NCBI GenBank assembly: GCA_037783545.1
Contig: JBBELK010000380.1
Coordinates: 124,001-188,000 of the forward strand
Source: Henricia sp. BOLD:AAB3569
Lineage: Eukaryota > Echinodermata > Asteroidea > Spinulosida > Echinasteridae
Direction: 5' to 3'
DNA length: 64,000 bases
The notes under the pieces were generated by a model that ran no database searches, was not told the origin of the DNA, and saw nothing but the letters and a program-made list of their open reading frames with translations. Position numbers and translations under genes: made by a program. Every line of letters begins with the position of its first letter. Position 1 is the stretch's first letter. Positions 1 through 64,000 of this stretch are shown in pieces.

Positions 1-415
1 GCAGGGTATTGATATGCCTACCCTGTGGGTATTGATAAGCCTACCCAATCTCATCAATTGTAGTAAACTAGGGTATTGATATGCCTGTGGGTATTGATAA
101 GCCTACCCAATCTCATCAATTGTAGTAAACTAGACTAAATGTAATTAAAAGTAATCGAGTAAACTAGGGTATTGTACAGGGTATTGATATGCCTACCCTG
201 GGGGTATTGATAAGCCTACCCCATCTTCGGTATTCTATCAACAGTTATTTGGTACAGTGTATTATATAAACACTTGTTTGGTAAACCGCTGTGCATTCAT
301 CTAAATCTGAACTTTTGGTCACATGTCATGTTTTAACGAAGACTCAATAAAACCTTGTACGCCGACAGAGAACAAAAAACCATTTGGCGTTTTGTCTCGT
401 TCGTTTGTCTCAGCA
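1..415. mobile_element. Right terminus of a TGCTCAG-ended palindromic DNA element, continuing left of the window
   Basis: The stretch holds subterminal repeats built from GGGTATTGATATGCCTACCC and GGGTATTGATAAGCCTACCC with spacers ending GTAGTAAACTAG. It then runs through a unique part to the end GTTTGTCTCAGCA, followed by TA at 416-417. The same terminus occurs at 62160-62598 in this orientation and inverted at 54231 and 55525, so this is a fourth copy whose body lies outside the window. The family is not recognised. A TA dinucleotide flanks every terminus and may be the target duplication or part of the terminal repeat. Confidence 0.8.
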
Positions 416-529
416 TAAGTAGTCCGGTAATTCTATGTAAGAGCTGCCCCTGATTGGCTTGTACTCCGTAAAGTTTATGTACAGAGTGTTTAGCTTAAAC
501 ACGGACCACCCGCTCTTTTCCGTCTGAAA

Positions 530-1186
530 TTATTCTAGTTTTGCCTTTAGATTTCCTATAGTACTCTTCAACACCTTGCCAATGTCGCTGTTGTTTAAAA
601 CGAGTTCATTGCTCGTGCGGAATGTGATTTCTTTTTCTTCAATTTCCCCCTGCGCGTTTAATTTTCTTAGAGTTACACGTAATCCCAACTGAAAATTGTA
701 ATTTGGTTTGTTCCGTATAATTTCAAGCATTTTACCAATTTTTTTATTTCTGTTGTATTTGAAGAAATTGACGTAATCTAAATTCTCGCGGCCAATTTTT
801 ATTTCGTAATTTTGAATTACGTTGGCAAAGCGTTGAGGCACTATCCCCCTAAAATCTATTGGCTTTATGACCCCGCTGTATATAGGACGCCAATAATTTC
901 TTATCGACTCTAAGTAATCACCCTTTGTATACTTGTTACTTTTGCCCGTGGCGTCAACCTTATTTATGTTATACTTGTCGATTAGCGATAGCAGACTCTG
1001 TTTAGCTTGGCCTCTAATATTTTTGAACTCATCCGCATATCGCTTGACCGTTTTTATTAGTTGCCTTCTCGTTCCAATTTTCTCACCGACGTCAATTACA
1101 GCCGGTAGATTTTCATCGCTAATAAACTTGGCAAGTCGTTTTTTGTTCCATCCAGAATATCCCGTTGGCTTATGTCCAGTTTCCAT
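530..1186 (-). CDS. Orphan ORF, 218 residues, unknown function
   Basis: No family is recognised. The ORF stays open 57 codons further upstream, but the ATG at 1184-1186 is preferred: a TATATATAAA run lies immediately upstream, and the extra codons cross an A/T-rich stretch and a hairpin. The protein starts METGHK and is rich in Lys, Asn and Ile. It has no signal peptide or membrane segment that I can see, and ends in a Lys-rich tail. It lies outside the repeat terminus that ends at 415, with its 3' end facing it. The composition and TATA-adjacent start resemble genes of viral or Polinton-like origin, but no diagnostic motif supports that. It could also be chance or an exon of an unseen gene. 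Confidence 0.4.
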   Translation of the reverse strand: METGHKPTGYSGWNKKRLAKFISDENLPAVIDVGEKIGTRRQLIKTVKRYADEFKNIRGQAKQSLLSLIDKYNINKVDATGKSNKYTKGDYLESIRNYWRPIYSGVIKPIDFRGIVPQRFANVIQNYEIKIGRENLDYVNFFKYNRNKKIGKMLEIIRNKPNYNFQLGLRVTLRKLNAQGEIEEKEITFRTSNELVLNNSDIGKVLKSTIGNLKAKLE

Positions 1187-1276
1187 TTTATATATATAAA
1201 AGATAATCTTATAGTTATTTTTAAAAAAATATCTCATTTTTTTAGGCATCAAAAACCAACAATGGTTTTTGATGCC
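1187..1276 (-). promoter_or_regulatory. TATA-like run and perfect hairpin upstream of the orphan ORF
   Basis: A TATATATAAA run sits directly upstream of the ATG at 1186. A hairpin with 13-bp perfect arms (GGCATCAAAAACC, 1245-1257, and its complement at 1264-1276) and a 6-nt loop lies about 60 bp further upstream. Both are visible in the sequence; a promoter role is inference. Confidence 0.3.
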
Positions 1277-1357
1277 TCGATTACATTCCGTTTTTAAAAT
1301 AATTTTTAAAGAAAACTCTGGGTTAGCGTTTTTGTGTTTTGGCCTAGGAGCCCCCAT

Positions 1358-1830
1358 TTACATACTACTCATGGTAATATTTCCATTCCCTATTATTAAC
1401 CCTAACACTAACATGACTAGTAACAGTACGTAACACTCGTCAATCTTCCAAAATCAATGTCACATAGGCCGAGGCCTACACCCTGCCCCTGGCCGATGGT
1501 AAATTACGCACGTGTACAGACGCGGACAAAAGTCCATACCATAGGCCTACCTTAAGTTGATGTTCCTTCCTCCATGTCATGATACCGTATACGTTTAGAA
1601 CACGTTCTTTCGGGAGTATTGTAAGGCTATAAGTTATTCCAAAAGGATACTGTCCACTTGGCAATGAAAGTGGGATTCATTAGACGTGTATAATCTGAAA
1701 ATAAAGCATCCATATTTGTCTATATTTCACGCACTCTACTGCAGCTAGCTGTGCTTACTGTACTTACTGCACTGCTGCGTTAATGGATAGCGCCACCTAC
1801 TGGCGAAACAATAGACATTTCACTCGAAAT
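1358..1830. other. Gap with no feature seen
   Basis: A/T-rich unique sequence. A 62-codon minus-strand ORF here has no recognisable features and is not called. The word TAGCGCCACCTA near 1788 resembles the GCGCCCTCT words seen elsewhere in the window. Confidence 0.5.
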
Positions 1831-1914
1831 GCGACAATGCGACGGCACGACGCGACTATGCGACGGCACGACGCGACAATGCGACGGCACGACGCGACAA
1901 TGCGCCGTTGACGG
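1831..1914. repeat. 21-bp minisatellite, about four copies
   Basis: The unit is GCGACAATGCGACGGCACGAC. Because 21 is a multiple of 3, the minus strand reads as a heptapeptide repeat (RRIVASC), which is a by-product. Related sequence continues at 19583-19650, on the far side of the Transib element, so this block appears to be the target region of that insertion. Confidence 0.85.
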
Positions 1915-1954
1915 CGTAAACGGCTAAGGAACATAATATCAACAAGCGACAATG

Positions 1955-1959
1955 CGACG
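1955..1959. repeat. Left target-site duplication CGACG of the Transib element
   Basis: It is identical to 19583-19587 immediately outside the right terminus. It lies in the gcgac-rich minisatellite, so a chance match is more likely than usual, but it abuts both CACAGTG ends exactly. Confidence 0.75.
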
Positions 1960-1987
1960 CACAGTGCCTCAGAAGGTGACAAAAACG
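1960..1987 (+). repeat. Left terminal inverted repeat with a 12-RSS-like layout
   Basis: Heptamer CACAGTG (1960-1966), a 12-bp spacer (1967-1978), then ACAAAAACG (1979-1987). The heptamer equals the vertebrate recombination signal heptamer and the nonamer matches ACAAAAACC at 8 of 9 positions. The opposite end repeats the heptamer and most of the spacer, and at the same distance has TAAAAAACG, a weaker nonamer. Both ends therefore have 12-bp spacing; a 12/23 asymmetry is not seen. Confidence 0.8.
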
Positions 1988-2352
1988 GCGAAAACTAGAT
2001 TTTCATCAAATATATACATATTATACACCAAAATAGGGGTTTTTGGGGTCGAGTAACACATTCGGGGTCAGAATGGAGATTTGAACACTCTGATTGGCCT
2101 GTTACTGTAAAGCTGGGATATTTGATGGGTCAACTCTGTTGTTTGTGGCTTGTGACATATCAAAGAGCAGGGTTTTTGACAGGCTAATCCATTTTTACGT
2201 TTATTATTCAAATAGAGCATTTTGATTGGCAAATCAATGTCATTTATGGTCCATTCTATATACATGTTTTACCATTTATGTAGCAAATTCAAATATTTCT
2301 TTCTCCCTTGATTTATATCCTCTGATCTAATCGATTGACCACTAAGTTTCTC
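1988..2352. other. Transib 3' flank without features
   Basis: Between the left terminus and the transposase stop. A/T-rich, no ORF or repeat of note. Confidence 0.5.
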
Positions 2353-3484
2353 TCAATTTGAAAAAATAAATAAATAAAGCAACAAAAAATATATTTCTAG
2401 TTCTAGTTGTTTAACAAAGCCAACACTATGAACATCTAACAATGGAAATTGGGCACACACCATTGTTACTAACAATGGGGTTACAATGAACATGTACATG
2501 TTTTGCTCATAGTGCAATACGTCAGGGGTCAGGGACTTCCCACATTTATTTTTGAACTTTTTGAAACTGATAGATGAAATAACAGGGTCAGATCGAATGA
2601 GAAGTCTTGCTTTTCGGATTTCCTTGTTCTGGGCCTCCTGAGCTTCTTCAGAGTAGAACCCGATTGGCAGCTCCAAAGCAGCAGAGATCTTTGTACCATG
2701 TTCTAGCAGTTTGTGTACTGTATGAGGTATATGGTGTACTGTAGGAGGTATGATGTACCAGGAGTACTTGTCCAGGATCAAATCTGCAGTTTCTTGACAG
2801 TAGTTTTCGAACCTTGCCTCCTCAAGCTCAAAGCCTGAGCACACTGCCTTCAAAAGTGTGCTAAGCTTGGTGATGACCTCCACATCAACTCCAGTAATAT
2901 TTGAGAAGATTTCTGCTTCCTCAAAAGCTCTCCTAGCAGTATTGCCACCATTGGTATTGCCGAAACCTGGTTTGGGGATGTCTACAAGCAGACTTAGCTC
3001 CTCCCTGCATCATTCTTTTTCCTCCTTAACACTGATGCCTTTTCATCTGGTTTTCTGGCTTGGAATGTTGTTATTTCCATTTTATAGCCCAGATGAAGAA
3101 TGTACTCAAAAGACCTGATCCAGCAGTGGAGAGTTGAGAGTCCCAGCTGCAGAGCTTTCTCATCACACTCTCTCTGCCTAACATGCTCAAGGTTGTTCAT
3201 CTGGGATGGCTTTGCACCGCACACATTACAAGATTGAGTTGAACTATTGTCCATTAGGGCATTCACAACCTTGCCATCAAACATTGTGAAGTCTATTTTA
3301 AACCCAATCTTGTAAAGATTGCTTTCTGTATGAATCTCCTTGTGCTCAAGATTCTCCACCTCACATCTCAATCTTTCCTCCTCCAATTTGCACAATTCTT
3401 TGGTTTCCTTATTGTATTGCAGGTTAACAGGGCGGCAAAAATGTGTACTTCAAGGCTTTTTATTTTTCCAAACGTTCTGGCCAT
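2353..3484 (-). pseudogene. Transib/RAG1-like transposase, C-terminal part, frameshifted
   Basis: From the retroelement insertion site the minus strand reads NGQNVWKNKKP, a TGA stop, then STHFCRPVNLQYNKETKEL. It continues into a 133-codon open stretch holding the second catalytic Asp context FTMFDGKV and a zinc-binding CNVC. A frameshift near 2994 leads into VDIPKPGFGNTNGG, then a 176-codon open stretch with H-x4-H (HKLLEH) followed by SEEAQEAQNK, where the catalytic Glu is expected. These match the Asp, C2, H2 and Glu order of Transib and RAG1 cores. Damage: one stop, one frameshift, a small duplication just before the H-x4-H motif, and an apparent deletion of about 20 residues after the Glu motif. 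It is interrupted upstream by element B. Confidence 0.8.
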
Positions 3485-3693
3485 TGTTACGGTGCAGAAA
3501 ATTCCACACCGCAACAAGAATACGAAAATATGGAAACGCACCAAAAACAAGAGACAATAAGTCAAACAAGCTCACTCTGATGTAACAAGAAAGAAATTAT
3601 ATAATTTGTGTACTGATCTCAACAATCAAAACCAAATGCACAGTGATTAAGTTTGCATAATTTCACAAATGAGCATTTTAGATCTTACAATAT
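3485..3693 (-). repeat. 3' LTR of element B, first part
   Basis: Homologous to 14332-14551 or so in the other LTR. It breaks at 3693, where element A begins, and resumes at 8668. Confidence 0.88.
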
Positions 3694-3992
3694 TGTAACG
3701 CCGTTCCCAATCGGCTAGCAGTGGGCGCCAGCACCATTCCACGGTTAGGCCGGCTGACGAGCTGAGGGCGCTAACACGGTTCCACGGAGCCGGTTGGCGC
3801 GAGCCCCTGCTAGAAGGTTGGGACACCCGTCTCGGCGGGAGACGTTTCCTGAGCGCCATCTTTGTTGTTTGTTGTTGATGAGGAAGGATCGACCCAAATA
3901 AACGTGCGGTATTTTCTTGCTGATAATTGTCTTTTCCTGTGTGTTCTTGTTTGTGCCGAGTTTCTTAACAAGTGGGATAAATTCTTGTTACA
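3694..3992 (+). repeat. 5' LTR of element A
   Basis: It has TG...CA ends. The first ~168 bp match 8500-8667 with a few substitutions. An AATAAA polyadenylation hexamer lies at 3897-3902. The bases after the LTR (CCGGCGGCAGCGGTGG) should contain the primer-binding site, but I cannot assign a tRNA. Confidence 0.88.
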
Positions 3993-4548
3993 CCGGCGGC
4001 AGCGGTGGGGCGGCACACTGAGAGAAATACAGGTAGAATTCGAGATTTTCAAGCAATGAATTCACGAGACCGGGGAGGTCTGGTATCAAACTCGCCGCGG
4101 GGCGGGGACATGCCAGAAAGTGACGAGTACCAGTACGGAGGCCAGACTGACAAGGCCCACAGTACGTTCGTAACTGTCGATAAATTACTGTCCTTCTTTG
4201 GGGAAAGCCCGAGAGAAAACTCCGGGAGACATGGGAATACTGGGAAAATGTTAGAGCCTGAGATTGTAGAGGGGAGGCCGGTACGTACAGTACGGCCTGA
4301 CCCTGCCAATCCGAGTAGTTTTTGCAGGGGGTTGGATCAAACCAGCGACCCATGGGCAGACCTAAGTTCGACCCCGGTGCATTTTGAGCCGGGAAAGTTC
4401 CGGCGGGTTCCGGAGGATCCACCCCGCACCGTAAACGACCACGTGGCTACGCTCCGTTTGGAGCCCCGCACGCTACCAGACTACGACGCGGAACCTCCGG
4501 ATCGACTCCGCACCGCACACAACCATGTCGGACGGCTCCCCTCGGAGC

Positions 4549-6905
4549 TCCGCACTGCACAACCCTATGGGGCGGAGCACGAGAATTTGCTCCGCACTGC
4601 ACAACCCTATGGGGCGGAGCACGAGAATTTGCTCCGCACTGCACAACCCTATGGGGCGGAGCACGAGAATTTGCTCCGCACTGCACAACCCTATGGGGCG
4701 GAGCACCAGAATTTGCTGCGCACTGCACAACCCTATGTGGCGGAGCACCAGAATTTGCTCCGCACTGTACAACCCTATGGTGCGGAGCACGACAATTTGC
4801 TCCGCACTGCACAACCCTATGGTGCGGAGCAAGTGAATTTGCTCCGCACTGCACAACCCTATGTGCGGAGCACAATAATTTGCTCCGCACTGCACAACCC
4901 TATGGTGCGGAGCAAGTGAATCAGCTCCGCACTGCACAACCCTATGGTGCGGAGCACCAGAATTTGCTCCGCACTGCACAACTATATGGCGGAGTGCTCC
5001 CCTCGGAGCTCCGCACTGCACAACCCTACGACGCGGAGCAAGTGAATCAGCTCCGCACTGCACAACCCTATGGGGCGGGGAACGAGAAATTGCTCCGCAC
5101 TGCACAACCCTATGGTGCGGAGCACAAGAATTTGCTCCGCACTGCACAACTATATGGCGGAGGGCTCCCCTCGGAGCTCCGCACTGCACAACCCTACGAC
5201 GCGGAGCAAGTGAATCAGCTCCGCACTGCACAACCCTATGGGGCGGGGCACGAGAATTGCTCCGCACTGCACAACCCTATGGTGCGGAACACCAGAATTT
5301 GCTCCGCACTGCACAACTATATGGCGGAGGGCTCCCCTCGGAGGGGAGGCCGGTACGTACAGTACGGCCTGACCCTGCCAATCCGAGTAGTTTTTGCAGG
5401 GGGTTGGATCAAACCAGCGACCCATGGGCAGACCTAAGTTCGACCCCGGTGCATTTGGAGCCGGGAAAGTTCCGGCGGGTTCCGGAGGATCCACCCCGCA
5501 CCGTAAACGACCACGTGGCACCGCTCCGTTTGGAGCCCCGAACGCTACCAGACTACAGAGCGGAACCTCCGGATCGACTCCGCACCACACTCGACCAGGG
5601 AGAACAGCTCCGCTAGGAGCCCCGCACGCTACCAGACTACGACGCGGAACCTCCGGATCGACTCCGCACCGCACACAACCATGTCGGACGGCTCCCCTCG
5701 GAGCTCCGCACTGCACAACCCTATGGGGCGGAGCACGAGAATTTGCTCCGCACTGCACAACCCTATGGGGCGGAGCACGAGAATTTGCTCTGCACTGCAC
5801 AACCCTATGGGGCGGAGCACGAGAATTTGCTGCGCACTGCACAACCCTATGGGGCGGAGCACCAGAATTTGCTCCGCACTGCACAACCCTATGGGGCAGA
5901 GCACCAGAATTTGCTCCGCACTGTACAACCCTATGGTGCGGAGCACGACAATTTGCTCCGCACTGCACAACCCTATGGTGCGGAGCAAGTGAATCAGCTC
6001 CGCACTGCACAACCCTATGGTGCGGAGCACGATAATTTGCTCCGCACTGCACAACCCTATGGTGCGGAGCAAGTGAATCAGCTCCGCACTGCACAACCCT
6101 ATGGTGCGGAGCACCAGAATTTGCTCTGCACTGCACAACTATATGGCGGAGGGCTCCCCTCGGAGCTCCGCACTGCACAACCCTACGGTGCGGAGCAAGT
6201 GAATCAGCTCCGCACTGCACAACCCTATGGTGCGGAGCACCAGAATTTGCTCTGCACTGCACAACTATATGGCGGAGGGCTCCCCTCGGAGCTCCGCACT
6301 GCACAACCCTACGACGCGGAGCAAGTGAATCAGCTCCGCACTGCACAACCCTATGGGGCGGGGCACGAGAAATTGCTCCGCACTGCACAACCCTATGGTG
6401 CGGAGCACAAGAATTTGCTCCGCACTGCACAACTATATGGCGGAGGGCTCCCCTCGGAGCTCCGCACTGCACAACCCTACGACGCGGAGCAAGTGAATCA
6501 GCTCCGCACTGCACAACCCTATTGGGCGGGGCACGAGAAATTGCTCCGCACTGCACAACCCTATGGTGCGGAACACCAGAATTTGCTCCGCACTGCACAA
6601 CTATATGGCGGAGGGCTCCCCTCGGAGCCCCCGCACTGCACAACCCTACGACGCGGAGCAAGTGAATCAGCTCCGCACTGCACAACCCTATGGGGCGGGG
6701 CACGAGAAATTGCTCCGCACTGCACAACCCTATAGTGCGGAGTACGAGAATTTGCTCCGCACTGCACAACCCTATGGTGCGGAGCACCAGAATTCGCTCC
6801 GCACTGCACAAACCTACGATGCGGAGCAAGTGAATCAGCTCCGCACTGCACAACTCTATGGGGCGGAGCACGAACAATTGCTCCGCACTGCACAACCCTA
6901 TGGGG
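4549..6905 (+). repeat. 42-bp coding minisatellite in Gag of element A
   Basis: The unit is CTCCGCACTGCACAACCCTA plus TGGGGCGGAGCACGAGAATTTG and variants, roughly 50 copies, interrupted near 5339-5690 by a repeat of upstream Gag sequence. All three forward frames of the unit are free of stops (LRTAQPYGAEHENL, SALHNPMGRSTRIC, APHCTTLWGGAREF), as are two reverse frames. Long ORFs on both strands here are by-products. Shorter variant units (CTATATGGCGGAGGGCTCCCC type) alternate in a higher-order pattern. Confidence 0.92.
5341..6420 (+). repeat. Segmental duplication of Gag sequence, about 1.07 kb, copy of 4267-5340
   Basis: The sequence from GAGGGGAGGCCGGTACGTAC at 4267 recurs at 5341 with its unique flank and then the minisatellite. 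The second copy has an extra segment near 5540-5620. The unit boundary at GAGGGGAGGCC in both copies suggests unequal exchange. The right end is approximate because it merges into the minisatellite. Confidence 0.75.
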
Positions 6906-8485
6906 CGCCACCGCGGAGCGGGAACCCGGATGCAGACGGAAGCAACACGCCAGCCTCGCAGCCACCCACGAGGTCCGATCCATCACCGGCGCAACCGACG
7001 ACCACAGGGCCAGAGAAACAGGAGCCGCCCGGGGGAGGTCGAAGACCGATGATGCTTCCAGATAAGTTTGACGGGGTTTCCTCGTGGTCGGATTACCTGA
7101 TCCATTTTGAAAGCGTCGCAACAGTCAACCAGTGGGACGAGGCTGAGAAGGCAATGTTCCTTGCCCCCCACCTGAAGGGCTCGGCGCTAGAGGCCCTGGC
7201 TGACATGGCACCAGAGGCGCGAAAGAAGTACCCCCGCCTTCTGGAGTACTTCGAACAACGATTCGGGATCACCGCCCAAATCCCATTACATCGGGCCCAG
7301 CTGTCGATGCGCACCAGAGGTCGGGACGAATCTATCAGCAGCCTCGGACAGTCTATACGACGGTTGGTTTCCAAGAGCTACCCGAACTTCCCCACGCAAG
7401 CGCGGGAGGACCTGGCTGTGGAGGCTTTCATGAATGCATTAGGCGACGAACAGCTGCAACGCCACGTCTTTTCGAGAAAGGCGACGACCCTGACCGAAGC
7501 CATCACCCTGGCCACGGAGATGGAGGCTTTCCCAGACTCTCAGGTGCAGAATAAGAAAGGGAAACAAGGAACCAGGGACTATAGGTCGGTGGTACAGCCA
7601 ACACAACCTAAACGAGAGTCGAACATTAACAACGATAATACGGGCTACGTGCACAGGCTATCCGACCGATCGATGTTGAAGTGTTTTGGGTGCCACGAAA
7701 TCGGTCATTTTCAGCGTGACTGTCCGCACAGGAAGCCTAAATCGACACAGCAGACAACCGGTGGAGGACCCCCAGGACAGGACCAGACGACCCAGGGCTG
7801 TATCCACTGCCGGCACTGCGGGAAGCCGTTCAACAAGTCGAGCAACCTGCGGAGGCACCACCGAACAGCGTGCCCGGCGCTACACCCGACGATGCCGTTC
7901 GAGTGCCCGTTCGGTTGCGGGAGGAAGTTCTACCGGGAGGACATGCGGCAACGCCACCTCCAGTACTGTGCCTGGCGACTAGGGAGGGTGGCGACCGTGA
8001 CAGCCACCGACGAACTGGATGTGTACGCCAGCGACGACGATCTGAACGGTAAAGGCAGGGAGCGGAGGGGGCTGGCGACCACACGGAGCCGCCCCCAGCC
8101 GCTGCGGCACTCCCGCCGGAGTCCAACCTGTCGGAGCCGCCAGTTCGTGGGCGAGATAGCACCACCTCGGAGCAACCCCCGGTCGCTTCTGCACCCCAGC
8201 CGACTCCACCTTCCCCCGGCCGCTGGCACGGGGAAGAGGACCACGCCCGTAGAGCCCCGATGTCGCCCCCATCGCGCCATCGGCACCACGAGTGGACCCG
8301 GTCCCGGACGAGATCTCCACCGCGTCTGCGAAGGCAGCCGCCAGAGGGGAGCCGCATCCGGCCGGAGCGGTCCCCGACTTCACCCCCATGTGTTTATTTT
8401 TCTAGCCATGCTACCATTTGTAAAGGAAGCGTCTTCCCGGCGAGACGGCGGGGTTCGCTGCCTGCTTTGGGAACAAAGCAGGGTC

Positions 8486-8499
8486 CTCGAAGGGGGCTG
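8486..8499 (+). promoter_or_regulatory. Polypurine tract of element A
   Basis: CGAAGGGGGCTG lies directly before the 3' LTR start at 8500, the expected place for the plus-strand primer. Confidence 0.65.
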
Positions 8500-8667
8500 T
8501 GTAACGCCGTTCCCAATCGGCTAACAGAGGGCGCCAGCACCATTCCACGGTTAGGCCGGCTGACGAGCTGAGGGCGCTAACACGGTTCCACGGAGCCGGT
8601 TGGCGCGAGCCCCTGCTAGAAGGTTGGGACACCCGTCTCGGCGGGAGACGTTTCCTGAGCGCCATCT
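8500..8667 (+). repeat. Truncated 3' LTR of element A
   Basis: Matches the first ~168 bp of the 5' LTR (3694-3861) and lacks the last ~131 bp, including the AATAAA. Loss of the 3' end makes the copy immobile. Confidence 0.85.
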
Positions 8668-9465
8668 ACGGACTTTAAAGCAGGACTTGACAGGAAAGCG
8701 GACGGCTGACAACTCCACGAATTTGCTGGCAAACAGAATTAGGCTGCGACAGTTCGAGACGACAACATGACACTCAGTTCATAAAATGTCCGAATAATTC
8801 GCGAATCCTTCATCACAAAACAACTCCTTCTGTCAGGATGAACGCCAGGGGAAAAACACGCCGAAACTACACAGTTCGGTGATCAAATGTGGATAAAACT
8901 CCGTCGACAAACAACTTTCCAAAAGACAGTGATCCGGTCCAAAACGTGGCGAAAGCAGTAATACGTCCGAAGATCTGATGTACATGTAGTGCTAAATATT
9001 CAAAAAATCACTCTCTTAAATACTGTTCGATTCTTTCCAGAAAATATCAGAAAACCTTAGAACAATTTATAATCATCCAGACGAGTCCAGTCATATGTCT
9101 TGCTACAACTAGGAAAATCCCCAATTATCATGTGACAAAAACCTATTATGTCATTGGCTGCTACATCAGATTGTGAATATATAATGGTGTGAGTCATCAC
9201 ACGACGTCAATGAAAGGTCAATGAACAAAATATGTGTGACAGAGGTCATGAACTTTACAGTATACCGCAACATCTTTGCAACATTGTATCAAAAATCGTC
9301 TGGCTGTTTATGTACAGAATACTGTGGAATGCTCCATATGCTTACAATTACAATATGTTTGTAAACAGAAACAGACCAGAGAAAATACTAGAAGTGGAGT
9401 GGTTAAAGGTACACGCCGTTACAAATATGACAAATCATAGCCTATTTTGGTGTGTGTACATAACA
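8668..9465 (-). repeat. 3' LTR of element B, second part
   Basis: Continues the LTR after element A. It aligns with 14574-15168 plus 15973-16218 and shows the empty site of the solo LTR found in the other copy. Combined LTR length here is about 1.0 kb. Confidence 0.88.
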
Positions 9466-9483
9466 TCTCCCCCAAAAAAGAAG
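9466..9483 (-). promoter_or_regulatory. Polypurine tract of element B
   Basis: On the minus strand CTTCTTTTTTGGGGGAGA abuts the 3' LTR start TGTTATGTACAC. The purine-rich part GGGGGAGA is the likely plus-strand primer. Confidence 0.6.
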
Positions 9484-9643
9484 ACAATTTACATGGAAAT
9501 TTTCGTTATAACTTTGACACAAACTTACAATTAAGTTAAGGTTAAACACTTACAGTAAACACATGGTTCAAACACTTTTTACCAAACTAATCAAAAACAC
9601 TTTGATCAAAATCTGTACTGGTGATGGAGCATAGATTTTTTTT

Positions 9644-10780
9644 TTAAACTCTAGACAGAGCGTCTGCAATAACATTGTTTTTTTCCGGCAATGTGCTTAA
9701 TCCTAAGTGGATATGGTTGCAAAATCAAACTCCATCGAAATAATCTCTGATTCTTTGTCTTAAATTTCTCTAAGAACACAAGTGGATTATGTTCAGTGTA
9801 AATGGTGGTTTTTTTCAGCACCATTAGTCACATACACTTCAAAGTGTTGCAAAGCAAGGACCAGACCCAACGCTTTTTTTTTCGATGGTTGAGTATTTGG
9901 CCTGGTGTTTGTTCAGTTTCTTATAAAAGTAACTGATCGGTCGTTCAATGCCTGACTCATCGTCTTCGAGCAAAACTGCTCCGACACCAACATCACTGGC
10001 GTCAATGGCTATTTTGAACGCCTTGTCAAACTTAGGTGCATTCAAAACTGGTTTGTTAGTCAGAATGGCTTTCAACTGGTCAAATGCATTTTGGCATGAG
10101 TCAGACCAAACAAACTTGACATTTTTCTGTAAGAGTTTAGTCAGTGGAGTGGCAATAGTGCTAAAATTTGGAACAAACTTCCTATAAAATCCACTCATAC
10201 CAAGAAATCGCATAAGTGTTTTTTTCCCAGTGGGAACAGGAAAGTCTTGAATGGCTTGTGTTTTGGCTATTCGTGGCAGCACGCGACCCTGACCGACCAC
10301 GTGACCCAGGTATGTCACTGTAGCTTTGGCAAATTCACTTTTCTTCAAATTCACCACTAACTTGGCTTCAGAAAGCTGGTCAAATAGGGCACCCAAGTGT
10401 TTGATGTGGTCTTCCCAACTATCGCTATACACCAACATGTCGTCAATGTAAACGACACAGTTCTCAAGTCCAGAAATGACTTTACTCATCATTCTCTGGA
10501 ACGTAGCCGGGGCATTTTTCATCCCAAACGGCATCTTTTTGCATTGGTACAGACCATCAGGTGTCACAAACGCTGAAATCTCTTTGGCTCGGTCAGTCAA
10601 GGGCACTTGCCAATAACCCTTTAACAGGTCTATCTTTGTGACAAATGCAGAGTTTCCTACTCGATCGATACAGTCTTCTAGACGAGGTATCGGAAAAGAG
10701 TCACTCTTAGTTCCTGCATTGACTTTCCGATAGTCGATGCAGAATCTAAGTGTGCCGTCAGGCTTTTGGTACCATGACAA
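9644..10780 (-). pseudogene. Element B reverse transcriptase and RNase H
   Basis: The reading begins inside the RT fingers (WYQKPDGTLRFCIDYRKVN), carries the catalytic YIDD box near codon 110, then a connection region and RNase H (IDASDVGVGAVL near codon 262; YSTIEKK). A run of nine A/T near 9883-9891 shifts the frame. Two further one-base shifts at A-runs separate the remaining RNase H blocks (YTEHNPLVFLEKF; IKHIAGKNNVIADALSRV), ending with TAA at 9644. RT copies element RNA into cDNA and RNase H removes the RNA strand. The region just downstream (9484-9643) holds only the short 3' untranslated part. Confidence 0.88.
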
Positions 10781-11471
10781 TGGGAGAACTCCAAGAACTC
10801 TGACTTGGTTCTATAATGTCATTCTCTAGCATGAATTTAATTTCCTCCCGAACTTTCGACAACTTGTCCGGGTTGAGTCGGTAGGGTGCCTGTTTTATAG
10901 GCCTTGTATCCCCTACATCGACATCATGAACTGCAACTGAAGTGCGACCTGGTTTATCAGAACAAACCTGCTCACACTTTTGGAGCAAGTCTGATAAGTC
11001 TTGTCGTTGGTCAATGCTCAAATGGCCAATAACCATATCCAAGTCAGCTAGAATTTCAGAATTCGAAAACTGAACAGTAAGAAAATCAATTTCAGATGTT
11101 TCTGTCTCGTGGTCACTTTGTGATTGGTCACTAACTGGCTCAACAACAATTACCCCCACAGGTTGGTTACGCTCATAGTACCTCTTGAGCATGTTAACAT
11201 GACAAACTCTTTGGTTCTTTCTTCGGTCTGGGGTACTTATGACATAATTCACATCATTGAGTTTCTTTTTGACACAGTAGGGACCACTGAACTTGGCTTT
11301 AAGGGGCTCGCCAGGCAGAGGCAACAGCACTATAACTTTCTTGCCGGGCTTAAAGATGCGGACTTCAGATTTCTTGTCTGCTCTTGTCTTCATGACCCGT
11401 TGAGATTCCTTAAGGTGTTCTTGAGCGACGGAACAAGGCTCTCGACAGCCTCTCTTTAAAGTTCGACACAT
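10758..11471 (-). pseudogene. Element B integrase C-terminus and start of reverse transcriptase
   Basis: After the integrase core the minus strand reads a GPY/F-like module (GEPLKAKFSGPYCVKKKL; HVNMLKRYYER), an acidic linker, then the RT N-terminus (IKQAPYRLNPDKLSKVREEI, IEPSQSSWSSPIVMV). One frameshift near 11430 separates it from the integrase core and another near 10765 from the rest of RT. That RT directly follows the integrase module in one reading shows the integrase-before-RT order is original to the element. Confidence 0.88.
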
Positions 11472-14200
11472 AGTCGAGCAGATTGGTCTCGTCGTCCTCT
11501 GCCAAAAATCTCTCCTTGATGAGTTTCAAAGGCCCCCTCACCTCATGACCGTAGACCAACTCAAATGGAGTGAAACCAGTCGACTCATTCGGGGAGTCTC
11601 TCGTGGCAAATAGCAGAAATGGAATTCCTTTGTCCCAATCGTCTGGAAAATCGTTGCAGTAAGCTCTCATCATATTCTTGAGGGTTTGGTGGTACCTCTC
11701 CAGAGCTCCTTGGGATTGCGGGTGATAGGCGGATGACTTAATCTGCTTTATCCCCAGTTCACGCAGAACTTCTTGAAACACATGGGACATGAAGTTAGAC
11801 CCCTGGTCAGACTGTACTTCTTTCGGTAGACCATATCTTGTGAAAAACTGCATAAGAGCCTCAACAACAACTTTGGCTGTGATCTTCCTCAGTGGAATGG
11901 CCTCAGGAAAACGAATTGACAAATCCATGATGGTCAACAAAAACTGGTGCCCAGACTTCGTCCGCGGCAAAGGACCAACACAATCCACTTGGACTCTTGA
12001 AAATGGCTCATCAAATGCAGGAATTGGAATCATCGGTGCAGGCTTAATAGACGGTTGAGGCTTTCCCACCATCTGGCATGTATGGCACGTCTTGCAGAAA
12101 TTCACCACGTCTTGGTGTAGCTTCGGCCAATAAAAATGTGCCATGACTCTAGACTGGGTCTTTCGAATACCAAGATGACCTGCAACTGGAATCTCGTGTG
12201 CGATTCTCAGGGTCTCGTCACGGTAGCAACGAGGAACAACAATTTGATGAACAATACTCCATTCTTCATCAGCTGGTTTCTGGTTAGGTCTCCATTTCCT
12301 CATTAACACGCCGGATTTGACGTAGTAGCATTCCGGAACCCCTCGAGCTTCTTCCTCGGAACACGCTGTCTGGGCGAGCTTCATCAAAACTTGGTCCACT
12401 TGTTGATGCTCTATAAGCGAGGAACGGCTAAACTTAGCATCTTGAGACACTCCCTCTTCTTCTAAATTATTGAAGAAGGTTTCAGCCAGCCAAACACCAG
12501 AGTCGTCCTCTATCGGCACTGACTCCGCAGCCTCCTTCTGCATCTGCTTCATATAAGATCTCGTTACTGCACATTCGGGGAAGATTTCTGGAAACTCCTC
12601 CTCCAAAGACTGAATTTCTGGTTCCTCCACAGGATTACCACAGACAATAGGGGATGCCGACACTTTGCCACCCGCGACGTCGTTGCCTAGCAAAAACCCA
12701 TCACCTTTCATCGGTAGACTAGGAACAACTCCAACAACCACAGGGCCAGTGAACAAGTCACATCTCAAATCTACCCTATGCAACGGGACAGGCATATAAT
12801 TACCCCCAATACCTTGAATCAACATCTTCGCATTCAGCGAACTTTCTGGAGACAAAGACAATACGTCCTCCAGCATTAGTGACTGTGACGCGCCTGTATC
12901 CCGCAGGATAACAACTGGATTATCGGCTTCATCCGTTGCGCTGGACACATCACCACGATAAATAAAATCTTTGTAGATTTCATCAACTCGGTCGATTTCA
13001 TCAACCATCTTCGAAGAAGAAACACGGTCGCCATCGGCCTCACCGGACTTCTCACGAAGTAGAATGTCCTTACGGACAAAAGCAACAGGCCTTTCAGAAC
13101 GCTGACGCTCATCAGCCAGGAACTTGAAGCATCTCGCCTTCGAGTGACCCTTCTTGTGACAGTACCCACACGGAGGAAACACGTTCTTCTTGGCGTCACT
13201 TGGCGAAGAAGACTTTTCAGTCGGCCCAGGATTTCCAGTGCTAGACTGTGCCTCGGAACCTGACTTGCCATTATCACTGTATTTGTAGAATTTCTTTGGC
13301 TGGAAATTATTGTTATTCTTGCTCATTTTGTGAGTTAAGTCATACTCATCAGCTATGATTGCAGCTTTTTTTAACTTAGTGATCTGGTGCTCTTCCAAAT
13401 GGGTTTTGATAATCAGGGGGACACTGTTTTTGAACTCTTCCATGAATACAACCTCTTTCAACTCAGAATAATTCTTCTCAACTTTGAGCGATTGATACCA
13501 ACGATCAAAACCAATTTCCTTTTGTCTAGCGAACTCAACGTAGGTATGGCCAAACGATTTAGTCAAGTTACTGAATTTCTGCCGATAGGCCTCAGGAACC
13601 AGTTCATAGGCATTCAAAATGGCTGCCTTCACTGTAGCATAATCACTACACTGGTCCTTGGAAAGTGTGGCACAGACTTTCTGAGCCTTACCCACAAAAG
13701 TGCTCTGCAGGAGCAAAGGCCAATACTTCTCGGGCCAACCGAGACTTTCAGCAGTTTTCTCGAAAGACAGAAAACAAGTTTCAATGTCATGTTCGTTGAA
13801 CTTTGGCACCAACCTAACGGTTTTCGCTAGATCAAAGTCACCTGGAGTTTTCACTTTGTCTGTGTTTTTATTAGCACCTAATTCAACTTCTTTCACTTTG
13901 AGGTCATGTTCGAGTTCAAGCTTTCGCATTTCAAATTCTCTTTCTTCCCTTTCCCTTTCTCTTTCAAGTCCAAGTCTGAGCTTTTCTTTTTCAAGCTCAA
14001 TCTTTCAAGCTCAAGCTCAATCAAGCGCCCTCCGCGAGAGCACTCACTAATCGATGCTTCTTAGCACTTCGAGAAATTTCTAGATCAAGAAATTTTGCAA
14101 GTTCATGCAACTCGTCTTTGGTGAGTTGCTGTAGCTTAGAAAGTGACAAATCTTCAGATTATGCGAAAGCTTGTGCATCGAACTGACTGGTACTAGCCAT
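11410..14200 (-). pseudogene. Element B Gag, protease and integrase core
   Basis: The start is the ATG at 14200 (MASTSQFDAQAFA), followed by a stop and a SAP-like stretch (LTKDELHELAKFLDLE), then frame changes in a Glu/Arg/Lys coiled region. From 13929 839 codons are open: a SCAN-like Gag capsid region (about 85-190), a CCHC knuckle (CGYCHKKGHSKARC, ~255), an aspartic protease motif (LRDTGASQSL, ~346), an H2C2 integrase zinc domain (~576-620), and the integrase core with Asp ~649, Asp ~708 and Glu ~744. The last two are spaced exactly DD35E. Gag with a SCAN-like fold and integrase before RT are known features of Gmr1-like elements. Confidence 0.9.
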
Positions 14201-14331
14201 GATGAAGAATGTATACACTACAATAACCAGCAAGCAAAAATACACAAAGTGTGTGACCTTGTTTGACAATATCGTAAACACGAAATGAAATTTTGCCTAT
14301 ATCGGTTTGTTTCCCGGACAGGCCCCCAATT

Positions 14332-16218
14332 TGTTACGGTGCAGAAAATTCCACACCGCAACAAGAATACGAAAATATGGAAACGCACCAAAAACAAGAG
14401 ACAATAAGTCAAACAAGCTCACTCTGATGTAACAAGAAAGAAATTATATAATTTGTGTACTGATCTCAACAATCAAAACCAAATGCACAGTGATTAAGTT
14501 TGCACAATATCACAAATGAGCACTTTAGATCTTACAATATAAACAAAAGATCTTACAATATAAACAAAAGATCTTACGGACTTTAAAGCAGGACTTGACA
14601 GAAAAGCGGACGGCTGACAACTCCACGAATTTTCTGGCAAACAGTTATCACGACAAATTAGGCTGCGACAGTTCGAGACGACAACATGAAACTCAGTTCA
14701 TAAAATTTCCGAATAATTCGCGAATCCTTCTTCACAAAACAACAGTACTCCTTCTGTCAGGATGAACGCCAGGGGAAAAACACGCCGAAACTACACAGTT
14801 CGGTGATCAAATGTGGATAAAACTCCGTCGACAAACAACTTTCCAAAAGACAGTGATCCGGTCCAAAACTTGGCGAAAGCAGTGCTAAGTCCGAAGATCT
14901 GATGTACATGTAGTGCTGTACTAAGTCCGAAGATCTGATGTACATGTAGTGCTAAATCTTATTCCAAAAATCACTCTCTTAAATACTGTTAGATTCTTTC
15001 CAGAAAATATCAGACACCTTAGAACAATTTAGAATCATCCAGACGAGTCCAGTCATGTCTTGCTACAACTAGGGGAATCCCCAATTATCATGTGACAAAA
15101 ACCTCTTATGTCATTGGCTGCTACATCAGATTGTGAATAAATAATGGTGTGAGTCATCACACGACGTCTGTTCCCGCGAGCGCCCAGAAAACCTAACTTA
15201 CTGGAGAGACTGTATAGCGCCCTCTCATGTTAAATCATAACTAGTTAAAAAGTTCGTTCACTTTAGTCTGTCACGTTTTGATCACTGCAAAGTTCCGAAA
15301 GTTTAGACTGAATTTATACCGTTTTGAAGGTTTCCTGACATTTGTTTAACCAGTGTTTATTACCAGAAGAATGCAAAGAGTCCTGTTATAGAAGTAAGTG
15401 TCTCAATCTTTGGTTATTTACGTGAAATGTGAGGAAACAAAAGCAGTTAAGATTTGTGCTAAACTTGACATGAGATTCACATGTAATTCAACATGTACCC
15501 GTATAGTTTAAGTAACACGCAGTTAAAGTTCAATTAAGTTTTCCTTTGTATAAGAACTGCCCAGATTACTACCCATCATTGTTTATACAAATTATATAAC
15601 CAGTTTAGTTAATGAATGGACTCAGACTCATTCAGTAAAGTCAGCAGACGGACTTTTCATGACATTTATTAATTGGTTTATTTAGGTAAACAGATATTTA
15701 CCTGCAAGCTACATCATATTTAATGAAGGAAGGACTTTAATTTATTGTTTGTTTCAGATCGAATGTCTACCAAGTAACAACGTATTTACGCTAACCAGTA
15801 AAGTACAAGTGTCTACGCTCTCCACGAAGTACATGTACATGTTAAACACTTGATCAGTCTTAGCTAATTCAGCGTTTGTAAACAGAAAACGGAGAAATAT
15901 AGACAGTTGTCAGTCATCCGATTTACAGGACTTCTTGCTCTGTTTGGTTGTGTTTCTTGACAATCCAACGTCAATGAGAAAAATATGTGTGACAGAGGTC
16001 ATGAACTTTACAGTATACCGCAACATCTTTGCAACATTGTATCAAAAATCGTCTGGCTGTTTATGTACAGAATACTGTGGAATGTTCCATATGCTTACAA
16101 TTACAATATGTGTGTAAACAGAAACAGACCAGAGAAAATACTAGAAGTGGAGTGGTTAAAGGTACACGCCGTTACAAATATGACAAATCATAGCCTATTT
16201 TGGTGTGTGTACATAACA
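14332..16218 (-). repeat. 5' LTR of element B, interrupted by a solo LTR
   Basis: It comprises 14332-15168 and 15973-16218. Compared with the other LTR it has extra copies of an AGATCTTACAATATAAACAA unit near 14525-14575 and a duplicated ~37-bp block near 14885-14950. Just inside, on the minus strand, TTGGGGGCCTGTCCGGG follows the LTR and should hold the primer-binding site; the tRNA is not identified. Confidence 0.88.
15169..15967. mobile_element. Solo LTR of a third retroelement inside the 5' LTR of element B
   Basis: The insert begins TGTTCCCGCGAGC, ends TTGACAATCCA (TG...CA) and is flanked by ACGTC at 15164-15168 and 15968-15972. The other LTR of B has a single uninterrupted ACGTC at the matching site. 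The 799-bp length, TG/CA ends, 5-bp duplication and lack of coding sequence fit a solo LTR left after LTR-LTR recombination. Family and strand are unknown. Confidence 0.82.
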
Positions 16219-16482
16219 CCATTGACTACAAGTTTGAGGGGAACTATTGCAGTTTGAAACAACTCTCCTCATTATTTAGGGCCTCCTCCAGGGGGGTTTC
16301 TTCATACCTTTCTCCCTGACCTTGCTCACAAACTTTATGACTGTCTGGTTTAATTCTTGAAGATTGACTTCCTCATTGCCTAGTCCTTCATTCCCCAAGA
16401 CTTTTGTCACTAGCTCTTTGGTAAGTTCTTGACTGGCTAGGCCTTTTTCCCTAATGGTGGGAATTAAATGTTTTCTCTTCAT
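16219..16482 (-). pseudogene. Transib transposase, segment upstream of the element B insertion
   Basis: The minus strand next to the insertion reads LFQTAIVPLKLVVNG, which joins directly to QNVWKNKKP on the far side of element B. This fits the conserved VPL(R/K)L...W(Q/K)N(P)...FCRP block of Transib transposases. Further upstream, in another frame, is a 68-codon open stretch (MKRKHLIPTIREKGL...), preceded by a pyrimidine-rich run with AG resembling a splice acceptor near 16495. I cannot find the first catalytic Asp motif between here and 19.5 kb, so it is deleted, decayed, or in an exon I cannot see. Confidence 0.6.
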
Positions 16483-17449
16483 GTTGACTACAAGGAAGAC
16501 AAAATGAACTGAAACGAAAAGTGAGTATATATGTATATTGTATGTGTGTGGGTTTACGGTAGCACCGTGTGAATCTCATTTGTATATGTGTGGTTCTGAA
16601 AAGAACCGGTGAGCGTGCTCTGTTCGTCTTCAGGAGTAATGCCGGACTCGTGATGATACAGGGCAATAAGTACTGGTTGAGGGCATTCATTGTACAATGT
16701 GTGCACTGAAGCGGCTGGCTTGGGTTGAGGAGGCGTGGTTGTGCTAGGATCCTAATACTGTGTGTCACACCTGTCTCGGGTTAATTTTTGGGGTAATCCT
16801 TTGACAGGCTGGTTCGTGTTAAAAGGAAATGTACTCAATAAAGAAAAACAGACGGAGAGCTGATTTTGTGTTGATCCTTCTGAACCGCGGTAATTATTAT
16901 TATCATCAAACAAAACAACAGGAAATACAATGGAGTTAAACAAAATGGCAATTCGTCGTAAAAGATCTTACAACGATAGATCTCGGGATGAACATGTAAT
17001 TATGAGAATCAACAATAATCGGTCAATTCAGAAATCAAGGAATGCAAATTTGAATGAAGTCACAAGCCGGTGACTCAAAGAACAAAATGGAAGGGCCGAA
17101 ATGTGATCAAATTCAATGCGTTATCAAAACATGTCACAGCCGAGATCTAACGTAATACACAATAATATTCATGGGGATTGTTGAGTAAACCTTAGTGAAA
17201 CAACAAACAATACAGTAATTGGTTGAACAGAAACAATAACAAAAGAAACTGGCTTAGCTGCACTTGACTTGATCTTGACTTGAACTTGACTTGAAAGCGT
17301 GGCTCGGGTTGGGCTCCGATCCGGACAAGTCGCTGTCTAGTCAAGATAGGTCCAGTCCAACGGTCCCAAGGTAGACTAGGGAAGGGGGAGTCGAAGAGAC
17401 GAACCGGGTCGTCTCCCTAAACGATGCCTGTGGACGATGGATGTGCTTG

Positions 17450-17496
17450 CTGTAGCAGCAGAGCACAATGGAAAGGGTGAGAAGACTTAAATTGAA
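17450..17496 (+). repeat. 47-bp direct repeat, first copy
   Basis: Begins CTGTAGCAGCAGAGCACAAT. An identical copy lies at 18486-18532, 1036 bp downstream. Confidence 0.8.
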
Positions 17497-18485
17497 GATC
17501 AAACTTGTACAAAAACTTGTCTTGGAGGCCAAGGAAACTCCGAGACTGTCTTCTCAACAAAGGCAAAATCGTTTCTTCCTTAGGGTCAACACAATTTTGA
17601 TTATAAATAATTAAGTATAACTAAACTAATTTAACGTAATAAGTGTGCGAAGGAAAATATTAAATTCAGCTGAGTAACGTCCAAATGAAACAAATCTTAA
17701 CGGTAATACAGTTTGTGCATCAACAACAATGCAATTCGGAAACCACCCTGGGTCATAATCAATAACAAACAAAATGTCCACCCAGGAACAACTTTGGGGA
17801 ATGTCTCCATGGCAACAATATTTCACAGTGAACAGTGACCACCTGTTCTGGAGTTAAGTGATTAATGGTCAGTGGCAAACAGGGTGGGTGAGCCCATCAA
17901 GGTCAAATTGTGGTACATTGGCCCACATGCAACACATGGGTATGCAATAAAATCAGGAGGAGTAAATTAATGGGGATAGACTAAAAACCAGCTGTTTGTT
18001 TGGGGAATGATACCGATTAAATGTACACTGCATGAGCTCGCTTAAAGGTGCACTACATGTATAAGGGTATGTGTGAACTCGCTTTGTACATGACCAAAAA
18101 TAAATCTAGTGTCAAAATACAAGAAAGCGTGAATGGACATTCTGGCAACTTGAATGAAATGTCAAATAAAATATATATTTCGTCAGTTAGCGGCAAATTC
18201 ACACTTCTAGATTGAATAAACACGAGCCGCTGTATCTGAAATAATATAGCAGAATCTTAATTATTAAAACGCTAAACTAAATTAACAATTAGAACAATGC
18301 AAATACTCGAGTATCCTGAGATAAAAAGATTAATTATAACTTCGGCTTTGTATCAAACACTGTTCGTGTGTTTAGCTCGAACAAAATCTAAAGTGGTATG
18401 TCCGACAACCAATCTCGTTTTCTCAGGCAGTTATCTCGAGTAGATACATTGAGAATTATAATATACAATAAAAATGGCAGCTTAC

Positions 18486-18532
18486 CTGTAGCAGCAGAGC
18501 ACAATGGAAAGGGTGAGAAGACTTAAATTGAA
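18486..18532 (+). repeat. 47-bp direct repeat, second copy
   Basis: Identical to 17450-17496. It could mark a local duplication or the edges of a rearranged segment within the Transib element. Confidence 0.8.
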
Positions 18533-19554
18533 TTGTTCTCCCAAACAATCGTGGACGTTTTAGGGAGGTCTAACAATATCGTCCGCGATTGGCAAGCGAA
18601 CGTCCGCGATTCGCTCCTGTACAAAACCAACGAGAGTAAGGAAAAATAGACTATGTCCAAACAAAAGAGGAACAAAGGGACGTCCGCGATTGTATGTTGA
18701 TTCGCACCTACATGCACTGCAATTACTTTTCCAACTACCTGATTGGCAGAACTTGTATCTATGGAGAGATAAGCCAATCAGGGGGCAAGAAAGGGGTGGA
18801 AACTTGAGCTGTCTTAAAAAGGGCCACACCGGTAGCTGGCTAACTTTTACGAGCCGCTGACAGGTTCGGCTCCAGTTTTCTTGGCAGAGCCAAACCACAA
18901 GGACCTTGGTCAGACTTATTCTGGCTACCATGCCCCAGATGGTAACAGGGTCTGACATGTGGTTGGCACCAGTGTGTTGGATATTGTGCGATGCATTCCC
19001 TAATCCCTATGTATGGCAAACTGTGGCCTTATGGGTTGACTTTGGGTATAGGAGTCCCGAATTTCAAATGTCTCTATCTCAAAAAAGAGCAGGAATGAGC
19101 AGCTGATTTCTTTTTTTACAATTCTCCACACAATAAGGATTCCCTTAGTGCAGATAATAGGGTGGAATTCCTTGGGACTAAAAAGTTCTGCTATTTTTCT
19201 TTTTTATTAAAACATTTTAAAAAGTGTTAAAAAAGGTTAAAAATGCTTAGTAATTTTCTTCCAGATTTAAGGTTATATTTTAAATGGTTGGCTTTTGAAT
19301 TTCAACTCTCAAGGCCAATAAATGACTTTGCCACATTTGGGGGCAACTTTTATCTTAATTTGGGCCTTCCGGGCTTAAAAAAGGGTTAACAAAATATGTC
19401 GCGAAAATTCGCGACATATTCGCGTATGTCGTTATTAGCATATTATAAAGCCTGGCATGGCCAAAAAACATTTTAAAACATGCACAAAGTGTATATTTTC
19501 TTATTCTATATGTCCTAAGGCACTTATAAATCAAAAATATTTTTCCTTTTTTGC

Positions 19555-19582
19555 CGTTTTTTAGCCCTTCTGAGGCACTGTG
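19555..19582 (-). repeat. Right terminal inverted repeat of the Transib element
   Basis: Read from outside inward: CACAGTG (19582-19576), 12-bp spacer CCTCAGAAGGGC, then TAAAAAACG. The heptamer and ten of the twelve spacer bases equal the left end. Confidence 0.82.
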
Positions 19583-19650
19583 CGACGGCACGACGCGACA
19601 ATGGGACGGCACGACGCGACAATGCGCCGTTGACGGCGCAAACGGCGACG
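19583..19650. repeat. Right target duplication CGACG and continuing 21-bp minisatellite
   Basis: CGACG at 19583-19587 repeats the bases outside the left terminus. The following GCACGACGCGACAATGGGAC units continue the minisatellite of 1831-1914 and end in the same GCGCCGTTGACGGCG sequence. Confidence 0.8.
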
Positions 19651-19914
19651 CTGAACTGGCAGTAATAGAATTCGTCGGTGGAGCACTCCTTTCGCTTCGG
19701 TTTCTTGGTATTTTTTGCTTTCACTTATGCAGTGACTTTAAACTGTGATGCCTGTTGTATAAGTGAACAGCAGTTATAATGGATATTTTTCCGATTATTT
19801 TAGTACTTGTTTCACACAAATTCCCTAGAACGATACTTTTATTTCGTCCCCAAATATCAATTCCCAAGTTCAATTTAGAAAAACCACCAATGGACTTTAT
19901 TAATGGTGCAGTAC

Positions 19915-20238
19915 AATTTAAATTGGTATAGCATACCTTTTCGTCCTTGCGTATTCGTCTCGTGTGGTGATCGGCGTTGTTTAAAAAAAATAGTTTGGTG
20001 TGACGCGCATGCCGTCTATAGGCCGTATCGGATAGCTGCCATCATGTATATGGGTCGTCCATAAAGTACGTACGCAAATTTAAATTGGTATAGCATACCT
20101 TTTCGTCCTTGCGTATTCGTCTCGTGTGGTGATCGGCGTTGTTTAAAAAAAATAGTTTGGTGTGACGCGCATGCCGTCTATAGGCCGTATCGGATAGCTG
20201 CCATCATGTATATGGGTCGTCCATAAAGTACGTACGCA
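19915..20238. repeat. Tandem duplication, 162-bp unit x 2
   Basis: The two copies (19915-20076 and 20077-20238) are nearly identical and each ends GTCGTCCATAAAGTACGTACG. That word is recurrent in many animal genomes near transposon ends. A C-rich tract and GTACGCAATGTC follow at 20463-20510, so the region may be a remnant of an inverted-repeat element. Confidence 0.85.
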
Positions 20239-21950
20239 TTTTGTTTTGTTTACTTAAAATGACACATCAAGCATCATTAAACTGGAGATTTATTGGGAAA
20301 ACCTAATTTTAGGAGTGAGAAAAATGTGAGATGTGTGAGAAAAATGTGTGGCCTGTCTAATATGTTTCGTACATAAGGTCTGAAGCCATGGTCAACTTGT
20401 CCATCCTTTCCCGATTTACTAAAAAGACATTTTCGGTTTGCGAACATACGCATTGGCTTGGACCCCCCCCCCCCCCCCTTCCCCCCTGCATGGTGTACGC
20501 AATGTCAACAACCCCAACAAAAATCATATTTTGCAATTGTTTTGAGGATAAAATGAAGGTTTTTTGGTTTTTATGTCAATGTAGATATGCATATTCATGA
20601 GCAAAGTTGTGATGTCACAAGAGGCAAACACAGACTAATCACATTCAATTGTGCACCAACAAATTCCACTGTTTTCTCCAACTTCCTGAAAATTTTGTAA
20701 TCCATGGCTATTTGGGTTTGTTTTACATGTTGCCTGTTATAAGGCATGGACAAAATAGGGTGGGAAAACTGCAGCAGTTTGTCATAAATCCAGTTTGAAG
20801 TATTGTCTTTTCTATATTTTCTTCTTGCGTCTTCCTGAAGTGATGTGCCCCAAACAGCGCCCTCTTTCTGTGATTTTCTGCAATGAAAACTTCAAAGTAA
20901 AAACAAATGCTACCTTGTATTATAAATGCTCTGTTTATCAAAATAAACTTGCTAAACAAATAATCCCTCATGTACAGCAATGATTAGGCATAAAGATATT
21001 TAGCATATCATGGGTCTTTAAAGCCATGAACAGCATTTGCAATGTCCCAACATTTTAGATTCTTGTCAACCATTTTATCAGGAAAAACCTTACTCAATTG
21101 GAAGAGATAGACGTGGTTCCAACTGTCCAATACAATGATTCCGCCAGAAATGATTTTTTTCATAAGAAAACAAATTGTGTGTACACACATTCTTTAGGCC
21201 CCATCATTGTGAACGAAACTATGCCCCTGACTTGTATACCGTGGTTTTATGGCTCCGTTTTCCTTGCAGTATAGCTAGAGAACCAGCCTATAAATATGAC
21301 GCCGGCTTCGCACAATTTCTCGAAAGCATGGACACATTTGTTTTTATTGTTTTCTCGAAACATAGATGAGGTACTGATTATACTGAGCTGAGTTACACGC
21401 AGGTTGGTTTTATTATATCTTCAATCTCACATAGAGATGACGCCGTTTTTAACATCAGTTTAACATCCCTAAGCAAGTTCGAGAAACGACTGGGGGCTTG
21501 TTTTCGCGACCACAAGCAGAAACATGGTTCTGACACAATTTTCTGTTTATGGTCGCGAAAAAAGGCCCAAGTATACTTCGACAAGAGTACCTACTACCTA
21601 AATAGACAGATATAACCCGTCATTCGAGGAACTCAAGTTGAGGTACAGTCCTTTGATCGAGCCTGCTAATGTTGAGGAAGCAGGGTGTTACAAGGAACCG
21701 TTTCCTGTAGACCATCATACTTGAAACTTGGGGAAAGTTAATTCAGTGTTAATAAATTTGTTAATAAAAGAAATATGGTGTTTTTCCATAATATGCAACT
21801 CCGGTACAACAAAATATAAGCGGTTTACGGTTTTGGTTAACTTTATTTACTACGTGGTTATATAAAACTGTCTAAAAGCAAAATAAATTGATTACTAAAT
21901 TGTCAACATGCACAGGCAAAGCAACATAATTAATATAATACATACATCGA
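20239..21950. other. Gap with no gene seen
   Basis: Unique A/T-rich sequence with a poly-C run at 20463-20478. No ORF longer than about 85 codons and none with recognisable features. Confidence 0.5.
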
Positions 21951-21951
21951 T

Positions 21952-22011
21952 TGCCATGGTGCAGTTGTTAGAGCATCTGCCTACTGCACCATATGTCTCG
22001 GGTTCACTTGC
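21952..22011 (+). repeat. tRNA-like sequence with A and B box, probable SINE head
   Basis: TGGTGCAGTTGTTAGAGCA resembles an RNA polymerase III A box region and GGGTTCACTTGC a B box, 40-odd bases apart. The arms do not fold into a clean cloverleaf, so a tRNA-derived SINE remnant is more likely than a tRNA gene. Confidence 0.45.
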
Positions 22012-22761
22012 TGATTTTTCTTTTATGTTAATTCTACAATCTGGGATTACATTGTGAGTTTAGTTTATAATCTATGGTAAACATTTTGGTGCACGATATT
22101 AATGTGGCAGAGGGTACGCCCTTCCATTGTTCTCCCAAATACCCAATGAATTATTTTCATGTTTTCGAGAGGAAGGGGTTTTTAACGAATCATGCAATCC
22201 ACCGAAACATTCAATTTTGATAAGACACAACTTGTTTAGCTCAAAGCATAGTCTTGAGACGGAAGACTGAATGATTCGTTGCAAGACGTACACTAGCGCC
22301 GGGATCGCGAACGTCCACAGTGAATTCGGTCTTGCGTCAAGACTAGGCTGTGCTTTGGGATGAACACTTTTGTGTTTTATCAAAATTGCACCGGTTCGGT
22401 GGATCGCTACCTAACCACTGCTCAACTTCGCATGAGATATTGCGAAGAGCTTCGTGACGTCACCTAATACCAAGCCTGAATAACACTTGCCGTGATTGGC
22501 CAGATTCTGTCACTGACACAGTAAACATGTCACCCATTTGTAACGCACAAGTTAGGATATTATTGATATTTTTGGGCTGCTTATAAATTATATCCCGTTA
22601 GTCTATAAAAACAGGGAAAATTACATGACGAGTTTTAGTAAATACAGAAACCACATCAAGGATAAAAACGCATGCTTTGCATGCATTTGCATATAGCATG
22701 TATAATTTGTAACGTACAAAAATACGATCGTATTTGTTTTTGACAAATCAACACTGCAACA
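22012..22761. other. Gap with no feature seen
   Basis: Unique sequence between the tRNA-like element and the palindromic element. No gene or repeat is recognised. Confidence 0.4.
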
Positions 22762-24579
22762 AGCGGGCCTCCCACACTGCAATTTTTGCAACGAATTTCC
22801 AACAATTAGGTGCGATTTGGTACGATTAGTCCATGGGCCAATACCCCAAAAAATGCATGTCGGTACCATTTTGGGGGACAAAGGCTCATATTTTTTTGAA
22901 AGATAACCACCTTGGGCACATTTTTTTGTATGATGGACATTCTCAAGTGGTAGTTTTATACCATTTTGGTGAAAAAAACATGGTTTTTCGGACAAAATCA
23001 CCTTTTTAAATATTTTCCTTAGAAAGAGTTTGCAGGCTTAAATGAAAAATCTGAAAAGTGGATATTGTGAGCAGTGGAAGCGTTGATTTTTTTAAATGGT
23101 TTGTTTCATCTTTTTCTCAATGGTTGCCATGGCAACAGCCGTTTTTGGCAAAAAAACATCATTTTTGGTAATAAAACTTTAAAATTAATATTACATAATT
23201 TAGATGGAATATTTGGGTACTGTTAACGGCAAACTCATTCTAAAATACCCAGGCACCTTTTAGGTACCTTAGAGTATAGTACATGTAGGCGGAATGGTAC
23301 ATTTTGGGCCAAAACCATCATTTTATAATCGCCGTTATGGGGTAAATTCATGTTTTTAAAGATTTCCCTTATAAAAAGAGTTTGCAGGCTGAAATTATTT
23401 TGTGCATTGCAAAACATGTCTTATCTGAAGCTCCCACCCGGCGGGCCACAAAAATATTAGATCTGCTACTACATTGTACATGTACATGTTAAACTTCAAG
23501 AAAAGGATAAACAAGAACAGTTGGTTTTTATAATATTTTCGTAAATCTTTTAGGTGGTTTGTTTCAACTTGTTCTCGATTAGGGGCAAAAAACACAATTT
23601 TTGGTAATAAAACTTAAATAATTTATATCACATGATTCATATGGAATATTGGGGTACTTCCAACGGCAAACCCATTATGGGATAACCAGGCAGTTTTTAG
23701 GTGCAGTACACGTAGGCGGGATTGTACATTTTGAGACAACAAGATCATGTTAGAATGGCCGTGGAGGAATAGACCAATCCAGGAGCGTTTAAGCCCCGCC
23801 CCAAACATTTCCATCAATCAATCATTATGAAGGACAATGGTGATCTACGTGGTTAATGTAATGATTATCCGCACGTTTCTAAGTGGGCGGGGCTTACTGG
23901 ATCGGTCTATGGCCGAGGAGTACGGTTGCTTTAACTGAAGACCGCAAAGGATTTCAAAGGATTATGGGTAAGTGACCTGTCCGCATATGATGTGTGTGTG
24001 CCCTTGAGCAAGGCACTTTTCTGTTAATATCATCTCAGGTGAAAAAAATAGTACATGTAAGCCTGTGAGGAAGATGTTTGATAATTAACCGTTGTGTGCA
24101 TATAACATGCAACCGGGCAGTAATGTATACTTTCAGGGAGCTGAGGTTTACGGATTGATTTAAAGTGATTGAAATGACCAGCAGTCATAATCCAGTGTGC
24201 AAGCCACCGTCAGACCGCCGTCAAGCCACAGACCACTAGCGGTAGTCAGCGGTCGGTCATACCCCACTCTGAGATACGCAGACAAGTCACATTCAAGTCC
24301 ATGCACCAGATATCTTATTGTTTAACAACGAGAAATAGTGACTCCTAGTTGAGGGCTGACATTTTGATTCACTTGACAGATTTTTATGTGACAAAGATGC
24401 GATAAAGACTATTTTTTCATGTAAGGAGATTCCTTATCATGATCCGGGTAAACATAGATTCTGAGGTTGCCAGGTTTGACCTGGACGCTTTCTTTAAGAC
24501 ACCACACCCTGTATATTTAGTGACAGTGAACCGCTGATGACGTTTTATATTAGGAGTGGCAGGTCATCATAATGGCGAG

Positions 24580-24960
24580 GCATACCCCTATCAACCACTA
24601 CTAGTGGTCTACTGGCAGAGTGTGGGTTACAGGCAACTGGTGGTTTGCCACCGGCTGCTTTTATAGTGGTCCGCTGGTGGTTTTAGAATGGCTGGCCATT
24701 GGTTTGCTGGCGGTTTTGTCGTGGAAGACCACTGGTGGTTTGCCACTGTCTACCGCTAGTGGTCCGCTGGCAGTTTAGGAACGGCAGACCACTCGTGGTT
24801 TGACGCTGCCGCTAGGTGTCTGCTGGTGGTTTAGGTGCGACAGACCACTGGTGTTTTGCTGCTGGCCACCGCTAGTTGTCCGCTGGCAGTTTATTTGCGG
24901 AAGACCACTGGTGGCCGCTGACTACCGCTATATAGTGGTCTGTGGCTTGGCACTGGTGAA
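24580..24960. repeat. GTGGT-rich degenerate minisatellite in the loop of element D
   Basis: Imperfect repeats of ACCACTGGTGGTTTGCCACT and GTGGTCCGCTGGCAGTTT words. The words are themselves partly self-complementary, so the loop could fold into smaller hairpins. Confidence 0.7.
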
Positions 24961-25196
24961 ACGCTGTCAGTTGAGATACCGCCAGGTTTTTTTTGGTCAG
25001 CATGTCGATGCCGACCAGCCGCCTTCCAGCCGACTGCGGTCTGACGGTGGCTTGCATACTGGATTATTACTGCTGGTCATTTCAATCACTTTAAATCAAT
25101 CCGTAAACCTCAGCTCCCTGAAAGTATACATTACTGCCCGGTTGCATGTTATATGCACACAACGGTTAATTATCAAACATCTCCCTCACAGGCTTA

Positions 25197-25470
25197 TGCA
25201 CCTATCAATTGTTTCCCCCCCACCCCGCGGGCTACCCCACTTAAGCGGTGGGGATTGTCACTTTTTGCGTGACAAAATCCCCACCCCTGGGGCAACATTT
25301 AGGTGACAAAAATCCCCACCCTCGGGTGCAAAACATACGCAAAAATGCACAACAATGCAAAGATAATAGGCCAAATTCCCCACCCTCGGGCATGAAAAAT
25401 GTGACCAAACCCCCACCTAGGGGGTAGGTTAGCTCGACGGGGGGGGGGGGGGGGACAATTGATAGGTGCA
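25197..25470. mobile_element. 274-bp MITE with TTA target duplication in the right arm of element D
   Basis: It has a perfect 16-bp terminal inverted repeat TGCACCTATCAATTGT and is flanked by TTA at 25194-25196 and 25471-25473. The left arm of element D (near 24050-24065) shows the uninterrupted site CTTACATGTACT. The interior has CCCCACCC-type words and a G run near the right end. A 3-bp TTA duplication fits the PIF/Harbinger type, but the termini are not otherwise diagnostic. Confidence 0.85.
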
Positions 25471-26576
25471 TTACATGTACTCTTTTTTGTTCACCTGAGA
25501 TGATATTAACAGAAAAGTGCCTTGCTCAAGGGCACACACATCATATGCGGGCAGGTCACTTACCCATAATCCTTTGAAATCCTTTGCGGTCTTCAGTTCA
25601 AGCAACCGTACTCCTCGGCTATAGACCAATCCAGTAAGCCCCGCCCACGTAGAAACGCGTATAGCTACATCGAAGTGCGGATAATCATTAGATTAACCAC
25701 GTAGATCACCATTGTCCTTCAGAATGATTGATTGGTGGAAATGTTAGGGGCGGGGCTTAAACGCTCCTGGATTGGTCTATTCCTCCACGGCCATTCCAAC
25801 ATGATCTTTTTGTCTCAAAATGTACAATTCCGCCTATGTGTACTGCTCCTAAAAACTGCCTGGGTATCCCACAATGGGTTTGCCGTTGGAAGTATCCCAA
25901 TATTCCATATGAATCATGTGATATAAATTCTGCAAGTTTTATTACCAAAAAGTGTTTTGCCCCAAATCGAGAAAATGTTGAAACAAACCACCTAAAAGAA
26001 ATTAACGCCCCACTGCTTACAATATCAACTTTTGTTTTGATTTTCATTTCACCCTGCAAACTCTTTTTATAAGGGAAATCTCTAAAAACATGATTTTACC
26101 CCAAAACGGCAATTCTAAAATAATGTTTTTGGCCCAAAATGTACCATTCCGCCTACATGTATACTCTAAGGTACCTAAAAGGTGCCTGGGTGTCTCAGAA
26201 TGAGTTTGCCGTTAAAAGTACCCAAATATTCTATATAAATTATGTAATATGAATTTTTAAAGTTTTATTACCAAAATGATGTTTTTTGCCCTAAAACGGC
26301 TGTTGCCATGGCAACCATTTGGGAAAAAGATGAAACAAACCATTTAAAAAAATCAACGATTCCACTGCTCACAATATCAAATTTTCAGATTTTTCATTTA
26401 AGCCTGCAAACTCTTTTTCTAAGGAAAATATTTAAAAAGGTGATTTTGTCCCAAAAACCATGTTTTTTCACCAAAATGTTATAAAACTACCACTTGAGAA
26501 TGTCCATCATACCAAAATATGTGCCCAAGGTGGTCATCTTTCAAACAAATATGATGAGCCTTTGTCCCCCAAAATG

Positions 26577-27117
26577 CATCCTGAGATATCAGGGAATTTC
26601 CACTCTGCAAAGCGACGTAACAATACCCTGAGGAAACACACGCAAATCTGTGGAGTGAGCCGGCTGTTGTCTTGAGCCAACTCACGCCCGAGTCATTTTG
26701 ATGTAATTTAATCAATTCGGTCATGTTATGCCGAAAAGAAACGATTTCTATACTTTCCAGAAATTGTATTGGGTTCCGTTCCTTATGACTGTCCCATTCC
26801 TACCAAACTTTCAAACGACGATCTTAATTTACTCCGCAGTTTTTTAAATTAATAACAGGGATGAATGCTGACGAATGTAATGGAACGGATTTCCATTATG
26901 CTTTAAATAGCAGCCAATCGTCGACGCGGACAACGGCCAGGATTACATTTGAATGCCTGTAATCATGCTGCAATGCACTGCCAAGCGTCCTGATTGGTCC
27001 AGCAGAGGCGACAAGATTTATGTCGCTTGTCCCACCGCGAAATGGGGCCTTTTTCAACAGGGCCACTGTACGCAGGAGTTAGGGAGTGCGTTAAAGGGGC
27101 ACTGTTGCAAGAGGATG
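26577..27117. mobile_element. 541-bp insertion with 9-bp duplication in the right arm of element D
   Basis: The insert starts CATCC and ends GGATG. The flanks are CCCAAAATG (26568-26576) and CCTAAAATG (27118-27126). The left arm shows the empty site (reverse complement CCCCAAAATGGTACCGAC, near 22862-22880). A 9-bp duplication is typical of Mutator-like elements. No long terminal repeats are visible. Confidence 0.7.
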
Positions 27118-27252
27118 CCTAAAATGGTACCGACAAGTGTCTTGGCCCATTGACTAGATTGTTTATAGTCTTTAGACAAATCGTACCTAATCATCAAATC
27201 GTACCTAATCGTTGGAAATTCGTGGCGAAAATCGCACAGTGAGAGGCCCGCT

Positions 27253-28466
27253 TTATTTGGTACGATTGTGTATAGAGTCTATAGACAGTCTCTGGTAGTC
27301 TCACCAAATCGTACCTAATCGTTAGAAATTCGTGGCATAGACTCTACAGACTCTATAGTCTATAGACCCTATACACAATCGTACCTAATCGTTGAAAATT
27401 CGTGACAAAAATCGCACAGTGGGAGGCCCGCTTCACATCGTATAACGAAAAAGCCCGGAAATCCCTAATTACCGTGACGGACGCTGATAGGACACTTTTG
27501 TCAATGTTTGCGAACAGATCGTTTACGATCGTATGCGATGCCATTACGATCTCTCGCGATTCTTTACGATTTTTGGTGACCTGGAAGCTATTCTCTGTCG
27601 CGGGTTCCTGGAAATCACATGAATTAATTACATTCGTATCAAATCGTAAAGAAAACTTAAACGATCTTACAAGTTCGTATTGGAATAGTGCTGAAGGATT
27701 GGTTAAGAACCTTCACGATGGCATTAGGATTATTATAAGCGGACCTCCCACTGTGCGATTTTTGCCACGAATTCCCTACGATTTGGTACGATTTGGTACG
27801 ATAACGAGATACTGTCTATAGACTCTATACACAATCGTACTAAATCGTACCTAATCGTAGGATATTCGTGGCAAAAATCGCACAGTGGGAGGCCCGCTTA
27901 AGACACATTACGACTTTGTTACGATCTCTCACGACCGGTTGCGAAGATACGAAATTTGTTAAACATTCCAAAAAGTTCGTAATGACTTTGTGACCAATAC
28001 GAATCATCACAATCGTTTAAAGCGGGCCTCCCACTGTGCGATCTTTGCCACGCATTAGGTACGATTAGCTACGATTTGGTACGATTGTGTGTAGAGTTTA
28101 TATACAATCTCTGGTAATCTCACCAAATCGTACCTAATCGTTGGAAATTCGTGGCAAAAATCGCACTGTGGGAGGCCCGCTTAAGACACATTACGACTTT
28201 GTTACGATCTCTCACGACCGGTTGCGAAGATACGAAATTTGTTAAACATTCCAAAAAGTTCGTAATGACTTTGTGACCAATACGAATCATCACGATCGTT
28301 TAAAGCGGGCCTCCCACTGTGCGATTTTTGCCACGAATTAGGTACGATTGGCTACGATTGTGTATAGAGTCTATACAAAATCGTACCAAATCGTAGCTAA
28401 TAATACCTAATTCGTGGCCAAAATCGCTTAAGAATGTTTGCGATTGTCTTTACGAATATGCTTGAT
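27253..28466. repeat. Chain of short AGCGGGCC-family MITEs at TTAA-like sites
   Basis: Units start AGCGGGCCTCCCACTGTGCG and end in its complement, with TACGATT/AATCGTA words between. Clear copies are 27739-27897 and 28021-28180, and one shortened at the right end at 28304-28427. TTAA flanks both sides of the second and third copies. The unit plus its spacer is duplicated with a 283-bp offset (27901 and 28184 start the same AGACACATTACGAC). Partial copies occur at 27253-27430, 28571-28675 and near 29420-29495. None is coding. Confidence 0.8.
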
Positions 28467-29995
28467 GCTAGGTTTACACATTCCCAAATTGCAGCCACGA
28501 ACACCCCGGTTCATCCTGAATAAAAATTATTGATAGCATCGGGAGAAGTTAGCCCCGATTCGCTATCTGTAAAGCGGGCCTCCCACTGTGCGATTTTGTT
28601 ACGAATTTGCAGCGAATTGCCACGATTGGTAAGATTACCCAAGATTGTCTACGATTGTCGCACAGTGGGAGGGTGTTTCTCGTAGGTAATCGTAGCTTGT
28701 CGTAGCTCGTCGTGGGGTTTCGTAAGTTGTCGTTACCTTCCGTGGGTTGTCGTAGAGTTTTAAACATGTTAAAAACCTTTTGATCGTACCGTGTCGTATC
28801 TTAAGGAATCGTAGCAAATCGTAGGGAATTGTAAGGATTCGTACAGTGGGAGATCACAAAGAAAAGAATCGCAGACATTCGTATGCATTCGCAATGGAAT
28901 TCGCACATCGTAACCGTACAGAGAATGACTGAAGTTTAGGGGCCGGGCAAAATTTCAGGCGGCCAAAATCATGACTGAAAAAGTTAGGCACAGGGGCGCC
29001 AGAGGCACGGGGGCAGCAGGGGAAGCTACCCCCTGCCTTTCTTTCAAGGGGGCAGCAGGCTTAGATATGTGCCCTTATTTTTATTAAAAATTATCACTAG
29101 GTGTGCAATCGCACCTACAAAAGTGTCCGGCGCCTCTGGTTAGGCAGCACTAACCTTCGTTGAGGGAGGGGCAAAATCTTACTTAAGGGAACAGATCCTG
29201 CCAACTCCTCTCCCACAGCCCAGCGCCCCCCCCCCCCCCCCCCCCAACCCCTTTTCCCACCCCCGTAGCTACGCCCTTTAAAAAAAGATTATATGTACAA
29301 AAATGTTTTGTGGTTGTGTTTTAGTGCATGACTTTATACACATTTTCGGAGCACTAACTAATTAAGTATTACATAGAAACAAGAACACCATTACAATTTA
29401 TGATATGTCATGTTAACTCGCACAGTGGGAGGCCCGCTTTAAGGAATCGTAGCAAATCGTATCAAAAAAATCGCACAGTGGGAGGCCCGCTTAAGAATAA
29501 CTTGAGAACAAAATAAGAATAATCACGAACTAGTTACGAATTGGAAGCAGAATCAGACCGAATCAAGCCGAATTATTGCAATTTAGCCAGTGCAGAATAA
29601 AACCGAATTGTGGCGATGTTGTCACGAATGATGTACGAATAACTGCAGAATCATATTCGTAAGTTATTATTGTAATATTCGTACAGTTCTTAATACGGCA
29701 TGGTTCTGGACTGTTAATACTCCGGAATGACTCTACGAAACTTGTAAGAATGCTGTAAGAATATCCAGAATTAGTTACGAATTAAACAATAATGAACCAA
29801 GAATTGAAATTTGTTCCCGAATCACCCCGACAATTTTGAACATGTCCAAAATTGTCGGGGCGTTTCCCAATCTTTCACGATCTTTCACCGAACTGCCAGA
29901 ATCATCCCGAGGCAGCCAAGAAACATTCCCCGATTTACTCAAGAATTGCTATTCGTGGGGATTCGGCCTAAAAATTGGGAATGTGTGAACCTAGC
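28467..29995. mobile_element. Non-autonomous DNA element E, GCTAGGTT ends
   Basis: The left end GCTAGGTTTACACATTCCCAA and the right end (reverse complement GCTAGGTTCACACATTCCCAA) form a ~21-bp inverted repeat. TTAA follows at 29996-29999; the left flank CTTGAT is only TTAA-like. The interior carries copies of the AGCGGGCC family, a poly-C run at 29227-29246 and many ACGAAT/AATTCGT words. No coding sequence. Confidence 0.65.
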
Positions 29996-31221
29996 TTAAG
30001 AGTGAGGGACTGTAAATATCAATAATTTTTGGAAAATGTTGGCCATGGCCAAAAAATGGATTTCCTTTATACTTTTATATTTGATGGACCTTTGCCCCAA
30101 TATATATATTTGATGGACCTTTGACTCTTGGCTGTTGCTATGGCAACAGCCAAATTTGTTTCTTTTTTAAGAGTGAAATTTGCATATTTTCAAAACTGCG
30201 TCACCATTAAACAAGATATAGAAAATAATTTCCTTTAAAAGTTATTGATAGGTGGGTCCTTGGAGACTGCACTGCATGTATAAAAAATAGTCACAAGGTA
30301 TTTGGGTGGGTTATACCTTTTATTTTAAATAGGGGTGTTTTTTAACCTTTTTCGTATGAAAATATACCATTTTTTGACAGCTCATAACCCATAATGGTGC
30401 AAGCCTTGCACCATTATGGGTTATGAGCTGTCAGGCAGCATGTGGTAAGAAATTAAGGCCCGTGGGCATCGGATGATTAGAAAATGCCACATAGCTAGAT
30501 GTATTAATTACACCCCAAAGAACAAGAAAAACCATGTTGGCAAAATCTGAGAGGTTGCAGACGGCGGCCATCTTGGATTTCAAAATGGCCGACATTTTAT
30601 AACCATTTTCTGCTAGAAAAAAAGTTCCCCAACCTCCAACAAAATTTAACAAAAGATTTTTCAGTGGTTATTGGTCCTACTGAATGTGGTGAATGACAGG
30701 AAAAAAAGTCTACCAAAATCGAGTCACCAGAAATGGGTGAAATCTGGGCCAATTCCAAAATGGCCGCCAATGACCTTGAAAATCGTTAAAAATGGCTGTA
30801 ACTTCTGTAATATTTGGAGTAAAACGGTGACTTAAATGTCTACCCTGGGTTTTCAGTGTCAGGGAATTAACTGGTATCCATGATATTTCAATCCAACCTT
30901 CGACAAACAATAAAAGCCACAAATTCAAAATGGCGGTCATAATATATAGGCATGGAAGGGGGTAGAGAAAATGGCTTCTCTAACTGCTTATGTCAGATGT
31001 AGCTTCTTTTATTGGTCAGTAATGTGCTTAACAAGACCCACCCCCCCCCCCCCCCCCCCCCATCTAGTGGCAAGACTGGCTGCATCAGCCACCGTACGAG
31101 CCGCTAAGACAGGGTGCGCCACTCTGCCAGAATTGCCTCTCTGACAATCTGTATTTCTAGGACTGTTTTAGAGACACGTGGTTCAGGAGGTCAGTTCATC
31201 CCACACAGGTTTTATCAACAA

Positions 31222-32580
31222 ATGACCATCCCAGCCCAGCCCAACCCTAAGCCATCCCAGCCCATCCCGAAGCTCCGAAGTCTAGCCCGAGACTGTTACA
31301 GCCCAGCCCGATGCTACCCCAGCCCATGCAGCTCGAAGCATATATGTCCTGCCTGAAGCCACCCTAGCCCATCCCGATGCCATCCGGCCCAGCCCGATGC
31401 CATCCGGCCCAGCCCGATGCCATCCAGGCCCAGTCCGATGCCATCCAGGCCCAGTCCGATGCCATCCGGCCCAGCCAAAGCCATCCCAGTCCAGCCCAAA
31501 GCCACCCCAGACCGAAGCCACCCCAGCCGAGCCTAAAGCCACCCCAGCCCAGCCCCAAGCCACCTGCCCCCAGCCGGAAGTTCAGCCCAGCCAGAAGTCA
31601 CCCCGGCCCAACCCAAAGCCAGCGCGAATCAATCCCGGCCCAGCGCAAAGCCACCCCGGCCCAACCCAAAACCACCCGGCCCAACCCGAAACCATCCCGG
31701 CCCAGCCCGAAGTCACCCCGAAGCCAGCCCAAAGCCACCCCAGACCGAAGCCACCCCAGCCGAGCCCAAAGCCACCCCAGCCCGGCCCCAAGCCACCCGA
31801 CCCCAGCTGGAAGTTCAGCCCAGCCAGAAGCCACCCCAGCCCAACCCAAAGCCAGCCCGAATTAACCCCGGCCCAGTCCCAAGCTACCCCGGCCCAGCCC
31901 AACCCAAAACCACCCCGGCTCAGCCCGAATCCACCTCAGCCTAGCCCGAGGCCATCCCGGCCCAGCACGAAGTCACCCCACGAAGTCACCCCACGAAGCC
32001 AGTCCAAAGCCACCCCAGACTAAAGCCATCCCAGACGAGCCCAAAGCCACCCCGGCCCAACCCAAAGCCAGCCCTAATCTACCCCGGCCCAGCCCCAAGC
32101 CACCCCGGCCCAGCCCCAAGCCACCCGACCCTAGCTGGAGGCTCAGCCCAGCCGGAAGCCACCCCGGCCCAACCCACAGCCAGCACGAATCCACCCCGGC
32201 CCAGCCTGAAGCCACTCCGCCCCAGCCTGAAGCCAACCAACCAAACCATCCCCATCCTCATCCCCATCCCCATCCCATTCCGCCCCAGCCCCAGCCCCAT
32301 CCCCGGCCGCAGGCCCAGGCCAGCCCATACAGCCGCAGCACACCCCAGCACAGTTCAGCCCCCACTAGCCCCAGCTCGGCTCGGCCCAGCCCAGCCCAGT
32401 CCGGCCCAGACCAGCCCAGCCCCAGCCCAAGCTCAGCCCAAGCCCAGCCCCAAGCCAGCCAGCCAGCCCAGCGCCAGCAGCCAACTCAGCCGAACCCAGC
32501 CCCCAGCCCAGCCCAAAGCCAGCCCAGCTAAGCTTGCCAGCCCAGCCCCAACCCGGCCCAACCCAACCCAATACAGTACA
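31222..32580. repeat. C-rich minisatellite (CCCAGCCCGAAGCCACC words)
   Basis: About 1.35 kb of irregular repeats built from CCCAGCCC, GGCCCAACCCAAAGCC and GAAGCCACCCC. The plus strand has few G runs while the minus strand has abundant GGG runs, so strand asymmetry is extreme. The apparent proline-rich (plus) and Gly/Trp-rich (minus) ORFs are by-products of composition. Confidence 0.85.
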
Positions 32581-34123
32581 ACAAGGCACTGATCGACAAC
32601 CACTCTGAAAACGTTTCAAAACACTTCCGCTAGTCCAGTTGTACCTTCGATTCATACAGCAATGAATTATTTTCTACTTCTAGTGGAGAATTTTGCAGTT
32701 AAAGGCTCCAATTAAAGGGTTTTTAACCTGATTAAACCTGCGTGGGATGAGCTGACCTCCTGAATCGTACATCTCAAAAGCAGCTCTAGAAGTGCATTCA
32801 TGCAGAGTGGCGCACCCTGCCTTGGCGGCTCTTACGGACGCTGATACAGCCAGCCTTGCTACAAGACGTAATCATCCATGTTACTGACCAATAATTATAA
32901 ATATTACGTATCCAACACCAGCAGTTAAAGAGAAGTATAACTAAGCGTGGGCGTTCGAATTCTCTCTACCCCTATACCACTGGGGATTTATGACCGCCAT
33001 CTTGAGATTGTGGCTTTTATCGTTTGTTGAAGGTTGGGTTGAAATTTCATTGATGTCAGTGAATTGCCTGACCATGACAACCCTAGGGTAGACATTTAAA
33101 TCATTGTTCTACACAAAATATTAAAGAAGTTACAGCCATTTCAGCGATTTAAGGCCAACGGCAGCCATCTTGGAATTGACCCAGATTTGAAATTGACCTC
33201 ATCTCTATCACGTGACCCTCACCTCTCATAGTTTAAAACCTCAGAATTCCATTTAGCACCTCGGAAAACCATATAGTATCAACAGAACGATCTTTAAAAT
33301 CGGCTGATGATGTACCTACACCTGACACTGCCTACAACTGGCACCTGTTAATTTTAATGGCGGCCATATTGGGAATGACCCAGATCCTCGGTCTAATCAC
33401 GTGACCCTGACCTGTCATCATTTTGAAAATCTCAGAATTGTATTTAGCACCACGGAAAACAATAATATCAACACCATGATCTTTAAAATCGGCCGATTAG
33501 TTGCCTACACCTTACATAGTTATGTGCAATAAGGCTTAAACTGGCGGCCATTTTGAAATCCAAGATGGCCGCCCTCAGCAACATTTTTGAAATTGCCAAC
33601 AATGTTTTTTGTGCTTCTGAGCACCATTGTTATACATCTAGGTAGGTGAGACCTTCTAATCATTAAGTTCCCACGGGACACCACATGCTGCCTGACTATA
33701 GGCGACATTTTAAAAAAGTGACAAAAAAAGCATTTTCAAGTAGAAGGTCGTAACATGTCGATTTAATCTAATTTTGGGGTGCTCAATCCAAAAATGACAG
33801 TTATGAAGTTGTATTTTAAGTTAAATGGGTATTTGTGGTCAAAAAATTTGTGAAAAAACACCAGTTTTTGTGCAAAAATATCCCACTGTTTTCTCAAATA
33901 GAACATGGTTACATGCCATAACATGCCACTCTTTCTAAATCCATAAATGACAGTGTCCAGCTGTATTTTAAGGGCAAAAGTCTTCTTTGGGGTAAAACAT
34001 AACACAGTTTATAAACACTAGTTTTTTAAGCCAAGCTGTATTATAAGTTAAAGGGGCTTTTGACAAAAAAATACTGAAGATCTTTTTGAAAACGTTGAGT
34101 TTTTGGTTTAAAAGGGGAGAGGT

Positions 34124-34155
<32 letters not shown>
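34124..34155. repeat. Poly-G tract of about 32 bases
   Basis: A nearly pure G run in the loop of the third hairpin of element F. The following 34156-34304 reads as a short open frame (VEQPSYEDVTLFF...) of unknown nature that I do not call as a gene. Confidence 0.8.
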
Positions 34156-34156
<1 letters not shown>

Positions 34157-34412
34157 GGAGCAACCATCTTACGAAGACGTCACCCTCTTTTTTGGCCACA
34201 TTGACTGCTACCAGATGACATGCCGGCTCATGGCACCCTTAACTAAGCTGCGCTTCAACATTGAAGGGGGACCGGGACTCCATATTCTGACGTTGCCTGA
34301 GTGAGACCCAGGGCCCGCCCAAGCACCACCTGGGTGTGCTACCTGGAAGCTAACCACCGGACACGAGTACAACAGCTGTGACAGTATGCATCTCGTTTGA
34401 TCTGGGCGGCTC

Positions 34413-34647
34413 TACACTGCAAAAACTGTGGTGTTAAATAACACCAGTGGGTGTCGTCTTATATAGATACCAAGCCTGGTGTTAAATTTTAACACCACAA
34501 GTATTAGTTTGAACACCGAGGGTGTTAAAAATAATGCATTTATTCCAAGTGTGGTATTAAACTTAACACATATGTAGATACCAGGCTTGGTATCTATATA
34601 AGACAACAACACTGGTGTTAATTTAACACCACAGTTTTCGCAGTGTA
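34413..34647. mobile_element. 235-bp MITE, TACACTGC ends
   Basis: Inverted ends TACACTGCAAAAACTGTGGT and, on the other side, ACCACAGTTTTCGCAGTGTA, with TTAACACCA words and an inner inverted pair (GATACCAAGCCTGGT and ACCAGGCTTGGTATC). No coding sequence. The TA at each end may be the target duplication. It lies in the loop of a hairpin in element F. Confidence 0.75.
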
Positions 34648-35578
34648 AGTCCGCCATGATGGATTAAGAGAACAACGATGATCACTGTACATTTGTTGTT
34701 TTTACTGCAACAGGCTTTTAAAATGTTTTTAATTATAACATCATTTAGATGTTGTTTCCTGAAAAGAACCTTTGCCCTCAAAATACATCTTGGACACCGC
34801 TATTTTTGGATTCCGCACCCCAATTTAAGTAAGAGTGGCTTGTTATTACAATGTTCTGTTTCAGAAAAAAAGCCTTGTTTTTCAACAAATTGTTATACTT
34901 TTTGCCAAATAATACCCCTTTAACGTAAAATACAGCTTCGTAACCATCATTTTTGGATTCACCACCGCAAAATTAGGTCAAATCAACATGTTACAACCTT
35001 CTACTAAAAAAATTCCTCTTTCTGCCACCTTTTTGAAATGTCGCCTATTCAACTTAGCCTTCCACCAACATTTGAAAAAATGGGGAAATGCCTGGCAACA
35101 CTGCGAAAAACAAAATATTTTCCCCCAGCTATTCTTTTTATATTCCACAAGACCAATGTCTCATCTCAACAATATGTGGCCGATGTTCAAATTGGAGCAC
35201 TACCATTTGGGTTATGAGCTGTCCAAAAATGGTATATTCTCATACTTTGAAACGTAACAAAAAACACCCCTGTTTGAATTAAATGGTATAACCCACCCAC
35301 ATACCTGGTGATTATTTGTATACATCCAGTGCAGCCTCCAAGGACCCACCTATCCATAACTGTTAAAGAAAATAATTTTCTATATCTTGTTTAATGGTGA
35401 AGCAGTTTTGAAAATATGCAAATTTCAGTCTCCAAAAAGTGAAAAAAAATTGCAAAACTAGCCTAACATCGTAATTTGGCTGTTGCCATGGCAACAAAGT
35501 TAGTTTTTTTTTTAAAAATTACCAATTTTTTTTACCGTGGCCACCCGATTCTCGATATTTACAGTCCCTCACATTTAA

Positions 35579-36790
35579 TACCCAAGTCACACTAGAGGCG
35601 GAATTAGCCGGATCGCGGAATGCCGTCGGAATGAAAATTCTTAGTATATTCCGGGATATTCAAAGTGCATTCTAAAAAATCTGACTGCATTCCGAGTGCT
35701 TTCTAAACATTTGGGCCCATTCTTGTGGCCGGCCCGAATGTTTTGCTCATGCTCAAAATTTTCGAGGTACATTCGAAGAGGAGAAATATCGAACGGCATT
35801 CGAAGTGTATTCTAACTGCATTCTGACTGCATTCTAAATATTCTTACGGCATTCAAACAGAATTCGAAACATTCTGATCGCGTTGGAGGGAAACATCGAA
35901 ATGGCAAGCCATGGCAATCCTGCCAGAATGTCCCGAATGTGACTCGAATGAGCCGGAATGCATCTCGAGTGCATCTCGATTGCTGCCGGAATCTATTTCG
36001 ATATTAAAATAGTTCAGCTGGAATGCACTTCGAATGCCTTCTGAATATTTCGATTGCCGCTCGAATACATCTCGAATGCAGTCGGAACGTCCCGATTGGC
36101 CCTTGAATGAGTCCGGACGTGATTCAGAACACCACCGAATTGCATAAAAACGCGGCTAGCTGCCGCAAAGCAACATGGTCCAGGGGGTCCATACTCTATG
36201 GTGTCTGGGCTGAAACTGATGAAAATGCTAGATTCGGCAGCGTTGTAAACCCTATCGGGGACCATTCCGGTGGCATTATTGGTACTCTCGGGACATTCGT
36301 GTTACATTCTAAGCACGGCATTCGAAGTAAATTCTAAGTATTCTATCTGCATTCTCTTTGAATTCTTAGACGTTTGAAACATATTCGGCGGCTATTCCGC
36401 GAGCGTTCTGACTGCATTTGAGGTGAATTCGTACAGCATTCGAGGCACCTTCCAACCAGACCTCGGGTGGTATTCGGGCAGTAATCGAACCGCACATGTA
36501 CGGCATTCGAAGTGCATTCTTAATATTCTTACTGCATTATAACAGCATTCTAGGTATTCCTACTGTGTTCCAACTACGTTTGTACTGTATTCGAAAGCAC
36601 CCGGAATGTGCAAGAATCATTTGAGGAGGGTTCGAACCGCTTTCTAAGTATTCGAACATAATTCTTACAAAGCTGTAAGAATGTTGGTCAGTTTGAAATT
36701 CCCGCCCGAATGTGGCACGAATTTTGAATTGTTTTCATTCTGGCTGGTTCTGCTTGATTCCTACTAATTCCGAATAAGTGTGACGGGGGC
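35579..36790. mobile_element. Non-autonomous DNA element G with ATTCGAA-word interior
   Basis: The left end TACCCAAGTCACACTAGAGG and the right end (reverse complement AAGCCCCCGTCACACTTATT) share GTCACACT and GGAATTAG words. The left flank is TTAA and the right flank TTTA. The interior is a degenerate array of GCATTCGAAGTGCATTCTAA words. No gene. Confidence 0.6.
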
Positions 36791-36960
36791 TTTACGAATG
36801 CTCACGATTCAAAATCGTAAAGGTTCGTATCCAAAATCGTGTAAGTGTGAAAGGAGCTTAATTCTTCACCATCTCACGAAATTCCGATCAAGAGCAACTA
36901 ATTAATTAGCAAACAGCAAAGATTGTGCCAAAAATAACAACAGCGCGTCATATAAAGTCT

Positions 36961-37512
36961 CTATCCAAAAATGTAATCGACCAAACCGCCAAATTGTTGT
37001 TTGATGAAGTCAATGAAATCTTTAACTTTCTCCCCAATTGCCTGAAATTTGCACTTGATCCAATTCCAAAGGCTTTTGAAAAACTCCTTGATTTTGGCAA
37101 ATAAATCCCTGATGAATTGGGTAAGCCTTACGATAATAGCGGTTGTATACTCGACAAACTCCTTAAAATCAATAAAATCTGCTTGGTATTGACTCTGCTT
37201 TTGCTGAAACTCTTCGTGGCTAGAGCAATCCTCTGGCTTCGGTTTCTTGGGCTTTTTCAACTTCACTTCTTCACGCAGATTATCGGAATGCCGAAGGAAT
37301 TCCTTGTTCATGTAGTTAAACTCTCCGTCTATGTACTTCTCGAGCTCGTCTTCATCCTCGATATTTGCTAGATCCTTTTTGGCTGTTTCTAGTTGTAGCT
37401 CGAACTTGCTGGTTATCTCTCTTTGAGTTTGATCAACTTTGGCGCGCAGACGCAGGATTGGCTCGTTTTCCGGAAGAGTAACCACTTGAGTACGACTATA
37501 TTTTGAAGCCAT
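36961..37512 (-). CDS. Orphan ORF, 183 residues, charged N-terminus and amphipathic C-terminus
   Basis: No family is recognised. The protein starts MASKYSRTQV. It has a charged helical, possibly coiled-coil, region (about 20-80), a Lys/Pro linker (KKPKKPKPED, 86-95), and a C-terminal half rich in Phe, Ile, Trp and Lys spaced as in amphipathic helices (about 112-183). There is no N-terminal signal. It lies just outside the nest of TTAA elements and is not internally repetitive, so its length is less easily explained by chance than the repeat ORFs. Membrane association is a reasonable inference from the C-terminus. Origin in a Polinton- or virus-like element is possible but unsupported by any diagnostic motif. 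Confidence 0.5.
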   Translation of the reverse strand: MASKYSRTQVVTLPENEPILRLRAKVDQTQREITSKFELQLETAKKDLANIEDEDELEKYIDGEFNYMNKEFLRHSDNLREEVKLKKPKKPKPEDCSSHEEFQQKQSQYQADFIDFKEFVEYTTAIIVRLTQFIRDLFAKIKEFFKSLWNWIKCKFQAIGEKVKDFIDFIKQQFGGLVDYIFG

Positions 37513-37622
37513 TCTGAAAAATACACGAAGTCACGTTTAACAATAATCCCTAAACGAAAATTACAAAAGATTACAGCTGTACTATGCGCAGTTTTGCAGT
37601 TTTCATGCAATCATCGTGCAAA

Positions 37623-37799
37623 ATGGCGTTTCACGAAAACATGATGTTAATTTGGTTACTCGTTTGTCTCGAACACATGAACGAAAACGACCAAAAAAAT
37701 GACGAAATTATGATGTACTTTTTCACTTTCTTTTTCTCCGCCATTTTTCTTGGTAGCACGTTCACGCTTCCTCACGGAATGAAACTTCTCACAAATTAA
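37623..37799 (+). CDS. Possible small membrane ORF divergent from the 183-residue ORF
   Basis: 58 residues from MAFHENMM, with two hydrophobic stretches (MMLIWLLVCLE and YFFTFFFSAIFLG). It is divergent from the neighbouring orphan ORF, about 110 bp away. Short and A/T-rich, so it may be chance. Confidence 0.2.
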   Translation: MAFHENMMLIWLLVCLEHMNENDQKNDEIMMYFFTFFFSAIFLGSTFTLPHGMKLLTN

Positions 37800-38576
37800 A
37801 TTGTAAATTGTATAAAACACCAAGCGAGGAAATATCCCCGATTATCTTACATCCCCATGTTGGGGAGGGGGGTTTGTGAATTCCTGCAGTTAATTAGTAA
37901 AATACAATTATTTCAGTCAAGATTACGGAACAAAATCTAAAGAAAAAATACGTTGGACGATTGTTTGTGTGTAAAGATTCATTGGGAAAAAGAGACCACT
38001 GTCCAGAATTCTAGAGATTCCAAGGACCTCCATGGTGTTTTTTCAATGTTTGATTTGGACTGTAAGCTAAGATTTTAGAAATGTGCTTTTTCACTATAAA
38101 GCGCGTGCAAACAAATTCCAACATAGCGATTGGGAGTAAATAGCCTATACAAGCAGAGTGCTATTCTATGACATTCTTTGATTTAAATTTAATTGAACAG
38201 ATATGTTAATGATTCAAATCTTATGCAAACATGTTAGGATAACTGTTGAACTACAAAAATGAATCACTGGAATGTTGAAAGCAGGTGCATTATCACAAAA
38301 AAATGGCCTAAATGCTGAGATTTTGTCAGAGGTATGAATAATTTTGAACGGGCACAAACAGAAAGCAAATCTGGACATTAGCTGATTTGCTATAAAGAGA
38401 GTTCATGCCTTCATGCTCAGTTTGGGGGTCAAAACCCCTCCCTGCTCCGACACCAACAAATATAATGTAATGCATTTTGTGTGTGTCCGCCTGTCCGAAA
38501 CGAGCTGACATAAAACATCTGACTGGCAAAATCTCCTCCTGGAAAAATTCCTGGATCCGCCCCCGCGCAGAATATA
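37800..38576. other. Gap with no gene seen
   Basis: A/T-rich unique sequence. A GGATCCGCCCC word near 38550 resembles joints found in dispersed repeats. The non-LTR fragment begins after it. Confidence 0.4.
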
Positions 38577-39108
38577 CTAAGTCTGAAACACACTGCAAGG
38601 GTGTGATCACGGGCATCCCACATGACATCACAGATGACGAAATACTAGCAGCCTGCTGTAAAAAATACGGTGTCCTTGAAGCAAAGCGACTCATGCGGAA
38701 ACGAGAGGGAAAACTTAACAGCATATCGGTCAGTTTGACATTCAATGTACCAACCCTACCGGAAAAGATTCAACTGGGCTACGAAAACTTCGAGGTGAAA
38801 CCTTTCATACCACCAGTCATTAGATGTTTCAACTGTCAACGACTAGGCCACGTAGCTAACAACTGTCGCAGTGCCACCAGATGCGTCAGATGCGGCGGGC
38901 CCCACACTTTCGACCAATGTCGCGAAAAAGACAACGTTAGATGCTGTCAGAGGCTGCAACACAATCCGGCAGAAAAGACAAATTTAGGGCATAAGAGTAT
39001 CTTACAACGTATCGTACGCAGAAGCTGCTCAAGCCTGACACACAACCCAACCACAACCAAGATCAACAACCACCGCCTTCAACCGAGTAAACGCCAACAC
39101 ACACCGTA
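38577..39108 (+). pseudogene. Non-LTR retrotransposon ORF1 fragment with zinc knuckles
   Basis: The frame reads GVITGIPHDITDDEI, an RRM-like start, then VKPFIPPVIRCFNCQRLGHVANNC, a CCHC knuckle, followed by CVRCGGPHTFDQC, a second. This is typical of ORF1 of Jockey/I/Nimb-type non-LTR elements, an RNA-binding protein of the retrotransposition particle. The 5' part is missing: the reading is continuous with unrelated sequence upstream. The frame degrades after the second knuckle and an insertion begins at 39109. Confidence 0.82.
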
Positions 39109-40073
39109 TTTACACTGGTCCCGAGCTCGGGATCAAGATTGTGTTGAGGTTAACCGCAATGGCCTCGAGTGCCGCGTTTATATCTGTTGTTGATCTCGAG
39201 CGCGGCCAGAAGTTGCAGTCAAAGGTCAAGCTAATGCAACAGAATTCCGAGATGTTCCGACCAGTTTAGCCATTATTTCTGCGCTGGCCCAAATGTCCAA
39301 AAACTTCGCCAGTTCGTCGTTGCTCCACGAGCGCCCGCGAACTTCGTTTCCCATCTTTTCACACGAAGACAACTCGACTCGGCTACATCGTCTTCGTCAA
39401 CTTCTCTTCACGACGAAATAATGTCAACTTATGCCATGTATGCTATGTCGGAAATCGTTGATTGACACTCCGAAATCCTTGATATAATAACTAAAAACTA
39501 AGCTGTATGATAATGACAAAGTGTCGCTAGATAGTTGCAGAAAGTAGAGAAGTTGCAGAAAGTAGAGGAAATACAGAAACACTTTTTCCCAACGTGTGAA
39601 GTTTGTATCGGACACGCAAAAGAGTTTGCTGAATGCAGGATACCAATTACGTTTGTAGCTACGTTGTTGTGTTTTCGTAACGGACACCAGCGAGATTCTC
39701 AGCGTTGTATCACATGTCGCGTCGGGGTATCATGCATTTTGTCATGGCATATATGCCTGCACACAATGCATGCAACCAGTGGTACCTTTGTGCGTGTATA
39801 CAAGTACTACGTGTACACGTGTACATAATACGAGCGCGGGCTCCCCTGGAATTTTCGCGCGCTTTAGCCCGCAACAGGATGTGGGGAAGATTTATTGCCC
39901 AGCTAACCGCAGACTGATCCCGAGCTCGGGATCGAACCCTCCGCCATCGCGAGACCAAAATCTCGGGGTCTGATCCGGGGCCAGTTTGGTTCCGAGAGCG
40001 TTTACACCTATTTGTGATCCGGGGCTGATCCCGGAGCTCGGTGTTCGATCCCGAGCTCGGGATCAAGTGTAAA
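39109..40073. mobile_element. 965-bp insertion with TTTACACT ends and GATCCCGAGCTCGGGATC palindromes
   Basis: The left end TTTACACTGGTCCCGAGCTC and the right end (reverse complement TTTACACTTGATCCCGAGCTC) are inverted. The palindrome CCCGAGCTCGGGATC recurs near 39118, 39920 and 40048. No target duplication is clear. It separates the ORF1 fragment from the endonuclease fragment of the non-LTR element. Confidence 0.6.
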
Positions 40074-40509
40074 CAGTTTGATCGAAACCATGGAGACGAG
40101 AATACAACAATCATCCCAGCCGTCAACCACAAAGCCGACTAAACAAAGAAGTGTCAAGGACGCCGCATGCCAAACCGACCAAACCAGAGTCCGGCCTACA
40201 TTAATGCCTTTGTAATCAACAATTCGTGTAGAACTTTTCACCAGAGCGATGCATCTGGGATTCCATCAAGAAAAAAGAAGAAAGGATCACCGCCATCGGG
40301 ACGCTAGTCGACCACCTTGGCCAGGCAGTAGAAACGCCCAAACACAAAGAGACTAAACGTGGCAAACAAAGAACTTCAATACAATCACCATCTGGCAGCA
40401 AGCGAAGTAATTCGTCCAGCCGCAAAACATCACAAACAAAGATGGCCCGACCACCAACCCCCACCACCAATACAAATCAAAATTCTAAGGATAAACCTAG
40501 CAAGTCATC

Positions 40510-40846
40510 ATGATTGTTTTATTAATGGTACTCGGCGTTTTACAATGGAATGCACAATCTCTGCTCGCACACAATAGAGAGTTTAAAGCCGCCATTAATT
40601 CATGGCTGACAAGCCTGATATTGTGTGCATACAAGGAACTTGGTTTAAGCAGGACAAATCATTATCCGGGTATGATGTTTATCGATCTGATCGAAAATCT
40701 GAATCTAAGAAATCAGGCGGGGGTTGTGCATTCCTTGTAAAACGCGACCTTGCATTCAAATTTATATCTGGTACACATCACCCTATTGAATATCATGTAG
40801 CCAAGCAGAAGACAATAAAGAGAATGGACAACTTTTTGCAGGGTTG
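40510..40846 (+). pseudogene. Non-LTR retrotransposon ORF2 stub: AP-endonuclease N-terminus
   Basis: VLQWNAQSLLAHNREFKAAI reads in one frame, and after a one-base shift KPDIVCIQGTWFKQDKSLSGYDVYRSDR in another, then GGGCAFLVKRDLAFKF. This is the start of an AP-like endonuclease with the Asn-Ala-Gln-Ser and QxTWF motifs (Gly replaces the usual catalytic Glu of QETW). The domain stops near 40846; no RT follows. With the ORF1 fragment it forms one truncated Jockey/I-type copy. Confidence 0.8.
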
Positions 40847-40847
40847 A

Positions 40848-41383
40848 CAACGGTGGTGTTACTTCATTGGATAACGATGATATATTACAAGTTCTTTTTG
40901 CACTCTGTGCAGGTAGTGTTTATGGCAAAGATACAGTATAAGTAAGGCTAAGGGCTAAGTAAAAAAGGCTACCAGAAAAACCGGCAAAACCTGTAAGAAA
41001 TAAAGCAAAAGTATTAATATAAATGTAATCCAAAAATTACCGTTTCAAAAATAACATTATTACTGGAGAAATTGTTAAATTTGAGCAATAAAAGTGTTTG
41101 TAAAATTAACAAGTTTGTGTAAATCTCGTGCATCATCGTCACTCAATTGCAATGACCATGGAAACAAGTTGAAGTACCTTGAGAAATTGTTTGACGAATT
41201 TGAACAGTATCATTTATCCAATACAGCATTGCGTAAGTAAAATACGTCTGTTCAACTAATACATGTACACTTATGTTAACACCGTACCTCAGCTTGGTGT
41301 TAAAGAACGTTCCAGGTGCACTGGCGAGACCGACAACGTACAACCATAGTCCGTGCACTAAAAGAAATAAGGAACACTAATAA
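40848..41383. other. Gap with no feature seen
   Basis: A/T-rich unique sequence between the non-LTR fragment and the first Helitron-like terminus. Confidence 0.4.
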
Positions 41384-43532
41384 CTAGAGCTTCGCGTTTG
41401 TGTTTTTTACAAACGCAAGGTGATCGGGTGACATAAACATTGAAATGATGACGACGACACAGTTTTGAGATTGTTTGATGTTGAAAAAGTATTGGAATTA
41501 TCAAGACATGACTGACTATTCAACGCTAAAATTGTGTATCTGATGACATCATAATTGTCAATCTCATCATAACGTTACTATTGTGTGCACAGATTGTTCA
41601 AGTATCTACTGAAGAACAAGTTTTGACATGTATATGTGGTGAAAGAATCTTTTCAATATCTATTACAGTTCTAAAGATTTTGTCGTTTGAGATCATATTA
41701 CTGTAGTATATCGCCGTGTGGGGAGTTGGGGTTCAATTGCATCTAGAATAAACTGACGCTCCAGTCAACTTGAGTTGCGGTCCACCATGTCCATTTTATT
41801 TCCAACACAGCAACGATTTCCAGCATGTCACATTCACAGTTTTCGGGGAGAAGACATATTTACTCTGGTCCGCCGACTAAGGCTAGCCGTACATAATTAC
41901 ACCCAAGATACAACAGCTAAGTCACCAAAAGTAAATGTCCTTGTGCTATCAAGTGTTCATTCAACTTTCCTGGCGATAATGCCACGGAAACTAGCAGTTT
42001 TACATCTTCAACAGTCCAATTTTCTCGGTTCCTCCCTGGCCCTAAAAAGATACATTATGACCTCTGACCCGAGACAGGCCGCCTAGATACAAGTTCTATT
42101 ATTAGAAGTCGAGCACTATATATGGGCGCAAATCGTCAGATTAGTGGAGGCTTGGCATAGCGCCCTCAAACGACTGAGTTAGCTTAATTATCAAGGGACC
42201 CAACAAATTATTTCTCCACATTACGTAACCACCGTGCACGTGATTACGTCATCAGTGGTATATATGTAGTCATAAAGTCCACATGTGAGGGAACATTTCG
42301 TTCCGTACAACTATGGTCAAATTCCCTACCACTTTGGCTCTATTTGCATTCAAAATGCTAAAAAATTGTACATTTTCGAACCTCTTCCGGTTTGGACCGG
42401 AGGTTTGGGTCACACAGGGGTCATGCCATTGTATGATTTGTTCAGTTCATTGCGACCTATCATGCTGTGAAAGAATTGTTCAAGTATCTATTACGATTCT
42501 TGAGATATGAATTTTTGAAATAATAACCATTTAATTTTTGTAATTTGACACCTGTGACGATATCATGACGTCACAATGTTGTGCACAAATTGTTCAACAA
42601 TTTGATAAACATCAAGTTCTTAAATGTGGCGAAAGAATCATGCAAATATCTGCTGTAGTTCTCAAGATACAGCATTTTTAAACAATTCAGCTCCAAATTT
42701 GCGTATTTTGACACCACATTACGTAACTACCGTCCATGTGATGACGTCACCAATGGTATAGTCAAAAAGTCCACATGTGTGGAAACATTTCGTTCCGTAG
42801 AAATATGGTCAAATTCACTACCACTTTGAATCTATTTGCATTCAAAACGCTTTAATAAATGCACATTTTCGAACAACTTCCGGTTTGGACCGGAAGTAGG
42901 CGCCACACAGGGGTCATGACATCGTATGATTTGTTCAGTTCATTTAGACTTATCATGTTGTGAAAGAATTGTTCAAGTATCTATTACGGTTCTTGAGATA
43001 TGAACTTTGGAAATAATAACCTTTGAATTTTTGTAATTTGACACCTGATGACGTCATGATTACGTCACACTTGATGCCATCATGATACTATACATTCTGG
43101 TGAAAGTCTGCCGTAGGGCCTATGTCTGTATCTAATCTACTAACGATTCAGCTTGGTTTGATGGGCATTGTTGCTGGTAAGTGTAAAAACTGAGATTCTC
43201 AGTTTCGTTGAACTTTGACCTCCAATTGACCCCAGAAGGAAGGGTCAGATGAAAATGCCCACACAAAGAACATTGTAGGCCATGATCTGATCTATATGCT
43301 TGCTAAACACGAAGATCATTGGTCACGTGGTTTTCCAGACGGAAGCATTTTAAAACATGCATAATGTTGTCATTTGTGGGTTGTAATTTGATACCCGATG
43401 ACGTCACAGTGACGTCACACTTGTATGCACACCTTCACATGGGGGTTGATGTTCCTACCAAGTTTCAAGTTAATAGCTTGAACCGTTTTCAAGAAAAGCT
43501 CTGGAATCGTTTGAGTGGAAAAAGAAAAAAAA
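41384..43532 (-). mobile_element. Helitron-like unit, minus orientation
   Basis: On the minus strand the unit ends with the hairpin GCGTTTGT...ACAAACGC (41394-41416), then CTAG (41384-41387), then T, as Helitron 3' ends do. Within it a block of about 0.5 kb is repeated (42218 and 42715 start CACATTACGTAAC), each copy with CTTCCGGTTTGGACCGG and TGACGTCA words. No Rep/helicase gene is present, so it is non-autonomous. The 5' boundary is taken as the next unit's CTAG and is uncertain. Confidence 0.5.
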
Positions 43533-44560
43533 CTAGGGCTACGTCTGTTCTATGAACAGAGCGTAGGGGTTTTTCCCATGTTTTTAACGTCAAAACTTGA
43601 AAAACACCTAACCAGAATACAATGAACCAAATTCTCTCTCTTTGAACACTTTTAAATTATAAGCCAAAAACTGTTTGACCAATGGTTATCGAGATAAAAG
43701 GTCACCCTTTTCATATTTTTTTAAAGCTTGGCTATAACCATAATACTATGAGTCCCGTGTTGTTTGTTATCACTTTTAAATTATAAGCCAACGAAGGTTT
43801 GACCACTAGGAAACGAGGTCAAAGGTCAAGCAATGTGCGCGTCTGCATATATTTTTATTTCAATCACCTGTAACCTGACACGCGATGATGTCATCATGAC
43901 ATCATCAGTTAAATACCTTTGTTAATGACCGTATATGGCGCAGGAATCACGATCATAGGTCAATCGGATGATATATTATGAATGTTTGAATATGGAAAAC
44001 ATTAAATGGTATGCTCCTTTAATCTGATACCTGATTAAGTTTGCCTTGGTTGGGGAAGTACTACTGTACAGATCTACCACTTCCAGGTGTTTGATGAACT
44101 GTGAGATACCAAGTCATGGTGCAGGTAAGATTCCTTTGACTTTTGATTACTTAATTAGCTCCTTGAGGAGTATCATAACATGTATAGGTTCAGGATTTAT
44201 ACTAAGAGAGTCTTGAGCCAAATTTCATACAAAACAAAATAACATGTACATTATGGAAATAGTACAGAAGCCTTCATCGATTGAGAAAAGATTTGTTTAG
44301 ATTTGAAAATATGGCAATTTTCAGTTTTTGCACTTTTAAAAACATCAATTAAGTTACTGTAACATTTTTACTATTTGTCATAATGTCACATGCTATAAAT
44401 TAAATATTTAAAAAATTTATCCTGAAAACTCAGTTTAGAGGCAAGTTTTATTTCCCTTTGCGAATTATAAACTGTTCATTAGGTGACCAAAACTCATCCC
44501 GATCACCTATTGCTTCTGTACGATTTCTTTGTCTTTTTTGGCTTTTTCGCTAGGACGAAA
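43533..44560 (-). mobile_element. Second minus-oriented Helitron-like unit, partial
   Basis: CTAG at 43533-43536 lies next to an imperfect hairpin (CTACGTCTGTTC / GAACAGAGCGTAG). The interior matches, in reverse complement, the TTGACCTTTGACCT and TTGGTCAAAC blocks of the plus-oriented units. The junction with the plus-oriented array near 44560-44613 contains the perfect hairpin GGCTTTTTCG/CGAAAAAGCC. Confidence 0.5.
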
Positions 44561-46460
44561 AAGCCTTTGTTTTCGTTTTGATTTTTGGCTTTCGTTTTGA
44601 TTGTTTTTAGCGTTTGGTATGAATAAAGATCATATTGTAAGGAGGGTCCTAAAACAAATACGTCATTATGACGTCATCAAGTGTCCGATTAAAGGGGCAT
44701 GAAATTTAATGTTTTCCATATTAAAAAATTCATCAAAAAAATCAACCGTTTGACCTACGATCTTGATTCCTTCGGCATATACAATCCTTAATAAAGGTCT
44801 TTGAGATGCCCACATGCCTTGACCTTTGACCTCATCCCCTATTGGTCAAACAGACTTTGCCTTGTAGTTTGAAAGTGTTAAGGGGTAGAGGGATGTGGTA
44901 AACTGTTTTATGGTTCGACTAGGGTGGGGTATCCAAAAAATATGACGATGACCTTTGACCTTGCTCACTTCCGGAAGTGGCCCTTAGTTTAAAAATGGTA
45001 GGAGGTATCGAGATGCGGTCAACGGTGTTAGTCTCAGTGCCCATCAGGCATTCCAAAAACAAAAGTAATGACGTCATCGTACGTAATAGCGCCCTCTAGC
45101 GACAAGAAACAAATTCTTCAAAACGTATTTTAAACAGATGTCTGTGGTGAAGTTTGTCTAAAAATGATCAAAGTTGGCATGGCCTTTGGTCAGTGCACAT
45201 ACCTGTCGTGTCAAACATTGATGACGTCATCATGTGGAATTTTACATGCATTTGAATGTTAAAGTTTTGATGACCCATATCAGCAGAACCCAACAGCGCA
45301 AACAAATGAAACTTTGCAGGTACGTTGTCTGTGATTAGGTTAGTGATATACTGTAATTACATCACCATGACGTCATCGCGTGTCATATTACAATGAATTT
45401 AAAATTAAAGGTCAACATTTTCAAAAATCGATAACAAATCAGCACTTTAACATATGACCGCAATTCGTGTGGTAACAGTCACAGCTGACCAAGATCTAAA
45501 TTTCGTACACAGACAATGACCTTTAAATTTGATCACTTCCGGTAGAAACCGGAAGTGCACGTAAATGAACCTATTTGTTGAAAATGGTAAACGATGCAGA
45601 GATCGGGTTTGTAGTGTTAGTGTACAGGGTGAATGAGCTTTCTAAAAATGTAAGTGATGACGTCATCACTTGGAAGGGCGCCCTCTAGCGACGAAGTTAA
45701 AAATGTCCACAAATGAACTTTTATGGCTACGTTTGTGCAAATTAGCTCAATATTAGTGATTGTAGAGCTAAATAAGTGCCAAACAACTTTGTTTGGTCAA
45801 AACATTAGTGACGTCACCGATCCTTTAAATGTGGGGCATTAAAGGTAACATTCAGTGTTTTTTAACTTGAATATTTGCTTGCTTTTGGAGTATTGATGAA
45901 GTCCATTTTTCTCAGGCATGTTGCCTGCTACGAGGTCTGTGACATATCAAAATATTATCATGATGACGTCATCAAGTGTCATATTACAATGCATTGAAAA
46001 TTAAAGGTCCGAATTTTCAAAAATTAATAAAAAATCAGCGCTTTAACATATGGTTCTATTTTTTGTGGTAACAGTCACAGCTGACCAAGATCTAAATTTC
46101 GTACACAGACAATTACCTTAATTTGATCACTTCCGGTAGTAACCGGAAGTGCACTCAAATAGACCTATTTTCTTAAAAGTTGTACAACATGCAGATATCG
46201 GGCTTGTAATTCTATGTGATTATAGAGCATGTTGACCACCAAACATGTTTGTGTAGTCAAAACATCCATGACGTCATCTTTCCTTTAAAGGTGAAGCATT
46301 AAAACAACAATTATATAAATATATTTTAAAATCAAGAAATTGGTGCGTTTTTTTACCTGTGATCAAAGTGAAAGTCCGTGTGTTTCAAGATTTGCAAACA
46401 TTAAGACCATGACCTTGGACCCTAAATTATAATATCGGTATTTTTTTTATGCGGAAAAGC

Positions 46461-46492
46461 TCCGTGTTTATACATAAACACAGGATCTCTAG
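46461..46492 (+). repeat. Helitron-like 3' terminus of array unit 1
   Basis: Hairpin TCCGTGTTTAT-AC-ATAAACACAGGA then CTAG (46489-46492) and T. Hairpin plus CTRR followed by T is the defining Helitron 3' end. Confidence 0.65.
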
Positions 46493-46942
46493 TTTATTTA
46501 TTTATTTTTTCTTTCTTTTTCTTCTAACCCGGAAGTACCATTAACAATGCACATAAACCGTTTACATCCCGATTTGAATATGTTCCTAAATTCTAATGAC
46601 AATGAAACTTGGTATGAATAAAGATCATATTGTAAGGAGGGTCCGAAAACAAATACGTCATTATGACGTCATCACGTGTCCGATTAAAGGGGCATGAAAT
46701 TTAATGTTTTCCATATTAACAAAATCATAAAAAAAATCAACCGTTTGACCTACGATCTTGATTCCTTTGGCATATACAATCCTTAATAAAGGTCTTTGAG
46801 ATGCCCACATGCCTTGACCTTTGACCTCATTCCCTATTGGTCAAACAGACTTTGCCTTGTAGTTTGAAAGTGTTAAGGGGTAGAGGGATGTGGTAAACTG
46901 TGTTATGGTTCGACTAGGGTGGGGTATCCAACAAAATAGCGA

Positions 46943-46983
46943 TGACCTTTGACCTTGCTCACTTCCGGTCGAAACCGGAAGTG
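46943..46983. promoter_or_regulatory. Example of the composite DR1 and ETS-palindrome module
   Basis: TGACCTTTGACCT (46943-46955) is a perfect direct repeat of the nuclear-receptor half-site spaced by one base. Four bases on, CACTTCCGG-TCGAAA-CCGGAAGTG holds two ETS-type cores in inverted orientation. The same arrangement recurs in every plus-oriented unit (near 44943, 48486, 50029 and 52156), although in the first unit the palindrome is shortened. Binding is inference. Confidence 0.5.
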
Positions 46984-48012
46984 TCCCATAGTTTTAAAAT
47001 GGTAGGAGGTATCGAGATGCGGTCAACGATGTTAGTGTTACAGCCCATGAGGGTTTTCAAAAATAAAAGTTATGACGTCATCGTATGTAATAGCGCGCCC
47101 TCTATCGACAAGTTAAAAATTCTTCAAAACGTATTTTAAACAGATGTCTGTGGGGAAGTGTGTCTAAAAATGGTCAAACTTGGTATATAACATGACCTTG
47201 GGTCAGTGCACATACCTGTGGTGTCAAACATTGATGACGTCACCATGTGGAATTTTACATGCATTTCAATTGTAAAGTTTTGATGACCCATATCGGCAGA
47301 ACCCAACAGCGCAAACAAATAAAACTTTGCAGGTATGTTGTCTGTAATTAGGTGAGTGACACATTGTAATGACATTGCGATGACGTCATCGTGTGTCATA
47401 TTACAATGAATTGAAAATTAAAGGTCCAAATTGTCAAAAATTAATCAAAAAATCCGCGCTTTAACATATGGTTCTAATTTTTGTGGTAACAGTCACAGCT
47501 GACCAAGATCTAAATTTCGTACACAGACAATGACCTTAAAATTTGATCACTTCCGGTAGTAACCGGAAGTGCACTCAAACAGACCTATTTTCTTGAAAGT
47601 GGTACAACATGCAGAGATCGGGCTTGTAGTGTTAGTGTCCAAGGTGACTGGACATTCTACAAATGTAAATGATGACGTCATCACTTGGGAGGGCGCCCTC
47701 TAGCGACGAAGTTAAAAAGTCCCAAAATCAGTTTCTGAGTCAAACGTCATGCAAGATAGCTCATCATATGTGATTATAGAGCATGTTGACCACCAAACAT
47801 GTTTGTGTAGTCAAAACATACATGACGTCATCTTTCCTTTAAAGGTGAAGCATTAAAACAACAATTATATAAATATATTTTAAAATCAAGAAATTGGTGC
47901 GTTTTTTAACCTGTGATCAAAGTGAAAGTCCGTGTGTTACAAGATTTGCAAAGATTAAGACCATGACCTTGGACCCTAAATTCTAATATCGGTATTTTGT
48001 TATGCGGAAAGG

Positions 48013-48045
48013 CTCCGTGTTTATACATAAACACAGGACCTCTAG
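48013..48045 (+). repeat. Helitron-like 3' terminus of array unit 2
   Basis: The same hairpin and CTAG (48042-48045), followed by TTTTTCTTTC, the start of the next unit. Confidence 0.65.
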
Positions 48046-49553
48046 TTTTTCTTTCTTTTTCTTCTAACCCGGAAGTACCATTAACAATGCACATAAACCG
48101 TTTACATCCCTATTTCAATATGTTCCTCAATTCTAATGACAATGAAACTTGGTATGAATAAAGATCATATTGTAAGGAGGGTCCGAAAACAAATACGTCA
48201 TTATGACGTCATCACGTGTCCGATTAAAGGGGCATGAAATTTAATGTTTTCCATATTAACAAAATCATAAAAAAATCAACCGTTTGACCTACGATCTTGA
48301 TTCCTTTGGCATATACAATCCTTAATAAAGGTCTTTGAGATGCCCACAGCCTTGACCTTTGACCTCATTCCCTATTGGTCAAACAGAGTTTGCCTTGTAG
48401 TTTGAAAGTGTTAAGGGGTAGAGGGATGTGGTAAACTGTGTTATGGTTCGACTAGGGTGGGGTATTATCCACAAAATATGACGATGACCTTTGACCTTGC
48501 TCACTTCCGGTCGAAACCGGAAGTGGCCCATCGTTTAAAAATGGTAGGAGGTATCGAGATGCGGTCAACGATGTTAGTGTAACAGCCCATGAGGGTTTCC
48601 AAAAATAAAGGTTATGACGTCATCGTACGTAATAGCGCCCTCTATCGACAAGTTAAAAATTCTTCAAAACGTATTTTAAACAGATGTCTGTGGGGAAGTG
48701 TGTCTAAAAATGGTCAAACTTGGTATATAACATGATCTTGGGTCAGTGCACATACCTGTGGTGTCAAACATTGATGACGTCACCATGTGGAATTTTACAT
48801 GCATTTCAATTGTAAAGTTTTGATGACCCATATCGGCAGAACCCAACAGCGCAAACAAATAAAACTTTGCAGGTATGTTGTCTGTAATTAGGTGAGTGAC
48901 ACATTGTAATGACATTGCGATGACGTCATCGTGTGTCATATTACAATGAAGTGAAAATTAAAGGTCCAAATTGTCAAAAATTAATCAAAAAAATCCGCGC
49001 TTTAACATATGGTTCTAATTTTTGTGGTAACAGTCACAGCTGACCAAGATCTAAATTTCGTACACAGACAATGACCTTAAAATTTGATCACTTCCGGTAG
49101 TAACCGGAAGTGCACTCAAACAGACCTATTTTCTTGAAAGTGGTACAGCATGCAGAGATCGGGCTTGTAGTGTTAGTGTCCAAGGTGACTGGACATTCTA
49201 CAAATGTAAATGATGACGTCATCACTTGGAAGGGCGCCCTCTAGCGACGAAGTTAAAAAGTCCCAAAATCAGTTTCTGAGTCAAACATCATGCAAGATAG
49301 CTCATCATATGTGATTATAGAGCATGTTGACCACCAAACATGTTTATGTAGTCAAAACATACATGACGTCATCTTTCCTTTAAAGGTGAAGCATTAAAAC
49401 AACAATTATATAAATATATTTTAAAATCAAGAAATTGGTGCGTTTTTTTACCTGTGATCAAAGTGAAAGTCCGTGTGTTACAAGATTTGCAAAGATTAAG
49501 ACCATGACCTTGGACCCTAAATTCTAATATCGGTATTTTTTTATGCGGAAAAG

Positions 49554-49586
49554 CTCCGTGTTTATACATAAACACAGGACCTCTAG
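49554..49586 (+). repeat. Helitron-like 3' terminus of array unit 3
   Basis: The same hairpin and CTAG (49583-49586), followed by T. Confidence 0.65.
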
Positions 49587-51685
49587 TTTTTCTTTCTTTT
49601 TCTTCTAACCCGGAAGTACCATTAACAATGCACATAAACCGTTTACATCCCTATTTCAATATGTTCCTCAATTCTAATGACAGTGAAACTTGGTATGAAT
49701 AAAGATCATATTGTAAGGAGGGTCCTAAAACAAATACGTCATTATGACGTCATCAAGTGTCCGATTAAAGGGGCATGAAATTTATTGTTTTCCATATTTA
49801 AAAATTCATAAAAAAAATCAACCGTTTGACCTACGATCTTGATTCCTTCGGCATATACAATCTTTAATAAAGGTCTTTGAGATGCCCACATGCCTTGACC
49901 TTTGACCTCATTCCCTATTGGTCAAACAGACTTTGCCTTGTAGTTTGAAAGTGTTAAGGGGTAGAGGGATGTGGTAAACTGTGTTATGGTTCGACTATGG
50001 TGGGGTATCCAAAAAATATGACGATGACCTTTGACCTTGCTCACTTCCGGTAGAAACCGGAAGTGTCCCGTAGTTTAAAAATGGTATGAGGTATCGAGAT
50101 GCGGTCAACGATGTTAGTGTTACAGCCCATGAGGGTTTCCAAAAATAAAAGTTATGACGTCATCGTATGTAATAGCGCCCTCTATCGACAAATTAAACAT
50201 TCTTCAAAACGTATTTTAAACAGATGTCTGTGGGGAAGTGTGTCTAAAAAGTGTCAAACTTGGTATATAACATGACCTTGGGTCAGTGCACCTACCTGCG
50301 GTGTCAAACATTGATGACGTCACCATGTGGAATTTTACATGCATTTGAATGTTAAAGTTTTGATGACCCATATCGGCAGAACCCAAAAGCGCAAACAAAT
50401 GAAACTTTGCAGGTATGTTGTCTGTAATTAGGTTAGTGACACATTGTAATGACATTGCGATGACGTCATCGTGTGTCATATTACAATAAATTGAAAATTA
50501 AAGGTCAAATTTTTTTAAATTCAATTAAAAATCAGCAGTTTAACATATGATCGTAATTCGTGTGGTAGCAGTCACGGCTGACCAGGATCTAAATTTCGTA
50601 CACAGAAAATTACCTTTAAATTTGATCACTTCCGGTAGAAACCGGAAGTGCACTTCAATGAATTTATTTGTTGGAAATGGTAACCGATGCAGAGATCGGG
50701 TTTCTAGTGTTAGTGTCCAGGGTGAATGAGCTGTCTCAAAATGTAAGTGATGACGTCATCACTTGGAAGGGCGCCCTCTAGCGACGAAGTTAAAAATGTC
50801 CACAAATGAACTTTTATGGCTACGTTTGTGCAAATTAGCTCAATATTAGTGATTATAGACCTAAATACGTGCCAAATAACTTTGTTTAGTTAAAACATTA
50901 GTGACGTCACCGATCCTTTAAATGTGGGGCATTAAAGGTACATTCAGTGTTTTTTAACTTGAATACTTTTCTTGCTTTTGGAGTATTGATGAAGTCCATT
51001 TTTCTCAGGCATGTTGCCTCCTACGAGGTCTATGACATATCAAAATATTATGATAACGTCATCAAGTGCCATATTACAACGCATTGAAAATTAAAGGTCC
51101 AAGTTTTCAAAATTAATAAAAAATCACCGCTTTAACATATGGTTCTTATTTTTGTGGTAACAGCTGTGACAGCTGACCAAGATCTAAATTTCGTACACAG
51201 ACAATGACCTCAAAATTTGATCACTTCCGGTAGTAACCGGAAGTGCACTTAAATAGACCTATTTTCTTGAAAGTAGTACAACATGCAGAGATCGGGCTTG
51301 TAGTGTTAGTGTCAAAGGTGAATGGGCATTCTACAAATGTAAATGATGACGTCATCACTTGGAAGGGCGCCCTCTAGCGACGAAGTTAAAAACTCCCAAA
51401 ATCAGTTTCTGAAGCAAACGTCATGCAAAACAGCTCATCATATGTGATTATAGAGCATGTTGACCACCAAACATGTTTGTGTAGTCAAAACATACATGAC
51501 GTAATCTTTCCTTTAAAGGTGAAGCATTAAAACAACAATTACATAAATATATTTTAAAATCAAGAAATTTGTGTTTTTTTACCTGTGATCAAAGTGAAAG
51601 TCCGTGTGTTTCAGGATTTGCAAAAAATAAGACCGTGACCTTCGTCCCTAAATTATAATATCGGTATTTTTTTATGTGGAAAAGC

Positions 51686-51717
51686 TCCGTGTTTATACAT
51701 AAACACAGGACCTCTAG
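51686..51717 (+). repeat. Helitron-like 3' terminus of array unit 4
   Basis: The same hairpin and CTAG (51714-51717), followed by T. Confidence 0.65.
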
Positions 51718-53310
51718 TTTTTCTTTCTTTTTCTTCTAACCCGGAGGTACCATTAAAAATGCACATAAACCGTTTACATCCCTATTTCAATATGTTCCTC
51801 AATTCTAATGACAATGAAACTTGGTATGAATAAAGATCATATTGTAAGGAGGGTCCTAAAACAAATACGTCATTATGACGTCATCACGTGTCCGATTAAA
51901 GGGGCATGAAATTTAATGTTTTCCATATTAAAAAATTCGTAAAAAAATCAACCGTTTGACCTACGATCTTGATTCCTTCGGCATATACAATCCTTAATAA
52001 AGGTCTTTGAGATGCCCACATGCCTTGACCTTTGACCTCATTCCCTATTGGTCAAACGGACTTTGCCTTGTAGTTTGAAAGTGTTAAGGGGTAGAGGGAT
52101 GTGGTAAACTGTTTTATGGTTCGACTAGGGTGGGGTATTATCCAAAAAATATGACGATGACCTTTGACCTTGCTCACTTCCGGTCGAAACCGGAAGTGGC
52201 CCATCGTTTAAAAATGGTAGGAGGTATCGAGATGCGGTCAACGATGTTAGTGTTATAGCCCATGAGGGTTTCCAAAAATAAAAGTTATGACGTCATCGTA
52301 CGTAATAGCGCCCTCTATCGACAAGTTAAAAATTCTTTAAAACGTAATTTAAACAGATGTCTGTGGGGAAGTGTGTCTAAAAATGGTCAAACTTGGTATA
52401 TAACATGACCTTGGGTCAGTGCACATACCTATGGTGTCAAACATTGATGACGTCACCATGTGGAATTTTACATGCATTTGAATGTTAAAGTTTTGATGAC
52501 CCATATCGGCAGAACCCAACAGCGCAAACAAATGAAACTTTGCAGGTATGTTGTCTGTAATTAGGTTAGTGACACATTGTAATGACATTGCGATGACGTC
52601 ATCGTGTGTCATATTACAATGAATTAAAAATTAAAGGTCAACATTTTCAAAATTCGATTAAAAATCAGCACTTTAACATATGACCGTAATTCGTGTGGTA
52701 GCAGTGACGGCTGACCAGGATCTAAATTTCGTACACACACAATGACCTTTAAATTTGATCACTTCCGGTAAAAACCGGAAGTGGACTTACATGAACCTAT
52801 TTGTTGAAAATGGTAAACGATGCAGAGATCGGATTTGTAGTGTTAGTATCCAGGGTGAATAAGCTTTCTAAAAATGTAAGTGATGACGTCATCACTTGGA
52901 AGGGCGCCCTCTAGCGACGAAGTTAAAAATGTCCACAAATGAACTTTTATGTCTACGTTTGTGCAAATTAGCTCAATATTAGTGATTGTAGAGCTAAATA
53001 AGTGCCAAACAACTTTGTTTGGTTAAAACATTAGTGACGTCACCGATCCTTTAAATGTGGGGCATTAAAGGTAACATTCAGTATTTTTTAACTTCAATAC
53101 TTTTCTTGCTTTTGGAGTATTGATGAAGTCCATTTTTCTCAGGCATGTTGCCTGCTACGAGGTCTGTGACATATCAAAATATTAGCATGATGACGTCATC
53201 AAGTGTCATATTACAATGAATTGAAAATTAAAGGTCCAAATTTTCAAAAATTAATACAAAATCAGCGCTTTAACATATGGTTCTAATTTTTGTGGTAACA
53301 GTCACAGCTG

Positions 53311-54228
53311 ATCTAAAATCAGGCATTGCCAGGATTTTATTTGACCGTCTTTAAAATAAATCTAATAACGAAATTGGCCTCTTTTGCCAAACTTATTTTG
53401 AAATTATACTCAAAATGTGCCACTCCTAGTTTACGCCAAAGCCATGCACTCGCGTTTTGCTACCGTGAAAGTGATATAGCGCCCTCATAGTTATGTAAGA
53501 GAGCCCATTCATAAATCTGGTAATATCATGAATAATTAATTGCGCGCTCAAGTCTCCCGCGAGCTGATTGGCTCACGGAGAGGCATGACTTCAGACTCTG
53601 GAATTAAGTAGTGCCGGTGATGCAGCTGTCGTCGCTTCCAAATCTCCCCTAAAATGCAGCCGTTCCCGCTAAATCACCCGTCCGAGGGTAACTTGTCCAT
53701 CTCCACAAAGATTGTGGATGTGATTGTTTATATTGATTAGCTAAGATTCTGATTATTTATCTTACAATTTTGAGTGAAACTTTGTTGGGAAAATATTTGG
53801 TTGTCGTTTGTCTAAACTCACACGTTTAGCGTAAATTACAGTACATTGGCTAGCCTAGCCGCACAGAACGCGCACAGCGAAAATTTTCGCATGCACTATG
53901 TACTACTGCTGACCTTTGACCACTTGTCATGTATGTACAGGAGTACATGTGTATTTACGCTCTGACACTGTCTGAAATACGTGCTGTTTCAGCAACATAA
54001 CAAGTAAATATGTATTATAATTTATTTGATGACTTTATCTTGTAAAACCTTCAGAATTGTAGAACTTAGCAATGTATATATACATTCACCCACAGCGAAA
54101 TTCAGCATGATGTACCGGTAGCTTGATTCACCTGCACACAACACCCATATATAGGCTACTTCAATACTTTATTTGCTGAGGCTGGTGCTGGGTGAGTCTG
54201 TATACTTGAATTTCTAATTGTATTGCAT
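53311..54228. other. Gap with no gene seen
   Basis: Unique sequence. TAGCGCCCTCATAG near 53476 is another instance of the recurring GCGCCCTC word. No supported ORF. Confidence 0.45.
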
Positions 54229-54230
54229 TA

Positions 54231-55143
54231 TGCTCAGACAAACGAACGAGACAAAACGCCAAAGGTTTTTGTTCTCTGCCGGCGTACAAGGTTTTATTGA
54301 GTCTTCGTTAAAACATGACAATGACCAAAAGTTTCCAGATTTAGATGAATGCACAGCGGTTTACCAAAAAAGTGTTTAAAGAATACACTGTACCAAATAA
54401 CTGTTTATAGAATACCGAAGATGGGGTAGGCTTATCAATACCCCAAGGTATAGGCATACCCTGCACAATACCCTAGTTTACTCGATTACTTTAAATTACA
54501 TTTAGTCTAGTTTACTACAATTGATGAGATTGGGTAGGCTTATCAATACCCACAGGGTAGGCATATCAATACCCTAGTTTACTACAATTGATGAGATTGG
54601 GTAGGCTTATCAATACCCACAGGGTAGGCATATCAATACCCTGCACAATACCCTAGTTTACTCGATTACTTTTAATTACATTCAGTCTAGTTTACTACAA
54701 CAGACTACAAAAGTGTGACGTCAGTTGCCAACACACAAAGGGTGACGTTTTCACCTTAGCGCATCCATGTTCCGCAGCGGTATACCTCAGCGGAAGTGAA
54801 TGTGCTCTGTTAAGTTTACATGTAGTTTACTCGATAACTTTTGATTACATTTAGTCTAGTTTACTACAATTGATGATATTGGGTAGGCTTATCAATACAT
54901 GTACCCTGCACAATTACGTCCAAGGCACATCCATGTTCCGCAGCGGTACACTCAGCGGAAGTGGATGTGCTTTGTAAAGTCTAGTTTACTCGATTACTTT
55001 TGATAACATTTATTTTGTAAGCAGTCATACTGTACGCATATGCACTGCAGATTGACCTTTAACTGTGTAATTTGTTAACATTATTGCAAGAAGAACAACA
55101 ATTCACAAGTTGTGCAAAGTTGCTGTTGGTTTCCTGCCAAAAC
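54231..55143. mobile_element. Partial left end of a TGCTCAG-type element, direct copy of 55525-56437
   Basis: It begins TGCTCAGACAAACGAACGAG and carries the subterminal GGGTAGGCTTATCAATACCC repeats. It matches 55525-56437 with only about three differences that I can see over 913 bp, then breaks off at CCTGCCAAAAC. Either it is the 5' remnant of a sibling element or the product of a local duplication. Confidence 0.85.
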
Positions 55144-55522
55144 TGCGCCCTTGAAGAACGACACCAAAACCGAAGAGGTGGTCGCTCGGGGTGGAGGTGG
55201 GTCGTTAAAAAATTAAGCATGTTAACTCATCCTTGTACAACGACTTTGTGATTGTTTACGCGCGCGAAATGTTTGGCGGTGCGGGCTGAAAGGCCTGCGG
55301 TGATTGGCTGCCCAGAATCTTTCGCACAGTGCCACTGCATATTCAGTAGGGTGGCCCACAGAATGACTTCGCTTGCGTCCGCAAACTCCGGCTGGCAAAC
55401 CGTGCAAAAACTCGTGTGCAAAATTGGCTTCGAAGGGGAACAAAACCGCGCCGAATCCCCGATCAACAATGACAGCGTTCGCTCAGCATAAATAATTTTA
55501 TCGTCTATGCGGTAAAATGCAT
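55144..55522. other. Spacer between the two direct copies
   Basis: Unique, relatively G+C-rich sequence. A 118-codon minus-strand ORF spans it and runs into the transposon end, so it is not called. Confidence 0.4.
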
Positions 55523-56928
55523 TATGCTCAGACAAACGAACGAGACAAAACGCCAAAGGTTTTTGTTCTCTGCCGGCGTACAAGGTTTTATTGAGTCTTC
55601 GTTAAAACATGACAATGACCAAAAGTTTCCAGATTTAGATGAATGCACAGCGGTTTACCAAAAAAGTGTTTAAAGAATACACTGTACCAAATAACTGTTT
55701 ATAGAATACCGAAGATGGGGTAGGCTTATCAATACCCCAAGGTATAGGCATACCCTGCACAATACCCTAGTTTACTCGATTACTTTAAATTACGTTTAGT
55801 CTAGTTTACTACAATTGATGAGATTGGGTAGGCTTATCAATACCCACAGGGTAGGCATATCAATACCCTAGTTTACTACAATTGATGAGATTGGGTAGGC
55901 TTATCAATACCCACAGGGTAGGCATATCAATACCCTGCACAATACCCTAGTTTACTCGATTACTTTTAATTACATTCAGTCTAGTTTACTACAACAGACT
56001 ACAAAAGTGTGACGTCAGTTGCCAACACACAAAGGGTGACGTTTTCACCTTAGCGCATCCATGTTCCGCAGCGGTATACCTCAGCGGAAGTGAATGTGCT
56101 CTGTTAAGTCTACATGTAGTTTACTCGATAACTTTTGATTACATTTAGTCTAGTTTACTACAATTGATGATATTGGGTAGGCTTATCAATACATGTACCC
56201 TGCACAATTACGTCCAAGGCACATCCATGTTCCGCAGCGGTACACTCAGCGGAAGTGGATGTGCTTTGTAAAGTCTAGTTTACTCGATTACTTTTGATAA
56301 CATTTATTTTGTAAGCAGTCATACTGTACGCATATGCACTGCAGATTGAGCTTTAACTGTGTAATTTGTTAACATTATTGCAAGAAGAACAACAATTCAC
56401 AAGTTGTGCAAAGTTGCTGTTGGTTTCCTGCCAAAACATCCACACGCGCTGCGCGCGCCCAAAGGAAACGACAGCTCAAGACGCACAACCAGGACAAACC
56501 AGCCCGAACGCTAAGCACGCAAAGAAAGGGGAACCACAGCACAGCAATCTAAAAAATATATATATATATATTTTTTTTAAATTAGGTCAAACCGAGACGC
56601 ATACTTAGAGAAAGCAACGTTAGGTTCATCGCGTGCGAAGTGAAACCCGTCAACAAAGCATGACTGAGTTTCATGTAAGCAGCGCAGCTGCTACCACAAT
56701 CTCAGATAGTTCTGTCTGCCATCCACAATCAAAACAATGAGTGGCTGTAAAATTGGAAATCAAATTGGTGTGGACAAAGCATGTCAACTTTGTTTCATGA
56801 AGCCGCGAAAAATGTCCCGAAGTAGGCTGTACAGTTGTCAAAAATTGCGGCACCACAATCTCGTGATTGTCTCTTTTTTATTTTATTGTTTATTTAAAGA
56901 TGAATTTAGAAACACGAGAAAATTGCAA

Positions 56929-57000
56929 TACCCCGACTTGGATTCGAGCCCAGATCCTTGGCATACTTGCCAACTGCTCTACCAACTTAGTTAACAGGGC
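56929..57000 (-). repeat. tRNA-like segment in the left arm of element H
   Basis: On the minus strand GCCCTGTTAACTAAGTTGG TAGAGCA (A-box region) and GGGCTCGAATCC (B box) lie in tRNA-like spacing, with a TTGGC...GCCAA anticodon-like stem. The D stem is broken and the anticodon loop has six bases, so it is a tRNA-derived sequence rather than a functional tRNA. Confidence 0.55.
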
Positions 57001-57205
57001 ATCCCGTCGGAGCATGCATCACAGCAATCTCGTGCGTGCACGAAAGAGGTCATTATTATGAAAATGGGGTAAATGGTACCGCAGGATTGACAATTAGAGA
57101 TGAATTTAGCAACACGAGATAAACATTTAAAAACGCGATGCAGCAATAACCACTGCAAACGGACATTACTGCAATGAACATACAACGTGGACCTAAATGG
57201 ACCAC

Positions 57206-57300
57206 AGCTCTTTTTCTTTTATTTATTTTTTTTATTTATTATTTATTTATTTATTTATTTTTTGTTTTTTGATCAAAATTATTATTATTATTATTTTAAA
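57206..57300. repeat. TTTA/ATT simple-sequence run
   Basis: TTTATTTATT followed by ATTATTATT. The partner site in the right arm (60868-60910) has only AAT repeats, so this run has expanded or shrunk since the arms formed. Confidence 0.8.
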
Positions 57301-60300
57301 CAAACAACGAAACCGCGCAGTAAATGACAGCCACATTTGTAAGTTCGTGCAGAACCGGAGAATCCTAGTAAGTCCACTATAGTATACATGATACAAACAA
57401 GAAAACAAAATTGTTGCTATCGCCTATGTAAAAAAAAAAACAAATATAAAAACAAATATGAATGCACATGTACATAAATATGAATGCAAGTGAAATAAAT
57501 TCGTTTGCATACGCCAAGCCTTGCCATGGTAAAGAACAGTGAATGCTAGCATTATGAAGGCAAAAATACATGTACGTGGTATACCTGTACAAACCTGTGG
57601 GTAACGCTTGAAGAGTGCACATCTTCTTCATTCTACGCTGCAAATTAAAGCAAGCAAAAATAAGTTACTGAAAGCACAAACCACCACCTTACAAATGGGA
57701 GCACGAACTTGAAACGGATGACACACGTACAGACAATTACAGACAGAACATGCACGAAAAAAAAATACCAGCCGACTACAGCTACAGAAAATTTGCTATA
57801 GCCTATGAAACTTTACATAACTAAGCATATACCCAGTCTTGTCATGGAAAAGAACAGTGTGCGTTAGCATTATAAGGCAAATTGATGTACATGTACGTGG
57901 TATACAAACCTGCGGAGAACGCTTGAATACAATGGCACATCTTCTTTAACCCACGCTGTTAAATAAAGCAAGCTATATAAGAACCTACTGGAAGCAAACC
58001 AGAATACATAGAAAAACACAGTATAATGCATAGAATATAAATGCATAGAATTAAGCGAAATAAATCCGCCACCTCCTCTCAACTACCCCCGTTGGAGGTC
58101 TCCGAACGGAATAGGGATGCAAACCTGTAAGAAATAACAGATTGCGGTAAAGAACGCCTACCGTACTTTCCGTCCAATGTCCCGTGAAAGTAACGACGTC
58201 AAACATTGAAACTACTATCCGCCATGCACTGCACCCCACCTAATACAATGCATTGCCTAGACTGGGCACACTGTCCTCACCAGTCAACGTCGTGGGCTAC
58301 ATGTGTTAAGTGGCATGCAAACGACCGCTTGGACGGGGAGCAGTCCAAGCCAAGCATTGCCCGCGGGGCACGAAGGCGGCCGGCGCGCGGCTTCAATTCC
58401 TGTATAGCCAAATGCCACATCGATGGTCAAACCATTCAGTTGTCACGTGAGCGCATGCCCATTCACATGTTTTAATTGGCGTGCGCAAATTTTTGACAAA
58501 AATTAACTGTTTAATAACATAAGTTAGAAAACCGAAGATCGGCTGGACCGATAAATAATCCATAGGGTAGGCAATCAATACCCAAAACCATCAGCTTGAC
58601 CTCAAGTGCCAAATGTACATGTTCTAGAAATGCGTGGCTTCAATTCTCAAATAGCCAACTGCATATCTCATCTAGCGCAAACACACTGATACATACATGG
58701 TCAAGCCATTAAGTTGTCACCTGAGCGCATTCCCATTCACATGTTTTAATTGGCGTGCGCATATTTTTGACAAAAATAAACTGTTTAATAACATAAGTTA
58801 TAAAACCGAAGTACATAGTATATATACGTGCACTTATATATACTATGTACTGTGCATGCCGCGCGCTCGGCGACCTGACCAAGTCTGCAACGAGTAGCGA
58901 AGCGGATGTGTACATCTTCGGTAGATGTTGCCTGGATTCTTTTTTATATTATCCACAATTGTTGACCTATTAACAAGGTAAATTTTTCAAACAAAACTGG
59001 TTATTGTGATGCCTATTTAAAATGTTGTTGACATTGCATTTTGCACGATGACGATGGTACGGTGGTGTTTAAAACGATCCTATGAAAAGTTGAAGTTTGC
59101 GTGCGTGGTCTCCCCCTCCCCATGGAAGCCACGCCCCTTTCGGAATGTTAGTTTTCCTCCAATTTCCCCCCGAAATTTGCGCACGCCAATCTAACCCCGT
59201 GTTTGGGCATGCGCTCACGTGACACTTTATGGTTTGACCATGTTTGTACATGTGTGTGCGCTAGATTAGATATGCAGTTGCAGTTGGCTATTTGAGAATT
59301 GAAGCCACTTACATATAACTGGAAGGAAAACGGATTTGCAAACCAAAAATACAGGAACAGTCCATGATAACAACATACGGTTTACAAATACAATATAGCA
59401 ATTTATGCCAAAAAATGCAGTTCACATTAGTTCACTTTGATAAGATTTGCTGTTCATGTATGTATCAGTGTGTTTGCGCTAGATGAGATATGCAGTTGCA
59501 GTTGGCTATTTGAGAATTGAAGCCACGCATTTCTAGAACATGTACATTTGGCACTTGAGGTCAAGCTGATGGTTTTGGGTATTGATTTGCCTACCCTATG
59601 GATTATTGATCGGTCCAGCCGATCTTCGGTTTTCTAACTTATGTTATTAAACAGTTAATTTTTGTCAAAAATATGCGCACGCCAATTAAAACATGTGAAT
59701 GGGCATGCGCTCACGTGACAACTGAATGGTTTGACCATCGATGTGGCAGTTGGCTATACAGGAATTGAAGCCGCGCGCCGGCCGCCTTCGTGCCCCGCGG
59801 GCAATGCTTGGCTTGGACTGCTCCCCGTCCAAGCGGTCGTTTGCAGGCCACTTAACACATGCAGCCCACGACGTTGACTGGTGAGGACAGTGTGCCCAGT
59901 CTAGGCAATGCATTGTATTAGGTGGGGTGCAGTGCATGGCGGATAGTCGTTTCAATGTTTGACGTCGTTACTTTCACGGGACATTGGACGGAAAGTACGG
60001 TAGGCGTTCTTTACCGCAATCTGTGATTGCTTACAGGTTTGCATCCTATTCAGTTCGGAGACCTCCAACGGGGGTAGTTGAGAGGAGGTGGCGGATTTAT
60101 TTCGCTTAATTCTATGCATTTATATTCTATGCATTATACTGTGTTTTTCTATGTATTCTGGTTTGCTTCCAGTAGGTTCTTATATAGCTTGCTTTCTTTA
60201 ATAGCGTGGGTTAAAGAAGATGTGCCATCGTATTCAAGCGTTCTCCGCAGGTTTGTATACCACGTACATGTACATGTACATCAATTTGCCTTATAATGCT

Positions 60301-61151
60301 AACGCACACTGTTCCTTTCCAGGACAAGACTGGGTATATGCTTAGTTATGTAAAGTTTAATAGGCTATAGCAAATTTTATGTAGCTGTAGTCGGCCGGTA
60401 TTTTTATTCGTGCATGTTCTGTCTGTAATTGTCTGTACGTGTGTCATCCGTTTCAAGTTCGTGCTCCCATTTGTAAGGTGGTGGTTTGTGCTTTCAGTAA
60501 CTTATTTTTGCTTGCTTTAATTTGCAGCGTAGAATGAAGAAGATGTGCACTCTTCAAGCGTTACCCACAGGTTTGTACAGGTATACCACGTACATGTATT
60601 TTTGCCTTCATAATGCTAGCATTCACTGTTCTTTACCATGGCAAGGCTTGGCGTATGCAAACGAATTTATTTCAATTGCATTCATATTTATGTACATGTG
60701 CATTCATATTTTTTTTATATATATATTTTTTTTACATAGGCGATAGCAACAATTTTGTTTTCTTGTTTGTATCATGTATACTATAGTGGACTTACTAGGA
60801 TTCTCCGGTTCTGCACGAACTTACAAATGTGGCTGTCATTTACTGCGCGGTTTCGTTGTTTGTTTAAAATAATAATAATAATAATAATAATTATGATCAA
60901 AAAACAAAAAAAACAAACAAAGAGCTGTGGTCCATTTAGGTCCACGTTGTATGTTCATTGCAGTAATGTCCGTTTGCAGTGGTTATTGCTGCATCGCGTT
61001 TTAAAATGTTTATCTCGTGTTGCTAAATTCATCTCTAATTGTCAATCCTGCGGTACCATTTACCCCATTTTCATAATAATGACCCCTTTCGTGCATTGTT
61101 GGGAAAGGAGTGGCACGCACGAGATTGCTGTGATGCATGCTCCGACGGGAT

Positions 61152-61223
61152 GCCCTGTTAACTAAGTTGGTAGAGCAGTTGGCAAGTATGCCAAGGATCT
61201 GGGCTCGAATCCAACTCGGGGTA
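61152..61223 (+). repeat. tRNA-like segment in the right arm of element H
   Basis: Inverted partner of 56929-57000 with one or two differences. The same defects in the D stem and anticodon loop are present in both. Confidence 0.55.
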
Positions 61224-62605
61224 TTGCAATTTTCTCGTGTTTCTAAATTCATCTTTAAGTAAACAATAAAATAAAAAAGAGACAATCACGAGATTGTGGT
61301 GCTGCAATTTTTGACAACTGTACAGCCTACTTCGGGAAATTTTTCGCGGCTTCATGAAACAAAGTTGACATGCTTTGTCCACACAAATTTGATTTCCAAT
61401 TTTACAGCCACTCATTGTTTTGATTGTGGATGGCAGACAGAACTATCTGAGATTGTGGTAGCAGCTGCGCTGCTTACATGAAACTCAGTCATGCTTTGTT
61501 GACGGGTTTCACTTCGCACGCGATGAACCTAACGTTGCTTTCTCTAAGTATGCGTCTCGGTTTGACCTAAATTAAACATTGTGCTGTGGTTCCACTTTCT
61601 TTGCGTGCTTAGCGTTCGGGCTGGTTTGTCCTGGTTGTGCGTCTTAAGCTGTCGTTTCCTTTGGGCGCGCGCAGCGCGTGTGGAAGTTTTGGCAGGAAAC
61701 CAACAGCAACTTTGCACAACTTGTGAATTGTTGTTCTTCTTGCAATAATGTTAACAAATTAAACAGTTAAAGCTCAATCTGCAGTGCATATGCGTACAGT
61801 ATGACTGCTTACTAAATAAATGTTATCAAAAGTAATCGAGTAAACTAGACTTTACAAAGCACATCCACTTCCGCTGAGTGTACCGCTGCGGAACATGGAT
61901 GTGCCTTGGACGTAATTGTGCAGGGTACATGTATTGATAAGCCTACCCAATATCATCAATTGTAGTAAACTAGACTAAATGTAATCAAAAGTTATCGAGT
62001 AAACTACATGTAGACTTAACAGAGCACATTTACTTCCGCTGAGGTATACCGCTGCGGAACATGGATGCGCTAAGGTGAAAACGTCACCCTTTGTGTGTTG
62101 GCAACTGACGTCACACTTCTGTAGTCTGTTGTAGTAAACTAGACTGAATGTAATTAAAAGTAATCGAGTAAACTAGGGTATTGTGCAGGGTATTGATATG
62201 CCTACCCTGTGGGTATTGATAAGCCTACCCAATCTCATCAATTGTAGTAAACTAGGGTATTTATATGCCTACCCTGTGGGTATTGATAAGCCTACCCAAT
62301 CTCATCAATTGTAGTAAACTAGACTAAATGTAATTTAAAGTAATCGAGTAAACTAGGGTATTGTGCAGGGTATGCCTATACCCTGGGGTATTGATAAGCC
62401 TACCCCATCTTCGGTATTCTATAAACAGTTATTTGGTACAGTGTATTCTTTAAACACTTTTTTGGTAAACCGCTGTGCATTCATCTAAATCTGGAAACTT
62501 TTGGTCATTGTCATGTTTTAACGAAGACTCAATAAAACCTTGTACGCCGACAGAGAACAAAAACCTTTGGCGTTTTGTCTCGTTCGTTTGTCTGAGCATA
62601 ACATT

Positions 62606-63090
62606 GTAATAATGTTATTAAAATGCTATACATAAAACGTTTTCAGCAACCATGAAGTGAAACATTTTGATAACATTGATATTTACGCTATATAAACATG
62701 TTTTGTATATTACTTTTTAAGAATGTTTTTAAAATGTTATCAAATTAACGTCTTTCGTCTGCACAATTTTAACATTTTAATAACGTTATTAAAATGCTAT
62801 ACATAAAACGTTTTCAGCAACCCTAAAGTGAAACATTTTGACAACATTTATTTTTACGCTATATAAAAATGTTTTGTATATTACTTTTTAAGAATGTTTT
62901 TAAAATGTTATCAAATTACCGTCTTTCATCTTCACAATTTTAACATTTTTAAAACATTCTTAAAATGTTATAAAGAAAATGTTTTCCATTAGACTACAGT
63001 TTAACGTTTTAATGACATTATTTTAGGTTATCACCACAATGTTTTGCCTACAATCTTTCAAAAATGTTTCTAAAACGTTATGTGTTTGCA
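62606..63090. repeat. Degenerate ~171-bp tandem repeat, about 2.8 copies
   Basis: AAATGCTATACATAAAACGT recurs at about 62621 and 62792, and a diverged third copy follows from ~62940. Words such as AACGTTATTAAAATG are partly palindromic. No coding sequence. Confidence 0.75.
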
Positions 63091-63409
63091 TAAAGATCAT
63101 AGCAGAATAGTCGGAATTTTCCAGTCTGGAAACCACAATCTAGGACTCTTGAGACATGACAATGTTCAACGATTTTATTCTCAGTTTTCATAATGAGCCG
63201 ATCTTTACATAATAAAAATATCAAAATCATAACATGTATCAATTTTTATAACTAACGCAAAATTAAAATTAGAAAACAAAAACAAAATTAGAAAATAGAC
63301 CATGTAAGTCGACCTCGAGAACGTGCGGGACTATTTGAGCCTTATGTACGACCGGAGACCTCAAATAGGAAGTATAACACAGACAGCAACCGTTTTGGGG
63401 GTCAACATT

Positions 63410-63639
63410 AGACAGTTTCGGCAAGCGCAAAATCCGCGCGCGTATACGTATCCGTATTATTTTCAGCTTTGACGTCATCACTTTATGCGGTCTCTTCGTA
63501 AAGTAATGCGGATCGGTCGTACGGGAGCCGTTTGACACGGGAGCGGTACGTATCAAATTAAACTCGACTTGTTTGCACCAAATTATTTCCCAAACGGATA
63601 CGTATACGCGCGCGGATTTTGAGCTTGCCGAAACTGTCT
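63410..63639. mobile_element. 230-bp MITE, AGACAGTTTCGGC ends
   Basis: The ends AGACAGTTTCGGCAAGC and GCTTGCCGAAACTGTCT are inverted, and the similarity continues through ATCCGCGCGCGTATACGTATCCG on both sides. ATT flanks both ends (63407-63409 and 63640-63642). No coding sequence. Confidence 0.8.
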
Positions 63640-63642
63640 ATT

Positions 63643-63900
63643 AGCAGTTTCACGTCTACGTTTCGGGGTCCATTGTTCAGATCACACAGAGATCATGTCT
63701 GTCTACAATTTCTTCAGTTCTCTCAGACCTATCATAAGAATTTGTCACATACCCAGTACAATTCTTCAGATACAATTTGCCGCAATACTAAACTTCCACT
63801 TTTGCCATTTCACAGGTGATAACAGCGTCTGAAATTCATCACAAAATGTTCATTTAGCCCGATAACCTAGCGTTTGTAACAACAAACGTCATACCTCTAG
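63643..63900 (+). mobile_element. Helitron-like fragment with hairpin and CTAG end
   Basis: The segment matches the CACACAG...GGTCATG...TTCAGTTC...GACCTATCAT block of the unit at 42.4 kb. It ends with CGTTTGT-AACA-ACAAACG (63871-63888), then CTAG (63897-63900) and T. This hairpin is almost the same as that at 41394-41416, so both belong to one family. After it, 63901-64000 matches in reverse complement the sequence at 43425-43530. Confidence 0.6.
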
Positions 63901-64000
63901 TTTTTTCCCCCTTTTATTTTTCCACTCAAACGTTTCCAGAGGTTGTCTTTAAAACGGTTCAAGCTATCAACTTGAAACTTGGTAGGAACATCAACCCCAA

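Follow-up and report, generated by a model that had tools for sequence, protein, structure and literature searches.

The insertion at positions 1960-19582 of the window (the whole 64,000-nucleotide stretch of Henricia sp. DNA analysed here) is very probably an ancient, no longer active copy of a Transib DNA transposon of low copy number, for which we propose a mechanism of end recognition and mobilisation in trans. Its family is a new one of a known kind and apparently extinct. Earlier publications describe 5-bp duplications, a GRP nonamer-binding domain and Transib ends that resemble RSSs, the DNA signals cut by the antibody-gene recombinase; since that resemblance is already known for Transib, the element is to be seen as a new family member, not as a new intermediate. 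The initial annotation had called it a "notable natural intermediate", a description that we do not retain—the right nonamer is near chance, the transposase is incomplete, the branch to RAG1 is long and RSS-like Transib ends are already in print (PMC8355894, available part).

A single Transib insertion accounts for the interval, with CACAGTG at both termini, at the 12-bp spacing claimed initially, and CGACG outside each. From position 1960, the left end reads CACAGTG-CCTCAGAAGGTG-ACAAAAACG; the right end, in reverse complement and finishing at 19582, reads CACAGTG-CCTCAGAAGGGC-TAAAAAACG, and the outer 17 bases of the two are identical. The insertion spans 17.6 kb, most of it foreign: an LTR element with a second one nested in it, plus 2.5 kb of unrelated DNA. 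The features, in order along the window, are:

1955-1959, no strand: left target-site duplication CGACG (sequence and flank comparison)
1960-1996, plus strand: left end, 37-bp conserved block (end alignment)
1960-1966, 1967-1978 and 1979-1987: left-end heptamer, spacer and A box 1 (ACAAAAACG)
1988-1996: left-end A box 2 (GCGAAAACT), which reads GCAAAAACT in 6 of 11 left ends
2515-3228, minus strand: C-terminal transposase piece (HxxxxH, SEEAQEA), matching residues 387-641 of the related protein P0001, with 9 stops if read through as matched
3006-3479, minus strand: middle transposase piece, holding CxxC and, in FTMFDGKV, the second catalytic Asp, matching P0001 residues 303-462
3485-16218, minus strand: Gypsy-type LTR retroelement inserted into the transposase gene, with CCAT on either side (3481-3484 and 16219-16222)
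3694-8667, plus strand (taken from the ORF at 6563-8524): second LTR-like element, sitting within an LTR of the Gypsy-type one
16223-16543, minus strand: remaining 5' part of the transposase gene, N-terminal piece MKRKHLIPTIREKG..., adjoining a deletion
16544-19059, no strand: about 2.5 kb absent from the compared short copies C161, C162, C258, C340, C111 and C654 (copy comparison)
19060-19545, no strand: right subterminal region, 80-92% identical to other two-ended copies
19546-19582, minus strand: right end, 37-bp conserved block (end alignment)
19576-19582, 19564-19575, 19555-19563 and 19546-19554: right-end heptamer, spacer, A box 1 (TAAAAAACG) and A box 2 (GCAAAAAAG)
19583-19587, no strand: right target-site duplication CGACG (sequence and flank comparison)

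The second LTR-like element carries 168-bp copies at 3694-3861 and 8500-8667, identical at 166 of 168 positions, and contains a 42-bp tandem array (4547-6907). Where this copy has the segment 16544-19059, C340 carries about 460 bp. When the window flanks are joined with the element removed, they match the adjoining minisatellite at 70 of 73 bases, giving a paralogous empty site. The CGACG of the window copy sits within this CG-rich minisatellite, and the 5-bp match is by itself weak evidence because of that context; the other copies settle the duplication.

Searching the 740.7-Mb genome with the 17-bp end (at most one mismatch) returned 18 places, against 0 for the reversed pattern, which together with the further copies rules out a chance match as the origin of the ends. 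One of the 18 places (C175) was dropped, its sequence past the 17 bases being different. Two-ended copies numbered eight, from seven insertions—C340 and C111 are 99.2% identical over 3.5 kb, flanks included, and are therefore one insertion copied with its flanks. All eight show 5-bp duplications, seven of them perfect and one reading TGTTG/CGTTG, and every duplication begins with CG on at least one side, as expected from the GC bias of Transib targets described in the available part of PMC8289069. The short copies are relatives that have lost internal sequence while keeping the same ends, and their duplications likewise start with CG. Five copies with one recognised end each (C380dup, C99, C396, C288 and C752) stand outside the duplication count. 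The ends compared comprise 11 left and 10 right ones, representing 9 and 9 insertions; C380dup, at 99.3% identity to the window across 3,490 bp, was scored apart from it, as were C340 and C111 from each other, and C761, equal to C288 in the compared parts, was counted once with it. A CAC start was found in 20 of the 21 ends (C396 has TGT) and the exact heptamer CACAGTG in 19.

The motifs FTMFDGKV, CxxC, HxxxxH and SEEAQEA reported in the initial annotation are indeed present, encoded on the minus strand (approximately 2515-3479), though split over two frames, the middle piece being frameshifted relative to the C-terminal one. Moreover, a 646-bp deletion at about 16310, seen by comparison with the C396 copy, removes the region of the first catalytic Asp (GFDGASSQS in C396), and the GRP motif, which in C396 reads GIPRKSWEDMGDRSQR, falls in the deleted part. 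The window copy is unable to encode a complete transposase, and no intact transposase copy was found among the best candidates scored in the genome.

The Transib identity proposed at the outset was borne out by a RAG1/Transib tree, in which the window protein falls not in another superfamily but inside the Transib clade, alongside HzTransib and a Hydra Transib, with a very long branch to RAG1. The transposase is homologous to Transib (DDE core, CxxC, HxxxxH). With HzTransib (Helicoverpa zea, PDB 6pqn and 6pqx), which belongs to the Subgroup II Transibs that lack the RAG2-binding alpha11-alpha12 region (PMC9435367), it shares a homologous core, the second Asp, CxxC, HxxxxH and the final Glu, and the CAC ends and 5-bp duplications are likewise published Transib traits. 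P0001, however, is only 36% identical to HzTransib; the two align structurally over 475 residues at 1.9 Å, in a comparison that covers mainly residues 155-629 and in which the N-terminal GRP domain is not listed as a match of its own. The closest named relatives are Hydra vulgaris Transibs (P0018 and P0043), with P0018 58% identical and in the supported clade of the window protein, although this is a different protein and the comparison is between proteins.

RAG1-like relics are present at C842 of the same genome, which thus houses both Transib and RAG-like gene remains, and these relics would favour the view that the window element is itself a RAG-like (RAGL) transposon. Yet lancelet RAG1L and vertebrate RAG1 are good matches for these relics, with HzTransib reaching no more than E 0.25, whereas the window protein shows the opposite pattern. 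In addition, CAC ends and 5-bp duplications are shared with RAGL transposons (ProtoRAG and protostome RAGL), but the window element has a Transib-type transposase and a different end consensus, misfitting the protostome RAGL consensus CACTWMCAAAC... (both from the available part of PMC7204232). RAGL membership is rejected, the window protein being closer to Transib than to RAG1 or ProtoRAG, and we consider it hardly credible. Pfam assigned no family to the window transposase fragments and thus has no power to decide between RAGL and Transib; a RAG2 search gave no match in the genome and was equally silent in all 14 control genomes, hence uninformative.

Whether the ends of this Transib element are true 12-type RSSs, read as heptamer plus nonamer and marking a natural intermediate towards V(D)J signals, depends on the nonamer, the spacer and a second A-rich box. 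Like the vertebrate 12-RSS and RAG1, the family has an identical heptamer, a common core fold and, on the left, a nonamer-like box at 12 bp: ACAAAAACG, matching the nonamer ACAAAAACC at 8/9, in 8 of 11 left ends. The shuffle probability of the window left end is 7e-4 with the spacing fixed at 12 bp and 0.017 when it may take any value between 8 and 29; for the left nonamer of C258 at 12 bp it is 0.0015. The GRP region of Transib relatives can also be aligned with the nonamer-binding region of RAG1, a match that is weak on its own (E 0.011-0.014 over that stretch). The right ends, by contrast, match the nonamer at only 5-6/9 in 10 of 10 compared. The window right end scores 6/9, with shuffle probabilities of 0.037 at exactly 12 bp and 0.51 over the whole 8-29 range; on this side the nonamer hardly exceeds chance. 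The near-exact nonamer claimed initially therefore stands for the left end and not for the right, and across the copies the termini and 5-bp CG duplications are kept, while the nonamer at 12 bp is confined to left ends.

The spacer, moreover, is as conserved as the boxes across the 37-bp block (0.99 left, 0.97 right), so that no RSS-like module stands out, although its constancy against the variable vertebrate spacer is a weak contrast, since the copies are closely and recently related by comparison with RSSs. The left consensus equals the right one at 6/9 positions of box 1, 9/12 of the spacer and 7/9 of box 2. Genome-wide, heptamer-12-ACAAAAACG with at most two mismatches gave 1,043 matches, below the 4,649 of the reversed control, and the bare pattern is thus not enriched; the exact left-end pattern has 8 matches, 7 of them in the family, and the eighth (C525, L008), with no shared spacer, was taken as chance. 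At 23 bp, the nonamer scores 3-5/9 in left and 4-6/9 in right ends, which leaves no 23-RSS partner. Given these differences, together with the long branch to RAG1, we regard an intermediate of V(D)J signals as very improbable.

The initial annotation had also described both ends as 12-type, distinct from 12/23 pairing; the lack of a 23 partner agrees with this, but the 12-type label is ambiguous because 19 of 21 ends also score 6-7/9 at 21 bp (10/11 left, 9/10 right). This second box, along with the 20-22-bp spacers given for symmetric Transibs in the Fig. 2 legend of PMC8355894 (available part), raises an appreciable, if lesser, possibility that the ends are of the usual symmetric kind, where the box at 21 bp makes the functional A-rich contact and the one at 12 bp is incidental or accessory. 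Against this, box 1 is conserved as well as box 2 (0.96 versus 0.93 on the left), a score of 6-7/9 at one fixed spacing is weak (C258 shuffle probabilities of 0.014 left and 0.046 right), and symmetric ends such as those of HzTransib bear little or no nonamer similarity according to the available part of PMC8289069, unlike the nonamer-like left end of the window element. Both boxes together are rarer in C258 than either box alone (1e-5 left, 0.0015 right); C258 was picked because both its ends are lesion-free, and the box shuffles cover this copy only. Pairs of 12/23 type are on record among RSS-like Transib ends (available part of PMC8355894): Drosophila Transib5 and Anopheles Transib2 and N1-N3 likewise carry heptamer and nonamer-like boxes at RSS-like distances, but with one 12 and one 23 end, whereas the window family has A-rich boxes at 12 and 21 bp in both.

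Separately, a single unpaired, unconfirmed end (C64, L035:7704) lies near another Transib relic of this genome, with A-rich runs near both distances.

For the Transib family in its active stage, HzTransib and RAG biochemistry suggest that a transposase dimer would have bound both ends and cut one strand at the 5' C of CACAGTG, turning the flank into a hairpin, and would then have inserted the ends into a CG-rich target at positions staggered by 5 bp; short copies would have been moved by transposase acting in trans. Contacts to the A-rich boxes may have come from the GRP domain of this transposase, in the way that RAG1 meets the nonamer through its nonamer-binding domain. Judging from sequence, there is a slim chance that the two boxes, set 12 and 21 bp away from the heptamer in a 9-bp phase, were both GRP-domain contacts and formed a simple route to 12/23 asymmetry. 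If so, loss of one box or the other from a dual-box end, together with a shift of 1-2 bp, could give rise to 12-type and 23-type signals.

Our analysis contributes a further Transib family, apparently extinct and with seven two-ended insertions, to the evidence used in arguing that RAG signals came from Transib ends. It also corrects an over-reading—the left end is 12-RSS-like, but what the family conserves is an end block of 37 bp that holds two A boxes and in which heptamer, spacer and nonamer do not form a module of their own.

The end positions proposed in the initial annotation were borne out exactly (left 1960, right 19582), as was the CGACG target duplication on both sides of the element, whose 17 outermost bases are the same at the left and right ends. 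The site of this Transib insertion is a CG-rich minisatellite; when the flanks are joined minus one CGACG, 70 of 73 positions agree with the adjoining minisatellite, a paralogous empty site. A perfect tandem duplication of 162 bp (19915-20238) lies just beyond the right end, and a 275-aa ORF without a Pfam family (530-1357, minus strand) adjoins the minisatellite.

Features of the insertion (window coordinates)
1960 inward: left end, CACAGTG-CCTCAGAAGGTG-ACAAAAACG (heptamer, spacer, box 1)
19582, read inward: right end, CACAGTG-CCTCAGAAGGGC-TAAAAAACG (heptamer, spacer, box 1)
3485-16218: LTR element with CCAT on either side; reverse transcriptase, integrase and SCAN-type domain
3694-8667: second LTR-like element, nested within one LTR of the former
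16544-19059: stretch of ~2.5 kb absent from the short copies (internally deleted relatives with the same ends) compared

The insertion spans 17,623 bp and is mostly non-Transib, with ~2.4 kb of transposon left. The terminal repeats of the LTR element, compared in two parts, show identities of 206/209 and 251/258. Inside the nested element we observed a 42-bp tandem array (4547-6907, ~56 copies), partly open in frame and repeating LRTAQPYGAEHQN; a duplicate of the insertion's left part, located ~16.3 kb upstream (G000:C380:108900-112380 vs window 1162-4650, 99.3% identical), has its match end within this array. Two identical 47-bp direct repeats (17450-17496 and 18486-18532), 1,036 bp apart, lie within the unrelated 2.5-kb stretch. 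Elsewhere in the window, positions 31231-32528 contain proline-rich tandem repeats of low complexity in which the plus strand has long open frames. What seems to be a single kind of 67-bp tandem pair is present at three places, with both orientations represented (54507-54642, 55801-55936 and 62187-62322).

The 740.7-Mb genome has 18 matches to the 17-bp end when up to one mismatch is allowed, and none to the reversed pattern. Eight copies are two-ended, measuring 17,623 bp, 5,795 bp and, for the remaining six, 1,271-1,792 bp, and all eight carry 5-bp duplications: CGACG (three), CGCCC (two), CGTCG, CGGCG and a mismatched TGTTG/CGTTG pair that a CpG-to-TpG change would explain. Since both CGCCC copies (C340 and C111) share 99.2% identity across 3.5 kb, flanks included, they represent one insertion copied afterwards, leaving seven insertions behind the eight copies. 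Relative to the window copy, the other seven with two ends show 80-93% identity in their subterminal regions, indicating an old family. Every one of the 16 transposase matches in the genome is a fragment, covering at most 255 of 652 residues, and 11 contain stops.

The near-exact nonamer that had been read at 12 bp from the heptamer holds for the left end, where box 1 is ACAAAAACG in 8 of 11 cases (8/9 match to the RSS nonamer), but not for the right, where TAAAAARCG scores 5-6/9 in all ten. Shuffle probabilities for the window nonamers are 7e-4 (left) and 0.037 (right) at exactly 12 bp, and 0.017 and 0.51 at any spacing of 8-29. A second A-rich box, at 21 bp, reads GCAAAAACT in 6 of the 11 left ends; among the 10 right ends, 8 have a box starting GCAAAAA. 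It scores 6-7/9 in 19 of 21 ends (5/9 each in C396 left and C161 right). Box 2 alone is not striking in the C258 copy (0.014 left, 0.046 right); both boxes jointly are rarer in these plain shuffles, which do not keep A-runs together (1e-5 and 0.0015). Genome-wide, with up to two mismatches allowed, the heptamer-12-nonamer pattern has fewer occurrences (1,043) than its reversed control (4,649). Across 11 left and 10 right ends, conservation is high over the outer 37 bp and falls off inward (heptamer 0.96 and 0.99, spacer 0.99 and 0.97, box 1 0.96 and 0.97, box 2 0.93 and 0.93, inner 0.73 and 0.71, left and right respectively); because the spacer varies as little as the boxes do, conservation does not support a separate nonamer.

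Published work describes symmetric Transibs with spacers of 20-22 bp, 12/23 pairs in Drosophila Transib5 and Anopheles Transibs, and RSS-like ends with 12/23 spacing in some Transibs (PMC8355894), together with 5-bp duplications (PMC4411706, PMC7204232) and, in both Transib subgroups, a GRP domain equivalent to the nonamer-binding domain of RAG1 (PMC9435367). A GRP-containing region is present in Transib relatives (consensus of 49 sequences) and aligns to the RAG1 nonamer-binding domain, an alignment weak by itself; this region might make contact with the A boxes. By analogy with HzTransib (the Transib of Helicoverpa zea) and RAG, both ends would most likely be bound, a nick placed before CAC, the flank turned into a hairpin and strands transferred into CG-rich DNA with a 5-bp stagger; short copies would be mobilised in trans.

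Other relics occur in the same genome. At G000:C842:402063-406085 (L062-L064), RAG1-like relics score 33 bits, above the RAG1 Pfam cut-off, and matches of their open pieces reach E 8.5e-19 to lancelet RAG1L and 2.9e-12 to vertebrate RAG1; farther along the same strand, a separate 204-aa ORF with CRVCG, GGRPPKRK and a RING-like stretch is perhaps the beginning of a second copy. A different, insect-like Transib relic lies at G000:C64:2097675-2097923, and a single CGCTG-flanked CACAGTG end lies ~3 kb from it (L035:7704).

In the literature searched, neither this family nor a pairing of boxes at 12 and 21 bp was found described, a weak absence given that this literature covered few subscription papers and not the 2005 founding paper. 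The window element belongs to a new, apparently extinct family of a known Transib kind, every component of which is already in print.
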